Of a stretch of 58,082 nucleotides of DNA, positions 1 through 58,082 are shown piece by piece. Position numbers and translations under genes: made by a program. The notes below the pieces were generated by a model. That model was not told the origin of the DNA, ran no database searches, and saw nothing but the letters and a program-made list of their open reading frames with translations. Origin of the DNA: Bacillota bacterium (lineage in GTDB: Bacteria; Bacillota; Dehalobacteriia; UBA4068); contig JAILCQ010000037.1 in the NCBI GenBank assembly GCA_024679955.1, forward strand, positions 1-58,082, in the 5' to 3' direction. Each line of letters opens with the position of its first letter. Position 1 is the first letter of the stretch.

Positions 1-23
1 CCGCAATAATTTGATAGAAAGTT

Positions 24-140
<117 letters not shown>

Positions 141-149
141 AGTAAGTTT

Positions 150-182
150 AGAGCCGTCTGATCCAAGACGGCTCTATTTTTT
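150..182 (+). terminator. Intrinsic terminator of the rRNA operon
   Basis: A 10-bp perfect stem (AGAGCCGTCT at 150-159 pairing with 166-175), a 6-nt loop and a T-rich tail lie immediately after the 5S gene. Confidence 0.93.
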
Positions 183-510
183 GTCATATATTCATATAAT
201 ACTGTTGCTGATATCCTTTCGAATTTGATTGTTGCAGACTTCCTGCGGCGGTACGGCAGGATCGATATCCTCGCCCTGCGTTCGCGGTTCCGCTTTGACA
301 TCTGCTATACTATTCTTGTAAGGTGGCGAAGAAGCAAGAGGCGTATCAGACGTATTTCCGAGGTTTATGGCATTGGAAGCTTGCGTACCGTCATTTTTCT
401 GTACGTAAGCACGTATAAAGAATTATGTTTTGTATAAAGAATAATCCCATCTGCCATGCTATGGCCTGATATGGACCGCTTGTGCAGTCAATAGCGCGTC
501 TATGTGGCAA
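183..510. other. Intergenic stretch with no recognisable gene
   Basis: About 330 nt separate the rRNA terminator from the terminator of the leftward operon. A 70-codon open frame at 225-437 has no good ribosome binding site and a low-complexity Arg-rich product. I see no tRNA, riboswitch or mobile-element signature. Confidence 0.5.
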
Positions 511-546
511 CAAAAAAGGATACCCTTATTTGCCGGGTATCCTTTT
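511..546 (-). terminator. Intrinsic terminator of the acyltransferase/glycosyltransferase operon
   Basis: A 12-bp stem (AAAAGGATACCC at 514-525 with 535-546) is followed on the minus strand by a run of T residues. It lies 32 nt past the stop of the leftward gene. Confidence 0.88.
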
Positions 547-577
547 GCTGTTTGCCGTGTTTTCCGGCCCGATCCGC

Positions 578-1234
578 TTACAGCAGGCGGCGGATCTCCT
601 GCAGAGCCTTTTCCAGGGCCGCGGTGAATTGTTCCTCGTCCTGCCAATCGTCGAAATACAGCGGCGGCTGCACGGTGATGGTATTATCCTGCAGCCGTAT
701 TGGCACGAAAGGCACATGCCGGCCCTGGCGGGCATAAAAAAACTTTTCCAATAGCAGAAAGCCGCGATACAGTTCGCCGGTTTCACCCTGCTGATCATAG
801 GCCACGTCCGGATAAAGGATCAGGCTGTCTTTTTCCGCTAAAGCCTTCAGGCTTTGGCTGACGGTTTTAAAGGATTCCCGATCCCGATGCACCGGTATCG
901 CCCCCAAATCCCCGGTGATTTTGCCCATAAAGGCGGCCAGAGGCCGGGCTACCAGTTTGGCCAGGGGCAGCGGCCAGCCATAGCGTTGGGTAAACGTATA
1001 ACCGCAATAATGGGCGTAGGCGCTTTCTTTTTGGCACAGGACGGCAAGGATCCAGGGGCGGGGGTGATAGGGCAGCCAGGCCAGGGTGGCCAAAGGCCCC
1101 CGCATGTTCAAATGCCGGCAAATGAATAGGGAACCTTCCGGCGGCGCTTGCGCCGGAAGGCAGAGTTGATACTTGGGGCCGAACACCCGCACCGCTTTGC
1201 GGCAAAAGTTGACAAATTTTCCGTATTCCGTCAT
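578..1234 (-). CDS. Divergent PlsC-like acyltransferase family protein
   Basis: A 218-residue protein resembling the lysophospholipid acyltransferase superfamily in layout. The block RHLNMRGP (about residue 35) occupies the position of the catalytic HX4D motif, and LYPDVAYD occupies the position of the usual FPEGT block. The catalytic Asp is replaced by Gly, so ordinary glycerophosphate acylation is not assured. The ATG start at 1234 overlaps the stop of the upstream glycosyltransferase (ATGA), so the two are probably translationally coupled. A longer open frame upstream is only the shadow of that gene. Its substrate may be a lipid or lipid-linked sugar made by the neighbour; this is inference. 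Confidence 0.7.
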   Translation of the reverse strand: MTEYGKFVNFCRKAVRVFGPKYQLCLPAQAPPEGSLFICRHLNMRGPLATLAWLPYHPRPWILAVLCQKESAYAHYCGYTFTQRYGWPLPLAKLVARPLAAFMGKITGDLGAIPVHRDRESFKTVSQSLKALAEKDSLILYPDVAYDQQGETGELYRGFLLLEKFFYARQGRHVPFVPIRLQDNTITVQPPLYFDDWQDEEQFTAALEKALQEIRRLL

Positions 1235-2337
1235 GAGCAGGCCACCGACCGTTCCACATCCTGCTTGGCAAAAACCCAGCGGAGTTGTATCTGATAGCTG
1301 ATGATCATCAGAATAAAGTCTACGATGATTTTGATCCAGCCCACATGCAGCGGCAGCGTCCTTTCGCCGAGCCATACCAGTATCCAGGCCGCGGTCAGCT
1401 GCGCCAGCCACAGGCAATAATATCGCGGGGCCGAGCTGCGCTTTCTTCGCTGGGAATCGAAAACCCGACGGTGATTGAGCAGAAAATTGGGGATGGACGA
1501 ACAAATGCGCGCCACGCTCAAGGATATGGCCAGGCGCAAACCTGTATTGGGCATGTCGGAGAGCATGGCGTTGAGCAGCAAAAATATGCCCAGATCCACC
1601 ACGCCGCCGCATATGGCGGAAAACGCGTATTCAAACAGGCCGGACATCAGAGCGAGAAAGATCGGTTTTACATCACGAAAGGTACGAAAATGAGAACCGG
1701 CGTTATTGTCGAAATAGATGGTGGAAATCGGCACCTCCCGCAGGGCTACATTGCGCTTGCGGCAATAGATGAGCATATTGATTTCATACTCAAAACGGTT
1801 TCCCGGCAGTTCGCTGATCCAGGTCAACTGCTTGTTGGGCAAACCGCGCAAACCGGTTTGCGTATCCCTTAAACTTCCGCCGTAGAGAAAGCGGAATACC
1901 GCGCCGGATAGCCCATTGCCGAAACGGCTGCGCCAGGGCACTTCCGGCAAATCAAAATCCCGGCAACCGAGAATGATTTCGCCGGCGTCCTCCTGCAGCA
2001 GCGACTCGATATGTAAAATATCTTCAATCCGGTGCTGGCCGTCGGCGTCGGCCATGACCACGCCGCGAAAACTGTCGCAATAATGCTGCAAATAATAACG
2101 GAACCCGGTTTTTAAAGCCGCGCCCTTTCCTTGATTGGCAGGATGCCGCAATACGGTGCAAAACGCGTTTTCCTCCAGCCGGGAGAAGGTCGGTTCATAT
2201 TCCGGGGCGCTGCCGTCGTTCACGATCAGGATGCGCTTTGCGCCGGAAGCGATCAGTTGTTCTACATAATCTATCAATGCCGGGGGCGGGTTATATGCGG
2301 GAATGAGAATCGCTACGTTAAGTGCTTTATTATCCAT
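1231..2337 (-). CDS. Family 2 glycosyltransferase fused to a GtrA-like membrane domain
   Basis: A 368-residue two-part protein. Residues 1 to about 225 form a GT-A fold glycosyltransferase of the dolichol-phosphate-mannose synthase type (VAILIPAYNPP at the N-terminus, VNDGS, MADADGQH metal-binding block, DTQTGLRG). Residues from about 235 to 360 hold four hydrophobic segments of GtrA type, ending in Lys/Arg-rich residues. Such fusions move a sugar onto a polyprenyl phosphate and may help flip it. It is first in a two-gene leftward operon with a likely promoter at 2385-2412. The sugar and acceptor cannot be read from the sequence. Confidence 0.85.
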   Translation of the reverse strand: MDNKALNVAILIPAYNPPPALIDYVEQLIASGAKRILIVNDGSAPEYEPTFSRLEENAFCTVLRHPANQGKGAALKTGFRYYLQHYCDSFRGVVMADADGQHRIEDILHIESLLQEDAGEIILGCRDFDLPEVPWRSRFGNGLSGAVFRFLYGGSLRDTQTGLRGLPNKQLTWISELPGNRFEYEINMLIYCRKRNVALREVPISTIYFDNNAGSHFRTFRDVKPIFLALMSGLFEYAFSAICGGVVDLGIFLLLNAMLSDMPNTGLRLAISLSVARICSSIPNFLLNHRRVFDSQRRKRSSAPRYYCLWLAQLTAAWILVWLGERTLPLHVGWIKIIVDFILMIISYQIQLRWVFAKQDVERSVACS

Positions 2338-2384
2338 AATGCCTCAGCTTAAAATAAGAATCGAACTATAAACCCTCACCTTAA

Positions 2385-2412
2385 AGTATACCATAATTTT
2401 GCTTGAAATCAA
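2385..2412 (-). promoter_or_regulatory. Probable sigma-A promoter for the glycosyltransferase operon
   Basis: On the minus strand TTGATT (2407-2412) and TATACT (2385-2390) are separated by 16 nt, about 50 nt upstream of the glycosyltransferase ATG. Confidence 0.5.
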
Positions 2413-2579
2413 TGGACGGGAGAATAAAACCTATAGTCCCTCAAATTCATGCAAGAATTTGCATATTGCCAAAGGCCGCGTTCCTCTAGGCCGGCAGCGC
2501 CGCCGCCTCCGGCGATCCCGGCGGCAAAATAAAAGTTCAGCGCCGGGCCGCCTAAGGTCACAGAAAGTCATTTCTTCTA

Positions 2580-2609
2580 TTGACAATGGATTGTAGATTC
2601 TCATATAAT
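2580..2609 (+). promoter_or_regulatory. Strong sigma-A promoter of the glycine cleavage operon
   Basis: Consensus TTGACA (2580-2585) and consensus TATAAT (2604-2609) are 18 nt apart. Transcription should start near 2616, leaving a leader of about 110 nt before gcvT. Confidence 0.85.
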
Positions 2610-2615
2610 TAAAAA

Positions 2616-2725
2616 AACCTATACTTTTCAGCCTGTTTTGGAAAACGGATTGGCAGGTAGGCATGGCTGAGCACAAGGCGCATTGCCAACAATGCGCTTT
2701 TTTCGCGAAGGGAGTGAGCATCCTT
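2616..2725 (+). promoter_or_regulatory. gcvT leader with attenuator hairpin
   Basis: The leader can fold into an upstream hairpin (TCAGCC at 2628-2633 with GGCTGA at 2665-2670, inner CCTG/CAGG pairing). This is followed by an intrinsic terminator: GCGCATTG (2678-2685), loop CCAA, CAATGCGC (2690-2697), then six T. The terminator ends only about 22 nt before the gcvT ATG, so it must be conditional or leaky. The glycine riboswitch consensus is not recognisable here. The ligand or factor is unknown. Confidence 0.6.
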
Positions 2726-3811
2726 ATGGAAGCAAAAACGCCGCTTTATGATTGTCACGCGGCATTGAAAGGAAAAATCGTGCCTTTTGCCGGCTATCTT
2801 TTGCCGGTGCAATATCCCGCCGGCGTCATTGCCGAGCATATGGCGGTGCGTCAGGCCGCCGGTTTGTTCGACGTATCCCATATGGGCGAAGTGACTTATA
2901 CGGGCAAAGACGCGCTGGCCAATTTGAATCATCTTTTGACCAACGATTTTACCAATTTGGCGGAAGGCCGGGTCCGTTACAGCCCCATGTGCAGGGAAGA
3001 CGGCGGCATCTTAGACGATTTGCTGGTGTACCGCCGTGGGCCGGAATCCTTTTTGGTGGTGGTCAACGCCGGCAACCGGCATAAGGACGTAGCCTGGATG
3101 CAGGCGCATGTATTCGGCGATGTGGAATTTGCCGATATTTCCGACCAGGTTGCACAAATCGCCCTGCAAGGCCCCAAATCCGACGATATTTTGCGGAAAT
3201 TGACCGACGCTGACAATATTCCCCAGAAGTATTACAGCTTCCGGGAAAACGTGCCGGTGGCCGGTATCTCTTGCCTGGTTTCGCAAACCGGATATACCGG
3301 GGAAAAAGGCTATGAAATCTATGTGGAAAACCAATATGCCCCCCAATTGTGGAATGAATTGTTAGCCGCCGGTAAAGAATATGGTTTGTTGCCTTGCGGC
3401 CTGGGGGCCAGGGATACCCTGCGTCTGGAGGCGGCCATGCCCTTGTATGGCCATGAAATGGACGAAACCGTGGATCCTTTGGAAACGGGTCTGGATTTTG
3501 CCGTCAAACTGGATAAAGATTTTATCGGCCGGGACGCCATCCTGGCCAAAGGCGCGCCTAGGCGGAAACGGGTGGGGCTGAAAGTCACCGGCCGCGGCAT
3601 CGTCCGGGAACATCAGCCGGTATTCGCCGGCGATACCAATATCGGCTACACCACCTCCGGCACCCATTTGCCGTATTTAAACGGCGCATACGCCATGGCC
3701 CTGCTGGACGCCGCTTACAGCGAAACCGGCCGTCCGGTCACGGTGGAGGTGCGGGGACGCCGGGTGGAGGCGGAAATCGTGCCCCTGCCTCTGTACAGCC
3801 GCGGCAAATAG
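2726..3811 (+). CDS. gcvT: Aminomethyltransferase, T-protein of the glycine cleavage system
   Basis: The 361-residue protein carries T-protein hallmarks: an N-terminal TPLYDCHAALKGKIVPFAGY, LFDVSHMGEV, RYSPMCREDGGILDDLLVYR, and YTGEKGYEIYV in the second half. It transfers the methylene group from aminomethyl-lipoyl GcvH to tetrahydrofolate, releasing ammonia. The ATG at 2726 is preferred over upstream starts because it follows AAGGGAG and aligns with known N-termini; the earlier frame runs through the leader terminator. It is first gene of a five-gene operon in pathway order. Length is normal for the family. Confidence 0.97.
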   Translation: MEAKTPLYDCHAALKGKIVPFAGYLLPVQYPAGVIAEHMAVRQAAGLFDVSHMGEVTYTGKDALANLNHLLTNDFTNLAEGRVRYSPMCREDGGILDDLLVYRRGPESFLVVVNAGNRHKDVAWMQAHVFGDVEFADISDQVAQIALQGPKSDDILRKLTDADNIPQKYYSFRENVPVAGISCLVSQTGYTGEKGYEIYVENQYAPQLWNELLAAGKEYGLLPCGLGARDTLRLEAAMPLYGHEMDETVDPLETGLDFAVKLDKDFIGRDAILAKGAPRRKRVGLKVTGRGIVREHQPVFAGDTNIGYTTSGTHLPYLNGAYAMALLDAAYSETGRPVTVEVRGRRVEAEIVPLPLYSRGK

Positions 3812-3906
3812 GCGTATCCTTTCGCCTGTGAATTTTGACAAACCGGGCGGCCTATCCGCGCCGCCATAGGAAACGAATATATATAATAATCGAGGAGGAA
3901 ACGACA

Positions 3907-4296
3907 ATGCAAATTCCACAGGATCTGCAATACACCAAAACGCATGAATGGGTCAAATTCAACGAAGACGGCAGCAAAGCCAAAGTAGGGATCACCGATT
4001 TTGCCCAAAATCAAATGGGGGATATCGTCTTTATCACCCTGCCGGAGGTAGGCGACAGCGTAGCGGCGGAAGATACCCTTACCGATTTTGAATCGGTAAA
4101 AGCGGTTTCCGATATTTACAGCCCGGTCAGCGGCGATATTTGCGCCGTCAATGAAGACTTGGCCGACGCGCCGGAGCTGCTGAACAGCGATCCCTATGCC
4201 GCTTGGATCGTGGAACTGGAAAACCTGGGCGAAACGGCGGAATTGCTTTCCGCCGCTGCCTACCAGGCATATTGCCAGGAGCAAGAGGAGGCTTAA
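3907..4296 (+). CDS. gcvH: Glycine cleavage system H protein (lipoyl carrier)
   Basis: A 129-residue lipoyl-domain protein. Lys65 in ESVKAVSD is the lipoylation site, and KTHEWVKF near the N-terminus and the GDIVFITLPEVGD block are typical. It shuttles the aminomethyl group from GcvP to GcvT and then to Lpd. The ATG follows GAGGAGG at good spacing; a longer open frame upstream lacks a binding site. It lies 95 nt after gcvT and is followed 1 nt later by the gcvPA start. Confidence 0.97.
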   Translation: MQIPQDLQYTKTHEWVKFNEDGSKAKVGITDFAQNQMGDIVFITLPEVGDSVAAEDTLTDFESVKAVSDIYSPVSGDICAVNEDLADAPELLNSDPYAAWIVELENLGETAELLSAAAYQAYCQEQEEA

Positions 4297-4297
4297 T

Positions 4298-5617
4298 ATG
4301 GGCGGTTATTTACCGGTGGATCCGGCCAGCCAGCGGCAAATGCTGGCGGCGCTGGGGCTATCCTCCGCAGAAGAACTCTTTGCCGACGTGCCCCGGGAAA
4401 TGCTGATGAAACAGGTGGATATTCCCCAGGGACAAAGCGAAATGGAAACGGAAAAGGCCATGCGGCAAATGGCGGGCAAAAACAAAGTTTTTGCCTCGGT
4501 TTTCCGCGGCGCCGGCGCCTATCGCCATTATATCCCGGCCATCGTCAAAAACGTGACGGCCAAGGAAGAATTCGTCACCGCCTACACGCCCTATCAGGCG
4601 GAAATCAGCCAGGGCATACTGCAGGCCATCTATGAATATCAAACCATGATTTGCCGCCTCACCGGCATGGACGCCGCCAACGCTTCCGTGTATGACGGGG
4701 CCACGGCCGCCGCCGAGGCTTTGGCCATGTGCTGGGACAAGAAAAAGCCCCTGGCCATCGTGGCGGCTTCCGCGCCGCCTCAGGTGATACAGGTTTGTCA
4801 AACCTATTGCTTCGGCTCCGGTATGGAGCTGGCGATCGCGCCCTTGCGCAACGGCCTGGTGGATAAAAAGGCACTTCGCCAACTGCTGCAGGATCGTCCT
4901 GCCGCCTGTTTTTATTTGCAGCAGCCCAATTATTTCGGTTTGATCGAGGACGCCGCCGGCATTGCCGAGATCGTCCGCGAGCATAAGACAAAGCTGATCA
5001 TGGGCGTCAATCCGGTGGCGGCGGCGCTGCTGCAGACCCCCGGCGAAATAGGCGCAGATATCGCCGTAGGCGAAGGCCAGCCCCTGGGCATGCCCTTGAG
5101 CTTCGGCGGACCCTATCTGGGTTTTATGGCGGCCAACAAAGCCATGATGCGCAAATTGCCCGGCCGTATCGTGGGCGAAACCACGGACAACCGGGGCAAC
5201 CGGGCCTTTGTGCTGACGCTGCAAGCCAGAGAACAGCATATCCGCCGGGAGAAAGCCTCTTCCAATATTTGTTCCAATCAGGCGCTTTGCGCTTTGACCG
5301 CCTCCGTATATATGGCGGCTATGGGTCCGGCAGGGCTGCGGCAGGCCGCGTCCTTAAGCGTGGCGGCCGCTCATCGTCTGGCGGAGGGGCTTTGCGCCAT
5401 TCCCGGCTTCTCTCTGCGTTATAAAAGCCCCTTTTTCCATGAATTTGTCACCGAATGTCCCGTGACCCCGGCGTATCTGGAAGAACGTTTGGCGGAACGG
5501 GGCATTCTGAGCGGATTGCCCCTGGAGGATGGGGGCATGCTGTGGTGCGCCACGGAAATGAACGACCAGGCGCAAATCGACGCCCTGCTGCAAGCGGTAC
5601 GGGAGGTGACGGTATGA
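4298..5617 (+). CDS. gcvPA: Glycine dehydrogenase (decarboxylating) subunit 1
   Basis: A 439-residue N-terminal half of the split P-protein, the usual arrangement in Bacillota. Typical segments include FRGAGAYRHYIPA, TAYTPYQAEISQG, YDGATAAAEA and SNICSNQAL near the C-terminal third. With GcvPB it decarboxylates glycine using pyridoxal phosphate; this subunit has no PLP lysine. The start is the ATG after AAGAGGAGGCTTAAT. Its stop overlaps the gcvPB start (ATGA), consistent with a 1:1 complex. Confidence 0.96.
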   Translation: MGGYLPVDPASQRQMLAALGLSSAEELFADVPREMLMKQVDIPQGQSEMETEKAMRQMAGKNKVFASVFRGAGAYRHYIPAIVKNVTAKEEFVTAYTPYQAEISQGILQAIYEYQTMICRLTGMDAANASVYDGATAAAEALAMCWDKKKPLAIVAASAPPQVIQVCQTYCFGSGMELAIAPLRNGLVDKKALRQLLQDRPAACFYLQQPNYFGLIEDAAGIAEIVREHKTKLIMGVNPVAAALLQTPGEIGADIAVGEGQPLGMPLSFGGPYLGFMAANKAMMRKLPGRIVGETTDNRGNRAFVLTLQAREQHIRREKASSNICSNQALCALTASVYMAAMGPAGLRQAASLSVAAAHRLAEGLCAIPGFSLRYKSPFFHEFVTECPVTPAYLEERLAERGILSGLPLEDGGMLWCATEMNDQAQIDALLQAVREVTV

Positions 5618-7053
5618 CTATGCTGATTTTTGAACGCAGCGGCCAGGGCCGCCGCTTGAGCCTGCTGCCGGAGACGCCGGTGGATGTGGAACAGTATATT
5701 CCCGGCGAATGCCTGCGCCGGCAGGATCTGGATTTGCCCCAGCTTTCGGAAAACGATATCAGCCGTCATTATACCGAATTGGCCAAACGCAGCCATGGCG
5801 TGAACGACGGTTTTTATCCGCTGGGCTCCTGCACCATGAAATACAATCCCAAATTGAATGAAGAGATGGCGGCTTCCGCCGGTTTTTGCGATATACATCC
5901 TTTGCAGCCTCTGGACACCGTGCAGGGTTGCCTGCAGGTGATGGCCGACGCCCAAAAATACCTGGCGGAAATCACCGGCATGGACGCGGTCAGCCTGCAA
6001 CCGGGGGCCGGCGCCCACGGGGAATTCACCGGCCTGCTTTTGATCAAAGCCTATTTGCGCAGCCTGGGGCAGGACGGCAGAACGAAAATCATCGTCCCTG
6101 ATTCCGCCCATGGCACCAATCCGGCTTCCGCCGCAATGGCCGGGTTCAGCGTGATCAACGTGCCTTCCGATCCGCAAGGCGATGTGGATCTGGCGGCGCT
6201 GAAGGAAGCGGTAGGCGAGGATACGGCGGCTTTGATGCTGACCAATCCCAATACCCTGGGCCGCTTCGATAAAAATATTTTGCAGATCACCCAAATCGTC
6301 CATGCTGCCGGCGGTTTATGCTACTACGACGGAGCCAATTTAAACGCCGTGGTGGGCCTGGTGCGTCCTGGCGATATGGGCTTTGATGTGGTGCATCTGA
6401 ATCTGCACAAAACCTTTTCCACGCCCCATGGCGGCGGCGGGCCCGGTTCCGGCCCGGTGGGCTGCAAAAGCTTTTTGGCGCCTTTCCTGCCGGGGCCTTT
6501 GGCCGCGGAAGAACCCGGCGGCAGCTATGGCTGGCATTTGCCGGTGCAATGCATCGGCGCGGTCAAAGCCTTTTACGGCAATTTCCTGGTGGCGGTGAAA
6601 GCCCTGTCCTATATCCTGACCTTGGGGGCGGACGGTTTGGCCGCCGCCGCTACCCAGGCGGTATTGAACGCCAATTATTTGATGAAACAGCTGAGCGGCA
6701 GTTATGATATGGCCTGCGACGGTTTATGCATGCATGAGTTCGTTATGTCTTTGGAAAAACTCAAGCAGGAAACCGGCGTTTCCGCCATGGATGTAGCGAA
6801 AGCGATTTTGGATTGCCATATGTATCCGCCCACCATGTATTTCCCGCTGATCGTGCACGAAGCCTTGATGGTGGAGCCGACGGAAACCGAATCCAAAGAA
6901 ACTTTGGATCAGGCAGCCCAGGCCTATCTGGAAATTTACCGCCGGGCCTTCAGCGACCCCGAATCCCTGCACAATGCCCCCTGCGGCACTGTGATCGGCA
7001 GGGTGGACGAGGTGGGGGCGGCCCGGAATCCCCGCTTGAAGTACGGCGATTGA
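5614..7053 (+). CDS. gcvPB: Glycine dehydrogenase (decarboxylating) subunit 2
   Basis: A 479-residue PLP-binding half of the split P-protein. Lys266 in HLNLHKTFSTPHGGGGPG is the Schiff-base lysine; FYPLGSCTMKYNPK and SLQPGAGAHGEF are conserved family blocks. The ATG at 5614 overlaps the gcvPA stop; a much longer upstream frame only shadows gcvPA. A GC-rich hairpin follows at 7073-7102, between this gene and lpd. Confidence 0.96.
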   Translation: MTMLIFERSGQGRRLSLLPETPVDVEQYIPGECLRRQDLDLPQLSENDISRHYTELAKRSHGVNDGFYPLGSCTMKYNPKLNEEMAASAGFCDIHPLQPLDTVQGCLQVMADAQKYLAEITGMDAVSLQPGAGAHGEFTGLLLIKAYLRSLGQDGRTKIIVPDSAHGTNPASAAMAGFSVINVPSDPQGDVDLAALKEAVGEDTAALMLTNPNTLGRFDKNILQITQIVHAAGGLCYYDGANLNAVVGLVRPGDMGFDVVHLNLHKTFSTPHGGGGPGSGPVGCKSFLAPFLPGPLAAEEPGGSYGWHLPVQCIGAVKAFYGNFLVAVKALSYILTLGADGLAAAATQAVLNANYLMKQLSGSYDMACDGLCMHEFVMSLEKLKQETGVSAMDVAKAILDCHMYPPTMYFPLIVHEALMVEPTETESKETLDQAAQAYLEIYRRAFSDPESLHNAPCGTVIGRVDEVGAARNPRLKYGD

Positions 7054-7072
7054 TGAAAAATGGCTTTTGTCC

Positions 7073-7102
7073 AAAGGGCCGTCCGTTCCGGGACGGCCCT
7101 TT
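7073..7102 (+). terminator. GC-rich hairpin between gcvPB and lpd
   Basis: A perfect 12-bp stem (AAAGGGCCGTCC at 7073-7084 with 7091-7102) and 6-nt loop, followed only by TTTG, so termination would be weak. It could cut down lpd transcription or protect the 3' end of the upstream message. Confidence 0.45.
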
Positions 7103-7171
7103 GCCGCAGAAAGGAAGCCTGTGCGCAAAAAGCCTATGCGGCAAGCAGGCATAGGCGGAAAGGAAGCTGAA

Positions 7172-8566
7172 ATGGAAAAATTTGATTTGATGGTGATCGG
7201 CGGCGGTCCCGGCGGCTATACGGCGGCCATACAGGCCGCCCGGCAAGGTATGAAAGCGGCTCTGGCCGAGGAAGCTTTTTTAGGCGGAACCTGCCTGAAC
7301 CGGGGCTGCATCCCCACCAAGGCCCTGCTGCATGCCGGCGAAGCGCTGCAAAGCATGAGCCGCTGCGGTGAATTGGGCTTGCACTGCGACAATGCCAGCT
7401 TCGATTTTGCCGCCGTACACCGGCGCAAAGACAGCGTGGTGGAGGAACTTCGGCAAGGGATCGGCGCTTTGCTCCAGGCCAACGGCGTGACCGTATATCC
7501 CTGCCATGCCCGCATCGCCGCTCCCGGCCTGACGGCGGTGGCGGATGGGGAAGTGGCGGCGGATAAGATACTCATCGCCACCGGCTCCGCCCCGGCCGCT
7601 TTGCCTTTGCCCGGCGCGGATCATCCCCTGATATGGAACAGCGACGACGTGTTAAGCGGCGAAAAGCCTTTTCCCCGCCGGCTGATCATCGTCGGCGGCG
7701 GCGTCATCGGCGTGGAATTCGCCACGTTTTTCAGCGATTTTGGCGCACAGGTGACCATCGTGGAAAGCCTGCCGCGCATTTTAGCCAATTTTGATAAATC
7801 CATCAGCCAGAATCTCAGCGCCATCCTGAAAAAACAGGGCGTTACCATTTATACGGACGCCCAAGTGCAGGGATTTTCCGGCAATGCGGAAGAGATATGC
7901 TGCCGTTTTACCGCCAAGGAACAAGTCCAGGATTGCACGGCGGACGCCGTGGTGCTGGCCGTAGGCCGCCGGGCGGTAGTGGAAGATGTACTGGCGGCGG
8001 ATATGCGGCTGGAGCTGCGGCAGGGCAGGATCGTTACCGATGAAAACTATCAAACCTCTCTGCCCGGCATATACGCCATCGGCGACGTGCGTTTCGGTTC
8101 CAGCCAATTGGCCCATGGGGCCGCCGCCGAGGCGGTGAACATGGTCAGATTGACTGCGGGCAAGCCGGCCCCCCACGCTTTAGAGCATATTCCTTCCTGC
8201 GTCTATTGCCGGCCGGAAATCGCCGCCGTGGGCCTCACGCCGGAGCAGGCCAAGGCCCAAGGACTGGCTACGGTCAGCGGCAAATATCTGATGAGCGGCA
8301 ACGGCAAGACCCGCATCGCCGGCGGCGAAAGAGGCTTTGTGCAGGTGACGGCGGAGGCAGGCAGCGGCCGTCTGCTGGGTGCGCAGTTGATGTGCGAACG
8401 GGCCACGGATATGATTTTCGGCCTGACTGCCGCCATCGTCAACCAACTCACCGTGGAACAGGCTTTGGCCGCCGTTTATCCCCATCCCACCTTCAGCGAG
8501 GGGATAGACGAAGCCCTGGGGGATATCCTTGGCTGCGCTACCCATATATTGCCCAAACGGCGCTGA
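7172..8566 (+). CDS. lpdA: Dihydrolipoyl dehydrogenase (L-protein)
   Basis: A 464-residue flavoprotein of the pyridine nucleotide-disulfide family. It shows an N-terminal FAD motif (VIGGGPGGYTAA), the redox pair Cys41-X4-Cys46 in GGTCLNRGCIPTK, an NAD-binding VGGGVIGVEF block, YAIGDV, and the C-terminal YPHPTFSE with the catalytic His. It reoxidises dihydrolipoyl GcvH with NAD+. The ATG at 7172 has GGAAAGGAAG upstream. As the only lipoamide enzyme in the operon it serves glycine cleavage, though it could be shared. Confidence 0.95.
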   Translation: MEKFDLMVIGGGPGGYTAAIQAARQGMKAALAEEAFLGGTCLNRGCIPTKALLHAGEALQSMSRCGELGLHCDNASFDFAAVHRRKDSVVEELRQGIGALLQANGVTVYPCHARIAAPGLTAVADGEVAADKILIATGSAPAALPLPGADHPLIWNSDDVLSGEKPFPRRLIIVGGGVIGVEFATFFSDFGAQVTIVESLPRILANFDKSISQNLSAILKKQGVTIYTDAQVQGFSGNAEEICCRFTAKEQVQDCTADAVVLAVGRRAVVEDVLAADMRLELRQGRIVTDENYQTSLPGIYAIGDVRFGSSQLAHGAAAEAVNMVRLTAGKPAPHALEHIPSCVYCRPEIAAVGLTPEQAKAQGLATVSGKYLMSGNGKTRIAGGERGFVQVTAEAGSGRLLGAQLMCERATDMIFGLTAAIVNQLTVEQALAAVYPHPTFSEGIDEALGDILGCATHILPKRR

Positions 8567-8694
8567 AAACCGTTTATCGGGCGCAGCCTTCCGAAAAACT
8601 GCCGCCGCCGGAGTTTCCCTGCCGGTATCTGCCGGTTTTCTGAGAATTGGACGTCCCATACTTTGCGTTTCACCGTTTGCGTTGTATAAAAGGA

Positions 8695-8726
8695 AACACA
8701 GGCCCGGCTTTCGCCGGGCCTGTGTT
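8695..8726. terminator. Bidirectional terminator between lpd and the cobalamin operon
   Basis: A 14-bp stem (AACACAGGCCCGGC at 8695-8708 with 8713-8726) with a 4-nt loop sits between the convergent ends of the glycine cleavage and cobalamin operons. The minus-strand side is followed by TTCCTTTT. Confidence 0.75.
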
Positions 8727-8772
8727 ATGCCATTTGCCTATCCGGTGGTTTCGCCGCGGGCGGACGCTGAAT

Positions 8773-9291
8773 CTAAAATTCTATGCCCCGCCGGGCGGCG
8801 ATCCCTTGGTCGAAGGGATGCTTGATCTTGCGCATTTCCGTCACATAGTCGGCTAGCTCCAGCAGGGCCGGGGACGGATCCCGTCCCGTCAGAACCATTT
8901 CCAGCCCTTCCGGTTTGTTGCGGATGAATTCCCGCAGCATGTCCTCGTCGATCACCCCATAATTGCAGGCGGAGATGGCTTCGTCCAGTATCAGCACATC
9001 CACACCGGCTGCGGCCTGCAGCGCCCTTTGGCACAGAGCGGAATAGTCCTTTTGCGCCTGCTGCTTTTGCTCCGGCGTCATTTTGTAGTAAAAGCCCGGT
9101 ACGGTTTTGCAATGGAACATTTCTATGGCAGGCAGGGTGCGCAGCGCTTTGATTTCCGAAGACTCGCCGGTTTTGAAAAACTGGCAAAAAATCACTTTTT
9201 TACCGGCCCCCGCCGCCCGGGCGGCCAGCCCTGACGCGGCGGTGGTTTTACCTTTGCCGTCGCCGCAATAAATATGTACCAATCCTTTCAT
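8773..9291 (-). CDS. cobO: Cob(I)yrinic acid a,c-diamide adenosyltransferase
   Basis: A 172-residue CobA/CobO/BtuR-family protein with the P-loop GDGKGKTTAA at residues 10-19 and the VLILDEAISACNYG block. It transfers adenosine from ATP to the cobalt of reduced corrinoids. The ATG follows GGAGGTGTAAACC. It is the last gene of the long leftward B12 operon, 3 nt after cobQ. Length is normal for the BtuR type. Confidence 0.95.
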   Translation of the reverse strand: MKGLVHIYCGDGKGKTTAASGLAARAAGAGKKVIFCQFFKTGESSEIKALRTLPAIEMFHCKTVPGFYYKMTPEQKQQAQKDYSALCQRALQAAAGVDVLILDEAISACNYGVIDEDMLREFIRNKPEGLEMVLTGRDPSPALLELADYVTEMRKIKHPFDQGIAARRGIEF

Positions 9292-9294
9292 GGT

Positions 9295-10758
9295 TTACAC
9301 CTCCCGACGCAAAATGCGATATACATAGTCCATGTCCAGACTCTGGCGCACCATATCCGCCAGTTTGTCATATTGCCCTTCTTTGTACTCCTTCATATCA
9401 AAGCAATGCAAGGCTTGTTCATCCACGCCGATATGCCGGCACAGCCCCTGCAAAACCATATCCGCTACCTGCGGCGCGTCGAAAACGCCGTGGATATAGC
9501 TGCCATATACCGTGCTGTCGCCCAAAACCGGCGGCAGCTGGGCCTGGCTCCGTCCCATATGGATTTCATAGCCTTCATATTTCAGGCCGTTTAAGGTGGA
9601 AAGCACGCCTTTTATGTTTTGGAAACAGCCGAAGGTCTGTTTTTGCACCTTTTGCCCCTGAAAGACCGTATCCATATCCAAAAGCCCCATACCGGCCACT
9701 TCCGTCAAGCCGCTGGCTTCCACCTGATCCGGATCGGCGATGGTTTTCCCCAGCATCTGATAGCCGCCGCAAACGCCAAAAATCACCTTACCGGCGGAGG
9801 CGGCTTTTTGTATGGCCGCTTCCAGGCCGTTTTGCCGCATCCACAGCAGATCGGCGATGGTGCTTTTGGTGCCGGGTACGACGATCATATCCGGATTGTG
9901 CAGATCCGCCGTCCTTTCCACATAGCGCACGGATACATTGTCATAGCGTTCAAAAGGGCTGAAATCGGTAAAGTTGGAAATGCGGGGCAGACGGATGATG
10001 GCAATATCCACCAATTTGCGGGCTTTGTTTTGCGCAAACCGTTCACTGAGGCTGTCTTCATCGTCAATATCCACATGGGTATAGGGCAAAGTCCCCAACA
10101 CCGGGATCTGACATAGATCCGCCAAATGGTCCAGGCCGGGCTGCAAAATCTCCCGCCGGCCGCGGAATTTATTGATCACCAGGCCTTTGACCCGGCGGCG
10201 CTCTTCCTCCGCCAGCAAGGCCACGGTGCCGTACAGCTGGGCGAAAACGCCGCCGCGATCGATATCGCCCACCAGCAAAACCGGGGCGTCCAGCAATTGG
10301 GCCAGGCCCATATTGACGATATCGTCCTCTTTGAGGTTGATTTCCGCCGGGCTGCCCGCGCCTTCGATGACGATGATATCATAGGCGTCGCTCAGGCTTT
10401 CATAGGCTTCCAGGATCGCCGGAACATAGTCCAGCTTGCGGCGATGGTATTCTTCCGCCGTCATATTGCCCCGGGCCCGGCCGTTGACGATCACTTGGCT
10501 GCCCATATCGGTGGTGGGCTTCAGGAGGATGGGGTTCATCCGCACGTCCGGGGCGATGCCCGCCGCTTCCGCCTGGGCCACCTGGGCGCGGCCCATTTCG
10601 CCGCCGTCCTTGGTAATAAAAGAGTTCAGGGCCATATTCTGGCTTTTAAAGGGCGCCACCCGATACCCGTCCTGTTTGAAAATACGGCACAAACCGGCGG
10701 TCAACAGGCTTTTCCCGGCATTGGACATGGTGCCTTGTATCATGATGTTCTTCGCCAT
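9295..10758 (-). CDS. cobQ: Cobyric acid synthase
   Basis: A 487-residue glutamine-dependent amidase (CbiP in the cbi nomenclature). The N-terminal synthetase domain holds the P-loop GTMSNAGKS at residues 9-17 and [10 protein letters not shown]; the C-terminal class I-like amidotransferase domain holds the nucleophile block [11 protein letters not shown] and a distal IHGVFD with the catalytic His. It amidates four side chains of adenosylcobyrinic acid diamide. The ATG at 10758 follows GAGGAGCGACA, better than the open start six codons upstream. Confidence 0.96.
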
Positions 10759-10824
10759 TGTCGCTCCTCTTTCCATCGCTTTTGTCGTATAAAGGCCAAA
10801 GGCCGCGTAGGCCGGACTCCGGAT

Positions 10825-12831
10825 CTACGGGGCCATATCGCCGCCTGCGGTCGGACCGCCCCCCTGCATAGTAAAGATATACACCGGGTTGTGGGCGGTC
10901 ATCAAATGGTAAGCGCCGGCTGTCCGGCCGTAGGACACGTTCAAACAGACCGCGTCGGTTTCCGTAAAGGAAAAAGCCTGCAGGCAATGGTTCAGGGCAG
11001 CGATGGATTCCAAAGTGACCGCGGTGGCCACGATGCGCGCCTGGGGATTTTTGGCCAAAACCAAATCGATGATTTGCGGCAGATTGCCGGAACTGCCGCC
11101 GATAAACACATGGCTGGGGGCGGGCAGCTCCCGGCAGATCTCCGGGGCGCTGCCGTGCAGCAGGGTGATATTATCCGCCGCAAACAGCCTTTGGTTGTGT
11201 TCCAGCAATTCCACGGCCTTCTCGTTTTGTTCTATGGCGTATACCTGCCCCTTTTTGGCCAGCAGCGCCATTTCTATGGATACGGAACCGGTGCCCGCGC
11301 CTACGTCCCAGCAGACGGCCGCCGGCGTCAGGCGCAGTTTGGACAAACACACCGCCCGCACTTCGCTTTTGGTCATGGGTACCTTGCCTTTTTCGCCTTC
11401 CCCCCGCTGAAAGGCCGCATCCGGCAATCCGGGGCTGACCACGGCGTCGGGCCGGGGGTTTTCGATCAAAGCCACGCTCAAAGAATCATAGGTCCCCTGC
11501 TGCAGCTCTTCCGCTGTACCGCAAACGATTTTTTCGTCCGGATAACTCAAACGCTGGCCCACGCTGAGGCGTACCTGGCCCAAACCGGCCCGGCTCAAAG
11601 CGGCGCATATCCCGGCAATGCCGTTTTCTCCGCCGGCCAGGGCGAATATGCGGGCATTGGCCCGCACGTCCGGTACGATATTGTGATCCCGGCCATGCAC
11701 GCTGACGGGCAGCACATCCTCATAGGAGGTTTGCAGGCGGGCGCATAAATAGACCAGGGAACTCAGGCCGGGCAAAACCCGCACCCGGCAGCCGGCCAGC
11801 AGAGGCAGCAGTTTTTTGGTTCCGCTGAAAAAGCCCACGTCTCCCGACATGATCACCGTAAAACGCCGGTATGCCGGATGGCTTTGTATATATCCGGCGA
11901 TGGCCTGGGGGGATATGGCGGCAAAGACCTCCTGCCCCGGCCGGGCTTTGGCTTCCAGCATACGGGCCGCGCCGATCAGGCAATCCGCTTCCCGGATGGC
12001 CTGGGCCACTTCTTCGGTGACGGCATTGGCATGCCCCGGCCCAATGCCGGCCACGGTCACCTGCGGTTGGACCGTCAGTTGGAAATCGGCGCATAGTTTT
12101 TCTATGGTCTGGGCATAGGTCAAGCCTTCTTGTTGGGGCGGCCTGCCGATGACCACCAGCTGCGCCCCGGCTTTTTCCGCTGCCGCCGCCTTTTCGGCAA
12201 AGCCGCCGGGGGAGCCGCTGTCTTTCGTCACCAGATAGGCGGCGGATATGCTGCGCAATATGGCCAGATTCATTTCTTCGGAAAAAGGCCCCTGCATGGC
12301 GATGATATGATCCGGTTTCAAACCAGCCTCCCGGCAGGCGGCCAAAGACGTCTCCATAGGCAAGACCCTGGCGTAAACCCGGTCGGTAAAACCGTCGATA
12401 GCCGTATAGCTGCGCAGGTCTTTGCTGCCGGTGGTCAGCAGAATATTGCCCTGCCGCCGGCTCAAATAGTCCGCGGCTTCCCCAATATCCGATACGAACA
12501 CCGTGCCCTCCGGGGCGTCGCCACTGTCCCGCAGCAGGCGCAGATAAGGGGTATGTTCCTCCCGGCAGGCCTCCACGATAGCGGCGGTGATTTGTGCCGC
12601 ATAGGGATGGGTGGCGTCGATCACCAGATCGTAGCGGTTTTTCGCCAGCAAGGCCCGGATATCCGCCGCTGCCAGCGGGCCGGTCAAAACCGTCAGGTTT
12701 TCTCCCTGGGGCAAAGAAGCCTCGCCGTAGGCCGTGGCCACGCAGACGGTGACCGCCGCCTGTTGCGCGGCCAGAAACTCGCTTAATGTCCGGCCTTCCT
12801 TGGTGCCGGCGAACAGGCAAAAATTATACAT
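10825..12831 (-). CDS. CbiJ-CbiE-CbiT fusion: precorrin-6A reductase / C5,C15-methyltransferase
   Basis: A 668-residue protein joining three steps of the corrin pathway. Residues 1 to about 250 match CbiJ/CobK reductase (LFAGTKEGR at the N-terminus, DATHPYA, LLTTGSKDL). About 258-455 match the CbiE tetrapyrrole methylase (VAGIGPGHANAVT). About 475-668 match CbiT, a class I SAM methyltransferase and decarboxylase (WDVGAGTGSVSIE, FIGGSSGNL). CbiE-CbiT fusion equals CobL and is common; adding CbiJ is less so. The start overlaps cbiH by 8 nt. No frameshift separates the domains. Confidence 0.93.
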   Translation of the reverse strand: MYNFCLFAGTKEGRTLSEFLAAQQAAVTVCVATAYGEASLPQGENLTVLTGPLAAADIRALLAKNRYDLVIDATHPYAAQITAAIVEACREEHTPYLRLLRDSGDAPEGTVFVSDIGEAADYLSRRQGNILLTTGSKDLRSYTAIDGFTDRVYARVLPMETSLAACREAGLKPDHIIAMQGPFSEEMNLAILRSISAAYLVTKDSGSPGGFAEKAAAAEKAGAQLVVIGRPPQQEGLTYAQTIEKLCADFQLTVQPQVTVAGIGPGHANAVTEEVAQAIREADCLIGAARMLEAKARPGQEVFAAISPQAIAGYIQSHPAYRRFTVIMSGDVGFFSGTKKLLPLLAGCRVRVLPGLSSLVYLCARLQTSYEDVLPVSVHGRDHNIVPDVRANARIFALAGGENGIAGICAALSRAGLGQVRLSVGQRLSYPDEKIVCGTAEELQQGTYDSLSVALIENPRPDAVVSPGLPDAAFQRGEGEKGKVPMTKSEVRAVCLSKLRLTPAAVCWDVGAGTGSVSIEMALLAKKGQVYAIEQNEKAVELLEHNQRLFAADNITLLHGSAPEICRELPAPSHVFIGGSSGNLPQIIDLVLAKNPQARIVATAVTLESIAALNHCLQAFSFTETDAVCLNVSYGRTAGAYHLMTAHNPVYIFTMQGGGPTAGGDMAP

Positions 12832-13555
12832 CGCGGTATCCTCTCGGCGTGATCATGGTATTTCCCAGCGCCACCGTGCTGGCATTGCCGATAAACACGG
12901 TGCAGAACATATCTACCTCCGCATCCCGCAATTCGCCCAGGGTCAAAACCCTGGCGCTTTCTCCCGGCCTGCCGATATTGCGGCAGACGCCGCATACTTG
13001 TCCGGCGGGGAGATGCCGCAATAAAATATCGCAGGCATTGCGCAGATGATCCGGCCGGCCATGGCTGGCCGGATTGTAGAGGACGATGGACAGATCGGCC
13101 TGGGCGGCGGCTTCCAACCTTTTTTCGATCTTTTCCCAAGGGGTCAGGCGGTCGCTCAAGCTGATGACGGCAAAGTCATGGGTCAGGGGCGCGCCCAGCA
13201 GCGCGCCGCCGCTGCAGGCGGCGGTCAGGCCGGGAACCACTTCGATCTGAGGTTCAGCGCTTTCTCCCCGCAATTGATAAATCAAGGCCGCCATACCGTA
13301 AATGCCGCTGTCGCCGGAACATACCATGGACACGGTTTTGCCCGCCGCCGCTTCATCCAAAGCCATTTGGCAGCGTTCGCTTTCTTTGGTCATCGGCGTG
13401 GTCATAAACGTTTTATCCGCATAGCGGTGGCGAAGCAGATCTACATAAACATGATAGCCGACGATCACGTCGCAGGATCGCAGGACTTGATCCGCCCGCA
13501 CGGTCATAGATTCGGCGTTTCCGGGGCCGATGCCCACCACAAATAATTTACCCAA
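12824..13555 (-). CDS. cbiH: Precorrin-3B / cobalt-factor III C17-methyltransferase
   Basis: A 243-residue tetrapyrrole methylase (CbiH/CobJ) with the N-terminal VVGIGPGN SAM-binding loop, CSGDSGIYGMA and PGLTAACSGGALLGAPL. It methylates C17 and drives ring contraction. The likely start is a TTG at 13555, supported by GGAGGTGTACT just upstream and alignment of the GKLFVVGIGPG N-terminus. It overlaps neighbours at both ends by 8 nt, typical of coupled translation. Confidence 0.94.
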   Translation of the reverse strand: MGKLFVVGIGPGNAESMTVRADQVLRSCDVIVGYHVYVDLLRHRYADKTFMTTPMTKESERCQMALDEAAAGKTVSMVCSGDSGIYGMAALIYQLRGESAEPQIEVVPGLTAACSGGALLGAPLTHDFAVISLSDRLTPWEKIEKRLEAAAQADLSIVLYNPASHGRPDHLRNACDILLRHLPAGQVCGVCRNIGRPGESARVLTLGELRDAEVDMFCTVFIGNASTVALGNTMITPRGYRDV

Positions 13556-14567
13556 AGTACACCTCCATATTTTCTGCCGCTATCGCGACGGTCACCCCCT
13601 GCATTGCCGTTTTGGGAACGATCAGGCGGCCGGCGTCCACCATTGCCGCCCGTTCGCATACCGTATCCACACCGGCGACGGTTTGGACAAAAGCAGAGGA
13701 GGAAAAGCTTCCTTCCACTTGCCGCAATTGTTCCGCGGAATAGAAAGTCAGGGGCCAGCCTTTTTGCCGGCAATAATCCAACAGGCCCTGTTCGCCGGCC
13801 TTCAGATCGATCGAGGCGGCTTGCCTCACGCCCCGTATATCGATGGCATGCTGTTCCAGCGTTTGTTCCACCGCTTGGGCGATGGTTTCCGCGGAAGCTC
13901 CCCGGCGGCAGCCGATGCCGATATGCAGCACCGGCGGGATCAGCCGCAGGGTTTGCCGGAAGGGCTCCCGGCGGCGATAGCCCAAATAAATGCCCACCTC
14001 GCCGCTGTCGCCGGCAACGACGCCGTTGGGATAGGCCGTGGCCACGGGAAAATCGCTGCAAAAGGCCACGTCCTTTTCCAATATGGCGGCGGAAACGGCT
14101 TTGGCCCGATCCATACGGTCGATGATGTATCCGTGTTTTGCCGCCCAGGCGTCCACAGCAAAACGGCCGTTGATATCCGTGGCTGTGGTCACCGCCGCCG
14201 TAGCCCCCAGATGGGCCGCCAGAGCCAGGCTCAGATCATTGGCGCCGCCAATATGCCCGGCCAGCAGCGGGATGACAAAACGGGCCAGTTCATCTATGGC
14301 CACCACCGCCGGATCGGTACGCTTGTCCCGGATATGGGGGGCGATTTGCCGCACGGCGATGCCGCAAGCCCCTACGAAGATCAGGGCGTCCGCCCAGGCG
14401 AAACAGTTGCCGTAAAAGTCTTTTTCCGGTTTGCCGACCGGCTGAAAGCCAGGCTCCGCCAAGCGCTCTACCGTATATCCCCGCAGGGTATCTTCGGCAA
14501 AATAGGAAAAGATGCGCCGGGCGGTTTTGCACCCTTGCCGGCTGTAGGCAAAAACGGCTACCTTCAT
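13548..14567 (-). CDS. cbiG: Cobalt-precorrin-5A hydrolase
   Basis: A 339-residue CbiG with its three usual parts: an N-terminal domain (residues 1 to about 120), a middle domain, and the C-terminal CobE-like domain beginning at HIGIGCRRGASAE. Conserved blocks include FVGACGIAVRQIAPH and PLLAGHIGGAN. It opens the delta-lactone and releases acetaldehyde in the anaerobic pathway, which marks this as early cobalt insertion. ATG start; its 5' end overlaps the cbiF stop. Confidence 0.95.
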   Translation of the reverse strand: MKVAVFAYSRQGCKTARRIFSYFAEDTLRGYTVERLAEPGFQPVGKPEKDFYGNCFAWADALIFVGACGIAVRQIAPHIRDKRTDPAVVAIDELARFVIPLLAGHIGGANDLSLALAAHLGATAAVTTATDINGRFAVDAWAAKHGYIIDRMDRAKAVSAAILEKDVAFCSDFPVATAYPNGVVAGDSGEVGIYLGYRRREPFRQTLRLIPPVLHIGIGCRRGASAETIAQAVEQTLEQHAIDIRGVRQAASIDLKAGEQGLLDYCRQKGWPLTFYSAEQLRQVEGSFSSSAFVQTVAGVDTVCERAAMVDAGRLIVPKTAMQGVTVAIAAENMEVYFG

Positions 14568-15319
14568 TCCGTAGCCTCCCGGTATTCCGTGCTGAACCCG
14601 GGGTGATAAAGCATGGAGCGCACAAAATGGTCGCTCAGGCAGTTGCCGACGATGATCAGGGAAGTTTTGGTCAAATGATTTTCGCTTACCGTTTCATGCA
14701 GGGTGCCGACGGTGCAGCGGAATATCTTTTCATCCGGCCAGGTGGCTTTGTAAACCACCGCCGCCGGCGTATCGGCGTCATATCCTCCCGCCAGCAGGTC
14801 GGCCTGGAGTTCTTCCGTTAAAGAGGTGCTCAAAAACAGCACCATGGTGGACTGATGAGCCGCCAGCGAGCGAATGGATTCCCGTTCCGGCACCGGCGTT
14901 TTGCCGGCGCTGCGGGTGATGATCACCGTTTGGCTGACGTCCGGCGCGGTATATTCCGCTTTCAAAGCGGCCGCCGCGCCGCAAAAGGCGCTGACCCCCG
15001 GACATACGTCGTAGGGGATGGACAGCTTATCCAGCTCGGCAAATTGTTCCTTGACGGCCCCGTAAATGCTGCTGTCACCGGTATGCAGCCGCACCAGGCT
15101 TTGTCCTTTTTGTTCCGCTTCCCGCATCACGGTCAGGACCTGTTCCAAGGTCATTTGGGCGCTGTTGTAGATTTGGCAATCCTTTTTGGTATAGGCCAGA
15201 AGCTGCGGATTGACCAAAGAACCGGCATAGATCACCACATCCGCCTCTTGCAGCAGGCGGGCGCCCCGCACTGTGATCAAATCCATCGCGCCGCTGCCGG
15301 CGCCTACAAAGTGTATCAT
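14564..15319 (-). CDS. cbiF: Cobalt-precorrin-4 C11-methyltransferase
   Basis: A 251-residue CbiF/CobM tetrapyrrole methylase: FVGAGSGAMDLITVRG at the N-terminus, YAGSLVNP, LHTGDSSIYGA and PGVSAFCGAAAAL. It methylates C11 of cobalt-precorrin-4 using SAM. The ATG lies 4 nt after the cbiD stop and the 3' end overlaps cbiG. Confidence 0.96.
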   Translation of the reverse strand: MIHFVGAGSGAMDLITVRGARLLQEADVVIYAGSLVNPQLLAYTKKDCQIYNSAQMTLEQVLTVMREAEQKGQSLVRLHTGDSSIYGAVKEQFAELDKLSIPYDVCPGVSAFCGAAAALKAEYTAPDVSQTVIITRSAGKTPVPERESIRSLAAHQSTMVLFLSTSLTEELQADLLAGGYDADTPAAVVYKATWPDEKIFRCTVGTLHETVSENHLTKTSLIIVGNCLSDHFVRSMLYHPGFSTEYREATE

Positions 15320-15322
15320 AGA

Positions 15323-16450
15323 TCATTCCTCCGTAATCTGTCGTAATAATGTATCGGCATTGGCGGTTTTTCCCAGGATACCGTATTTTTTGGAAAAAAC
15401 GATGGCTCCCGTTTCCACGGTATCGCCCCGCCGCTGCAAACCGGCTTCTACCCGCCGGATGATACGCTGCAAGACCGGGGCCTCCAAACCGGCCTCCCGC
15501 AAAAGCCGCAGGGCGTCGTCGCAGGCTACGCAATCCAGCATTTCTTCTACGGCGGCGGCCTTCAGGCCGCAGGCGGCGGCATGGGCGGCCAGTATTTCCA
15601 TACGGCAATCCCCATATTTGGAATGGGTGTTCAGCATGCCGCCGGCGATTTTTACCAGTTTGCCGATATGCCCCACCAAAAGCGCCCCGCGAAAACCGGA
15701 CTCCCGGCATATATCCAGGGAATCGCCGATGAAATTGGCGGTTTGCACAGCCAGGTCGGGGTTCACGGCCAGGCCCATGCGGATAAAGTCCGTGCCGTAA
15801 TTGCCCGGGGTCAGCAGGGCATAGTCTGCGCCGTTGGCCCGGCGCTGTTTCAGTTCCACGCGAATGGTATCCACCAGCGCCTGTTCGCTCATGGGCTCCA
15901 CAATGCCGCTGGTGCCCAGGATGGAAATGCCGCCGATAATACCCAGCCGGGGATTGAAGGTTTTTCGGGCCAGCTTTTCGCCTAGGGGCACGGAAATCTC
16001 CACGGACAGGCCGCCCCGGTAATCCAGTGTGCGGCAAACCTCGTCCACGTTTTCGTATATCATTTTTCGGGGCACGGAATTGATGGCCGCCGCGCCTACC
16101 GGTTGATCCAGGCCCCGTTTGACCACCCTGCCTACGCCGGGGCCGCCGTCGATGACGATACCGGGCCCGTCCGTCAAGGATACGGTGGCCACGATATGCG
16201 CGCCGCTGGTCACGTCGGGATCGTCGCCGCCGTCTTTGACGATGGCGCAGGAAACTTCTGTCTCCTGCCGCTTTATATCCACCACGTCCAGCTGCAGCAG
16301 GATGCCTTTGGGCGTCTGCAGGGAGATCTGCTCTTTGATTTGCCCGGAAAGCAGCATCCAGGCGGCGGCTTTGGCGGCGGCGGCGGCGCAAGAGCCGGTC
16401 GTATAGCCCAAACGCAGGGCTTTTCCGCCTTTGATGATGTATTCTTCCAT
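15323..16450 (-). CDS. cbiD: Cobalt-precorrin-5B C1-methyltransferase
   Basis: A 375-residue CbiD. Typical segments: LRLGYTTGSCAAAAAKAAA at the N-terminus, DGGDDPDVTSGAHI, GPGVGRVVKRGL, and LLVGHIGKLVKIAGGMLNTH near residue 245. It methylates C1 in the anaerobic corrin pathway. The ATG at 16450 is 4 nt downstream of the cbiC stop; an in-frame extension above it is the shadow of cbiC. Confidence 0.95.
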   Translation of the reverse strand: MEEYIIKGGKALRLGYTTGSCAAAAAKAAAWMLLSGQIKEQISLQTPKGILLQLDVVDIKRQETEVSCAIVKDGGDDPDVTSGAHIVATVSLTDGPGIVIDGGPGVGRVVKRGLDQPVGAAAINSVPRKMIYENVDEVCRTLDYRGGLSVEISVPLGEKLARKTFNPRLGIIGGISILGTSGIVEPMSEQALVDTIRVELKQRRANGADYALLTPGNYGTDFIRMGLAVNPDLAVQTANFIGDSLDICRESGFRGALLVGHIGKLVKIAGGMLNTHSKYGDCRMEILAAHAAACGLKAAAVEEMLDCVACDDALRLLREAGLEAPVLQRIIRRVEAGLQRRGDTVETGAIVFSKKYGILGKTANADTLLRQITEE

Positions 16451-16454
16451 AGGC

Positions 16455-17078
16455 TTACCGCAGGATCTGATAGAGCATGGCGTTGCAAATGGCCGCGGCC
16501 ACATTGCTGCCGCCTTTGCGGCCTTTGGCCACGATATACGGGGCGGCGGCGGCCATGATCCGCTCCTTACTTTCCACCACGTTGACGAAACCTACCGGCA
16601 CGCCGATGATCAGCGCCGGCTGCAGCTTGCCTTGCAGCATCAACTGTTCCAGGCTCAGCAAGGCGGTGGGGGCGTTGCCGATGGCGAAAATGCAGGGCTT
16701 GGCCAAAGCGGCGGCCCGTTCCATGGAAACCGTGGCCCGGGTGACGTTTCTTTCCTTGGCTTCCGCCGCCACATCGGCGTCGGCTATGAAGCAATGCACC
16801 TGTCCGCCCAACTGCTCCAGAATTTTTTTATTGATACCGGCTTTTGCCATTTGGGTATCGGTGATGATATCGCAGCCGGAACGCAGCGCGGCAATGCCTT
16901 TTTCCACCGCGTGGGGAGAAAAGGCCAGATTGTCGGCATAGTCGAAGTCCGCTGTGGTATGGATGACCCGTTTGACCACCAATTCGTTTTCCGGCGCGAT
17001 CTTTTTGTCGCCCAGGATTTGGCTGATGATTTCAAAACTACGTTGTTCGATTTCTCCGGGGGTGACTTTTTCAATCAT
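16455..17078 (-). CDS. cbiC: Cobalt-precorrin-8 methylmutase
   Basis: A 207-residue CbiC/CobH with the catalytic His40 in VIHTTADFDY and the downstream AIGNAPTALL and GVPVGFVNV blocks. It moves the methyl group from C11 to C12, producing cobyrinic acid. The ATG at 17078 has GGAGGAAAAACATCGCC upstream and overlaps the cbiA stop by 8 nt; earlier starts are the cbiA shadow. Confidence 0.96.
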   Translation of the reverse strand: MIEKVTPGEIEQRSFEIISQILGDKKIAPENELVVKRVIHTTADFDYADNLAFSPHAVEKGIAALRSGCDIITDTQMAKAGINKKILEQLGGQVHCFIADADVAAEAKERNVTRATVSMERAAALAKPCIFAIGNAPTALLSLEQLMLQGKLQPALIIGVPVGFVNVVESKERIMAAAAPYIVAKGRKGGSNVAAAICNAMLYQILR

Positions 17079-18432
17079 GGCGATGTTTTTCCTCCAAACA
17101 GTTTTGATAAAAGCGCAAGGCAAAATTTGGATTGGCATAAAAATGAAAATGGGGAAAACCGGCGTACAAATGGGGCGAAGCAAAAACGCAAGGCCATTGG
17201 TTGCCGTTGGTTTTGGTCGCCGTAAAGTCCCGGCCGGTATCTTCGCTGTCCCAATGATGGAATTCATGAGCGGGGATCTGCTCGCCGGCCTGACAAAGCA
17301 GGCAGTCTTTTTGCGCCTGCAGGGTCACATAGCCGAAACGGGTCAATTTGCCTGTGGGATAGGAGCTGCCCGGCAAATAGCCCACCATGGGATGATCCCC
17401 CACCTTTTCCGTCAAGTACATAAAACCGCCGCATTCGGCGATACAGGGCAAGCCCCGGCGCAAAGCGTCGCCGATGCTTTGCCGCATGGCAACGTTTTCG
17501 CTGAGGGTTTGGGCATACAGCTCCGGATAACCGCCGCCCAGATACAAACCGTGAATGTCTTGGGGCAGCCCGCCGTCGTGCAGGGGGCTGAAGGGGATCA
17601 GCTCCGCGCCCAGCTCCCGCAGCAAATCCAAGCTGTCTTCATAATAAAAGCAAAAGGCCCTGTCTCTGGCTACGGCGATGCGCACCGCTTCGTCGAAAGG
17701 CGGCGGCGATACGGGCTGATAGTCCAAGGGCGGGGCCTGACCGGCCAGGGCCAGCAGGCCGTCCAAATCCACGGTTTTTTCCGTTTGTTCCGCCAGGATC
17801 TGCATTTTTTCTTTTAAGCCTTCCACTTCCGCCGCGGTGACCAGTCCCAAATGCCGGCTTTCCAGGCGGCAGTCTTTCAGCCGGGGCAAATAGCCCAAGG
17901 GCTTCACCCGCTCCCCAAATCGTTGGCGGATGGCTTCCGCCAAACGGGGATATACGCCGGCGCTGCATTGGTTCAATACGACGCCCTGTATGGGATTGTC
18001 GGGAAAGAAATGCAAAAAACCATGTATGGTCGCCAAAACGGACAGGGAAGCGCCGGCGCTATTGACCACCAGCACCACCGGGGCGTCCGCCACCTGCGCC
18101 AAATGATAGGAGCTGGCTTCCGTACCGGCGGCGGACAGGCCGTCGTAAAAGCCCATTACCCCTTCGATAATGCTGACATGGCAATCGGCGCCGTTTTTGG
18201 CCAGCAAATAGCGGGCCGTGTTTTCATTAAAAAAGAACAGATCCAGATTCGTGCTTTTGGCGCCGATGATGCGGCTGTGAAACATGGGATCGATATAATC
18301 CGGCCCGCATTTGCAAGCGCCCACCCGCAAACCCCGGTTGATCAGCGCCTGTAAAATGCCGCAGGTAACGGTGGTTTTACCGCAGCTGCTATTGGTGCCC
18401 GCCAACAGCACGCGGGGTATGGTTTTTTGCAT
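17071..18432 (-). CDS. cbiA: Cobyrinate a,c-diamide synthase
   Basis: A 453-residue CbiA: P-loop AGTNSSCGKTT at residues 11-21, CGPDYIDPMFH, EGVMGFYDG, then a C-terminal glutamine amidotransferase domain from about 245 with nucleophile Cys335 in AECGGFMYL and a late HEFHHW block. It amidates the a and c side chains using glutamine and ATP. It is the first intracellular synthesis gene after the transporter genes of the operon. Confidence 0.96.
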   Translation of the reverse strand: MQKTIPRVLLAGTNSSCGKTTVTCGILQALINRGLRVGACKCGPDYIDPMFHSRIIGAKSTNLDLFFFNENTARYLLAKNGADCHVSIIEGVMGFYDGLSAAGTEASSYHLAQVADAPVVLVVNSAGASLSVLATIHGFLHFFPDNPIQGVVLNQCSAGVYPRLAEAIRQRFGERVKPLGYLPRLKDCRLESRHLGLVTAAEVEGLKEKMQILAEQTEKTVDLDGLLALAGQAPPLDYQPVSPPPFDEAVRIAVARDRAFCFYYEDSLDLLRELGAELIPFSPLHDGGLPQDIHGLYLGGGYPELYAQTLSENVAMRQSIGDALRRGLPCIAECGGFMYLTEKVGDHPMVGYLPGSSYPTGKLTRFGYVTLQAQKDCLLCQAGEQIPAHEFHHWDSEDTGRDFTATKTNGNQWPCVFASPHLYAGFPHFHFYANPNFALRFYQNCLEEKHRHD

Positions 18433-18453
18433 GTGGGGTATCCGCTCCTTCCG

Positions 18454-19560
18454 CTAGGGTAATTGTTTGGATATGGGGATATGCCGTTCCGTTGCCAAAG
18501 CCAGCAAACGCCCGTTGGTTTCGTTCAGCGTGCCCAGGGGCGTTCCTGCATCCAGCACGGCGGAGCATTGCAGCAGCAACCGGGCGGCCCGGTCATACTC
18601 TTCTTCGCCCATGGGCGTAAAAGCGGGGGCTGCCACCACATGGTCGCTTAATGTCTTCGCGATCTGATAGTCCACGTCGTTTTCAAACAGTATGCCGGTG
18701 GCAAAGGGCATGCGCCGCTTTTGCAGCTCCCGATAGAAGGGCGCGCCAAAACCGCCGCCGGCGACCACGAACAGCTGGGGCGGTCCGCCGGTTTTGGACA
18801 GCTCCACGCTGCCGAAAAGCGGGTTGTAAGAGCCGTTGTCCAGGTTGAACAGCTCTTCTATCGAATACTTTTGCAAAATCTGTTCGGGAGAACCAAAGGC
18901 GGTGATGGTGTCCCCCTTGACGCATAAAAGATAATCGGAAACCTTCATCGCCAAATCGATTTCATGCAGGGACATGACCACCGTGATTTGTTTTTTCTGC
19001 GCCATATTGCGCAGGATTTCCAAAATCTCGATTTTGTGGCGGATATCCAAATAGGCGGTGGGTTCGTCCAAAATGATGATTTCCGGTTCCTGGCAAATGG
19101 CCCGGGCCAGCATGATCCGCTGCCGCTGGCCGTCGGAAAGGGTGGAAAAATCCCGATCGGCAAGCTCTATCCCGTGCACCTGTTCCAGGGCGTCTTCCAC
19201 GGCGGCGATATCTTCCACCGTCAGCTTGCCCAAAAGATTGGTATAGGGATAGCGGCCCATGGCCACCACTTCCGCGCAGGTGATCAACTCCAGACGGACC
19301 CGATCCGTCAGCATCACCGCCATTTGCCGGGCCATCTGTTTGGCCGACCGGGCAAAAATGGACTGGTTGTCGATGTATACCTTGCCGCCGATGGCCGGCA
19401 GGTGACGGACCAGGGTTTTCAAAATGGTGGATTTGCCGGCGCCGTTGGGGCCGATCAGGGTGAGGATACGGCCTTTATCCAATTGTAAATTGATGTCGTG
19501 AATCAATGCGTTTCCGTCGTAACCGACGGATAAATCTTCTATTTGCAGATATCTTTCCAT
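18454..19560 (-). CDS. BtuD/FecE-like ABC transporter ATPase with a C-terminal extension
   Basis: A 368-residue ABC ATPase for iron-siderophore or B12 type importers: Walker A GPNGAGKST at 37-45, signature LSDGQ at 141-145, Walker B IIILDEP at 161-167, switch His in SLHEID. The ABC part ends near residue 255, as usual. About 110 further residues follow, beginning PQLFVVAGGGFGAPFY and containing a glycine-rich loop that recalls a nucleotide-binding fold. Its function is unknown. It lies 11 nt downstream of the permease gene, under the cobalamin riboswitch, so the substrate is likely a corrinoid or a precursor. Confidence 0.88.
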   Translation of the reverse strand: MERYLQIEDLSVGYDGNALIHDINLQLDKGRILTLIGPNGAGKSTILKTLVRHLPAIGGKVYIDNQSIFARSAKQMARQMAVMLTDRVRLELITCAEVVAMGRYPYTNLLGKLTVEDIAAVEDALEQVHGIELADRDFSTLSDGQRQRIMLARAICQEPEIIILDEPTAYLDIRHKIEILEILRNMAQKKQITVVMSLHEIDLAMKVSDYLLCVKGDTITAFGSPEQILQKYSIEELFNLDNGSYNPLFGSVELSKTGGPPQLFVVAGGGFGAPFYRELQKRRMPFATGILFENDVDYQIAKTLSDHVVAAPAFTPMGEEEYDRAARLLLQCSAVLDAGTPLGTLNETNGRLLALATERHIPISKQLP

Positions 19561-19570
19561 AGCCGGTCCG

Positions 19571-20701
19571 TTATACCCCCTCCATTTTTTTCCGATTGAC
19601 CATCATATAGATGACGATGGGCGCGCCGAAAACAGAGGTTACCGTACCGATTTTCAATTCCGTGGGGGCAAAAACGGTTCGGGCCAGCAGATCGCAGAAT
19701 ACGCAGAACACCGCGCCGCATAAAAAGGTAGCCGGTATCATGTACAAGGGCTTGGTGGTTTTCAAAAGCGTTCTGGTGATATGGGGCACGGCTATGCCTA
19801 CGAAAGAGATAGGCCCGGCAAAAGCGGTGACGCAGGCGGAAAGAATGCTGGAAATCAATATCAGTATCAAACGAAAGCGTTTTACGTTGATGCCCATACT
19901 TTTGGCGTAGCTTTCCCCTAAAGAATAGGCGCTGATGGATTTGGAGCATAAAGCGGCGGCGGTCAGCCCGATCAAACAGATGATGATGGATATTTTGACA
20001 TGATCCCAATTGGCGCCGGAAAAAGAACCCATGGACCAATTGGTCAAATTGACGATATCATGATCATCGGCAAAGGTAATACAAAAATCGGTGACGGCGC
20101 TGCACACATAACCGACCATGATGCCGATGACCAAAAGCATGGACATATTCTGCACCCTTTGGGAAAACAGCAGCACCACACAGGTGATCAACAGCGAGCC
20201 GAGAAACGCCGCCCCGATCATGGTCAGAGAACTGATGTTGCCGATATAGGGGGCAAGAAAGATCAAAGTAATGCCGACCACCATTTTGGCCCCGGAAGAT
20301 ATACCCAATTCAAAAGGCCCGGCGATGGGATTGCGGAAAAACACTTGCAAAAGCAAACCGGAGATAGACAACGCGCCGCCCAGGATAGCCGCCAGCAGCA
20401 TACGGGGTATGCGGATGCTGAATAAAATCTGGCTTTCCGTGGTGGCGTTGATTTCGCTTGGCAGCGCTTCTCCGGAGACGCCGCTAGTAAAAAGATTGGC
20501 GATTCCGCTGCGAATTCCTTGTGCCAGCATGCGAAAAACTTCGCCGGCGGATATGGAAACGGAACCGATCGTGATGTTCAAAACCAGCCCCAGAAGCAGC
20601 AGGCCCAGAAACAACAACGATACCATGATAAAACGGCTGGTATTGCCGAAATGGAGGGAGGGCGTTTTGCCCGGGGATTGAGCAGTATCTTTTCTTTTCA
20701 T
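19571..20701 (-). CDS. FecCD-family ABC transporter permease
   Basis: A 376-residue BtuC/FecCD permease with about ten hydrophobic segments and family blocks such as RIPRMLLAAILGGALSISG, NPIAGPFELGISSGA and GPISFVGIAVPHITR. It forms the membrane channel with the ATPase encoded next and the binding protein encoded before. The ATG at 20701 is preferred over a start 25 codons upstream that would run through the terminator hairpin at 20758-20789. Substrate inferred as corrinoid from riboswitch control. Confidence 0.9.
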   Translation of the reverse strand: MKRKDTAQSPGKTPSLHFGNTSRFIMVSLLFLGLLLLGLVLNITIGSVSISAGEVFRMLAQGIRSGIANLFTSGVSGEALPSEINATTESQILFSIRIPRMLLAAILGGALSISGLLLQVFFRNPIAGPFELGISSGAKMVVGITLIFLAPYIGNISSLTMIGAAFLGSLLITCVVLLFSQRVQNMSMLLVIGIMVGYVCSAVTDFCITFADDHDIVNLTNWSMGSFSGANWDHVKISIIICLIGLTAAALCSKSISAYSLGESYAKSMGINVKRFRLILILISSILSACVTAFAGPISFVGIAVPHITRTLLKTTKPLYMIPATFLCGAVFCVFCDLLARTVFAPTELKIGTVTSVFGAPIVIYMMVNRKKMEGV

Positions 20702-20757
20702 ACAGGTTGCCTTTCCGTTAGGATGCCTTTTTGTGGTAAAGCTGGGATAGGGAATGG

Positions 20758-20789
20758 AAAAATTGCCGCTTTGCAAGCGGCAATTTTTT
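20758..20789 (-). terminator. Hairpin between binding protein and permease genes
   Basis: A 14-bp stem (20758-20771 with 20775-20788) around a short loop is followed on the minus strand by a run of T. It overlaps the stop of the binding protein gene and probably limits readthrough to the permease, giving more binding protein than permease. Confidence 0.75.
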
Positions 20790-21927
20790 AACGCAATCGA
20801 TATAAGTAAGGCACTTCCATCAGGTCATCCGCTTCGCCGGAAAAAATCAGATGGAAGCTTTCGATCATTTTTCCCAATTGCGTCGTTTCCTGGTACATGT
20901 TTTGGTTCGTACACCACACGTCGCCGTTTTTCACCGCTTTCAATTCCGCCAGGATCTTATTTTTGTCTATAAGATCATCCAGCGTCTGGATCTCCCCGCC
21001 GATGGTGCTGTTGTAAATCACCACATCGGCGTTTTTGGCTGTGGCGAAAAAGGTTTCCATTTCCAAATTTACGGTGGAGGCATTGGTCTCCGGATCGCCC
21101 AGGTTGTCAAAGGCATAGGTCCCGCCGGCCAATTCGATCATTTTGCTGACGTAGTCGCCGCTTTTGCGTGCCACCACATAACCGGAAGAACTGATATGGA
21201 AGAAGACCACGGTCTTTCCCGTGCTCTCCGTATTGGTTTCGTTGATATAATCCTTTTGTTCCGCGAACAATTGCCGGGCGGTATCTTCTTTGTTCAAAAG
21301 CGCGGCGTACAGCTTGATCCATTCGGTGCGTCCCAGGGGATGGGATTCATTGCTGGACTGATCTACCAAAACCGCCAGTCCCAGTTCTTCCAGCTTCTCT
21401 TTCACTTCGGAAGCATGGCCGATCATGGTGGACTCGATGGCCAGATGGCAGTTGTTGTTGAGTATCATTTCATAATCCGGCTCGCTGTATTTGCCCGCGA
21501 AGAGGATGCGACCCTCCTCCATGGCCCGCTTGGCGTTTTCGATATACCAGGCGTCCGCCCGGGAGCCGGAAAGGCGAATGGCAGAAAGACTGTCCAAAGC
21601 GTCGAACAGGCACATACTGGCGGTAGCCGCCAGATATATGTTTTCGATGGGTTGATACAAAGGCGTGATATCGGCGGCGATGCCCGCCGGCGCCTCATGA
21701 CCTTCCGGGACGACCAAAAAACGGCTGCCGTCCCCCAGGGTGATCAGCTTATAGCCGTCTTCATAATAGTCCACGGCAAATTCCGTGGCAAAGTCCAATT
21801 CCATTTGATCCACCGGCTGCCAACCGTTGCCCAAGCCGTTGCCGGCGGTTTCCGTTTTTTGGCAAGCACCCAGACAAAGAAGAAGCAAAAGAACGGCTGC
21901 GCCAACCCAAAAATAGTGCTTTTTCAC
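20788..21927 (-). CDS. BtuF-like substrate-binding lipoprotein
   Basis: A 379-residue lipoprotein with signal peptide and lipobox LGAC (Cys22), followed by a periplasmic-binding-protein fold of the FepB/BtuF class (IYLAATASMCLFDAL, IESTMIGHASEVKEKLEELGLAVLVD). Start is a GTG with GGAGAATAAAT upstream. Between residues 85 and 110 it matches the usual helical backbone pattern of class III binding proteins. It delivers substrate to the permease and ATPase encoded downstream; a corrinoid or related tetrapyrrole is most likely given the operon. Confidence 0.85.
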   Translation of the reverse strand: MKKHYFWVGAAVLLLLLCLGACQKTETAGNGLGNGWQPVDQMELDFATEFAVDYYEDGYKLITLGDGSRFLVVPEGHEAPAGIAADITPLYQPIENIYLAATASMCLFDALDSLSAIRLSGSRADAWYIENAKRAMEEGRILFAGKYSEPDYEMILNNNCHLAIESTMIGHASEVKEKLEELGLAVLVDQSSNESHPLGRTEWIKLYAALLNKEDTARQLFAEQKDYINETNTESTGKTVVFFHISSSGYVVARKSGDYVSKMIELAGGTYAFDNLGDPETNASTVNLEMETFFATAKNADVVIYNSTIGGEIQTLDDLIDKNKILAELKAVKNGDVWCTNQNMYQETTQLGKMIESFHLIFSGEADDLMEVPYLYRLR

Positions 21928-21929
21928 AT

Positions 21930-22334
21930 TTATTCTCCTTTGATGGTGGCGCTGTCAAAGTGCAGTTTATATTCGATCACATGGGGTTGGCTCATGGCGA
22001 TGGTGCAGGCGCTGACTTCCATATCCGTATCCAATTCCACGGGGATCTCAAAGGTGGAATTGCCCTCTTTTTGCACAGGTTCGTAACGGGTGTCGCCGAT
22101 CTGCATGTATTCATAATAGGGGCTGCTCCATACGATGGTGGCGATTTTCTCTTCCCCGTTTATGGTCAATTGGGCGGGAGATTCCACCGAAGCCCGGCCG
22201 GTGCCGCCGGCCAGGGATACTTCTATCGTATAAACGCCGTCGGCATAGACGCCGTCGGCGTCGTTTTTCCCGCAGCCGCACAAGGCAAAACATACCAGCA
22301 GGCAAAGGGTTATAAGAATAAGGGCTTTTCTCAT
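21930..22334 (-). CDS. Small lipoprotein with beta-rich, NEAT-like domain
   Basis: A 134-residue protein: signal peptide with lipobox ALCGC (Cys21), then one domain of about 105 residues with alternating beta-strand pattern. It contains ADGVYTIEV, TIVWSSPYYEYMQIG and a C-terminal VIEYKLHF. The SSPYYEY and YKLHF motifs resemble the heme-contacting motifs of NEAT domains, but only weakly. The ATG at 22334 follows GGGAG. It appears related to the next upstream lipoprotein (22362-22904). Role unknown; binding of heme or a corrinoid at the surface is a guess. Confidence 0.6.
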   Translation of the reverse strand: MRKALILITLCLLVCFALCGCGKNDADGVYADGVYTIEVSLAGGTGRASVESPAQLTINGEEKIATIVWSSPYYEYMQIGDTRYEPVQKEGNSTFEIPVELDTDMEVSACTIAMSQPHVIEYKLHFDSATIKGE

Positions 22335-22361
22335 AAAGTCCACTCCCTAAAAGAAATAGAT

Positions 22362-22904
22362 TTATTTTCCCTGCAAAGCGTCTTCCGGTATGGCGTCGGA
22401 TAGGAATACCAGGACCCGGTCATACCATTTTTGCTTGCGGACGCTCCAGGCGGCGCAATCCGTATCCGTATTCAGCGCCTGCAAAGGCAGGGTAAAGGTA
22501 TAGGCGCCTTCGCTGTCCAAAACCGCCGGAATACAATTGCCAGCGGAGTCTGCCAGAGCTTCCTCGCCGGTTCCTGCATACAGTTTGTCATAACCGTCGC
22601 TACTCAAGGTCATCGTTGCCGTCATAGTATCGCCCGCCACGTTCAGCACACATTTGACGATGCGAAACATGGAGGAGCTGGACGTGGTATTGATTTCATA
22701 GGAACCGTCGGCGATCTGCGAGGCCGTCAAAGGCTGGGCGGCTTCCGCGCCGTCCCCGGCCGCATCGGCTTCGGCGCTGCCGCCGCTTTGGGCGGCAGCG
22801 CCGTCATCCGTGGGCGCGGCGGGCGTACAGCCCGCCAGCGCCGCAAAAGTCAATAGCAAACCGATGGCCAGAAAAATAAGCAAAGACTTTTTCAAGGCCT
22901 TCAT
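22362..22904 (-). CDS. Small lipoprotein, related to its neighbour
   Basis: A 180-residue protein: lipobox LAGC (Cys26), a low-complexity Ala/Gly/Asp linker to about residue 60, then a domain starting IADGSYEINTTSSSSMFRIV. It shares with the next gene the order DGxYxI, SS..Y....G, a strand with (F)x(I/L)P(V/L), L(D/N)TD, and a closing Y/F strand. The linker suggests it stands off the membrane. It lies 2 nt from cbiK, between the chelatase and the importer, so it probably handles the same tetrapyrrole. Function not established. Confidence 0.6.
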   Translation of the reverse strand: MKALKKSLLIFLAIGLLLTFAALAGCTPAAPTDDGAAAQSGGSAEADAAGDGAEAAQPLTASQIADGSYEINTTSSSSMFRIVKCVLNVAGDTMTATMTLSSDGYDKLYAGTGEEALADSAGNCIPAVLDSEGAYTFTLPLQALNTDTDCAAWSVRKQKWYDRVLVFLSDAIPEDALQGK

Positions 22905-22906
22905 AT

Positions 22907-23845
22907 TTATTTCTCCATGGTGGCAGCGGCATGCGCAACGATCATGTCTTGAACGCCTTTATATTGGCCCAAGCCTTTCAGCAGGCATTCCACATCAAAG
23001 CCGGCAGCGGTGAAAATGCTCTTCCAGGAATCTTCTTCATCGCCTGCCATATCGTTGTTGGCATGGTCGCCGGCCACGATCATCAAGGGCGTCAGGACAA
23101 CTTTGGTCGCGCCGGATTCTTGTACCAGAGCCAGCACATCGTCTACGGAAGGCGTAGCTTCCACGGTGCCGATGAAGTAATTGTCATAACCGGCGGCGGT
23201 GATTTTTTCCTGCAGCTTGGCGTATACGGCGTTGGATTCATGTTCCGTGCCGTGGCCCATGAAGACGATGGCGGTATCGTCGTTGGCATATTCGGCGGTT
23301 TCCTCGGTGAGGACTTTGATCAAAGCGTCAAAATCCGCGTCTTCGGTCAGCAGCGGCACACCGATCTTCAGGCTGTCAAATTGATCGGCATAAGCGGAAA
23401 CCTCTGCGACAATGTCATCGTACTCAAAACCGGGCATGACATGGGTGGGCTGCACCACGACTTCTTTCACGCCGTCGGCAACCAGTCTGTCCATGGCTTC
23501 GGTCACGTTATCGATTTCCAGGTTTTCCCGTTCGGCCAGAATGTCGATGATGATTTGGCTGGTGAAGGCCCGGCGTACTTCATAATCGGGATAGGCTTTC
23601 TGCAAAGCTTCTTCCACGGCGCCGATGGTAATATCCCGGCTGTCGTTGTAGCTGGTGCCAAAGCTGACCGCCAGCAGCACGGGTTTGACGGCGTCTTCCG
23701 TGCCTTCGTCGCTGGTGGCTTCATCGTCGGTCTGGGCGGAGCCGTCGTCCGGCGTGGTCGCAGGCGCGCAGCCGGCCAGGGCCGTCAGGCTCAGCAGCAA
23801 ACCGAGAGCCAATAAAATAAGCAGCGATTTTTTCAGAGTCTCCAT
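22907..23845 (-). CDS. cbiK: Extracytoplasmic CbiK-type cobaltochelatase lipoprotein
   Basis: A 312-residue protein with a clear signal peptide and lipobox LAGC (Cys26), an acidic linker to about residue 52, and then the class II chelatase domain. Candidate metal and catalytic residues are His135 in VVQPTHVMPG, His198 in FMGHGTEHE and His261 in VAGDHANND. The family inserts Co2+ into sirohydrochlorin, and exported members are known in sulfate reducers. First gene after the cobalamin riboswitch, with AGGAGGAATAA upstream. An exported chelatase is odd because the other Cbi enzymes are cytoplasmic; it might bind or exchange metal on imported tetrapyrroles. Confidence 0.85.
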   Translation of the reverse strand: METLKKSLLILLALGLLLSLTALAGCAPATTPDDGSAQTDDEATSDEGTEDAVKPVLLAVSFGTSYNDSRDITIGAVEEALQKAYPDYEVRRAFTSQIIIDILAERENLEIDNVTEAMDRLVADGVKEVVVQPTHVMPGFEYDDIVAEVSAYADQFDSLKIGVPLLTEDADFDALIKVLTEETAEYANDDTAIVFMGHGTEHESNAVYAKLQEKITAAGYDNYFIGTVEATPSVDDVLALVQESGATKVVLTPLMIVAGDHANNDMAGDEEDSWKSIFTAAGFDVECLLKGLGQYKGVQDMIVAHAAATMEK

Positions 23846-24043
23846 TATTTATTCCTCCTAAAAAATATTTGTCTATTTGAAGCTTTTCCTCGTATGCGGA
23901 AAAGATCGCATAGCCGAAAAACGTCTAGGGATCGGTAAACGCCTCTTCCGCCCAAGGAGGACGATCCTGCTTTTTGACAGCGCAAGCGTATTCGTATAAG
24001 CCCGGGTAAAGCAAGTATCGCTTTTCGTAAAATGGGGTATCGC

Positions 24044-24102
24044 GTAAAAGAAAAAGCCGCAGCAGGGAAAAACTGCTGTGACCGATTTTACACAACGGCT
24101 TA
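24044..24102 (-). terminator. Riboswitch terminator (expression platform) of the B12 operon
   Basis: On the minus strand a branched stem is formed by AAGCCG with CGGCTT and CAGCAG with CTGCTG, followed by TTTCTTTT. It lies about 30 nt after the B12 box and about 200 nt before cbiK, as expected for transcription attenuation. Confidence 0.75.
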
Positions 24103-24129
24103 TTCGCTTTAACTCGAAGGTCATAAGCT

Positions 24130-24335
24130 TGCGTGTTTAAGCAGGTCTCCTGACTCGCGCATCTTTGGCGTGCATACGGCCTTCTCAAGAGATTTCTCAA
24201 TGGCCGACTCTCGTCTCGTATACAGCCTCTTCGCTCACAGTGGCGGTACCGTTCCGGATTCTGACCGGATTCCCTGAAGTCCGTCCTTCCCACAGGCAAT
24301 CTGTGAAAAGGGAACGGCCTTCCAACACACTTTAA
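24130..24335 (-). promoter_or_regulatory. Cobalamin riboswitch controlling the B12 operon
   Basis: Read on the minus strand this has the full cobalamin riboswitch layout. There is an upstream paired region, the AGGGAATCCGGTCAGAATCC core, GGTACCGCCACTGTGA, a long variable hairpin, and the terminal B12 box CGAGTCAGGAGACCTGC (24141-24157). It sits between a consensus promoter and an intrinsic terminator. Binding of adenosylcobalamin should favour termination and lower expression of uptake and synthesis genes. Confidence 0.96.
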
Positions 24336-24357
24336 ACACATATGAAATTCAATTCTA

Positions 24358-24386
24358 ATCATACTCAGCGGCTGTGATTTTGTCAA
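24358..24386 (-). promoter_or_regulatory. Sigma-A promoter of the B12 operon
   Basis: On the minus strand TTGACA (24381-24386) and TATGAT (24358-24363) are 17 nt apart, starting transcription just ahead of the riboswitch. Confidence 0.85.
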
Positions 24387-24476
24387 GCAGAATACAAGAA
24401 ATTTGTTCCGGCGCTGCTCAAAGCCCTGGCTCGGCGCGCCGCCAAAGCCTTTCCGCGGCAAGATATGGATCGGGGA

Positions 24477-25532
24477 TCATTGCAGGAACATCATCTGATC
24501 GTTGGCGATCCATGCGTAAACGCTTTGTCCCGGAAGCCAATCCCGGGCCTGCTCCGCGTCTTTGTCGATCTCCACCCGCAAAACAGCGCCGTTTCGGCCG
24601 TTTACCGGCCGCAGCATCAAAACGGTGCAGGAAATGTCGTCCAGCCGCCTTTCGATGCGGCAGGGGAAGGACTGTTCGCCTGTTTTTTCCCGGCTGATAT
24701 GGATGGAACGGGAACGTACGCCCACCGACGCGGCATCTTCGGGGATCGGAGGCCCGCCTTCCATTACGATCCCCCAATTCGCCAGCTCCGTCCGGCCACC
24801 GTCCAGCCGCCGGATGGCGGAAAAATTTTTGCAGCCGCTGAGCAGGCAGGCCGCATAGGTTTGCGGATGGTGGAACAGGGCCTGGGTGCTTTGTTTGTCC
24901 TGGCTTTTGCCTTGATCCAATACGCAAACGCTGTCGCACAGGCGGTATACCTCGTCCCGATTGTGGGAAACGAACAGCGTTTCATGGCCGAAACGCTTTA
25001 AAGCGTCAGCCAGCTCCATCTCCAATTGCCATTTCAGATAGCTGTCCAATGCGGTGAAAGGCTCGTCCAAAAGCAAAAGCTCCGGTTCGTTAATGAGTAT
25101 CCTGGCCAAAGCCACACGCTGCTGCTGTCCGCCGGACAAATGGTTGGGACGGTCGTTTTCCAGCCCCTGCAAACGCATGGCCTGGATTTTTTCCTGTACA
25201 GCCCGGCTTCTGGCCGCTTTATCCCGGCCCCGGTAACCGGCGGCGATGTTCTGCGCCACCGTAAAATGCGGGAACAGGGCGTACTGTTGAAACAAATAGC
25301 CCACCCGTCTTTGCTGCGGCGGCAGATTGACGTTTTTTTCGCTGTCGAAAAGCACCCGATCGTTCAGCACGATGCGGCCTCGATCCGGCTTGACGATGCC
25401 GGCGATGCATTTTAAGGTCATGCTTTTGCCGCAGCCGGAAGAGCCCAGCAAAGCCATGATTTCATCATCGGCCCGGAAATCCACGTCCAGGGTAAAAGAT
25501 GGCAACTGTTTTACTATGCGTACTTCCAGCAT
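24477..25532 (-). CDS. modC: Molybdate ABC transporter ATP-binding protein
   Basis: A 351-residue ABC ATPase: Walker A GSSGCGKS at 30-37, signature LSGGQQQR, Walker B LLLLDEPF, switch FVSHNRDE. A C-terminal domain of about 110 residues (from about 240) fits the TOBE/MOP-type regulatory region. Molybdate is inferred from the modA and modB genes directly upstream and the molybdenum cofactor genes beyond. The ATG follows AAAGGAGCGCCGGT. It ends the molybdenum operon, just before the B12 operon promoter. Confidence 0.92.
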   Translation of the reverse strand: MLEVRIVKQLPSFTLDVDFRADDEIMALLGSSGCGKSMTLKCIAGIVKPDRGRIVLNDRVLFDSEKNVNLPPQQRRVGYLFQQYALFPHFTVAQNIAAGYRGRDKAARSRAVQEKIQAMRLQGLENDRPNHLSGGQQQRVALARILINEPELLLLDEPFTALDSYLKWQLEMELADALKRFGHETLFVSHNRDEVYRLCDSVCVLDQGKSQDKQSTQALFHHPQTYAACLLSGCKNFSAIRRLDGGRTELANWGIVMEGGPPIPEDAASVGVRSRSIHISREKTGEQSFPCRIERRLDDISCTVLMLRPVNGRNGAVLRVEIDKDAEQARDWLPGQSVYAWIANDQMMFLQ

Positions 25533-25545
25533 ACCGGCGCTCCTT

Positions 25546-26217
25546 TCACTGACGGACCCATTGCCGTTCCTGTTTTTCCAGCATATTGATGCATAGCAGA
25601 ACCACGGCGGAAATGGCGATATTGATCAATACCCATTCCATGGCCTTCGCGTCTTCATTGGTACGCCACAATTGATAGACCGTTGTGGAAATGGTGGCGG
25701 TTTTTCTCGGAGTATAGCTGGCGATCATGCTGGTGGCCCCGTATTCGCCTAAGGCCCGGGCAAAGGCCAGTACCGCGCCGGCGGTCAGTCCCTGGCGGCA
25801 TACGGGCAGGCGTATCCGCCAAAAGATCCAGCTGTTGGAGAGCCCCAGGGTGCGGCCGGAATAGGCCAGGGTTTCGTCGAAGGCCTCAAAAGCGCCTCTG
25901 GCGGTGCGATACATCAGGGGAAAGGCCACCACCACCGTGGCGAAAATCGCCGACCACCAGGTCATGACCATTTTTGTACCGAAAATCTGATACAGCCAGG
26001 CGCCGACCACCCGTTTGGGGCCCAAGAGCCGCAGCAATAAATATCCCACTACCGTGGGGGGCAAAACCAGCGGCAAAGTCAGGATCACGTCCAAAACGCC
26101 TTTCAGCAAGCGAGGGATCTTGGCGATGTAGTAAGCGGCGGCGATACCGGCGAAGAAAATGACTACCGTGGAAATGGCGGCAATGCGCAGGGAATTATAC
26201 AGAGGATACCAATCCAT
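25546..26217 (-). CDS. modB: Molybdate ABC transporter permease
   Basis: A 223-residue inner-membrane permease with about five hydrophobic helices and the ABC-coupling EAA-type loop near AFEAFDETLAYSGRTLGLS, and ARALGEYGATSMIA. Typical ModB blocks include LTLPLVLPPTVVGYLLL. It pairs with ModA upstream and ModC downstream, separated by 153 nt and 13 nt respectively. Confidence 0.94.
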   Translation of the reverse strand: MDWYPLYNSLRIAAISTVVIFFAGIAAAYYIAKIPRLLKGVLDVILTLPLVLPPTVVGYLLLRLLGPKRVVGAWLYQIFGTKMVMTWWSAIFATVVVAFPLMYRTARGAFEAFDETLAYSGRTLGLSNSWIFWRIRLPVCRQGLTAGAVLAFARALGEYGATSMIASYTPRKTATISTTVYQLWRTNEDAKAMEWVLINIAISAVVLLCINMLEKQERQWVRQ

Positions 26218-26250
26218 GCCCGTCTCCTTTTTACTTTAAATAGAAAAGAA

Positions 26251-26291
26251 CAATCCCCTCCGGGCGGTGAACGGCTGCCGGGAGGGGATTG
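26251..26291 (-). terminator. Hairpin between modA and modB
   Basis: An 11-bp GC-rich stem (CAATCCCCTCC at 26251-26261 with 26281-26291) is followed on the minus strand by TTCTTTTCT. It probably attenuates transcription after modA so that the binding protein exceeds the permease. Confidence 0.65.
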
Positions 26292-26370
26292 CCGTCAACT
26301 GCATACGCATTTCCGGCGTAGGGATGAAATCACCCTACATAAGCGCCATAAGGAAATTGTGCGGGATGCT

Positions 26371-27228
26371 TTATTCCGCCATGACAAAGCCTACGCTTTG
26401 GAAAATGGCCGCGGCTTCATCGCTTTGCAGATAATCCAGGAAGTTTTGCGCCGCTTCCGGATTGGCGCTGGCTTTCAGCACGGCCGCCGGATAAATGACC
26501 TGGCTGCACATATCCGAGGTGGCGGTGTCCACCACTTCCAAGCCGGCGGAGAAAGCGTCAGTGGCATAAACGATGCCGCAATCCACCGTGCCTTCGCTGA
26601 CCTGGGTGGTGACTTCTTTCACATTGGTGCCGTAAGTGATTTGTTGCTTGGCTTCCATATCCGCCACATTCAGACCCAGATATTCCAGGATCTCCAAAGA
26701 ATAGCTGCCTACCGGCACATCGCTGTTGCCCAAAGCGATCATTTGGCAATCGGCGATATCCGCAAAGGAAGCGATATTGGCAGGATTGCCTTCCGGTACC
26801 ACCAGGGCCACTTTATTTTCCAACAAATTGATGCGGCTGTCGCTCAGCACGAAATCCAAATGATCCGGATTGACGTCGTCGCCTTTGGCGGCGTCCAACT
26901 GATTCATTTGTTTCTGGGCGGCGGAGATAAAGAGGTCGCAATCGGCGCCTTCTTCGATTTGGGTTTTCAGCGTGCCGGACGAATCATAGGTGGCGGTGAT
27001 ATGGACATGGGGTTCCACCGCTTTGTAAGCTTCGATGATCTGATCCATGGTTTCGGTCATGGAAGCGGCGGCGAAAACGATCAGCTCCGTAGGCTCGGTA
27101 ACCTGGCTTTCATTGTTCTCCGCCTGTTCCGCGTCATTGTTTTCCGGCTGGCCGGCTCCTTGGGGCGCGCAGGCCGCGAAGGCTACTACCAAAGCCAGGG
27201 CCAAAAGGACTACAAACAACTTTTTCAT
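26371..27228 (-). CDS. modA: Molybdate-binding lipoprotein
   Basis: A 285-residue ModA: signal peptide with lipobox FAAC (Cys20), an acidic Asn-rich linker, then the type II binding-protein fold starting ELIVFAAASMTETMDQI. The block TYDSSGTLKTQIEEGADCDLF and VPVGSYSLEILEYLG match ModA ligand-loop positions. It captures molybdate (or tungstate) outside the membrane. It lies 34 nt after mogA, in one operon with the cofactor genes. Confidence 0.94.
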   Translation of the reverse strand: MKKLFVVLLALALVVAFAACAPQGAGQPENNDAEQAENNESQVTEPTELIVFAAASMTETMDQIIEAYKAVEPHVHITATYDSSGTLKTQIEEGADCDLFISAAQKQMNQLDAAKGDDVNPDHLDFVLSDSRINLLENKVALVVPEGNPANIASFADIADCQMIALGNSDVPVGSYSLEILEYLGLNVADMEAKQQITYGTNVKEVTTQVSEGTVDCGIVYATDAFSAGLEVVDTATSDMCSQVIYPAAVLKASANPEAAQNFLDYLQSDEAAAIFQSVGFVMAE

Positions 27229-27262
27229 TTCTCTTCCTCCTCTAATATAAAAGTGATTGGGT

Positions 27263-27751
27263 TTACCGGGCGCAATTTCGACTTGCGCCGGTCAAAATAT
27301 CCAGCCCGTGTTCTACGGCGGGCAGGATAAAAGCTAGACATTCTTTGACCGCCTTGGGGCTGCCGGGCAAATTCACGATCAGTGCGCCTTTGCGCAAAGC
27401 AGCAGTACCGCGGCTAAGCATAGCCCGGGGGGTTATAGACAGGGAAAGCTGGCGCATGGCCTCCGGTATGCCGGGGACCGCCCGCTCCGCAATGTCCATC
27501 GTAGCCTCCGGGGTAACGTCCCGGGGCGAAAAACCGGTGCCGCCGGTGGTCAGGATCAATTCAGCCTGCCTTCGGTCGCAGATTTCCGCCATGGCGGCGG
27601 CCAGCTTTTGCCGGTCGTCCGGTAAAATTTGATAGGAAACCACTTGATAACCGGCGTTTTCCACCGTTTCCCGGATGGCTATACCGCTTTCGTCCTGCCG
27701 TTCTCCGGCGGCGCAGGAATCGGAAGCGACGATAATGGCTACCTTATACAT
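27263..27751 (-). CDS. mogA: Molybdopterin adenylyltransferase (MogA/MoaB family)
   Basis: A 162-residue MoCF-domain protein with VASDSCAAGERQDESG near the N-terminus, the TTGGTGFSPRDVTPEAT signature and VNLPGSPKAVKE. It adenylates molybdopterin ahead of metal insertion. MogA and MoaB share this fold; context with moaA, moaC and a MoeA-like protein supports a cofactor role. Starts 3 nt after the MOSC gene. Confidence 0.9.
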   Translation of the reverse strand: MYKVAIIVASDSCAAGERQDESGIAIRETVENAGYQVVSYQILPDDRQKLAAAMAEICDRRQAELILTTGGTGFSPRDVTPEATMDIAERAVPGIPEAMRQLSLSITPRAMLSRGTAALRKGALIVNLPGSPKAVKECLAFILPAVEHGLDILTGASRNCAR

Positions 27752-27754
27752 ACG

Positions 27755-28189
27755 TTAATCACCTGCCAGAATGATCTCGTCGCCGGGGAACACTTGGCCC
27801 CCCTGCAATACCCGGCAAAAAATCCCTTCCCTGGGCATGATGCAATCGCCCATGGTTTGGTATATGGCGCAATGGCTGTGACATTCCTTGCCGATTTGCG
27901 TAAGCTCCAATTGGATATCGCCGATGCGGAATTTGCTTCCCACCGGCAGCTTGGGCAGATCGAACCCTTCCACGATCAGGTTTTCGCCGAAAGCGCCGTT
28001 TTCCACCTGGGCGCCTTTGGCCCGGAAGGCGTCGATTTTTTCTTTGGAGAGCAGGGAAACCTGCCGGTGCCAACGCCCGGCATGGGCGTCCTGCTCCAAG
28101 CCCCATTCCTCCACCAGCCGGCCGCTGGCCACTTCCTGTTTGGCTACGCCTTTTTGCTGGCTGATGCATATGGCGATGATTTTTCCCAT
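27755..28189 (-). CDS. MOSC domain protein
   Basis: A 144-residue single-domain MOSC protein: DAHAGRWHRQVSLLSKEKI, GAFGENLIVEG and the conserved Cys in IGKECHSHCAIY. MOSC domains bind molybdenum-sulfur clusters and occur in cofactor sulfurases. Stand-alone forms like this one are common in bacterial molybdenum operons, with no proven reaction. The ATG follows GGAGGTTAGAAC. Sits between mogA and moaA. Confidence 0.9.
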   Translation of the reverse strand: MGKIIAICISQQKGVAKQEVASGRLVEEWGLEQDAHAGRWHRQVSLLSKEKIDAFRAKGAQVENGAFGENLIVEGFDLPKLPVGSKFRIGDIQLELTQIGKECHSHCAIYQTMGDCIMPREGIFCRVLQGGQVFPGDEIILAGD

Positions 28190-28192
28190 GTT

Positions 28193-29155
28193 CTAACCTC
28201 CTATTTGCGACATCCTGCCGCTTTCGTCGCCTTGCTTCGGAGAAAGACCGAAATGATGTCCCTGGGGCTTGCTTCGTATGGCTTCTGCAATGGCTTGCCG
28301 TATCGTCTCATCCGTTTCCCGCAGCAAGGGCTTCAAGTCGATCCTGGCGTCATATTGCAGGCAGGCTTTGAGAAAACCGTTGGCGGTCAGGCGGATCCGG
28401 TCGCAGCCCCGGCAGAATTTGTGGCTCAAGGCGCTGATGAAACCGATCTTGCCCCCGCCCGGCGTCAGAAAATAGCGGCATTTATAGGCCGGATCATGGT
28501 CCGGGGCCGGTGTAAGCGGGCCGATCCCTTCGGCGATCAAATCTTTTACCTGCGCTTCGCTTAAGCCGTCCGCATTTTTCCCTTCGCCGATGGGCATCAG
28601 TTCGATAAAACGCAAGGGAATATCCCTTTCCATGGCATACCGAGTCAAAGGTACGATTTGCCGCCGGTTCCATCGGTTGGGCACGCAGTTCAGCTTCAGC
28701 GGCAGGCTGCAGGCCAAGGCCCTGTCGATGCTGCGCAGCACTTGCTGCAGGCAGTCCCGGCGGCAGATCTGATAATAAACCTCCCGATCCACCGCATCCA
28801 GGCTGACGTTGACGCCGTCCAAACCGGTCTGGACCAGCTGGGGCAGGCAGTCGCCCAATAATATGCCGTTGCTGGTCATAAACACCGATTCCACGCCGGG
28901 TATGGCCTTGAGTCCTTGTACCAGGCGGGGAACGTCCTGACGCACCAGGGGCTCGCCGCCGGTGAGGCGTATCTTCCGAATGCCCAGGCCGCTGAAAATA
29001 CGGGCCAGGCGGATGATCTCTTCGTAGCTGAGGATGTCCGCATGGCGCAGGGGCGGCACGCCGCCTGGCGGCATGCAATAGCGGCAGCGCAAATCGCAGC
29101 GATCCGTGATGGAAATGCGCAAATATTGGATTTCTCTATTGTATCCGTCAAGCAT
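28193..29155 (-). CDS. moaA: GTP 3',8-cyclase
   Basis: A 320-residue radical SAM enzyme with the cluster Cys20-X3-Cys24-X2-Cys27 (ITDRCDLRCRYCM) and GGEPLVR. A second cluster is indicated by HKFCRGCDRIRLT plus a later Cys, and the protein ends in the catalytic Gly-Gly tail (SQIGG). It performs the first step of molybdenum cofactor synthesis. The ATG at 29155 is favoured by GAGGGCGAGG upstream and overlaps the moaC stop by 8 nt; a TTG five codons earlier is possible. Confidence 0.95.
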   Translation of the reverse strand: MLDGYNREIQYLRISITDRCDLRCRYCMPPGGVPPLRHADILSYEEIIRLARIFSGLGIRKIRLTGGEPLVRQDVPRLVQGLKAIPGVESVFMTSNGILLGDCLPQLVQTGLDGVNVSLDAVDREVYYQICRRDCLQQVLRSIDRALACSLPLKLNCVPNRWNRRQIVPLTRYAMERDIPLRFIELMPIGEGKNADGLSEAQVKDLIAEGIGPLTPAPDHDPAYKCRYFLTPGGGKIGFISALSHKFCRGCDRIRLTANGFLKACLQYDARIDLKPLLRETDETIRQAIAEAIRSKPQGHHFGLSPKQGDESGRMSQIGG

Positions 29156-29642
29156 CGTCCTCGCCCTCAAAAGTGAAGTTGCCGGATTTGCCGCCGCTTT
29201 TGCTGATCAAGTGGATATTGCGCAGTACCATGCGTTTGTCGATGGCTTTGCACATATCGTAGACGGTGAGCAAAGCCACGCTCACCCCATGCAAAGCTTC
29301 CATTTCCACGCCGGTTTTGCTCTCGGTTTTCACCTGGCAAACGGCGCGTATCACCCCGGCTTGCCGCTGGGTTTCAAAATCCAGGCTGCATTTGCTGATG
29401 GGCAGCGGATGGCATAGGGGTATGCTTTCCCAGGTGCGTTTGCAGGCCATGATGCCGGCGATCCTGGCCACGCCCAAAACGTCGCCTTTGGCGCTGCCGC
29501 CTGCAAGTATAGCCTCCATGATTTCCGGGCAGACCTGGATCTCCCCCTGGGCCACGGCGACGCGGCTGGTGGAGGCCTTGGCGCTGACGTCCACCATGAC
29601 GGCTTGCCCCGCCTCATCAAAATGGCTGAATGGATTGCGCAT
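29148..29642 (-). CDS. moaC: Cyclic pyranopterin monophosphate synthase
   Basis: A 164-residue MoaC: DVSAKASTSRVAVAQG, GVARIAGIMACKRTWESIPLCHPLP and GVEMEALHGVSVALLTVYDM with the catalytic Lys region near the end (HLISKSGGKSG). It converts the MoaA product to cyclic pyranopterin monophosphate. ATG at 29642 with GAGGAACGACT upstream is preferred over a TTG six codons before. Confidence 0.96.
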   Translation of the reverse strand: MRNPFSHFDEAGQAVMVDVSAKASTSRVAVAQGEIQVCPEIMEAILAGGSAKGDVLGVARIAGIMACKRTWESIPLCHPLPISKCSLDFETQRQAGVIRAVCQVKTESKTGVEMEALHGVSVALLTVYDMCKAIDKRMVLRNIHLISKSGGKSGNFTFEGEDDA

Positions 29643-29684
29643 AGTCGTTCCTCGTTTCAAACTTTATCGCTTGCGTTACGCCGC

Positions 29685-30704
29685 TTATTTGCCGAAAGCG
29701 CAGTTGGGATAATGGCATTCCGCGCAGCCCAGGCATAACCCGCCATGCCCTTTGGCGGCCAAAAAGGCTTTATCCACTTCATGACCGGCCACGATATGGG
29801 GCAAAACCAAATCGAAAACGGTGGCTTTGGCATACATGACGCAGCCCGGCAAGCCCAGGATCGGCACACCGTCGGCAAAATAGCCCAGCAGCAGCATAGC
29901 GCCGGGCAGCACCGGCGAACCGTAACTGACGATGTCCGCGCCGCTGTCGCGGATCGCGCCCGGCGTGCAGTCGTCGGGATCCACGCTCATGCCGCCGGTA
30001 CAAACGATCATATCCACCTTTTGCCGGCGCATCCGTTGGATATTCTCGCAGATCATTTCTTTATTATCGTCCGATAACGCCTTGTCCACCACTTCCACGC
30101 CATAGGCTTTCAGCTTTTCTTCCACCACCGGGCCGAATTTATCGGTGATGCGGCCTTTGTAGATTTCGCTGCCGGTAACGATCATGCCGGCGGTTTTCAT
30201 CTTCCAGGGCAGGATCTGCAGCAAAGGCCGGCCGCCGCCGATTTGTTCCGCCTCCACCAGACGGCTTTCTTCGATCATCAGCGGGATGATACGCATGCCG
30301 GCCAACTTATCGCCGGGATGAACGGCCGTGTCGCCGTGGCGGGTGGCGATCATCAGCTGATCGTTCATATTGATCTGCAGCAACCGTTCCCGATCCACCA
30401 AAAACAGGCCTGCCGTTTCGGCGGAGAGCTCTATCTTTCCCTCTTTTACCGGGCTGGCTTTCATATATCGGTTTTGACAAATGGCCTGCAAACGCAGGGC
30501 GGCGTCGTTTTCGTGCACCATGCCGGGGGCAGGCTCCCACACATAAAGATGTTCTTTGCCCAGAGAAAGCAGCACCGGTATATCCGCTTCCGTCACCACA
30601 TGCCCTTTGCGAAAACGGGCGTCCTTGGTTTGGCCGGGGATGATTTGCGTAATATCATGACAGAGGATATGGCCCACGGCTTTTTCCGTTTCAATGCATT
30701 TCAT
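29685..30704 (-). CDS. MoeA-like molybdopterin-binding protein with Cys-rich tail
   Basis: A 339-residue protein. The N-terminal half has the MoeA-like opening VGHILCHDITQIIPG. The C-terminal half has the molybdopterin-binding MoCF fold (MIVTGSEIYKGRITDKFGP, IVCTGGMSVDPDDCTPG, GLPGCVMYAKAT). It is shorter than MoeA (about 400) and ends in GLCLGCAECHYPNCAFGK, four Cys that could bind a metal or cluster. It is first in the molybdenum operon, next to a perfect palindrome. It may insert molybdate or act as a sensor; not established. Confidence 0.8.
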   Translation of the reverse strand: MKCIETEKAVGHILCHDITQIIPGQTKDARFRKGHVVTEADIPVLLSLGKEHLYVWEPAPGMVHENDAALRLQAICQNRYMKASPVKEGKIELSAETAGLFLVDRERLLQINMNDQLMIATRHGDTAVHPGDKLAGMRIIPLMIEESRLVEAEQIGGGRPLLQILPWKMKTAGMIVTGSEIYKGRITDKFGPVVEEKLKAYGVEVVDKALSDDNKEMICENIQRMRRQKVDMIVCTGGMSVDPDDCTPGAIRDSGADIVSYGSPVLPGAMLLLGYFADGVPILGLPGCVMYAKATVFDLVLPHIVAGHEVDKAFLAAKGHGGLCLGCAECHYPNCAFGK

Positions 30705-30805
30705 AGCGGCGTTTTATCCTTCCTTTTTGTATATCCTTATATTCATTGAGAAGTAATAACGAAGGATCGCCGGAAAGAGACAATCCTTATCGAAAGGCCA
30801 GCGTC

Positions 30806-30845
30806 TTACGATAGAATATTTTTCATATAAAATATTCTATCGTAA
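30806..30845. repeat. Perfect 17-bp inverted repeat, likely operator
   Basis: Arms TTACGATAGAATATTTT (30806-30822) and its exact complement (30829-30845) flank a 6-nt spacer. No T tract follows on either strand beyond AT-rich sequence, and it lies about 100 nt upstream of the molybdenum operon start. The CGATA...TATCG ends recall ModE-type operators. A regulator site is more likely than a terminator. Confidence 0.6.
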
Positions 30846-30868
30846 AAATATTTTAAGCATAGATTATT

Positions 30869-30898
30869 TTAACATAAGAATCATATGTTGTCTATAAT
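30869..30898 (+). promoter_or_regulatory. Sigma-A promoter for the rightward operon
   Basis: TTAACA (30869-30874) and TATAAT (30893-30898) are 18 nt apart. This gives a leader of about 150 nt before the DMP19-like gene. Confidence 0.65.
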
Positions 30899-31053
30899 TT
30901 TCTTTGCGCTTATGTTTTTCTATGTCCGGCCCACTTCCCATAGACTGTACCTGCGGCGGCAGGCGGAATAAACTAGAGATTGCAAAAAAGGCGGCGCTGG
31001 TTTATCATAGAGATAAGAGCTTTTATATGTAAGAGCTTTTGAGGAGGAAAATC

Positions 31054-31488
31054 ATGGATATCATGATTTGGGAGCCGCTTTTTCGATCGTTGAGCCAAAA
31101 AAAACAAGCCCAAGGGGAACATTCCCTGAGCAAAGACGAGCGTTTATGGCTGCTGCTGCGCCGGCATATCGACGAGGTGGAAGAGAATTCCGTCATCGGT
31201 TTCTATTGCGGCGACCAGGCTTTTTATGTGCATGATATCATAGCCGCCTGGCAATCTCTGGGTATGGAGGAGATGGCCAATGTTTTCGAGCGGGGCAACG
31301 CTTTGTTTGCCGGCGGCGGTTTTCCGGAAAACGACGAAGAACGGGACGCTTTGATCGAAGCTTGGCAGGATCAGGAATATCAGAAAATATTCCGGGAATT
31401 GGACGAAGATTTCGAGCAGGCGTTACCCCGGGCGGAAGTGGCTTTGGATCAGGTGGCCCGGCGTATTTTGGCCAAAACGAAAATCTGA
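31054..31488 (+). CDS. DMP19-like (DUF4375) protein
   Basis: A 144-residue cytoplasmic, acidic, largely helical protein. The pattern ERLWLLLRRHIDEVEENSVIG, the central IIAAWQSLGMEEMANVFERG and the EERDALIE..ELDEDFEQAL segment match the DMP19/DUF4375 layout. The family includes DNA-mimic proteins, but most members are uncharacterised. ATG with GAGGAGG upstream. It precedes a CPBP protease gene by 38 nt. No firm function. Confidence 0.6.
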   Translation: MDIMIWEPLFRSLSQKKQAQGEHSLSKDERLWLLLRRHIDEVEENSVIGFYCGDQAFYVHDIIAAWQSLGMEEMANVFERGNALFAGGGFPENDEERDALIEAWQDQEYQKIFRELDEDFEQALPRAEVALDQVARRILAKTKI

Positions 31489-31526
31489 CCGACGCGTCCG
31501 CCGTTGCCCCAAAAGTAAAATATGTT

Positions 31527-32246
31527 ATGAATGCGAACCCTATGCGACAAACCGAAGCCGGCGGGCCCGATCCCTTGGCCCCGGCCTGGCAGATCTGGCA
31601 TCCTTTCGCCGTGCTTTTGGCGTCTTTTGTATTGGCCCTGCTGCCCATGGCTCTGACAGCCCGGCCCTATAATGTGGTGGGCCTCAATTTAACTTCCTAT
31701 TGGCTGCAATTCGTCGGCTTTTTCCTGGGCCCCCTGTATATCGCCTGCGTCCGTTATAAGCAGAAACCGGCGGTCCTGGGCATACGCAAAGTCAAAGCCC
31801 GGCTGTATTTCGCCGCGCCATTGTGCGGCCTCGCCTTTTATTTGCTCAATGTTTTGGTGGCCTTGGCCGTTACCCTGGTATGCGGCCGGGACATGGCCTT
31901 GCAAAACGTATTGCAGGTGTTTGATTATGCGCAGAATCCTTTTGAAATCTGGGGTTTGATCCTGTCTGTGGCGGTTTTGGCCCCCGTATCCGAAGAAATG
32001 CTGTTCCGGGCTTTTCTCTATCCGCCGCTAAAGGCGGCGGTGGGCAAAAGCAAAGCGGTCCTTATCGCTTCGTTCTTGTTCGGCGTCAGCCATGGCAGCC
32101 TGTGGACGCTTTTCCCCATGTGGGCGGGGGGCGTTTGTTTCACTTTGCTTTACGACCGCTATCGCAGCCTGGCGATGAATATCATCGCCCATGCCACGTG
32201 GAATACCATCGCTTTGTCTCTGTTTTTCTACAGTTACAGTTTATGA
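31527..32246 (+). CDS. CPBP-family intramembrane metalloprotease
   Basis: About 239 residues with roughly six hydrophobic segments and the CPBP (CAAX protease/bacteriocin-processing) motifs: SEEMLFRAF (EExxxR), FLFGVSHG (FxxxH) and HATWN near the C-terminus. It likely cleaves a membrane peptide; substrate unknown. The start is uncertain: ATG at 31527 or 31542, neither with a good ribosome site, and translation may be coupled to the upstream gene. The C-terminus ends in an aromatic-rich helix. Confidence 0.85.
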   Translation: MNANPMRQTEAGGPDPLAPAWQIWHPFAVLLASFVLALLPMALTARPYNVVGLNLTSYWLQFVGFFLGPLYIACVRYKQKPAVLGIRKVKARLYFAAPLCGLAFYLLNVLVALAVTLVCGRDMALQNVLQVFDYAQNPFEIWGLILSVAVLAPVSEEMLFRAFLYPPLKAAVGKSKAVLIASFLFGVSHGSLWTLFPMWAGGVCFTLLYDRYRSLAMNIIAHATWNTIALSLFFYSYSL

Positions 32247-32269
32247 AAAATTGATGTCTAGGAGGAAAT

Positions 32270-32773
32270 ATGGTTATCATTGAAATGGCCGACGGCGCAA
32301 GAATCGAACTGGAAATGTATCCCAATATCGCCCCCAATACAGTGAAAAACTTTTTGTATTTGGCGGACAAAGGCTTCTATGACGGATTGACCTTCCATCG
32401 GGTGATCAAAGATTTTATGATCCAAGGCGGTTGCCCGGAAGGCACCGGCATGGGCGGCCCCGGTTATTGCATCAAAGGGGAATTCGCCGCCAACGGCGTC
32501 AACAACACCCTGCGGCACTCCCGGGGCGTGATCTCCATGGCCCGGGCCAGCGATCCCAACAGCGCCGGCAGCCAATTTTTCATCATGCATAAAAACGGTT
32601 TCTTCCTGGATGGCCAATACGCGGCCTTCGGCCGGGTGCTCAGCGGTATGGAGGTGGTGGACGCCATCGCCGAAAGCCGCGTGGACGCCAACGACCGGCC
32701 CAAGCTGCCGCCGATCATCAAGCGCATTACCTTAGTGGACGAAGGCGAAATCGAAGAACCGGAAAAATGCTGA
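32270..32773 (+). CDS. Peptidyl-prolyl cis-trans isomerase, cyclophilin type
   Basis: A 167-residue single-domain cyclophilin without signal peptide: FHRVIKDFMIQGG (catalytic Arg), GSQFFIM, and AFGRVLSGMEVVDAI. It speeds prolyl isomerisation in the cytoplasm. ATG follows AGGAGGAAAT. Genes before and after are read in the same direction with small gaps (23 and 9 nt). Confidence 0.95.
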   Translation: MVIIEMADGARIELEMYPNIAPNTVKNFLYLADKGFYDGLTFHRVIKDFMIQGGCPEGTGMGGPGYCIKGEFAANGVNNTLRHSRGVISMARASDPNSAGSQFFIMHKNGFFLDGQYAAFGRVLSGMEVVDAIAESRVDANDRPKLPPIIKRITLVDEGEIEEPEKC

Positions 32774-32782
32774 GGTAAGGCC

Positions 32783-35035
32783 ATGGAAAGATGTTTGCTC
32801 CAGGTAACGGGTATGCATTGCGCCGCCTGTTCCGCCCGGGTGGAAAAAGTGGTAGGCCGTTTGCCCGGTGTGCAGCAGGCCAATGTCAATTTGTTGGCCG
32901 GCAAGGCTTTCATCGTCTACGATCCGGATATGGTGTCTGTGGCGGATATGACCGCCGCCATCGTCAAGGCCGGTTTCGGCGTGACGGATGAAGACGAAGC
33001 GGAACAGATACAGGTCAAGCCTTTGTATACCGCCGCCACCTTGCTGTGGTGCCTGGTTTTCAGCCTGATGCTGTCTTATCTGTCCATGGGCGGTCATATG
33101 TTGGGCTTGCCCTTGCCCGCCGCCCTGGATTTTCATAGCCATCCGGCTGCCTTTGCCCTCTGTCAATGTCTTCTTACTTTGCCGGTAATATGGCTGGGCC
33201 GCCGTTTTTATCTGTCCGGCTATCCGGCTTTGTTCCGCCGGGCGCCCAATATGGACAGCCTGGTGGCCTTGGGCACTTCCGCCGCTTTTTTGTACAGCCT
33301 TTATGCCATGGCGATGATTTTCGCCGGTAAAACGGATTTTGTGCACCGTTTGTACTTTGAAACGGCGGCCATGATCATCACCCTGGTGGTCGTGGGCAAA
33401 TTTTTGGAAGAAAGAGCCAAACGGCAGGCCAATTCCGCATTGAGCAAACTGCTGGCTCTGGCTCCGGAACAGGCGACTATCGAAACGGAGCAAGGCGAGC
33501 GCCTGATAGACAGCAAGCTGCTGCAGCCCGGCGACGTGGTGATCGTCAAGCCCGGCGCCCGCCTGCCGGTGGACGGCACAGTCATCGAAGGCGAAAGCAG
33601 CGTGGACGAAAGCTTCCTCACCGGGGAAAGCCTGCCTCGGGAAATCGGCGTGGGCAGCCTGGTGAAAGGCGGCACGGTGAACGGCGCGGGATATTTTAAG
33701 TTTCTGGCGGAACAAGTGGGCGGCGATACCGTATTGGCGCAGATCGCCCGCTTGCTGGAAGAAGCGGAAAGCCAAAAAGCGCCGGTATCCCGTTTGGCGG
33801 ATAAGGCGGCTGGGGTATTTGTGCCCATCGTGCTGCTGATCGCATTGCTCTCCACCGGGCTGTGGGCGCTTTCCGGCCAAAATCTGGATTTTTGTTTGAG
33901 CGTGTTCATTTCCGTCCTGGTGATCGCCTGTCCCTGCGCTTTGGGCCTGGCTACGCCTACCGCCATCACCGTGGGCATGGGCAAAGGCGCGGAATTGGGG
34001 ATTTTGATCAAAAGCGGGGCGGCTTTGGAACAAACGGCCCATGTCAATACGCTGATGCTGGATAAAACCGGCACCATCACCCAGGGCAAGCCGGCTTTGA
34101 TGGACGTGATCCTCAACGATGGGGCCGGCGTCAGCCGCCAACAGGTCTTGTCCTGGGCCGCCTCCATGGAAACCGCCAGCGAGCATCCTCTGGCCGCCGC
34201 TTTTCAAGCGGCGACGGCAGCAGAAAACGTGTCCCTGGCGCCGGTGGCCCGTATGCAGGTATTGCCTGGCCGGGGGCTGCATGCGGAAGCGGCGGAAAGG
34301 GATCTGTTTTTAGGCAATCACCGTTTGCTGGCAGAACAGCAGGTGGACGTAGGGCCTTTGGCCAGGGAAGCGCAGATTTGGCAACGCCGGGGGGCCACGG
34401 TGGCCTATCTGGCGGAACCCGGCCGCTTGTTGGCGGCCTTTGCCATCGCCGACGCCGTCATTCCCGGCAACCCGCAGCAGATCGCCGCTTTGCGGCGGCA
34501 AGGCTATGAAGTATGCATGTTGACCGGCGACGGCCGGCATACGGCGAAGGCCATCGCCCGGGAGGCGGGGGTGGATGAGGTGGCGGCGGAATTGCTGCCC
34601 CAGGATAAGCTGAAAGAAATACAAAAACGCCGGGACGCCGGAAAAGTGGTGGCCATGGTGGGCGACGGCATCAACGACGCCCCGGCCCTGAAACAGGCGG
34701 ATATCGGCGTGGCCATCGGCGCCGGCGCGGATATCGCCATGGAGGCGGCGGATATCATCCTGCTGCGGCAGGATCTGTCGGGGCTCAACGCCTTGCTGCA
34801 ATTGGCCGCCTATACCATGCGCATCATCAAACAGAATCTGCTATGGGCGTTTTGCTATAATATCGCCGGCATACCGATCGCCGCCGGTTTGCTGTATATT
34901 TGGGGCGGCCCCTTGCTCAATCCGATGATCGGCGCGGCCGCCATGAGCCTGAGCTCCGTCTCGGTAGTAAGCAACGCTTTACGGATCAAACGTTTTCGGG
35001 AAAAAACAGCGGCGGAAATACTAGCGGCTAACTAG
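32783..35035 (+). CDS. copA: Copper-translocating P-type ATPase
   Basis: A 750-residue P1B-ATPase. One N-terminal heavy-metal domain with GMHCAACS (Cys13, Cys16); about eight membrane helices; actuator TGES at FLTGES; transport motif Cys383-Pro-Cys385 (IACPCAL); phosphorylated Asp427 in [15 protein letters not shown]; and [18 protein letters not shown]. The CPC plus late membrane residues ([11 protein letters not shown] and [14 protein letters not shown]) fit Cu+ export. No CopZ or CsoR gene is adjacent. Confidence 0.95.
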
Positions 35036-35056
35036 GAAGATAAAGGGGGAAAAATT

Positions 35057-36280
35057 ATGTTGCAAGGCAATGCCATCGTCGCCCAAAGCGGCGGGCCTAC
35101 CGCGGTGATCAACAGCAGCGTTGCCGGGGTGGTGGAAACCTGGCTGTCCAACCCGGATGCGCCGGGCAATATTTACGGCGGCATCAGCGGGATCAAAGGC
35201 ATATTGGAAGGAAAGATCATCGATTTGGCGGAACAAAAACGCAGCGTTATCGAAGGTTTGCGTTATACGCCCGGCGCAGGCATTTTTTCCTGCCGGCATA
35301 AGGTGACCGCCGCCGAGCAGGAACGCCTGATAGAGGTCTTTCGCAAGCTGAATATCCGTTACTTCTTCTACAACGGCGGCAATGACAGCATGGATACCGC
35401 CTACAAAACCTGGCAGGCGGCGCTGGCCGCCGATTGGGAAATGCGGGTGATCGGCATACCGAAAACCGTGGATAATGATTTGGCCTTTACCGACCATTGC
35501 CCCGGTTTCGGTTCCGCCGCCAAATACATCGCCACCACCGTCCGGGAAACCGGTATCGATTTGGAAAGCGTTTCCACCAAGAACAAAGTGACCATCCTGG
35601 AGGCCATGGGCCGCAACGCCGGTTGGCTCACTGCCGCCGCCGCTTTGGCCAAACGCTACGAGGACGAAGCGCCGCATCTGATCTATTTGCCGGAAACGCC
35701 TTTTATAAAAGAAAAGTTTTTGGCGGATGTGGAAAAGGTCTATAAGCAATTGGGCTATTGTTATGTGGTGGTTTCCGAGGGTATCACCGATGAGAACGGC
35801 GAATATTGCTTCGCCGCCGCCGGCGGCCGGGACGATTTCGGCCATGCGCAGCTTTCCGGCGTAGGCGTGGCCCTGAAGGATTTGATCGAGGCGGAATTGT
35901 CCATCAAAGCCCGCTGCAATACCCTGGGCACCGCCCAGCGTTCCGCCGCCCATTGTGCCTCCAAAACCGACACCGATGAAGCCTTCCTGGCCGGGAAAAC
36001 CGCCGTGGAATACGCCTTGGCCGGCAAAAGCGGCCTGATGGTGACCTTTGAACGGCAGTCCGACGAGCCGTATCAGATCCGCATGGGACAAACCTCTTTG
36101 GCCAACGTGGCCAATGTAGAGAAAAAGATACCCTTGGATTGGATCAACGCCGAAGGCAATTATGTGACCGAAGACTTTATCCGTTATGCCCGTCCTTTGA
36201 TCCAGGGCGAAGTGCAAATGCCGATGAAAGACGGTTTGCCGGATTATGTGCGCATCGATCTGAACCGGGGCCGTTTATAA
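35057..36280 (+). CDS. pfp: Pyrophosphate--fructose 6-phosphate 1-phosphotransferase
   Basis: A 407-residue PfkA-superfamily enzyme. Asp110 in NGGNDSMDT replaces the Gly found in ATP-dependent enzymes, and Lys136 in PKTVDND is the second PPi-type marker. MGRNAGWLTAAAAL binds the sugar phosphate. It catalyses reversible phosphorylation of fructose 6-phosphate with PPi, common in anaerobes. The ATG follows AAGGGGGAAAAATT. A strong terminator follows at 36319. Confidence 0.93.
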   Translation: MLQGNAIVAQSGGPTAVINSSVAGVVETWLSNPDAPGNIYGGISGIKGILEGKIIDLAEQKRSVIEGLRYTPGAGIFSCRHKVTAAEQERLIEVFRKLNIRYFFYNGGNDSMDTAYKTWQAALAADWEMRVIGIPKTVDNDLAFTDHCPGFGSAAKYIATTVRETGIDLESVSTKNKVTILEAMGRNAGWLTAAAALAKRYEDEAPHLIYLPETPFIKEKFLADVEKVYKQLGYCYVVVSEGITDENGEYCFAAAGGRDDFGHAQLSGVGVALKDLIEAELSIKARCNTLGTAQRSAAHCASKTDTDEAFLAGKTAVEYALAGKSGLMVTFERQSDEPYQIRMGQTSLANVANVEKKIPLDWINAEGNYVTEDFIRYARPLIQGEVQMPMKDGLPDYVRIDLNRGRL

Positions 36281-36318
36281 GGCAGGCCATCCGCGCCGTA
36301 TCAGCGTGAGAATAGAAA

Positions 36319-36355
36319 AAAAGGACGCGACCCATGTATCGGGTCGCGTCCTTTT
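36319..36355. terminator. Bidirectional terminator between pfp and dac
   Basis: A 15-bp stem (36319-36333 with 36341-36355) has T runs outward on both strands and lies between two convergent genes. Confidence 0.92.
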
Positions 36356-36423
36356 GTGTCCATGATCTTTTTCGCGGCGCAGGATGTCCGGCGTGTTCGG
36401 GTTGGCGTCGGGCCGCCGGTCTC

Positions 36424-37551
36424 TTACAGAAAGACGCCCCACAAATGCCGCCAGAATGAGAGCCACACGCTGCCGAAAGTATACTTGTCCAAAGCCACCG
36501 CCGGGAATAAATCAGCCTCGGCAAAATTGCCTTCCCCATCGTCGTAGGCGATCTTGCCGATCGCCTGATCGGTGGAAAAGGGCGCGGCGATGCTAGCGGG
36601 CAATTCCAGCTTGTATTCCGGCGAATAGGTGGAGCCGTTGGGCATCACCACATATATGTCTTCGCCCACAACCGCGTCCACCGCGCCTTGCCGGCCTTTG
36701 CTCACCTTAACGGAGCCTACGACCTCGCCTTTGTCCGCCACTTTGAATCGGGAAAAATTCTCAAAGCCGTAATCCAGCAATTCCGCGGATTCGCTGTAAT
36801 GATCGGCACAGTTCAGCACCACGCCGATCAATCGCATGCCGTTGCGGGTGGCGGAGGAGATCAGGCAATTCCCCGCCTGGGACGTGTAGCCGGTTTTTAC
36901 CCCGTCCGCCCCTTCATAGGAGGACAAAAACTGATTGTGATTGTATACCACCCGGTCATATTCGTTGTTTTCCCAGGGTATGGTCCAGGAATAGGTGCTG
37001 ACGATGGTATTGAAAACCTCGTTTTTCAAAGCTTCCCTGGCGATGACGGCCAGATCCCGGGCGCAGGAATAATGCCCTTCCGCCTCCAAACCGTGGGGAT
37101 TGGCCCAATGGCTGTTTTGCAGCCCCAGTTCCCGGCTGCGCTGGTTCATCAAGTCCACAAAGGCTTCTTCGCTGCCGGCCACGCTGATGGCCAGGGCCTG
37201 GGCGGCGTCGTTGGCCGAGCGCAGCAGCATGGCGTAGAGCAAGTCTTCGTAGGTGTGGGTCTCTCCCGCCTGCAAATAAATGCCGGATTCCCCCACGTTG
37301 ACAAAATCATCCGGCAGGGTCACCGTTTGTTTCAAATCGCTGACGTTTTCCAAAACGATCAAAGCGGTCAGCACTTTGGTGGTGCTGGCCACCGGCAACT
37401 GCTCGTCCGGATTCTGGCTGTAAAGGACTTTTCCGTTGGCCGCATCCACCAAAATCGCGGATTTGGCCGTTAATTCCAAGGCATAGGCACTGGCGGCGCA
37501 GCAAGCCAACAGGATAAACGCCGCCGCCAAAGCGAGCAAAGCTTTTTTCAC
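36424..37551 (-). CDS. Serine-type D-Ala-D-Ala carboxypeptidase (PBP5/DacB-DacF type)
   Basis: A 375-residue exported penicillin-binding protein: signal peptide to about residue 24, Ser56-X-X-Lys59 in VASTTKV, Ser111-Ala-Asn113 in RSANDAA, Lys218-Thr-Gly in DGVKTGYT, then a C-terminal beta domain and a hydrophobic last 15 residues. It trims peptidoglycan cross-link donors. GTG start with AAGGAG upstream. It follows spmA and spmB, as dacB accompanies spmAB in Bacillus, so a role in spore cortex is likely. Confidence 0.9.
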   Translation of the reverse strand: MKKALLALAAAFILLACCAASAYALELTAKSAILVDAANGKVLYSQNPDEQLPVASTTKVLTALIVLENVSDLKQTVTLPDDFVNVGESGIYLQAGETHTYEDLLYAMLLRSANDAAQALAISVAGSEEAFVDLMNQRSRELGLQNSHWANPHGLEAEGHYSCARDLAVIAREALKNEVFNTIVSTYSWTIPWENNEYDRVVYNHNQFLSSYEGADGVKTGYTSQAGNCLISSATRNGMRLIGVVLNCADHYSESAELLDYGFENFSRFKVADKGEVVGSVKVSKGRQGAVDAVVGEDIYVVMPNGSTYSPEYKLELPASIAAPFSTDQAIGKIAYDDGEGNFAEADLFPAVALDKYTFGSVWLSFWRHLWGVFL

Positions 37552-37663
37552 TGGTTTTCTCCTTCGTCAAAGGCGTTATAATCTTAAATATTTCCTTATT
37601 ATTAAGGGGAATCCTGCCGCCGCCGCTTAAATTTCTCCGAAGAGCCCTTGCCGTTTCCCGGCC

Positions 37664-38188
37664 TCAGCAGGGAAACAGCAGGCGGCATATGCAAAAGGCG
37701 CTGATAAAGGTCACCGCATCCGCGGCCAGCCCCACGGCCAGGGCATAGCGGTATTTTTTTACGCCCACCGAGCCGAAATATACAGCCAGGATATAGCAGG
37801 TGGTGTCGGTGCTGCCCTGCATGACCGAGGCCAGGCGGCCGATGAAGGAGTCCGGGCCGTAATCCGCCAGCAGCTCCGCGGTGATGGCCAAAGCGCCGCC
37901 GCCGGATAAAGGGCGCAGCAAGGCCAGGGGCAACACCTCCGGCGGCAAACCCACGGTTTGGCACAGGGGCGACAGCCATCGGGCCAAAGCGAGAAAAGCA
38001 CCGGAGGCCCGCAGCACCCCCACGGCCACCAGCATGGCCAATAAATAGGGGAGTATCTGTACCGCCATGGTCACGCCCTCCGCCGCGCCCTGGCAGAACA
38101 GCTCGTATACCGGCTGCTTTTTGAGCAAGCCGTATAAGGGTATGCCCAGCAATAACAAGGGGATCGCCGCCTGGGACAGCCATAGCAT
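37664..38188 (-). CDS. spmB: Spore maturation protein B
   Basis: A 174-residue nucleoside-recognition (Gate) domain membrane protein: IPLLLLGIPLYGLLKK at the N-terminus, LARWLSPLCQTVGLPPEVLPLALLRPLSG and DTTCYILAVYFGSVG. With SpmA it affects spore core dehydration in Bacillus. ATG at 38188 follows GGAGGTCGTAAAC; a longer frame shadows spmA. It lies 2 nt after the spmA stop. Confidence 0.93.
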   Translation of the reverse strand: MLWLSQAAIPLLLLGIPLYGLLKKQPVYELFCQGAAEGVTMAVQILPYLLAMLVAVGVLRASGAFLALARWLSPLCQTVGLPPEVLPLALLRPLSGGGALAITAELLADYGPDSFIGRLASVMQGSTDTTCYILAVYFGSVGVKKYRYALAVGLAADAVTFISAFCICRLLFPC

Positions 38189-38190
38189 GT

Positions 38191-38784
38191 TTACGACCTC
38201 CCGTATTTGCTTTTGCGCAGTATGGCGTCGAAAATCAGGGCGAAAGCCGTGCCGCAGCCGGTGGCGAAAACGGCTGCGCCGATGATTTCCGTAGGCGCGG
38301 CGGAGCCGGCCGCCGTCCGTAGGCTGATCACCAGGGTCGGGATCAGGGTGATCCCGGAGGTGTTCACGGCCAAAAAGGTGATCATCGGCCGGCTGGCCCG
38401 GTCCGGATGGGGATTGAGGCTTTGCAATTGTTCCATGGCTTTCAAGCCGAAAGGGGTGGCGGCGTTGCCCAGACCCAAAAAATTGGCGGCCATATTCATC
38501 AGCATGGAGGTAAAAGCCGGGTGCTGCCTGGGCACATCGGGAAAGAGAAAGGCCACGGCGGGGCTGAAAAGGCGGGCGATTTTCTGCATCAGGCCCGAGG
38601 CCTCGGCGATTTTCAGCATGCCCAACCATAAACACAGCAAACCGGTCATCTCCATGATCCAGACCACGCTGTCGGCGGCCGCCTCCAAAGCGGCGGCGGA
38701 AACCCCGGCAAAATCGCCTTGCAGGCCGCCGAAAGCGATCCCCAGGGCCAGCAGACCGAACCATAACCAATTGAGCACAGACAT
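38191..38784 (-). CDS. spmA: Spore maturation protein A
   Basis: A 197-residue membrane protein with the Gate domain: FPDVPRQHPAFTSMLMNMAANFLGLGNAATPFGLKAM, TFLAVNTSGITLIPT and FATGCGTAFAL. Partner of SpmB. ATG directly follows AAGGAGGC. First gene of a spmA-spmB-dac group, supporting an endospore-forming host. (Motif given in part only.). Confidence 0.93.
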   Translation of the reverse strand: MSVLNWLWFGLLALGIAFGGLQGDFAGVSAAALEAAADSVVWIMEMTGLLCLWLGMLKIAEASGLMQKIARLFSPAVAFLFPDVPRQHPAFTSMLMNMAANFLGLGNAATPFGLKAMEQLQSLNPHPDRASRPMITFLAVNTSGITLIPTLVISLRTAAGSAAPTEIIGAAVFATGCGTAFALIFDAILRKSKYGRS

Positions 38785-38932
38785 TGCCTCCTTCCGCGCT
38801 TCCTTCCGGCAAAAGCGGCCGGCAGCCGTTGGCCGGGAAAGGGAAACGCCGGGCTTTGTCCTATATATATGCGGCCAAAGCCGGTATCATGTCCGGGAAG
38901 GGCAAAAGATCGCAAAAGCCGTTTTTTGACAT

Positions 38933-38954
38933 AAAAAAACCGCCGAAGCGGTTT
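38933..38954 (-). terminator. Terminator of the yigZ-like gene
   Basis: A 7-bp stem with tetraloop (38937-38943 with 38948-38954) is followed on the minus strand by a T run. It starts inside the stop codon of the gene. Confidence 0.8.
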
Positions 38955-39598
38955 CAGCGGTTTTCCCGTGGCCTGGATAGCCAAATGTTTTCGTCCAACA
39001 CCTGCCAATGGGCGGAGCCGTCGCTGATATCCGTCAGCTGCCGCCGCCTTTCGTCCAATTCCGCCTGGGGGATCAGGCAAAAAAAGCAGATGTCCTGACT
39101 GAAATTTTTGTCCCGCACCGGCAAGGCGTTGGCTTTCAGCCAGCTTTCCACCCGGCCCAAATAAGGATACTCGAAACGCAGGGCGCATAAACTGCCGGGA
39201 ATGTTTTCCACCGCCGGCGCGGCGGCCAAAGCCATATGGGCGCTGCGGCTGTAGGCGCGGGTCAGCCCCCCGGCCCCCAAAAGCACGCCGCCGAAATAGC
39301 GGCTGACCACCACCATCACGTTTTTCAGCCCCTTTTGTTTCAGCGCCTCCAGCACCGGCCGGCCGCCGGTGCCCGCCGGTTCCCCATCGTCGCTGGAGCG
39401 TTGAAAACGGTCGTCCTCCCCGATCATCCAGGCATACACATGATGCTTGGCTTCCCGATGCAGGGCGCGGCGCTGGCTAAGATAGGCTTGGGCCTGCTTT
39501 TCGTCCTCCACCGGCGCGGCCCAGCCGATAAAGCGGGATTTTTTTTCTTCAAAGACGGCTTCTCCGGCCGTGGCTAGTGTGAAATACGATCGCGACAT
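38954..39598 (-). CDS. YigZ/IMPACT family protein
   Basis: A 214-residue two-domain protein: an N-terminal UPF0029/IMPACT domain (FEEKKSRFIGWAAPV, DDGEPAGTGGRPVLEAL, VVVSRYFGGVLLGAGGL) and a C-terminal ferredoxin-like domain from about residue 135. It is related to regulators of Gcn2 in eukaryotes; its bacterial role is unclear, with a suggested link to ribosomes. ATG at 39598 has only a weak ribosome site. Confidence 0.88.
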   Translation of the reverse strand: MSRSYFTLATAGEAVFEEKKSRFIGWAAPVEDEKQAQAYLSQRRALHREAKHHVYAWMIGEDDRFQRSSDDGEPAGTGGRPVLEALKQKGLKNVMVVVSRYFGGVLLGAGGLTRAYSRSAHMALAAAPAVENIPGSLCALRFEYPYLGRVESWLKANALPVRDKNFSQDICFFCLIPQAELDERRRQLTDISDGSAHWQVLDENIWLSRPRENR

Positions 39599-39668
39599 AG
39601 TTTTATACCGATCCTGTAATACTTTCTTCTGCGGCAAAGCCTTCCCGGCGAACCCTTTCCGGCAAAGG

Positions 39669-40127
39669 CTAGATCAAATTGGGAAAACCCTGTTGGCGCA
39701 AAGCTTCGTAGAGAATGATCGCCACCGAATTGGCCAAATTGAGGGAGCGGATATCCTTGCCCATGGGTATGCGCAGGCAATGCCCTGCATTGGCCTCCAG
39801 CAAAGGCTTGGGCAAACCGGCGGTTTCTTTGCCGAATACCAAAAAATCGTCGGGGCCAAAGCGGACGCTGGTATAATGCTTTTTGGCCTTGGTGGTGGCA
39901 AACCAAAACTGCCCCTGGGGATAGGTCTGCCGCACCTCTTCAAAACTGTCGTAATAATGCAGATCCAAATACTGCCAATAATCCAAACCGGCCCTTTTCA
40001 GATGTTTGTCGTCGGTAGAAAAGCCCAAGGGCCTGACCAAATGCAGACTGGAGCCGGTCACCGCGCAGGTGCGGGAAATATTCCCGGTGTTGTTGGGGAT
40101 TTCCGGTTCCACCAAAACGATATGCAT
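39669..40127 (-). CDS. trmL: tRNA (cytidine(34)-2'-O)-methyltransferase
   Basis: A 152-residue SpoU-family knot methyltransferase of the minimal TrmL type: VEPEIPNNTGNISRTC, HLVRPLGF, VFGKETAGLP, RIPMGKDIRSLNLANSVAI. It methylates the wobble ribose of some tRNA-Leu. ATG with AAGGGAGCGAAGCGT upstream. It lies 90 nt downstream of tRNA-Pro with a terminator between, so it is partly read through from the tRNA promoter. Confidence 0.93.
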   Translation of the reverse strand: MHIVLVEPEIPNNTGNISRTCAVTGSSLHLVRPLGFSTDDKHLKRAGLDYWQYLDLHYYDSFEEVRQTYPQGQFWFATTKAKKHYTSVRFGPDDFLVFGKETAGLPKPLLEANAGHCLRIPMGKDIRSLNLANSVAIILYEALRQQGFPNLI

Positions 40128-40180
40128 ACGCTTCGCTCCCTTTCGCCGCCGCTGCCCGGGCCCATACGGCCGGCTGCGGA

Positions 40181-40216
40181 AAATAAAAAAATAAACCCAG
40201 CGGAGCCGCTGGGTTT
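40181..40216 (-). terminator. Terminator after tRNA-Pro
   Basis: A stem of about 9-11 bp (AAACCCAGC around 40193-40201 with GCTGGGTTT at 40208-40216) directly follows the tRNA CCA end. On the minus strand a seven-T tract and a second T run follow. Confidence 0.85.
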
Positions 40217-40293
40217 TGGTCGGGGTGAGAGGATTTGAACCTCCGGCCTCTGCGTCCCGAACGCAGCGCTCTACCAAGCTGAGCCACACCCCG
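40217..40293 (-). tRNA. tRNA-Pro (anticodon CGG)
   Basis: Read on the minus strand this is a full cloverleaf: acceptor CGGGGTG/CACCCCG, D-arm with GCTCAGCTTGGTAGAGC, anticodon stem CTGCG/CGCAG with loop TTCGGGA (anticodon CGG), T-arm with GGTTCAAATCC. A genomically encoded ACCA end follows. Confidence 0.95.
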
Positions 40294-40304
40294 GAAACTT
40301 CTAT

Positions 40305-40334
40305 ATTTTATCCCAAACCGGCTTGTTTTGTCAA
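40305..40334 (-). promoter_or_regulatory. Sigma-A promoter of tRNA-Pro
   Basis: On the minus strand TTGACA (40329-40334) and TAAAAT (40305-40310) are 18 nt apart, just upstream of the tRNA. Confidence 0.8.
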
Positions 40335-40447
40335 CAGTTTTTTCCCAGGCAGGGAAGGATATTGTTTTTTTCTTTGGGGTATAGTACAATAAAAAAGGCG
40401 GCGATTTACGCCGCCGCAATCTTGTGTCATCGAAGGAGGGGGGTCCG

Positions 40448-40753
40448 GTGTCCTTTTGGGCGCAAGCCGCCATGGTTTTGCAAAATCATGGACGGGCGCT
40501 GGCCGTCTGCCTGATCGCCCTCAATTTGCTGGCTTTTGTCCTGTACGCCTTTGACAAATACCAGGCCGTTCATGATAAATGGCGGGTGCGGGAATCCACG
40601 CTGCTTTTGGCGGCTGCCCTGGGCGGCGCGGCCGGCGCTTTTGCGGCCATGCGGGTTTTTCGCCACAAAACCAAGCATATCCGCTTTCGCATAGGCGTTC
40701 CCCTGCTGCTTTTGCTGCATATCTTTTTGCTGGCCTGCATCGTCTGGGCCTGA
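40448..40753 (+). CDS. DUF1294 membrane protein
   Basis: A 101-residue protein with three hydrophobic segments (about 18-36, 51-65 and 82-100). It carries the DUF1294 pattern FDKYQAVHDKWRVRESTLL, GGAAGAFAAMRVFRHKTKH. Function unknown; the domain also occurs fused to cold-shock domains. A GTG start is chosen because GGAGGGGGGTCC precedes it at good spacing. A weak promoter (TTGTTT at 40362, TACAAT at 40385) may drive it. Confidence 0.85.
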   Translation: MSFWAQAAMVLQNHGRALAVCLIALNLLAFVLYAFDKYQAVHDKWRVRESTLLLAAALGGAAGAFAAMRVFRHKTKHIRFRIGVPLLLLLHIFLLACIVWA

Positions 40754-40824
40754 TTCTCCATGGGAAATAAGCTTTATACATAAATAGAAAGACAATCATT
40801 ATTTGACGACAAGGAGTGGATCGT

Positions 40825-41982
40825 ATGGCGGAAAACAAATTTTTACTGATTCCCGGGCCGACGCAAATCCCCAATCGGGTGCTGGACGCCGGGGCGCAAC
40901 CGATGGTCAGCCATCGCAGCGGCGAATTTATCGCCATTTTCAACGAGCTGCGGCAGAATTGCAAAAGCGTTTTTAAAACAAAAGAAGAAGTTTTGATTAT
41001 GACCTGCTCCGGCACCGGTTGTTTGGAAGCCGCTTTGATCAACTTCCTCCGTCGCGGGGATAAAGTTCTGGCGGTGTCCATCGGCAATTTCGGCGACCGC
41101 TGGCGGGATATCGCGGAGGCTTACGGCTTCCAGGTGGACTATTTGGCTTTCCCCTGGGGCGAGCCTGCGGATCCGCAAGTCATCGCCGATAAGCTGGCGG
41201 CGGACGTGAATAAAGAAATCAAGGCTGTTTTGGTGCAGCATCATGAAACCTCCACCGGCGTTTACAATCCTTTGCCGGAGATCTCCAAGGCGATGGGCGA
41301 CCATCCGGCTTTGCTGATGGTGGACGCCGTCAGCGGTTTGGCCGCCTGCCCCCTGAAAATGGACGCCTGGGGCCTGGATGTGGTAGTGGCCTCCTCGCAA
41401 AAGGCGCTGATGACGCCGCCCGGCCTGTCTCTGATCGGCGTCAGCCAAAAGGCCTGGGCCGCGGCGGAGAACAGCGATATACCCAAGTTCTATTTGGATT
41501 TGAAAAAAGCCAAAAAATACGCGGCGGACGGACAAACGCCCTTTACCCCCGGGGTTTCTTTGGTATACGCCATGAACGAAGCGGTGAAAATGATTGTGGA
41601 GGAAGGCGTGGATCAAACCATAGCCCGGCATTACCGTCGCCGGGATGTGGTGCGCGCCGCTTTGCAGGCCATGGGCCTCAAGCTGCTGGCCGATGAATCC
41701 TGCGCCGGCGGCGTCGTGACCGCCTTTTATACCCCGGATAATATCCCGCCCAAGGCCCTGACCACCGCCATGAACAAGACCTATCAAGTGGCTATGGCCG
41801 GCGGCATGGGCAAATTGAAACCCACCACGCTGCGTTTCGCCCATTTGGGATATATGCGGGATCTGGAATTGGCCGCCGGTATCGCCGCCTTGGAAATGGC
41901 TCTGCTGGCCAATGGCTATGATCTGCAGCCCGGCGCGGCCATGGCCGCTGCGGAAGCCGTTTGGGCACGCCAATCCCAATGA
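40825..41982 (+). CDS. Class V aminotransferase (alanine--glyoxylate/serine--pyruvate type)
   Basis: A 385-residue PLP enzyme of the alanine-glyoxylate aminotransferase group: LIPGPTQIPNRVLDAG, SGTGCLEAAL, VDAVSGLAA with PLP-binding Asp, and Schiff-base Lys193 in VVASSQKALMTPPG. Likely reactions are serine or alanine with glyoxylate, which would connect to glycine made or used by the glycine cleavage genes elsewhere in the window. ATG follows AAGGAGTGGATCGT. Its stop overlaps the next start (ATGA). Exact amino donor not readable. Confidence 0.88.
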   Translation: MAENKFLLIPGPTQIPNRVLDAGAQPMVSHRSGEFIAIFNELRQNCKSVFKTKEEVLIMTCSGTGCLEAALINFLRRGDKVLAVSIGNFGDRWRDIAEAYGFQVDYLAFPWGEPADPQVIADKLAADVNKEIKAVLVQHHETSTGVYNPLPEISKAMGDHPALLMVDAVSGLAACPLKMDAWGLDVVVASSQKALMTPPGLSLIGVSQKAWAAAENSDIPKFYLDLKKAKKYAADGQTPFTPGVSLVYAMNEAVKMIVEEGVDQTIARHYRRRDVVRAALQAMGLKLLADESCAGGVVTAFYTPDNIPPKALTTAMNKTYQVAMAGGMGKLKPTTLRFAHLGYMRDLELAAGIAALEMALLANGYDLQPGAAMAAAEAVWARQSQ

Positions 41983-42584
41983 CCCAAACTTTGCTGCTGC
42001 TGCCCCGGGGCTGCGAATGGCTGGAAGCCGCCGCCTTTTGGGATGTTTTCGGCTGGAATATGCTGCTGGGAGATAAAACGAACGGTTTGACCGCCGCCGC
42101 CCCAGGGGGATGCGCCCCTTCTTTTGCGGCGGCGGAGGGCCTGAGAATCATTGGCTGCCCGGATTGGCGACAAATCCGGGAGGCCGACTTTGCCGCCTTG
42201 GCTTTGCCTGGCGGCTTTGGTCGCTTCGGCTATTTTAAATCCGCCCTGGGGCCGGAATGCGCCGCCTTGATCCGGGCTTTCGCCGCCGCCGGCAAACCCA
42301 TCGCCGCGGTTTGCACCGGCGCGGCGGTTTTGGCCCGATTGGGCGTTCTGCAGGGCAAACGGGCCACGGTTTATCCCATCGAACAGGGCTATTGGCAGCG
42401 GCAATTGGTGGAAGGCGGCGCTTGCTATGTGGATGCGCCCCTGGTCCGGGACGGCCATGTGATCACCGCCCGGGATCCCGCCGCCGCCCTGCCGGCGGCT
42501 CTCTCTCTGTTGGCCATGCTTTCCGGCCGGGAAAACGCCCTGGCCATTGCCGCCGCCATGGGCTATACCGGGGATTTTCTGTAA
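41979..42584 (+). CDS. DJ-1/PfpI family protein
   Basis: A 201-residue protein of the DJ-1/ThiJ/PfpI fold. Cys112 sits in the nucleophile elbow AAVCTGAAVLARLG, with ALALPGGFGRFGYF ahead of it. Members are chaperones, glyoxalases or amidotransferase-like. The N-terminus LLLLPRGCEWLEAAAFWDVF fits a DJ-1-like start. It is translationally coupled to the aminotransferase, so a protective or repair role linked to that enzyme is possible. Confidence 0.8.
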   Translation: MTQTLLLLPRGCEWLEAAAFWDVFGWNMLLGDKTNGLTAAAPGGCAPSFAAAEGLRIIGCPDWRQIREADFAALALPGGFGRFGYFKSALGPECAALIRAFAAAGKPIAAVCTGAAVLARLGVLQGKRATVYPIEQGYWQRQLVEGGACYVDAPLVRDGHVITARDPAAALPAALSLLAMLSGRENALAIAAAMGYTGDFL

Positions 42585-42660
42585 ACGGCGGCGGACACAG
42601 CATATCGCCCGATACGGGCGGCCATAGGCACAACCATACGGATAGGAGAAGGATAAGAAA

Positions 42661-43872
42661 ATGGAAATGGCGGATCGCAAACCGAAAACCGCTGCGCTCA
42701 ATCGAAATCATGTGCTGATCGCCATGGCGGCGGTGGCGCTTTGCCTGGGTTCCTCTTATTCTTTCGGCGTTTTTGTCAAACCCCTGGCGGATTGTTACGG
42801 CTGGAGCATCTCCCAGACCACTTTGGCCTTCACTTTAAACGGCTTGCTGTCGCCGCTGCCGATGATCATCGGCGGCCGGGTGGTGGATCAGGGCCATTCC
42901 CGCCGGGTGGTGATTTGCGGCGGTTTGCTGTTCGCCCTTTGTTTCATGTTTTCCGGCAGCGTATCCAAGCCCTGGATGCTGTATGTATTGTACAGCGGTT
43001 TGGGCTGTTTTGGCCTGCGCGCCGCTTATTCCGGCCTGATCGGCAACGGTTTGAAGCTGTTTTATGACCGAAAAGGCTTTGCCAGCGGCATCATCGCCGC
43101 TTCCTACGCTTCGGCGGCTGTTTTCATCGCTCCGGCGGCCAATTATCTGATCGAACGCTACGGCGTGGCGGCGGCTTTTCGCGTACTGGGCCTGATTTAT
43201 TTGGCGGTGGTGCTGGCGGCCGCCCTGTTTATAAAGGAAGCGCCGCAGCCGGGGCCGCCCCGGCGTTTGGACGCTTTGCCCGGCGGCAAGGGCGTGAACC
43301 TGAATTGGCGGCAAATGATCAAAACCCGCCGCTTTTATTGGTTGGTGGCGGTGTTCGTTTGCGGCAGCATGGCCGGACTGATGTTGATTGCCGAAGCTTC
43401 CGTGCTGGGACAGGGATTCTTTGGGCTGACCGCCGCCGCGGCCGCCGTTTTTGTCAGCGCCTATTCCTTGGCCAATTGCTGCGGCCGCTTTGTTTTCGGC
43501 CCCCTTTCCGACCGGCTGGGCCGTTATCCCACGATGATCGTCATCGGCGCCGTCGTCTCCGCCGTTTTGCTTTTGGCGGCTCTTTTTCCCACGCGCCTCA
43601 CTTTTTTCCTGTCTTTGATCGGCGTGGGCTTGGGCTTCGGCGGCGTGATGAGCATCATGCCCGCTTTGGTGGCGGAAGATTTCGGCCAGCTGCATTACGG
43701 CATCAATTACGGCATCTGCTACATCGGCTATTCGCTGGGCTCGCTGCTGGGGCCGCAGATCGCCGCCTATTTCGGGGAAGGCAGAGGCAGCGTTTCCGTG
43801 TTGTACGGGATCGCCCTGGCTTTCTCTTTATGCGGCTTGCTGCTGACCTGGCGGCGCTGGCGCAAAAGCTGA
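42661..43872 (+). CDS. MFS transporter, oxalate/formate-antiporter-like
   Basis: A 403-residue major facilitator protein with about 12 hydrophobic helices. The N-terminal half has SSYSFGVFVKPLADCYGWS and GGRVVDQGHSRRVV (loop 2-3 motif); the C-terminal half has FGPLSDRLGRYPTM. This resembles the OFA (oxalate:formate antiporter) branch, which carries monocarboxylates and dicarboxylates. Following an aminotransferase, a keto- or hydroxy-acid substrate is plausible. ATG after AGGAGAAGGATAAGAAA. Confidence 0.83.
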   Translation: MEMADRKPKTAALNRNHVLIAMAAVALCLGSSYSFGVFVKPLADCYGWSISQTTLAFTLNGLLSPLPMIIGGRVVDQGHSRRVVICGGLLFALCFMFSGSVSKPWMLYVLYSGLGCFGLRAAYSGLIGNGLKLFYDRKGFASGIIAASYASAAVFIAPAANYLIERYGVAAAFRVLGLIYLAVVLAAALFIKEAPQPGPPRRLDALPGGKGVNLNWRQMIKTRRFYWLVAVFVCGSMAGLMLIAEASVLGQGFFGLTAAAAAVFVSAYSLANCCGRFVFGPLSDRLGRYPTMIVIGAVVSAVLLLAALFPTRLTFFLSLIGVGLGFGGVMSIMPALVAEDFGQLHYGINYGICYIGYSLGSLLGPQIAAYFGEGRGSVSVLYGIALAFSLCGLLLTWRRWRKS

Positions 43873-43923
43873 CCCCTGTTTTTTCGCTTTTTGGCGGTTT
43901 TTGTCAGGTATGGTTTTTGCCTG

Positions 43924-43946
43924 CCGGGACAAGCTAATCCCGGAGG
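43924..43946 (+). promoter_or_regulatory. Hairpin touching the SASP ribosome binding site
   Basis: CCGGGA (43924-43929) pairs with TCCCGG (43938-43943). The downstream arm runs into the Shine-Dalgarno GGAGG at 43942-43946, so folding could hide the binding site. Confidence 0.4.
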
Positions 43947-43954
43947 CGATGGCA

Positions 43955-44194
43955 ATGACCCAGGATTTTGCAGGCGTAAAACGTTCGCGAAAAAGCAAAA
44001 TGAAAAAGCGGGACGAAGAATGGGATCGGATGAAAATGGAGATCGCCCAGGAATTGGGCTTGTGGGATAAATTGACCAGCCAGGGCTGGAGCGGTCTGTC
44101 CGCGGAAGAAAGCGGACGCTTGGGCGGGATATTGGCCCGCCGCCGCCGTTTGGCGAAAGCGAACGAAAGCGCCATATCCAGGGAAGAAAAGTAA
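43955..44194 (+). CDS. Alpha/beta-type small acid-soluble spore protein
   Basis: A 79-residue protein. The C-terminal part MKMEIAQELGLWDKL, GWSGLSAEESGRLGGILARR matches the alpha/beta-type SASP core, which coats and protects spore DNA. It has a basic N-terminal extension (VKRSRKSKMKKRDEEWD), unlike the shortest SASPs, closer to SspF. The ATG at 43955 is 8 nt after GGAGG; an ATG two codons earlier is too close to it. A terminator follows 10 nt after the stop. Confidence 0.85.
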   Translation: MTQDFAGVKRSRKSKMKKRDEEWDRMKMEIAQELGLWDKLTSQGWSGLSAEESGRLGGILARRRRLAKANESAISREEK

Positions 44195-44204
44195 AAAGAA
44201 TGTT

Positions 44205-44244
44205 CAGGAGCCATTGCGACGGATTTCTCAATGGCTCCTGTTTT
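44205..44244 (+). terminator. Terminator of the SASP gene
   Basis: A 12-bp perfect stem (CAGGAGCCATTG at 44205-44216 with 44229-44240) is followed by TTTT. Confidence 0.85.
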
Positions 44245-44307
44245 ATAATGGACTTGTTGCACATATACATAAGACAAGGGCATCGCTGGGAAAAGGAGGC
44301 CGGTTCC

Positions 44308-45234
44308 ATGGGCTATGTGGTATACGGCGACGTGCTGTTGGCCTTGAATTTTTTCTTTGACTTCTTTTTGCTTTGGTTTGCCGGAAAATTCATGCGCCGC
44401 CGCATACGCTGGCTGCGCCTGACGGCCGCCGCTCTGCTGGGAGCGGCGTATGGCGCGGGGGTGGCGGTATATGCCGGTTCCTTTCTCTACGCCTGGCCGG
44501 CTGCGGCCGCCGTATCCGTTCTTCTGCTGCGCCTGGCCTATCCCTGGCAGGGCTGGCCGGAGTTTTGCCGCTTGGCGGCGGCTTTCTATTTGCTGGCTTT
44601 CGCTATGGCCGGCGCGGGCCTGGCCGCCGCCGCTTTTTTGGCCCAACGGGGCGCGCCTTTGGCCGCCGGGCAGGCGGTGCGGGGGGCGGCGCTGCTGTTC
44701 GCTTTGATCCCCGGCTTCAGCCTGGGCCAACGGGGCTGGCGCTTATTGCGCCGCGCCTGGCAAAAGGAGGATTTCCTGACCGTATTGGAGATCGCCGCCG
44801 CCGGCCGGCTTTTATCCGTACCGGCGCTGATCGATACCGGCAACAACCTATGCGAGCCGGTCAGCGGCCTGCCGGTAGCGGTGGCGGATTATACCGCGCT
44901 GCAGGGCCTGTTTCCTCAGCGCCTGCGTTTGCTGCTGCAGCGCTACGGCGGCGCCGACCCGGCGCAGATCCTGCAAAGCCTGGCTCGGGATGGGGATGTG
45001 GACGGCTGGTGGAAACGACTGCGGCTGATCCCCTTTGCCAGCATCGGCAAGAGCCATGGCTTGTTATTGGGCTTTCGACCGGATAAATTGACGGTGATAA
45101 GCAGCGAAGGCAGACTGACCGCTCCGGGAGTGGTGGCTTTGTCCTTTGGGGAATTGAAAGACCGTCCCTATGGGGCGGTGATCAATCCCCAACTGCTGCA
45201 GGGCGGAGAAAACATAAAGGAGGTTGGCGCATGA
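44308..45234 (+). CDS. spoIIGA: Sigma-E processing aspartic peptidase
   Basis: A 308-residue membrane protease: five hydrophobic helices in the first 150 residues ([21 protein letters not shown] at the start, cut here), then a pepsin-like half-domain with catalytic Asp176 in [11 protein letters not shown]. It sits in the septal membrane and cleaves pro-sigma-E in the mother cell. ATG follows AAAGGAGGCCGGTTCC. Its stop overlaps the sigE start (ATGA), the classical arrangement. Confidence 0.95.
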
Positions 45235-45947
45235 ACCATTGGTTGCGGAATATTGTCTTGCGGTACCGGCTGTGGCGATGCCGTTTGGCCGGCGAGGAGC
45301 GGGTGGACTATATCGGCGGCAGCGATATTTTGCCGCCGCCGCTGCCTGCGGAGGAGGAATCCCGGCTGTTGGCCGCCTGGTCCCGGGGGGATAGCGACGC
45401 CCGCCAGTCCCTGGTGGAACACAATCTGCGTTTGGTGGTATATATCGCCCGCAAGTTTGAAAACACCGGCGTAGGCGTGGAGGATTTGGTTTCCATCGGC
45501 GCCATCGGCCTGATCAAGGCGGTAAACACCTTCGACGCCGGCAAAAAGATCAAGCTGGCCACCTACGCCTCCCGCTGCATCGAAAACGAGATCCTCATGT
45601 ATTTGCGGCGGCACAGCAAAACCAAAGCGGAGGTCAGCTTTGACGAGCCTTTGAATGTGGATTGGGACGGCAATGAATTGCTGCTTTCCGATATATTGGG
45701 GACGGAGGACGATACCGTATACAAATCCATCGAGGAAGATGTGGAACGCAAGCTGCTGTTCGCCGCCATGGCGAAGCTTTCCGCCAGGGAAAAAACCATT
45801 ATGGAGACCCGTTTCGGCCTTTTTGGCAAAGAAGAGAAAACCCAAAAGGAAGTCGCCGAAATGCTGGGCATTTCCCAATCCTATATTTCCCGGCTGGAAA
45901 AACGCATCATCCATAAGCTGCAAAAGGATATTTTAAAAGCGGAATGA
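45231..45947 (+). CDS. sigE: RNA polymerase sporulation sigma factor SigE
   Basis: A 238-residue sigma-70 family factor. The N-terminal pro-region is basic and amphipathic and ends in [19 protein letters not shown], the SpoIIGA-processing context. Region 2 is [22 protein letters not shown] and [11 protein letters not shown]; region 4 is [21 protein letters not shown]. It directs early mother-cell transcription in sporulation. sigG, its usual third neighbour, does not follow here. Confidence 0.95.
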
Positions 45948-46021
45948 TTTTGCCTTTGGCCGCCCCTTGTGATATAGTAAACGCATACGGTTGCCGGAAG
46001 GGGAAAACAGGGGCGAGGCCT

Positions 46022-46558
46022 ATGGATTTACAGATTTTGGATTGGATTCGGGAAAACATATATTGCGATTGGCTGACGCCGGCGATGGCCCTTTTCTCCT
46101 GGATGGGGGAAGGGGCGGCTTTTTGGCTGTTGCTTTGCGGCGTATTGCTATGGCGGAAGGACAGCCGCCGTTATGCCGTGGCCGCTTTGCTGGCCATGCT
46201 GCTTTCCCTGTTGCTTTGCAATTTGGCGCTGAAGCCCCTGGTGGCCCGGCCCCGGCCGTTTCTTCCGGGAGAAGATGCGGTTTTGCCGGTTTTGCGCACG
46301 GGGGATTATTCTTTCCCCTCGGGACATGCTTCCGCTTCTTTTGCCGCCGCTATCGCCTTGTCCGGTTGGCGGCGCTGGGGCCGTATCCTTTTTCCGCTTT
46401 TGGCCGCCTGCATCGCCTTTTCCCGTTTGTATTTTTATCTGCATTATCCCGGCGACGTATTGGCCGGCGCTTTGTTGGGGACGGCTTTGTCCTGGCCGGC
46501 CCTGTGGATGGCCGGCCGTTTGCAGCAAAAGTGGCCTTGTTTCTTTGACCCAAGCTGA
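46022..46558 (+). CDS. PAP2 family phosphatase
   Basis: A 178-residue membrane protein with about five helices and the three PAP2 motifs: KPLVARPRPF, SFPSGHAS, and SRLYFYLHYPGDVLAG. It probably removes phosphate from undecaprenyl pyrophosphate or another lipid phosphate. ATG at 46022 follows GGGGCGAGG; an upstream in-frame start reaches into sigE. It follows sigE by 74 nt. Confidence 0.92.
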   Translation: MDLQILDWIRENIYCDWLTPAMALFSWMGEGAAFWLLLCGVLLWRKDSRRYAVAALLAMLLSLLLCNLALKPLVARPRPFLPGEDAVLPVLRTGDYSFPSGHASASFAAAIALSGWRRWGRILFPLLAACIAFSRLYFYLHYPGDVLAGALLGTALSWPALWMAGRLQQKWPCFFDPS

Positions 46559-46561
46559 TAC

Positions 46562-46590
46562 TTGTTTTCCCTTGACGGCTATGCTAGAAT
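46562..46590 (+). promoter_or_regulatory. Probable promoter of the pyridoxal kinase gene
   Basis: TTGTTT (46562-46567) and TAGAAT (46585-46590) are 17 nt apart. They would give a 135-nt GC-rich leader with possible hairpins before the coding region. Confidence 0.5.
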
Positions 46591-46733
46591 AACCCTGCAA
46601 ACCGCAGGCGAAACAAATGCCCTTGCCGGGGCGGCGTCCGTTCGTTGTTTCGTCCAACGTTTACCGGAAAAAGAAAACCGGCCGCCGGGGGTTTTCCATC
46701 CAGCCGGCGCAGCCGCAAGGAGGATGTCTGTAT

Positions 46734-47573
46734 ATGACCAATATGTTGCCGCGGGTAGCGGCGGTACACGATGTTTCCGGTTACGGCAAATGCGCTTTGA
46801 CCGTGGCCATGCCCATACTGTCCGCCGCCGGCGTGGAAGTATGTCCTTTGCCCACCGCATTGCTGTCCACCAATACGCTGTTTGAGAACTTCACTTTTTT
46901 TGATTTCACCCCCTATATGGACGCATATGTGGACCATTGGCAAAGCCTGAAGTTGAAATTCGATTGCGTATACAGCGGCTTTTTGGGCTCGGTAAAACAA
47001 ATCGCCGTGGTGACCCGGCTGGCGCAGGAATTTGATAGCGGCATCGCGGTGATCGATCCGGTGATGGGGGATAACGGCAACGTTATCAAAACCTATACGC
47101 CGGAAATGTGCCGGGAAATGGCCAAACTGGTGGGTATTTCCCATCTGACCACTCCCAATATTACCGAAGCCTGTATCCTCACAGGCAGGACGTATCAAGG
47201 CGAAGAACTGTCCCGGGAAGACTGCCAAAAGATCTGCGGCGAGATCCGGGAATTGGGCGCGCAAAGCGTGGTGCTCACCGGCGTGCAGCGGAACGGCGTT
47301 TTATACAATTGCGGCCTGTCGGCGCAAACCGGCTATTTTGAAAAGGAAATCGATTTATTGCCCTTCCATATGCACGGCACCGGCGACGTGTTTACCAGCG
47401 TTTTGGTAGGCGGCCTGGTGCGGGGCTATGATTTGCCCCAAAGCGTGGAAAGCGCCGCCGCCTTTGTCTACGACGCCATGACGGCCAGCCGGGATTTGCC
47501 GGATGTGTTCGACCGGGGCGTGGGCTTTGAATTGATCGCCCATAAGCTGGGGACAGGCATTTACCGGCGTTGA
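46734..47573 (+). CDS. pdxY: Pyridoxal/pyridoxamine kinase
   Basis: A 279-residue ribokinase-family enzyme of the PdxY/PdxK type: VAAVHDVSGYGKCALTVAMP, PTALLSTNT, VIDPVMGDNG, TPNITEAC, and catalytic Asp in HMHGTGDVF. It phosphorylates B6 vitamers to PLP/PMP. ATG at 46734 follows AAGGAGG. PLP is the cofactor of GcvPB and the aminotransferase in this window. It ends at a strong terminator. Confidence 0.92.
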   Translation: MTNMLPRVAAVHDVSGYGKCALTVAMPILSAAGVEVCPLPTALLSTNTLFENFTFFDFTPYMDAYVDHWQSLKLKFDCVYSGFLGSVKQIAVVTRLAQEFDSGIAVIDPVMGDNGNVIKTYTPEMCREMAKLVGISHLTTPNITEACILTGRTYQGEELSREDCQKICGEIRELGAQSVVLTGVQRNGVLYNCGLSAQTGYFEKEIDLLPFHMHGTGDVFTSVLVGGLVRGYDLPQSVESAAAFVYDAMTASRDLPDVFDRGVGFELIAHKLGTGIYRR

Positions 47574-47609
47574 CGCCGGGATTGCATCCTTTCGTTAATA
47601 TTTTTTTAG

Positions 47610-47644
47610 AAAAAGGCTTCCGTCTCTATGCGGAAGCCTTTTTT
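47610..47644 (+). terminator. Terminator of pdxY
   Basis: A 13-bp stem (AAAAAGGCTTCCG at 47610-47622 with 47631-47643) is followed by T residues. Confidence 0.92.
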
Positions 47645-47788
47645 CTATGGGGCGTTGCACCGTTGTCCGGGCTGCCTGTGAGCGGGGTCCGGTTTGTATT
47701 ATGGGGCCGTTTATGATATATTTAGGATATAGCGAAGGAGAATCAACGAAGGAAAACCGCCGGTTGGCGGCGGAACATGGAGCGTAGA

Positions 47789-48538
47789 ATGGATCAGGCA
47801 GAACCCATCCGTTTGCAAAAATTTTTGGCCGAACGGGGCGTGGCTTCCCGCCGGGCCGCGGAACAGATGATCGCCGCCGGCCGCGTGCAGGTCAACGGCA
47901 AAACCGTGACCGATATGGGCGTGAAGATCGTCCCGGAACGGGACCGGGTGCTGGTGGACGGCGCGGAGCCCCCCGCTCCGCCGCAGCTGCGTTATATCCT
48001 GCTGCATAAACCCACGGGCTATATTTGCTCCGTGCGGGACGAAAAAGGCCGCCGCACCGTTCTGGACCTGGTGCCGGCGGCGCAGCGGCTGTATCCGGTG
48101 GGCCGCCTGGATTACGATACTTCCGGCCTGCTGTTGCTGACAAACGACGGCGCTTTGACCCATGCTTTGCTGCACCCCAGCCGCCAGGTGGAAAAAACCT
48201 ATTGGGCGGAAACAGAGGCCGTGCCTGATGAATCAGGGCTGCAGCGATTGCGCCGGGGCGTGTATCTCAGCGATGGCAAAACCGCCCCGGCCAAAGCCCG
48301 CATCGTCAAACGGCTGCCGGACGGGGCTGTGGTGGAACTGACCATACATGAAGGGCGCAACCGGCAGGTGCGGCGCATGATGGAAGCGATAAACTGCCCG
48401 GTGCGCCGTTTGAAGCGGGTATCCGTGGCCTTTTTGACCCTGGAGGGGCTGCCTTTGGGCGGGTGGCGGGAGCTTAGCCCGGAAGAAGTCGCGCGCTTGT
48501 CGGCCTATGTCCGGCAGGAAACGCCAAAACGGCGCTGA
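47789..48538 (+). CDS. RluB/RsuA-family 16S/23S rRNA pseudouridine synthase
   Basis: A 249-residue protein: N-terminal S4 RNA-binding domain (RLQKFLAERGVASRRAAEQMI) and pseudouridine synthase domain with catalytic Asp108 in GRLDYDTSGLLLL, later HEGRNRQVRRM. It most resembles RluB, which acts on 23S rRNA helix 89. ATG at 47789 after GGAGCGTAGA is favoured; ATG four codons earlier is possible. Downstream flavoprotein gene starts 26 nt later. Confidence 0.93.
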   Translation: MDQAEPIRLQKFLAERGVASRRAAEQMIAAGRVQVNGKTVTDMGVKIVPERDRVLVDGAEPPAPPQLRYILLHKPTGYICSVRDEKGRRTVLDLVPAAQRLYPVGRLDYDTSGLLLLTNDGALTHALLHPSRQVEKTYWAETEAVPDESGLQRLRRGVYLSDGKTAPAKARIVKRLPDGAVVELTIHEGRNRQVRRMMEAINCPVRRLKRVSVAFLTLEGLPLGGWRELSPEEVARLSAYVRQETPKRR

Positions 48539-48564
48539 TGGGAACAGGCATAGGGAGGATAGCA

Positions 48565-49800
48565 ATGGATGTGATCGTCATCGGCGGCGGGCCCGCCGGT
48601 ATGATGGCTGCCTGGGCCGCCGCCATGGAAGGGGCGGCGGTATGTCTGTGGGAGCGCAATGCCCGTCTGGGCCGCAAGCTGGCCATTACCGGTAAAGGAC
48701 GCTGTAATATCACCAATCAATGCGAGATCGAGGAATTGGTGCGGCATATCCCCGGCAACGGTTCGTTTCTCTACGGGGCCTTTTCCCGTTTTTCTCCCCA
48801 GGATATCATGGATTTTTTTGCCCGGGCCGGCGTGCCGGTAAAGGTGGAGCGGGGTCGGCGGGTTTTCCCCCAGTCCGATAAAGCCGCCGATGTGGTCAAC
48901 GCCATGACCCAGGCCTTGCGCGACGCCGGCGTCACCGTGGCTTATGAGCGCCGGGCCAAGTCCCTGCGCATACAGGATGGCGCGGTGCAGGGCGTTGTTG
49001 ATGGGCAGGGCCGGTTTTTCCCCGCTTCCCGGGTGATCGTCGCCTGCGGCGGCGCGTCCTATCCCGCCACCGGTTCCACCGGCGACGGCTACCGTCTGGC
49101 CGAGGACGCCGGCCATACGGTGATCCCGCCCCAGCCTTCCCTGGCTCCTTTGACCACGGTGGAAACCTGGCCGGAACAGGTGATGGGGCTGAGTTTGAAA
49201 AACGTTCGCCTGAAAGCGGAAAAAGAGGGCAAACTTTTGGGGGAGGAATTCGGCGAAATGCTGTTCACCCATTTCGGCATCTCCGGCCCCATCGTGCTCA
49301 CCCTGTCCCGGCCGGTGATCGAGGCCGGCGGGGCGGGGGTGCGCCTGTATTTGGATTTGAAACCGGCTTTGCGTCCGGAGCAGCTGCGGCGGCGGCTGGA
49401 TCGGGATCTGCAAAAGTTCTGCCGCCGGCAATTGCAAAATGGCATGGACGATTTGCTGCCCGCCTCGCTGATCCCGGTATTCCTGGGCTTGAGCGGCGTG
49501 GATGTGCATAAACCCTGCAATCAATTGACCAGGGAAGAGCGGCAAACCCTGGCTTTGCTGATGAAAGCGATACCCCTGACGGTGCAGGGCTGCCGGCCCC
49601 TGGCCGAGGCCATTGTCACCAAGGGCGGCGTGCGGGTGGATCAGGTTTCGCCCAAAACCATGGAATCCAAACTGGCCCAGGGCCTGTATTTTGCCGGCGA
49701 AGTATTGGACGTGGACGGCTATACCGGCGGTTACAATTTGCAAATCGCCTGGAGCAGCGGTTATGTGGCCGGACAGGCCGCCGGAAGAAGCATGGAATAA
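48565..49800 (+). CDS. BaiN/HI0933-family FAD-dependent oxidoreductase
   Basis: A 411-residue flavoprotein: N-terminal dinucleotide-binding IVIGGGPAGMMAAWAAA, GRKLAITGKGRCNITN, GGASYPATGSTGDGY, FTHFGISGPIVL and C-terminal GLYFAGEVLDVDGYTGGYNLQIAW. The family (HI0933/YtfP/BaiN) is broad, and few members have a known substrate; BaiN was implicated in bile acid 7-dehydroxylation, while most are housekeeping proteins. ATG follows AGGGAGGATAGCA. Confidence 0.9.
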   Translation: MDVIVIGGGPAGMMAAWAAAMEGAAVCLWERNARLGRKLAITGKGRCNITNQCEIEELVRHIPGNGSFLYGAFSRFSPQDIMDFFARAGVPVKVERGRRVFPQSDKAADVVNAMTQALRDAGVTVAYERRAKSLRIQDGAVQGVVDGQGRFFPASRVIVACGGASYPATGSTGDGYRLAEDAGHTVIPPQPSLAPLTTVETWPEQVMGLSLKNVRLKAEKEGKLLGEEFGEMLFTHFGISGPIVLTLSRPVIEAGGAGVRLYLDLKPALRPEQLRRRLDRDLQKFCRRQLQNGMDDLLPASLIPVFLGLSGVDVHKPCNQLTREERQTLALLMKAIPLTVQGCRPLAEAIVTKGGVRVDQVSPKTMESKLAQGLYFAGEVLDVDGYTGGYNLQIAWSSGYVAGQAAGRSME

Positions 49801-49846
49801 GGCCCCGCCGTCCGGCGGCCGGGCAGCGTATCCGGGGGGAGCAAGC

Positions 49847-51775
49847 ATGGAACAGACAAAGCATATCGTGGTGGGGGTGGCCGGCCATGTGGATCATGGC
49901 AAAACATTGCTGACCGCCGCCTTGACCGGGGTGGATACCGACCGCCTGCCGGATGAAAAACGGCGGGGCATGACCATCGTGCCGGGCTTCGCGCCCTTGC
50001 CGGTAAGCGATCGCTTGCATTTGGCCTTGATCGATGTGCCGGGCCACGAGCGTTTCGTCAAAAATATGCTGTCCGGGGTGGGCGGCATCGATATGGCTCT
50101 GCTGGTGGTGGCGGCGGACGAAGGCGTCATGCCCCAAACCCTGGAACACCTGCATATCCTGGAGCTGCTGGGGATCGATAAAGGCGTGGCGGTGATCAGC
50201 AAAATCGACGGCGTGGACGGAGAAAGACGGGCCGCGGCCCGTCGGCAGCTGGAGCAGACCCTGGCCGGGACTTTGCTGCAAAACGCGCCGGTGATCGAGG
50301 CTTCCGCCTATACCGGCGAAAATATCCTTCTGGTCAAAGAGGCCTTGGCTGCCGTGGCCATGCAGACGGCTGCCAAGTCCGCCGCCGGTTTTTGCCGTTT
50401 GCCCATCGACCGGGTGTTCAGCAAAACCGGCTTCGGCACGGTGGTCACCGGCACCCTGTGGATGGGACGCATCCGCGAGGGACAGATTTTGCAGTTAACG
50501 CCGGGGGAAACCCTGGCCCGGGTGCGGGGCCTGCAAGCCTACGGCAAAACCGTGGCGGAAGCGGCGGCCGGCAGCCGGGTGGCGGTCAATCTTGCCGGCG
50601 TGGAAGTGCAGGATATCCCGGTGGGCAGCTGGTTGGCGGAGCCTCGGACGCTCCGCGCCGCCAGCCGTCTGGACGCGGCTTTATCCCTGCTTTCCGACGC
50701 CGCCCCTTTGAAAGATCAGGACCGGCTGTGGGTGCATCATGGCGCGGGCCGGGTCATGGGGCGGATCCGCCTGCTGGACGCCGCGGAACTGCAGCCGGGA
50801 CAAAGCCGGTTTGCCCAAATCCAGCTGGCAGCCCCTTTGTGCCCGGTGGTGGGCGACCGCTTGATCCTGCGGCGGCATTCGCCGGCGGCTACCGTAGGCG
50901 GCGGCGCGGTTTTGGCGGTGGATCCGCCCCGGCATAAACGCTTCGACGGGGCGGTGCTGCGGGAACTGACGGTGAAGCAAAAGGGCGACGGCCCGGCCAT
51001 GACCGGCGATTTGCTGCGGCGGCAGGCCCAGCCTTTGCCTGCGGCAGCCGTCTCCCGGCTGTGCGGTATGCCGCCGGAAGAGGCAGACGCCGCTTTGGCG
51101 CTTTTGACCGATCGCGGCAAGGCCCTGCGTTTGCCTGCCGGTAAAGAAACATATTATCTGGATGCCCAGATCGCGGAGGAACAAAAACTGCATATTTTGC
51201 AAGCCTTGGACGCCTATCACCGGCGTTATCCTTTGCGGGCAGGCATGCCCGCAGCGGAATTGCGGCAGCGCTTCCTGGCTGCCTATCCGCCGAAAGCCGT
51301 AGGCGTCCTGCTGCAAAAGTGGCAGGATGGGGCTTTTTTGCAGGTCAAGGGTTCTTTGGTCTCCGTCTTTGGCTTCCACAGCCGGCCTTCCCGTCAGCAA
51401 AGAGAGATATTGAAACGGCTGACCGCCATCTATGAGCGGGCCGGTTTGTCTCCGGAACCCTGGGAGCAGGTGATAAAAAAGATACCCCTGTCTCCGGCGG
51501 AGGCCGGAGACTATTTGCAATGGCTGGCGGAGCAGGGGCGCCTATGCCGCTGCGGCGACTGCTGGTTCAGCGTTGCGGCGTTGGAGCGGGGGGAAGCCTT
51601 GCTGCGCCGGCGTTTTGCCGAGGAACCCTTTACCCTGGCCCAGGCCAGAGACGTATTGGGCGTCAGCCGCAAATATGCGCTTTTGCTGCTGGAATATTTG
51701 GATCAGCGCAAAATCACCCTGCGGCAGCAGGATAGCCGAAGTTTTCGGGTGCAAGGGAAAAGCCGACAGGCATAA
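49847..51775 (+). CDS. selB: Selenocysteine-specific elongation factor
   Basis: A 642-residue translation GTPase: GTP-binding AGHVDHGKT at residues 12-20, DVPGHERFVKNML, ISKIDG in place of NKxD, EF-Tu-like domains 2 and 3, then a C-terminal winged-helix region (about 370-640) that binds SECIS RNA. It brings Sec-tRNA to in-frame UGA codons. ATG after GGGGGGAGCAAGC. selA, selD and tRNA-Sec are not in the window. Confidence 0.95.
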   Translation: MEQTKHIVVGVAGHVDHGKTLLTAALTGVDTDRLPDEKRRGMTIVPGFAPLPVSDRLHLALIDVPGHERFVKNMLSGVGGIDMALLVVAADEGVMPQTLEHLHILELLGIDKGVAVISKIDGVDGERRAAARRQLEQTLAGTLLQNAPVIEASAYTGENILLVKEALAAVAMQTAAKSAAGFCRLPIDRVFSKTGFGTVVTGTLWMGRIREGQILQLTPGETLARVRGLQAYGKTVAEAAAGSRVAVNLAGVEVQDIPVGSWLAEPRTLRAASRLDAALSLLSDAAPLKDQDRLWVHHGAGRVMGRIRLLDAAELQPGQSRFAQIQLAAPLCPVVGDRLILRRHSPAATVGGGAVLAVDPPRHKRFDGAVLRELTVKQKGDGPAMTGDLLRRQAQPLPAAAVSRLCGMPPEEADAALALLTDRGKALRLPAGKETYYLDAQIAEEQKLHILQALDAYHRRYPLRAGMPAAELRQRFLAAYPPKAVGVLLQKWQDGAFLQVKGSLVSVFGFHSRPSRQQREILKRLTAIYERAGLSPEPWEQVIKKIPLSPAEAGDYLQWLAEQGRLCRCGDCWFSVAALERGEALLRRRFAEEPFTLAQARDVLGVSRKYALLLLEYLDQRKITLRQQDSRSFRVQGKSRQA

Positions 51776-51792
51776 AAGCGCGGCCGCGCTTT
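51774..51792 (+). terminator. Weak hairpin after selB
   Basis: A 7-bp stem (AAAGCGC at 51775-51781 with 51786-51792) begins in the stop codon of selB. There is little T tail. Confidence 0.3.
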
Positions 51793-51880
51793 CATAGCAT
51801 TTCATGAAGCGTAGTAAGCCTTAAGGAATGATATATGTGGGCATTTTGTAATAGTGTATGCATAATGGGAGGTGGATGCT

Positions 51881-53440
51881 GTGTTTTGTTTTCAGTGTGA
51901 ACAAACGGCAGGCAGTATAGGTTGTACCGGTAAGGCGGGGGTATGCGGCAAAACGGCGGAAATCGCCGGTTTGCAGGATGCGCTCACCGGCGCGGTCATC
52001 GGTTTGGCCCAGGTGATGGACAGGCATGTTCCCCGGGAGGATGAGGCCTGGCGTATGCTTACCCAGGGTTTGTTCGCCACCATGACCAATGTGAACTTCG
52101 ACGGCGCGGAAATACGCCGCCGCATTGACGAGATCCATGCCGCCCAGGCCAGACTGGCCCCGGATCGGAAAACGGCGGATTATGACATGCAAGCCATATG
52201 GACGGCGGATGCGGATTCCCGCTCTTTGAAAACCTTGATTTTGCTGGGCTTGCGGGGTATGGCGGCCTATGCCTGTCATGCCGAAACCCTGGGTTGCACC
52301 AATGCCAAGATGGACCGTTTTTTTCTCAAGGCGTTGAGCGCCTTGACGGAAGACCGGTCTATGGAAGAATGGCTTCCTTTGCTTAGCGAATTGGGCAAGA
52401 TCAATATGCTGAGCCTGGAGGCCTTGGATCGGGGCAATACTCAGGCTTACGGCGATCCTGAACCGGTCCAGGTTTCCCGCAAAGTGGAAAAAGGCCCCTT
52501 TATCGTGGTCACCGGCCATGATTTGCGGGATATGGAATTGCTTTTGCAGCAAACCGCCGACAAAGGTATATCCGTATATACCCATGGAGAAATGCTGCCG
52601 GCGCATGCCTACCCTAAATTGCGGGCGTATTCCCATCTCAAAGGACATTACGGCTCCGCCTGGCACAACCAGCAAAAGGAATTTGCCGATTTGCCTGCGC
52701 CGGTGCTCTATACCGCCAATTGCCTGATGCCGGTAGGGAAAACCTATGCTGACCGGGCCTTCACCACCGGGCCGGTGTATTATCCGGGCGTCGTACATAT
52801 CGGCGAGGACAAAGACTTTTCGCCGTTGATCGAAAAAGCCTTGTCCCTGGGGGGGTACGGGGAAGATCGCACTTTCCCCGGCATAAACGGCGGTGAAACC
52901 GTGAACACAGGCTTTGGCCATGGGGTATTGCTGGCACAATCCGATAAAATCATACAATTGATGGAAAGCGGCGCCATCCGCCATATCTTCCTGGTGGGCG
53001 GCTGCGACGGGGCCGCCGCCGGCCGCCGCTATTATACGGAATTCGTGAAGCAAACGCCCCCGGATACCCTGGTGCTGACCCTGGGCTGCGGAAAATTCCG
53101 CTTTCATGACTTGCAGCTTGGCGAGATACAGGGTATACCCCGTTTGATTGATCTGGGACAGTGCAACGACGCATACAGCGCCCTACTGCTGGCCGCCACG
53201 CTGGGCAATTATTTCCATCGCCCCGTGAACAAGCTGCCCCTTTCTTTTATTCTGTCCTGGTATGAGCAAAAGGCGGTATGCATCCTGTTGACTTTGCTGT
53301 ATCTGGATGTGAAGAATATCCGTCTCGGCCCCACGTTGCCGGCGTTTTTGTCCGCCAATGTTCGGCAATATCTGACGGACGCGTATCAGCTTCAGCCAAT
53401 CGCCACGCCGGAAAAGGATTTGCAGGCTATTCTTGGCTGA
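51881..53440 (+). CDS. hcp: Hydroxylamine reductase (hybrid-cluster protein)
   Basis: A 519-residue Hcp. N-terminal cysteines C-X2-C-X8-C-X6-C (MFCFQCEQTAGSIGC, then GVCGK) bind the simple Fe-S cluster. Later ligand blocks ACHAETLGC, YTHGEMLPAH, YTANCLMP, LVGGCDGAAAGR and LTLGCGKFRF supply the hybrid cluster. It reduces hydroxylamine or NO in anaerobes. A GTG at 51881 is chosen since GGGAGG precedes it by 8 nt and it gives the standard MFCFQC terminus; a GTG three codons earlier is possible. Confidence 0.95.
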   Translation: MFCFQCEQTAGSIGCTGKAGVCGKTAEIAGLQDALTGAVIGLAQVMDRHVPREDEAWRMLTQGLFATMTNVNFDGAEIRRRIDEIHAAQARLAPDRKTADYDMQAIWTADADSRSLKTLILLGLRGMAAYACHAETLGCTNAKMDRFFLKALSALTEDRSMEEWLPLLSELGKINMLSLEALDRGNTQAYGDPEPVQVSRKVEKGPFIVVTGHDLRDMELLLQQTADKGISVYTHGEMLPAHAYPKLRAYSHLKGHYGSAWHNQQKEFADLPAPVLYTANCLMPVGKTYADRAFTTGPVYYPGVVHIGEDKDFSPLIEKALSLGGYGEDRTFPGINGGETVNTGFGHGVLLAQSDKIIQLMESGAIRHIFLVGGCDGAAAGRRYYTEFVKQTPPDTLVLTLGCGKFRFHDLQLGEIQGIPRLIDLGQCNDAYSALLLAATLGNYFHRPVNKLPLSFILSWYEQKAVCILLTLLYLDVKNIRLGPTLPAFLSANVRQYLTDAYQLQPIATPEKDLQAILG

Positions 53441-53485
53441 CCGTACATAGGCTTTTCTCTCCAGTATCTTAGCAAAACAGGAAAG

Positions 53486-53520
53486 AAGCGCCGGTATCGC
53501 TTTGCCGGCGCTTAGTTTTT
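53486..53520 (+). terminator. Terminator of hcp
   Basis: A 9-bp stem (AAGCGCCGG at 53486-53494 with 53505-53513) is followed by a run of seven T. Confidence 0.9.
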
Positions 53521-53558
53521 TTCCGAAAATTAATTACAGAAAAAAACGTGGGAAAGTC

Positions 53559-53587
53559 TTGACGAATCCAAAATCATAGGCTATAAT
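53559..53587 (+). promoter_or_regulatory. Upstream promoter of the tRNA operon
   Basis: TTGACG (53559-53564) and TATAAT (53582-53587) are 17 nt apart. Confidence 0.7.
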
Positions 53588-53665
53588 GTAAAAGCTGCCG
53601 CGAAATGACGATATTTTTATTTTGCTTTCGCTTCCAGCAAAAAGGCAAAATAGAGAAAAAAAGGT

Positions 53666-53694
53666 TTGACAAAACGCCGACGATACTGTATAAT
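53666..53694 (+). promoter_or_regulatory. Main promoter of the tRNA operon
   Basis: TTGACA (53666-53671) and TATAAT (53689-53694), both consensus, are 17 nt apart. The start would be near 53701, 10 nt before the first tRNA. Confidence 0.92.
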
Positions 53695-53710
53695 ATTCTT
53701 CGTTGCCAGC

Positions 53711-53786
<76 letters not shown>

Positions 53787-53790
53787 AGAT

Positions 53791-53867
53791 GGCGCAGTAG
53801 CTCAGATGGTTAGAGTGCCAGCCTGTCACGCTGGATGTCGAGGGTTCGAGTCCCTTCTGCGTCGCCA
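53791..53867 (+). tRNA. tRNA-Asp (anticodon GTC)
   Basis: Acceptor GGCGCAG with CTGCGTC, D-arm GCTCAGATGGTTAGAGT, anticodon stem CCAGC/GCTGG with loop CTGTCAC (anticodon GTC), T-loop GTTCGAGTC and encoded GCCA end. Confidence 0.95.
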
Positions 53868-53872
53868 ATTCC

Positions 53873-53948
53873 GCCTCGGTAGCTCAGTTGGTAGAGCAGG
53901 GGACTGAAAATCCCCGTGTCGGTGGTTCGATTCCGCCCCGAGGCACCA
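53873..53948 (+). tRNA. tRNA-Phe (anticodon GAA)
   Basis: Acceptor GCCTCGG with CCGAGGC, D-arm GCTCAGTTGGTAGAGC, anticodon stem GGGGA/TCCCC with loop CTGAAAA (anticodon GAA), T-loop GTTCGATTC and encoded ACCA end. Confidence 0.95.
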
Positions 53949-53952
53949 ATCT

Positions 53953-54027
53953 GCGGGTATAACTCAGTGGTAGAGTGCGACCTTGCCAAGGTCGAAGTCG
54001 AGGGTTCAAATCCCTTTGCCCGCTCCA
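53953..54027 (+). tRNA. tRNA-Gly (anticodon GCC)
   Basis: Acceptor GCGGGTA with TGCCCGC, D-arm ACTCAGTGGTAGAGT, anticodon stem CGACC/GGTCG with loop TTGCCAA (anticodon GCC), T-loop GTTCAAATC and encoded TCCA end. Confidence 0.95.
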
Positions 54028-54066
54028 AAAACCGCTTTTGCAGATCATGCGAAGGCGGTTTTTTTA
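54027..54066 (+). terminator. Terminator of the tRNA operon
   Basis: AAAACCGC at 54028-54034 region pairs with GCGGTTTT at 54055-54062 with further inner TTTGC/GCGAA pairing. A T run follows the last tRNA. Confidence 0.85.
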
Positions 54067-54114
54067 TAGCTTTTTGTGTAACGGCGGCCTGCCGGCAGAC
54101 CGCCTATTTTTATA

Positions 54115-54143
54115 TTTACGAAAAGGGGATTTTGCTATATAAT
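54115..54143 (+). promoter_or_regulatory. Probable promoter of the amphipathic-repeat gene
   Basis: TTTACG (54115-54120) and TATAAT (54138-54143) are 17 nt apart, about 50 nt upstream of the start codon. Confidence 0.6.
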
Positions 54144-54196
54144 CATAAGTAAACGGTTGTTGTTATCATTATTAACTGTAAGAAGGGAGTATCGCT

Positions 54197-54463
54197 ATGG
54201 ATATCAAACAAAAAATGGACAGCATTCTACAAAAAACCGATATCGACGAAAAGCTGAAAAACGCCGCAGGCAATGTCAAGGACAAGGTCAACGACGCTTT
54301 GGAAAAAACCGATATGGACGAAAAACTGAAAGCGGCCGCCGGCGACGTCAAGGACAAACTGGGCGAAAAAGTCAACGACGCCTTGGAAAAAACCGATATC
54401 GACGACAAGATCAAAGCCAAAGCCAACGATCTCAAAAACAAATTCATGGGCGGCGACAAATAA
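54197..54463 (+). CDS. Small amphipathic-repeat protein
   Basis: An 88-residue, very charged protein (rich in Lys, Asp, Ala) with no Cys and no signal peptide. It carries three imperfect copies of a unit of about 25 residues: KTDIDEKLKNAAGNVKDKV, KTDMDEKLKAAAGDVKDKL, KTDIDDKIKAKANDLKNK. Predicted as amphipathic helix, resembling LEA-like or apolipoprotein-like stress proteins. ATG after AGAAGGGAGTATCGCT. It has its own promoter and terminator. No known function. Confidence 0.8.
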   Translation: MDIKQKMDSILQKTDIDEKLKNAAGNVKDKVNDALEKTDMDEKLKAAAGDVKDKLGEKVNDALEKTDIDDKIKAKANDLKNKFMGGDK

Positions 54464-54499
54464 CCGGACGTTTTAGAAAAGAAAAAGCAAGACAAAAGA

Positions 54500-54537
54500 A
54501 AAATCCACTTCATCCTTTCGGGAGGGAGTGGATTTTT
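54500..54537. terminator. Bidirectional terminator before mscL
   Basis: A 10-bp stem (AAAATCCACT at 54500-54509 with 54527-54536) has T runs on both strands and lies between the convergent repeat-protein gene and mscL. Confidence 0.88.
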
Positions 54538-54579
54538 TTATGTTTTATCGCCTGAGAAAGCCTGGCCGGAAGGCCGGAA

Positions 54580-55020
54580 CTATTCGGCTTTTTTCAGCAG
54601 ATCTCTGATTTCCATAAGCAGAGCGGCTTCTTCCGAAGGCTTGGGGTCTTCCGCCGGCGCTTCTTCCTGTTTTTGGCGGAATTTGTTGATGGATTTGACG
54701 AGGCAGAAGATGACCAGCGCGATCAACAGGAAGTTGACAACGTTTTGGATGAAATTGCCGTAATACAGAGCAGCTTCGGGAACGTCTCCCGCCGCAGGGG
54801 TGATGACGTATTTCAGCTGGGTGAAATCGATACCGCCGAATATCCAGCCGATCAGCGGCATGATCACATCGTTGACCAGGGAGGTGACGATGGCGGTAAA
54901 AGCGCCGCCGATAATGATGCCGACCGCCATGTCCATAACGTTGCCGCGGGTGATGAATTCTTTGAATTCACCGATAAAGCCTTTGGATTTATGCAAAACG
55001 CCCTTCGTTTCTTGTTCCAT
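54580..55020 (-). CDS. mscL: Large-conductance mechanosensitive channel
   Basis: A 146-residue MscL: N-terminal helix GFIGEFKEFITRGNVMDMAV, first pore helix GIIIGGAFTAIVTSLVNDVI with the gate glycines, periplasmic loop, second helix FLLIALVIFCLVKSIN, and a C-terminal helical bundle (SEEAALLMEIRDLLKKAE). It opens under membrane tension to release solutes in osmotic downshock. ATG start with GGAAG upstream. Confidence 0.96.
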   Translation of the reverse strand: MEQETKGVLHKSKGFIGEFKEFITRGNVMDMAVGIIIGGAFTAIVTSLVNDVIMPLIGWIFGGIDFTQLKYVITPAAGDVPEAALYYGNFIQNVVNFLLIALVIFCLVKSINKFRQKQEEAPAEDPKPSEEAALLMEIRDLLKKAE

Positions 55021-55316
55021 AATCGTCTTCCTTTCGCGTTTATTTTTTACGTAGATTTAAGTTCTCTCTTTATAGGATGAATCCTCTAGAAAACCATGCT
55101 TTTTTATGAAAAAAGATACGCGGACCGTTAGTGGGCTATGCCGCCATAGCGCCATGCGGCGTCATAGCGCCGGTTACAGCAGGCTGTAAAGAATTGTTTG
55201 CGACATATGACAGTTACTGCAGAATCCTGCTGATATGGCTGTAAAACACTTAATTTACAAAATTAGAATATTTTTTTAATGCGTCCTATGATTATAATCC
55301 GCACAAAAAGAGATTT

Positions 55317-55344
55317 TTGACGATTATTGCAAAAAAAATAAAAT
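55317..55344 (+). promoter_or_regulatory. Upstream promoter of the aquaglyceroporin gene
   Basis: TTGACG (55317-55322) and TAAAAT (55339-55344) are 16 nt apart. Confidence 0.5.
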
Positions 55345-55360
55345 TTTAAGCATTTAGCTA

Positions 55361-55389
55361 TTGACAACGGAAAACCGCAATGTTATATT
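55361..55389 (+). promoter_or_regulatory. Promoter of the aquaglyceroporin gene
   Basis: TTGACA (55361-55366) and TATATT (55384-55389) are 17 nt apart, 70 nt before the start codon. Confidence 0.75.
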
Positions 55390-55459
55390 AGCATTAATCT
55401 TCTATTAGCCTATGTCTAACAAAAGATCAACTCTGCTTATGCGTAAAGGGGGATGAAAG

Positions 55460-56257
55460 ATGAAAGGAAAGGCATTTTTAGGAGAGCTGATCGGCACGTT
55501 TCTATTGGTGCTCTTCGGGACAGGTTCCGTGGCGGTGGCTGTTCTATACGGCGAGTATACCGGGATATTCCAGATCGCCATTCTCTGGGGTACCGCGGTC
55601 ACGCTGGGCATTTATGCCACGCGCCATCTGTGCGACGCCCATTTCAATCCTGCCGTCACCTTTGCCATGGCTGCCACCGGCCGTCTGAACAAAGGCATGA
55701 TACTGCCCTATCTGGCCGGTCAGTTCGTAGGCGCTTTTGTGGCGTCTTTGACGGTTTACGGCACCTTCGCTTCCAAACTGGTTGCCTTTGAGGCCGAAAA
55801 CAACATTATCAGAGGCACGATAGAATCGCGGCTCAGCGCCAAGATGTTCGGCGAGTATTATTACCTGGGCGTAGGGGAACAAACGGTTTCCATGCCTTTG
55901 GCCATGTTTGCGGAAGGCATGGGCACATTCATTCTCGTACTTATGATTTTCATTCTGACCGAACGCTGCAACAAAGGAAAACCCGACGGCAATATGGTCC
56001 CTTTGTTCATCGGTCTTACCCTGGCTTCCTGCATCGCCTTGTTTGGCCCCTTGACCCAGGCCGGTTTTAACCCCGCCAGAGACTTTGCCCCGAGAATGGT
56101 GGCCCTGATCTTCGGTTGGGGCAGCGCGGTATGGACGGACAACTGCGGCGGTTTCTTCTGGGTATACATGCTGGCCCCGATCATCGGCGGTTTGCTGGCC
56201 GGTCTTCTTTTCACCAAGGTCATTCAGAAGTCTATGGAAAAGGTGGAAGAAGCGTAA
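55460..56257 (+). CDS. MIP-family channel, aquaglyceroporin type
   Basis: A 265-residue channel with six helices and two half-helices. First NPA at 63-65 in CDAHFNPAVTFA, second NPA with Arg207-Asp208 in GFNPARDFAPR; the Asp after NPAR marks glycerol-conducting members. The Cys-Asp before HFNPA differs from the usual Gly-Ala-His context. Solute may be glycerol or a small alcohol such as methanol. ATG after AAAGGGGGATGAAAG. It precedes the CobW-like gene by 93 nt, possibly cotranscribed. Confidence 0.9.
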   Translation: MKGKAFLGELIGTFLLVLFGTGSVAVAVLYGEYTGIFQIAILWGTAVTLGIYATRHLCDAHFNPAVTFAMAATGRLNKGMILPYLAGQFVGAFVASLTVYGTFASKLVAFEAENNIIRGTIESRLSAKMFGEYYYLGVGEQTVSMPLAMFAEGMGTFILVLMIFILTERCNKGKPDGNMVPLFIGLTLASCIALFGPLTQAGFNPARDFAPRMVALIFGWGSAVWTDNCGGFFWVYMLAPIIGGLLAGLLFTKVIQKSMEKVEEA

Positions 56258-56350
56258 TGCTATGTTTTTATATACATAAGAAGGTAAAACAAAAAGAGAT
56301 ATGGAAATATAAGTAAAACGGTAGGATTTGATAAACGAGGAGGTAATCAT

Positions 56351-57448
56351 ATGACGAATGCGACAAAGCTGATCTTGGTTGGCGGTTTTCTCGGCGCTGG
56401 AAAAACCACCATGCTTTCCCGGCTGGCGAATATTTTAGCCAATAGAGATGTTAAGGTCGGTCTGGTTTCCAACGATCAGGCCACAGACCTGGTGGACACA
56501 GCGGTGCTGACGAAAACGGGCTGCGATACCAAAGAAGTGAGCGGCAGCTGCTTTTGCTGCAATTTCCTCGGTTTTGAAGCCGCGCTGCGCAGTTTGAAGG
56601 AAAAATCCGGCGTGGATATCATCATCGCGGAGCCGGTAGGCAGCTGCACGGACCTTTCCGCTACCATTCTCCAGCCGCTTAAAGATAAGTATAAAAACGA
56701 TTACGATCTGGCTGCTTTCAGCGTTTTGGTGGATCCCAAAAGATTGGCGGAGATCCTGGCGGGCGGCGATTCCGGCCTGCATGCCAGTTCTGCCTATATC
56801 GTACGCAAACAATTGGAAGAAGCGGATATGATCGTCATCAACAAATGCGATCTGCTGACCCCGGCCGAAGCCGCGAAATTGACGGAAGCCGCGGCCAAGG
56901 CTTATCCCCAGGCCAAAGTCTTCTGCGTCAGCGCCCAGGAAGGCGCCAATGTGGAATCCTGGCTGGATGCGGTGCTCAGCTCCACGGGTTCCGGCAAAAA
57001 CCTGACGGAAGTGGACTATGATATCTATGCGGAAGGCGAAGCCGTTCTCGGTTGGTTCAACGCGGATATCACCCTCAGCGGCCATGCCGACTGGAACGCG
57101 CTTTTGTCCAAATATGTGAACGCTTTGGCAGAAAGATTCGCTTCCAAGGATCAGGCCATCGGCCACCTGAAAGTCCTCATGTCCGACGCGGCCGGCGATA
57201 CCTTCGCCGTGGCCAACCTGACCTCCGGCAAAGACGCCATCCGCATCCGGGGCGAAGTCGCCGCCGGCCCGGAAGCCCAGCTGATCGTCAACGCCAGGGT
57301 AGAGATGAGTCCCGAAGAACTGGAAGAGGCCATTTTTCAGGTGCTGGACGCCGCCTGCGGCGATGCGGTGCAACATAAAGTCGTCAGCTATAAATGCCTG
57401 ATGCCCGGCCGCCCCGCGCCCACCTATCATTACGATCAGGTGATATAA
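56351..57448 (+). CDS. CobW-like G3E GTPase
   Basis: A 365-residue protein: P-loop GGFLGAGKTT at 11-20, zinc-type CxCC motif Cys67-X-Cys69-Cys70 in GSCFCCNF, switch AEPVGSCTDL, and NKCD specificity loop (VINKCDLLTP). The C-terminal 140 residues (GWFNADITLSGHADWNALLSK onward, cut) do not look like the usual CobW C-domain. G3E GTPases load metals; relatives sit beside corrinoid methyltransferase genes. A cobalamin riboswitch lies about 540 nt downstream, supporting a link to corrinoid proteins. ATG after GAGGAGGTAATCAT. Confidence 0.85.
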   Translation: MTNATKLILVGGFLGAGKTTMLSRLANILANRDVKVGLVSNDQATDLVDTAVLTKTGCDTKEVSGSCFCCNFLGFEAALRSLKEKSGVDIIIAEPVGSCTDLSATILQPLKDKYKNDYDLAAFSVLVDPKRLAEILAGGDSGLHASSAYIVRKQLEEADMIVINKCDLLTPAEAAKLTEAAAKAYPQAKVFCVSAQEGANVESWLDAVLSSTGSGKNLTEVDYDIYAEGEAVLGWFNADITLSGHADWNALLSKYVNALAERFASKDQAIGHLKVLMSDAAGDTFAVANLTSGKDAIRIRGEVAAGPEAQLIVNARVEMSPEELEEAIFQVLDAACGDAVQHKVVSYKCLMPGRPAPTYHYDQVI

Positions 57449-57510
57449 GCGGCCCGGCGAGCGCTTCCGTTTCCCGCAGAAACAAATCTTTTAAAAAATA
57501 TTTATAATAC

Positions 57511-57543
57511 AAAAACCCGAGGTCGTTTCCGGCCTCGGGTTTT
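57511..57543 (+). terminator. Terminator of the CobW-like gene
   Basis: An 11-bp stem (AAAACCCGAGG at 57512-57522 with 57533-57543) is followed by a short T tail. Confidence 0.85.
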
Positions 57544-57612
57544 GGCTGTATAAGGGCAGGCGGGGCGGGAGCCACAGCGCGTTTTGTTCCAAAATTGCGG
57601 AAATAAAAAAGT

Positions 57613-57790
57613 TTGTTTCAAAAGGTAGACTTTTTGAAACAAGCGAATATGTAGCAAAAAATGGATAAAGCAGGGGTTTTTACGAGGTTTTTAGGGCCTT
57701 TCATGGGATTTCATGGCCTTTTTTTGCCTAAAACGAACGCGAAATCATTATAGTATATTTGTTTCAAAAAGTCTACTTTCTGAAACAAGC
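57613..57790. repeat. Pair of palindromic elements in inverted orientation
   Basis: The 18-mer GTAGACTTTTTGAAACAA at 57625-57642 recurs exactly inverted at 57759-57776. Each copy is part of a near-palindrome with TTGTTTCA and TGAAACAA arms (57613-57642 and 57759-57788). No coding function is evident. Confidence 0.75.
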
Positions 57791-57970
57791 ATTGGAAAGG
57801 GGAAAAGGCCAGCTTCCGGCGTTGCAATCAGGGCAAAATGGGATGAAAAACCGCCTCGGGAAGGCCTGTGTAGCAGGCTTTTTGAAACAGGCGTTGAAAT
57901 GAGAAAAGGCCTGCTACCGGCATTTTCACCGGGGGAAGCCTGCTTTTTGAAACAAGGCAAAACGAAACGC
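57781..57970. repeat. Direct repeats sharing a TGAAACA core
   Basis: A unit of about 45-50 nt beginning TGAAACA(A/G)GC(A/G)TTG and containing AAAAGGCC(A/T)GCT(T/A)CCGGC occurs at 57781 and 57883, with a partial third core at 57958. The last two copies are preceded by a GC-rich element containing GCAGGCTTTT or GCCTGCTTTT. The block lies just before the riboswitch. Confidence 0.65.
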
Positions 57971-57990
57971 CAGGGAAATCTTTTCATCGT

Positions 57991-58082
57991 GTCACCCCGC
58001 TGCTGCCGAAAGGCAGGCGCGGTGATTAGGAAATCCGGTCAGAATCCGGGATACGACCCTCGTAACTGTGTTTGCGGGAGGC
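57991..58082 (+). promoter_or_regulatory. Cobalamin riboswitch, truncated by the window end
   Basis: Contains a paired TCACC...GGTGA region and the riboswitch core AGGAAATCCGGTCAGAATCC followed by GGGATACGACCCTCGTAACT, closely like the B12 element at 24130-24335. The B12 box would lie beyond 58082. A B12-repressed gene is therefore expected just to the right. Confidence 0.85.

Follow-up and report, generated by a model that had tools for sequence, protein, structure and literature searches.

A conserved surface module of Clostridia and their relatives joins an exported CbiK to two predicted NEAT-fold lipoproteins and an ABC importer, and may capture a tetrapyrrole for B12

Comparison across genomes and structure modelling identify an exported CbiK, two lipoproteins of predicted NEAT fold (LP2 and LP3), a binding lipoprotein (SBP) and a FecCD/BtuCD-type importer as one conserved, often fused module, encoded in the 58,082-nucleotide stretch of Bacillota DNA that was analyzed here (the window). 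On balance, we favor the reading in which this is a riboswitch-controlled surface system, through which a tetrapyrrole for B12 would be captured, loaded with cobalt and imported in B12-making Clostridia and their relatives; a sirohydrochlorin-type ligand and an extracellular site of metallation are what we infer.

The original prediction had a riboswitch and a set of lipoprotein genes at the head of a cbi operon, and this is confirmed: all genes lie in the positions and order that it gave, on the minus strand, and run from the riboswitch to exported CbiK, LP2, LP3, the SBP lipoprotein, permease, ATPase and then the cbi genes, as follows.

24386-24358, just upstream of the riboswitch: -35/-10-like site, TTGACA-17-TATGAT (pattern scan only)
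24123..24337, minus strand: cobalamin riboswitch RF00174 (cmscan 78.8 bits, E 8.8e-18)
24078-24060, downstream of the riboswitch: terminator-like hairpin (pattern scan only)
22907..23845, minus strand: exported CbiK, a lipoprotein class II chelatase, 312 aa, Cys26 (Pfam CbiK, 291.5 bits)
22362..22904, minus strand: LP2, lipoprotein with predicted NEAT-fold domain, 180 aa, Cys26 (profile match, AF2 and Foldseek)
21930..22343, minus strand: LP3, lipoprotein with predicted NEAT-fold domain, 137 aa (AF2 and Foldseek)
20788..21927, minus strand: SBP lipoprotein (Peripla_BP_2), 379 aa, Cys22 (Pfam 1.5e-31)
19571..20776, minus strand: FecCD-type permease, BtuC-like (Pfam 4e-81)
18454..19560, minus strand: ABC ATPase with C-terminal extension, BtuD-like (NCBIfam FecE 5.3e-65, below cut-off)
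17071..18432, minus strand: CbiA, cobyrinic acid a,c-diamide synthase (NF002204, 447 bits against a cut-off of 254)
16455..17267, minus strand: CbiC, precorrin-8X methylmutase (PF02570 2.8e-80)
8773..16504, minus strand: rest of the corrin cluster, namely CbiD, CbiF, CbiG, CbiH, a CbiJ-E-T fusion, CobQ and cob(I)alamin adenosyltransferase (NCBIfam)

The riboswitch scores above the RF00174 gathering score of 31.5 bits and, together with the cbi genes downstream, supports the proposed link to B12; riboswitch calls were made with the Rfam model, a regex pattern having been discarded because it missed the window's own riboswitch. An AGGAGG lies 5' of the CbiK ATG start, and the true start of CbiC is probably near 17078. 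The first four genes after the riboswitch do encode lipoproteins, each with a lipobox, the weakest of the four being that of LP3 (LCGC, with its cysteine at position 24 from the GTG start or 21 from an internal ATG).

The N-terminus of CbiK, METLKKSLLILLALGLLLSLTALAGC, comprises a signal peptide and a lipobox at Cys26, which supports the suggested export of the chelatase. Its match to PF06180 (291.5 bits against a gathering score of 26.2) is accompanied by two PDB matches: 1qgo (1.3e-54), the cytoplasmic anaerobic CbiK of Salmonella, with which it has fold and active site in common, and 9b86 (1.4e-51), entitled "Heme-binding protein FetB". The chelatase histidines that had been predicted are present as H145 and H207 (1QGO numbering), together with E89, and all three residues are invariant in 87/87 exported CbiKs, the window's included. 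We rejected a pseudo-chelatase on the strength of this invariant active site; because the metal-insertion residues are fully conserved, more than a mere binding protein is to be expected, and by its residues the exported CbiK is predicted to be a class II cobaltochelatase whose active site is intact. The cut-off of the NCBIfam equivalog NF047852 (400 bits) cannot separate exported from cytoplasmic CbiK, since both the exported protein (256.2 bits) and a cytoplasmic CbiK of the same genome (207.6 bits) fall below it. Unlike Salmonella CbiK, the window protein is exported as a lipoprotein and, in relatives, fused to NEAT-like domains. Periplasmic CbiK-P of Desulfovibrio vulgaris (2xvx) is also an exported CbiK with a conserved active site, but Salmonella CbiK and FetB are both closer to the window protein, and CbiK-P is not known beside NEAT domains; D. 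vulgaris has a cytoplasmic CbiK beside CbiK-P in the same genome.

A further finding concerns LP2 and LP3: searched alone against Pfam and NCBIfam, the window proteins obtained no usable name, and their fold assignment needed family alignments and structure prediction. The domain of LP2 (N-terminus MKALKKSLLIFLAIGLLLTFAALAGC, lipobox Cys26) spans residues about 58-180, and the LP2 family profile matches NEAT5 of IsdX2 (4h8q) at 2.7e-4. When the AF2 models were compared with the PDB by Foldseek, the best 30 matches of LP2 (pLDDT 84.4) were all NEAT, as were the first 30 of LP3 (pLDDT 88.7), headed by IsdX1 (3sik) at 4.4e-5; both models reached a probability of 1.00 to IsdX1, IsdX2, IsdA and IsdH. 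LP2 is also homologous to LP3 (hhalign 97.4%). Pfam NEAT is matched by 27/56 LP2 and 29/58 LP3 family members, weakly in each case (best 2e-5), and the window proteins themselves stay below the PF05031 gathering score of 32.8, LP3 with 13.2 bits and LP2 with no match. By these models, both proteins have the predicted NEAT fold of heme-binding surface proteins. The original prediction had not noticed this fold in either small lipoprotein.

The YXXXY heme-ligand motif is absent from both: LP3 has HXXXY, and LP2 keeps the second Tyr while the first is replaced, which places His at the NEAT axial Tyr position in LP3 and mostly Lys/Arg/Gly in LP2. Near the LP3 C-terminus lies the motif T114-x-A116-M117-S118-x-P120-H121-x3-Y125, in which M117, Y125 and T114 are each conserved in 58/58 family members and H121 in 56/58; these most conserved residues of LP3, with a near-invariant Met and His, sit where the NEAT heme-ligand motif lies. 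LP2 and LP3 resemble, in having a NEAT fold and no YXXXY, a clostridial NEAT group for which a conserved Met in the beta7-beta8 loop has been proposed as ligand; that group consists mostly of LPXTG proteins, thought to be heme-binding, and a chelatase or cobalamin link is absent from its description (PMC4143258).

As for the transport genes, the description of the SBP as BtuF-like holds in part: it is a binding lipoprotein (Cys22), but the BtuF label is not specific, the Pfam match being only to Peripla_BP_2, along with weak similarity to IsdE; a PDB search with this protein gave no match at 0.01. The best NCBIfam model for the permease is BtuC PRK03784 (2.9e-65; 220.6 bits against a cut-off of 334), and the ATPase matches the corrinoid ABC ATPase PRK09536 over residues 4-350 (1.3e-64; 218.8 bits against a cut-off of 537), so the importer stays below the NCBIfam BtuC/BtuD equivalog cut-offs.

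A search for the four-gene order, as had been proposed, revealed a conserved module: all six parts are present in 67/80 closest relatives, and among the 80 loci CbiK is found at 76, LP2 at 79 and SBP at 78. Fusions join LP2 to LP3 at 49 of these loci, CbiK to LP2 at 13 and LP3 to SBP at 12, and 14 relatives have an SBP fused to an LP3 domain; given at least 67 loci, with fusions, we rejected a chance gene neighborhood. The module order recurs across Clostridia, among them many gut members that make B12, and RF00174 lies upstream of 17/18 sampled module loci, which, with the cobalamin riboswitches of the window operon and of a second CbiK operon (see below), supports a surface system that serves B12 synthesis. 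The same can be said of what stands directly behind the importer: CbiL, whose substrate is cobalt-factor II, at two loci and CbiA at 20. The chelatase is not always part of the module, which counts against the favored reading: in variant loci L137-L144 the importer stands behind large NEAT-array proteins, with no adjoining CbiK.

Association with corrin synthesis was assessed in the order around Blautia (Clostridia); 30 genomes from the class to which the window belongs, a phylum sample and one order within the window's phylum were too sparse in the module. In this Clostridia order, CbiC is present in 126/126 genomes with LP3 against 96/269 without (raw counts, kinship ignored), and LP3 in 0/173 CbiC-negative genomes, which indicates that the module tracks corrin making, not B12 scavenging. 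Lipoproteins apart from corrinoid genes, named in the original prediction as telling against it, were looked for, and none was found in the sampled order. CbiC is present in 45/50 module genomes; in 24 of these 50, no CbiK besides the exported one was found (a count that covers CbiK, not CbiX), and 24/24 are CbiC-positive.

The window genome would run the surface system alongside an ordinary cytoplasmic CbiK route. That the cytoplasmic pathway needs another chelatase had been foreseen, and the matter is settled: a different contig encodes a further CbiK that lacks a signal peptide, which the original prediction had not seen. Its operon stands under a cobalamin riboswitch of its own and also encodes CbiL, an anchored protein with two NEAT domains and a transporter of the ABC-2 type. 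The hem cluster is complete (HemA-SirC-HemC-CobA/HemD-HemB-HemL), and for this reason we rejected precursor auxotrophy as the module's purpose in the host organism. Such a full cytoplasmic route (hem cluster, cytoplasmic CbiK and CbiL) counts against the favored surface reading.

In the mechanism that we favor, the NEAT-like domains of LP2 and LP3 would bind, at the cell surface, a tetrapyrrole of sirohydrochlorin type that may originate from neighbors or be a precursor leaked or exported by the cell itself; the CbiK lipoprotein would put cobalt into it, and LP3 (Met/His) would pass the cobalt-loaded ring to the SBP, for BtuCD to carry inward, to CbiL in the cytoplasm. The original proposal, that the set binds, metallates or exchanges metal on a tetrapyrrole outside the cell before uptake, gains from the NEAT folds and the corrin association; metal exchange outside the cell is the part that we infer. 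A bolder version, which we regard as doubtful, makes B12 synthesis partly extracytoplasmic: sirohydrochlorin would be exported or scavenged and metallated by surface CbiK, after which the His/Met NEAT-like domains would carry the product, cobalt-sirohydrochlorin, for re-import and use by CbiL. Its exporter might be the ABC-2 transporter that is co-operonic with CbiL and CbiK, and the whole would be a tetrapyrrole cobaltophore cycle, obligatory in many Clostridia that have the exported CbiK alone.

One rival reading is a role in heme and iron acquisition, as an Isd/Iht hybrid in which the NEAT lipoproteins would catch heme, CbiK in reverse would free the iron, and the ABC transporter would import iron, heme or porphyrin. 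The NEAT fold, the closeness of CbiK to FetB and the weak likeness of the SBP to IsdE speak for it, as does Iht of Porphyromonas gingivalis, where a CbiK-like lipoprotein (IhtB) with binding protein, permease and ATPase (IhtCDE) is thought to strip heme iron (PMC10913741). The window operon has this same combination, and IhtB, which is nearest to the window's CbiK among surface CbiKs from described systems, is presumed to act on heme, which counts against the favored surface reading. We nevertheless judge a heme/iron role distinctly unlikely: the riboswitches and cbi neighbors point to cobalamin, the axial Tyr is replaced in both LP2 and LP3, and LP3 is missing from every CbiC-negative genome of the order, where heme would be equally useful. 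Iht is Gram-negative, has the TonB receptor IhtA and is assigned to heme/iron, with NEAT domains not described (PMC10913741), whereas the module has NEAT-like lipoproteins, a cobalamin riboswitch and a cbi operon; no IhtA-type TonB-dependent receptor is among the annotated operon genes, nor is one expected in a Gram-positive-type set. With Isd/NEAT heme uptake of Gram-positives (IsdX1, IsdX2, IsdA-H, IsdEF) the module would have in common NEAT-fold surface domains that hand a tetrapyrrole to an SBP/FecCD importer, and it differs in its replaced axial Tyr, its exported chelatase and a B12 instead of iron context.

Uptake of finished corrinoids (cobamides, cobinamide) would have them bound by the NEAT-like domains and SBP, with CbiK as a binding or quality-control domain only. 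A BtuC/BtuD-like importer whose ATPase resembles corrinoid ABC ATPases, the cobalamin riboswitch and the variant loci without CbiK agree with it, yet we consider it unlikely, since cobamide auxotrophs should need the module most and the distribution of LP3 and CbiC is the reverse. The full conservation of the metal-insertion residues also argues against it, as does the inertness to chelatases of cobalt within a corrin. Highly improbable, in our estimate, is capture of cobalt only, in which CbiK, holding a tetrapyrrole, would trap cobalt and the importer would carry cobalt or a small cobalt complex: B12 control, the binding of cobalt by CbiK in known structures and the lack of any CbiMNQO from the window's operon genes are in its favor, but two domains of tetrapyrrole-pocket type are hard to square with bare cobalt, and the FecCD family usually transports chelates, not bare ions.

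The module is a new, Iht/Isd-like hybrid: searches of open-access papers for CbiK or cobalamin with NEAT, or for a surface or lipoprotein cobaltochelatase, turned up no description of it. Genome surveys read every CbiK as a cytoplasmic cobalt inserter and assign every BtuFCD to B12 import, and in many gut Clostridia both assignments may be wrong. If a tetrapyrrole for B12 is indeed captured and cobalt-loaded by this system, corrin precursors would be traded, or cobalt captured, at the cell surface, which would bear on the question of the predicted "tetrapyrrole precursor salvagers", mostly Firmicutes and scarcely explored (PMC6461909); the NEAT fold would then reach beyond heme, into B12 chemistry.

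The first six genes of a riboswitch-headed operon in the window, the complete contig G000:C30 of a 1.92 Mb genome (44 contigs, 95.7% completeness), encode a module of chelatase, small lipoproteins and importer. The operon is laid out as follows, 5' to 3':

24386-24358, minus strand: promoter-like site TTGACA-17-TATGAT, 5' of the riboswitch (pattern scan)
24337-24123, minus strand: cobalamin riboswitch RF00174, 78.8 bits
3' of the riboswitch, minus strand: terminator-like hairpin (pattern scan)
first gene after riboswitch and hairpin, minus strand: CbiK, 312 aa
after CbiK, minus strand: small lipoprotein LP2, 180 aa
after LP2, minus strand: small lipoprotein LP3, 137 aa
after LP3, minus strand: substrate-binding lipoprotein SBP, 379 aa
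after SBP, minus strand: FecCD permease and ABC ATPase (family matches)
3' of the ATPase, minus strand: CbiA, CbiC, CbiD, CbiF, CbiG, CbiH, CbiJ-E-T, CobQ and adenosyltransferase (family matches)

CbiK, LP2, LP3 and SBP, the first four proteins, all carry lipoprotein signal peptides, the least canonical lipobox being that of LP3 (LCGC). The N-termini of CbiK and LP2 (22362-23845) are near-identical (KKSLLI.LA.GLLL...LAGC), which may come from the split of a fused gene or from a duplicated signal peptide; in the congener locus L015 the two are a single protein. Genes probably for molybdate ABC transport and for molybdenum cofactor lie 5' of the operon (24477-30704, minus strand; only the ModC-like ATPase was checked against families), a neighbourhood that L015 shares.

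As single sequences, LP2 and LP3 gave no usable family match in Pfam or NCBIfam. In alignments of relatives, weak matches to Pfam NEAT emerged for 29/58 LP3 members (best 2e-5) and 27/56 LP2 members (best 9e-5), and the LP2 profile could be aligned from end to end with NEAT5 of IsdX2, a domain of solved structure (2.7e-4). An hhalign comparison (97.4%) shows LP2 and LP3 to be homologues, and AlphaFold2 models (pLDDT 84.4 for LP2, 88.7 for LP3) returned NEAT domains as all of their first 30 Foldseek matches in the PDB; LP2 and LP3 are thus, as modelled, predicted NEAT-fold domains. The heme motif YXXXY is changed in both. By spacing, LP3 has His at the first-Tyr position (H121, 56/58), with Met117 and Tyr125 invariant; LP2 keeps the second Tyr (Y161, invariant) and has lost the first, being Lys, Arg or Gly there depending on gap placement. 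The conserved residues therefore cluster where known NEAT domains hold the heme ligand. Clostridial NEAT domains without YXXXY and with a conserved Met in the same loop have been reported (PMC4143258).

The nearest PDB entries to the window's CbiK are Salmonella CbiK (1qgo, 1.3e-54) and 'Heme-binding protein FetB' (9b86, 1.4e-51), with the exported CbiK of D. vulgaris also among the closest (2xvx, 8.7e-38). Catalytic residues H145, H207 and E89 (1QGO numbering) are invariant in all 87 exported CbiKs gathered. In a quick tree, module CbiKs form a single clade (SH-aLRT 99), with cytoplasmic CbiKs mostly outside it; of the few signal-less proteins inside, some are contig-end truncations or missed signal peptides and the others look like secondary signal losses. 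Many exported CbiKs bear an extra, probably helical, N-terminal stretch, AADxVAxLIDAIYVQxRTxxTDxQCxxAKxxWDxLTxAQKxLV (e.g., L021:7874-9049, L054:5909, L103:5980), and tandem CbiK domains occur in L028:5695 (two copies) and L078:3 (three).

A genome-collection scan found at least 583 LP3 relatives. The best 80 loci, picked by likeness to the window's LP3 and so describing close relatives, several of them cut by contig ends, hold CbiK (76), LP2 (79), SBP (78), BtuC-type (72) and BtuD-type (71) genes, and 67 have all six parts. Fusions are frequent among them: LP2+LP3 in 49, CbiK+LP2 in 13, LP3+SBP in 12, and more rarely CbiK+LP2+LP3 (2), CbiK+CbiK (2) and a triple CbiK+LP2 (1). The ATPase is followed by CbiA in 20 of these loci; the next gene is CobQ in 8-9 others and CbiL in 2. 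Of 18 loci searched with Rfam, 17 have a cobalamin riboswitch 5' of the module, L053 being the exception.

We slightly favour a reading in which a sirohydrochlorin-type tetrapyrrole would be captured at the cell surface, loaded there with cobalt, and imported for corrin synthesis. Signal sequences show the export and structure prediction the fold, and the active site, the fusions, the regulation and the association are shown as well; the ligand, the direction of the chelatase and the order of handover we infer. The two strongest rivals are corrinoid uptake, which we consider unlikely, and uptake of heme or iron, more unlikely still. The gene set does resemble P. gingivalis Iht, with its CbiK-like lipoprotein and ABC importer (PMC10913741), here joined to a NEAT relay like that of Isd, but both the way the module is regulated and the genomes that carry it indicate B12. 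In the order to which a Blautia genome belongs, 395 genomes were covered, of which 126 have LP3-type domains and 222 have CbiC, a corrin-synthesis marker: CbiC occurs in 126/126 LP3 genomes versus 96/269 others (Fisher p 4.5e-42, uncorrected for shared ancestry). Scavenging of corrinoid or heme, in contrast, should be at least equally common in non-makers. CbiC is also present in 45 of 50 genomes drawn from module loci; the rule is not absolute, since G274 (98% complete, elsewhere in the window's phylum) has LP3 and no CbiC.

The boldest reading, an export-metallate-reimport cobaltophore cycle or other obligatory extracytoplasmic metallation, we hold to be improbable. The exported CbiK is the sole one found in 24 of the 50 module genomes, all 24 with CbiC, a count resting on a CbiK model that picks up only some CbiX-type control genomes, so that a sole CbiK is not a proven sole cobalt chelatase. 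The remaining genomes have a second CbiK, signal-less in nearly all. In the window's genome this lies, with its own cobalamin riboswitch 5', in a second operon (L003, G000:C35:66000-84160):

L003:6324-10800, minus strand: CbiL, ABC-2 ATPase, ABC-2 permease, cytoplasmic CbiK (C35:73441-74193, signal-less) and a double NEAT-like protein

The last protein combines one LP2-like and one LP3-like domain with a membrane anchor. CbiL and the ABC-2 pair recur in other Clostridia, near anchored LP3 proteins (L109, L119) and near the module (L076, L093); in L096 the ABC-2 pair sits between LP2 and LP3+SBP. Elsewhere, cytoplasmic-type CbiK-CbiL fusions of 524 aa (L110:3712, L120:5548) tie cobalt insertion to the next step.

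In eight further loci from LP3-positive genomes (L137-L144), SBP-BtuC-BtuD adjoins NEAT-like surface proteins of ~600-1800 aa, with no CbiK among the neighbours. These large proteins carry LP3 domains and as many as seven of the LP2 type, in most cases together with a further SBP-like domain; a cobalamin riboswitch lies immediately 5' of a NEAT-like gene in six loci (L137-L142). The core is thus NEAT-like domains and importer under B12 control, the chelatase being frequent and not universal. In the open-access papers searched we found no description of a CbiK lipoprotein, NEAT-like domains and importer under such control. Tetrapyrrole precursor salvagers, mostly Firmicutes, have been described by Shelton et al. 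(PMC6461909). The window's genome is not a salvager: one cluster holds HemA, SirC-type, HemC, CobA/HemD, HemB and HemL, so it can make its own sirohydrochlorin. Organisms that do salvage such precursors would be natural users of the module.
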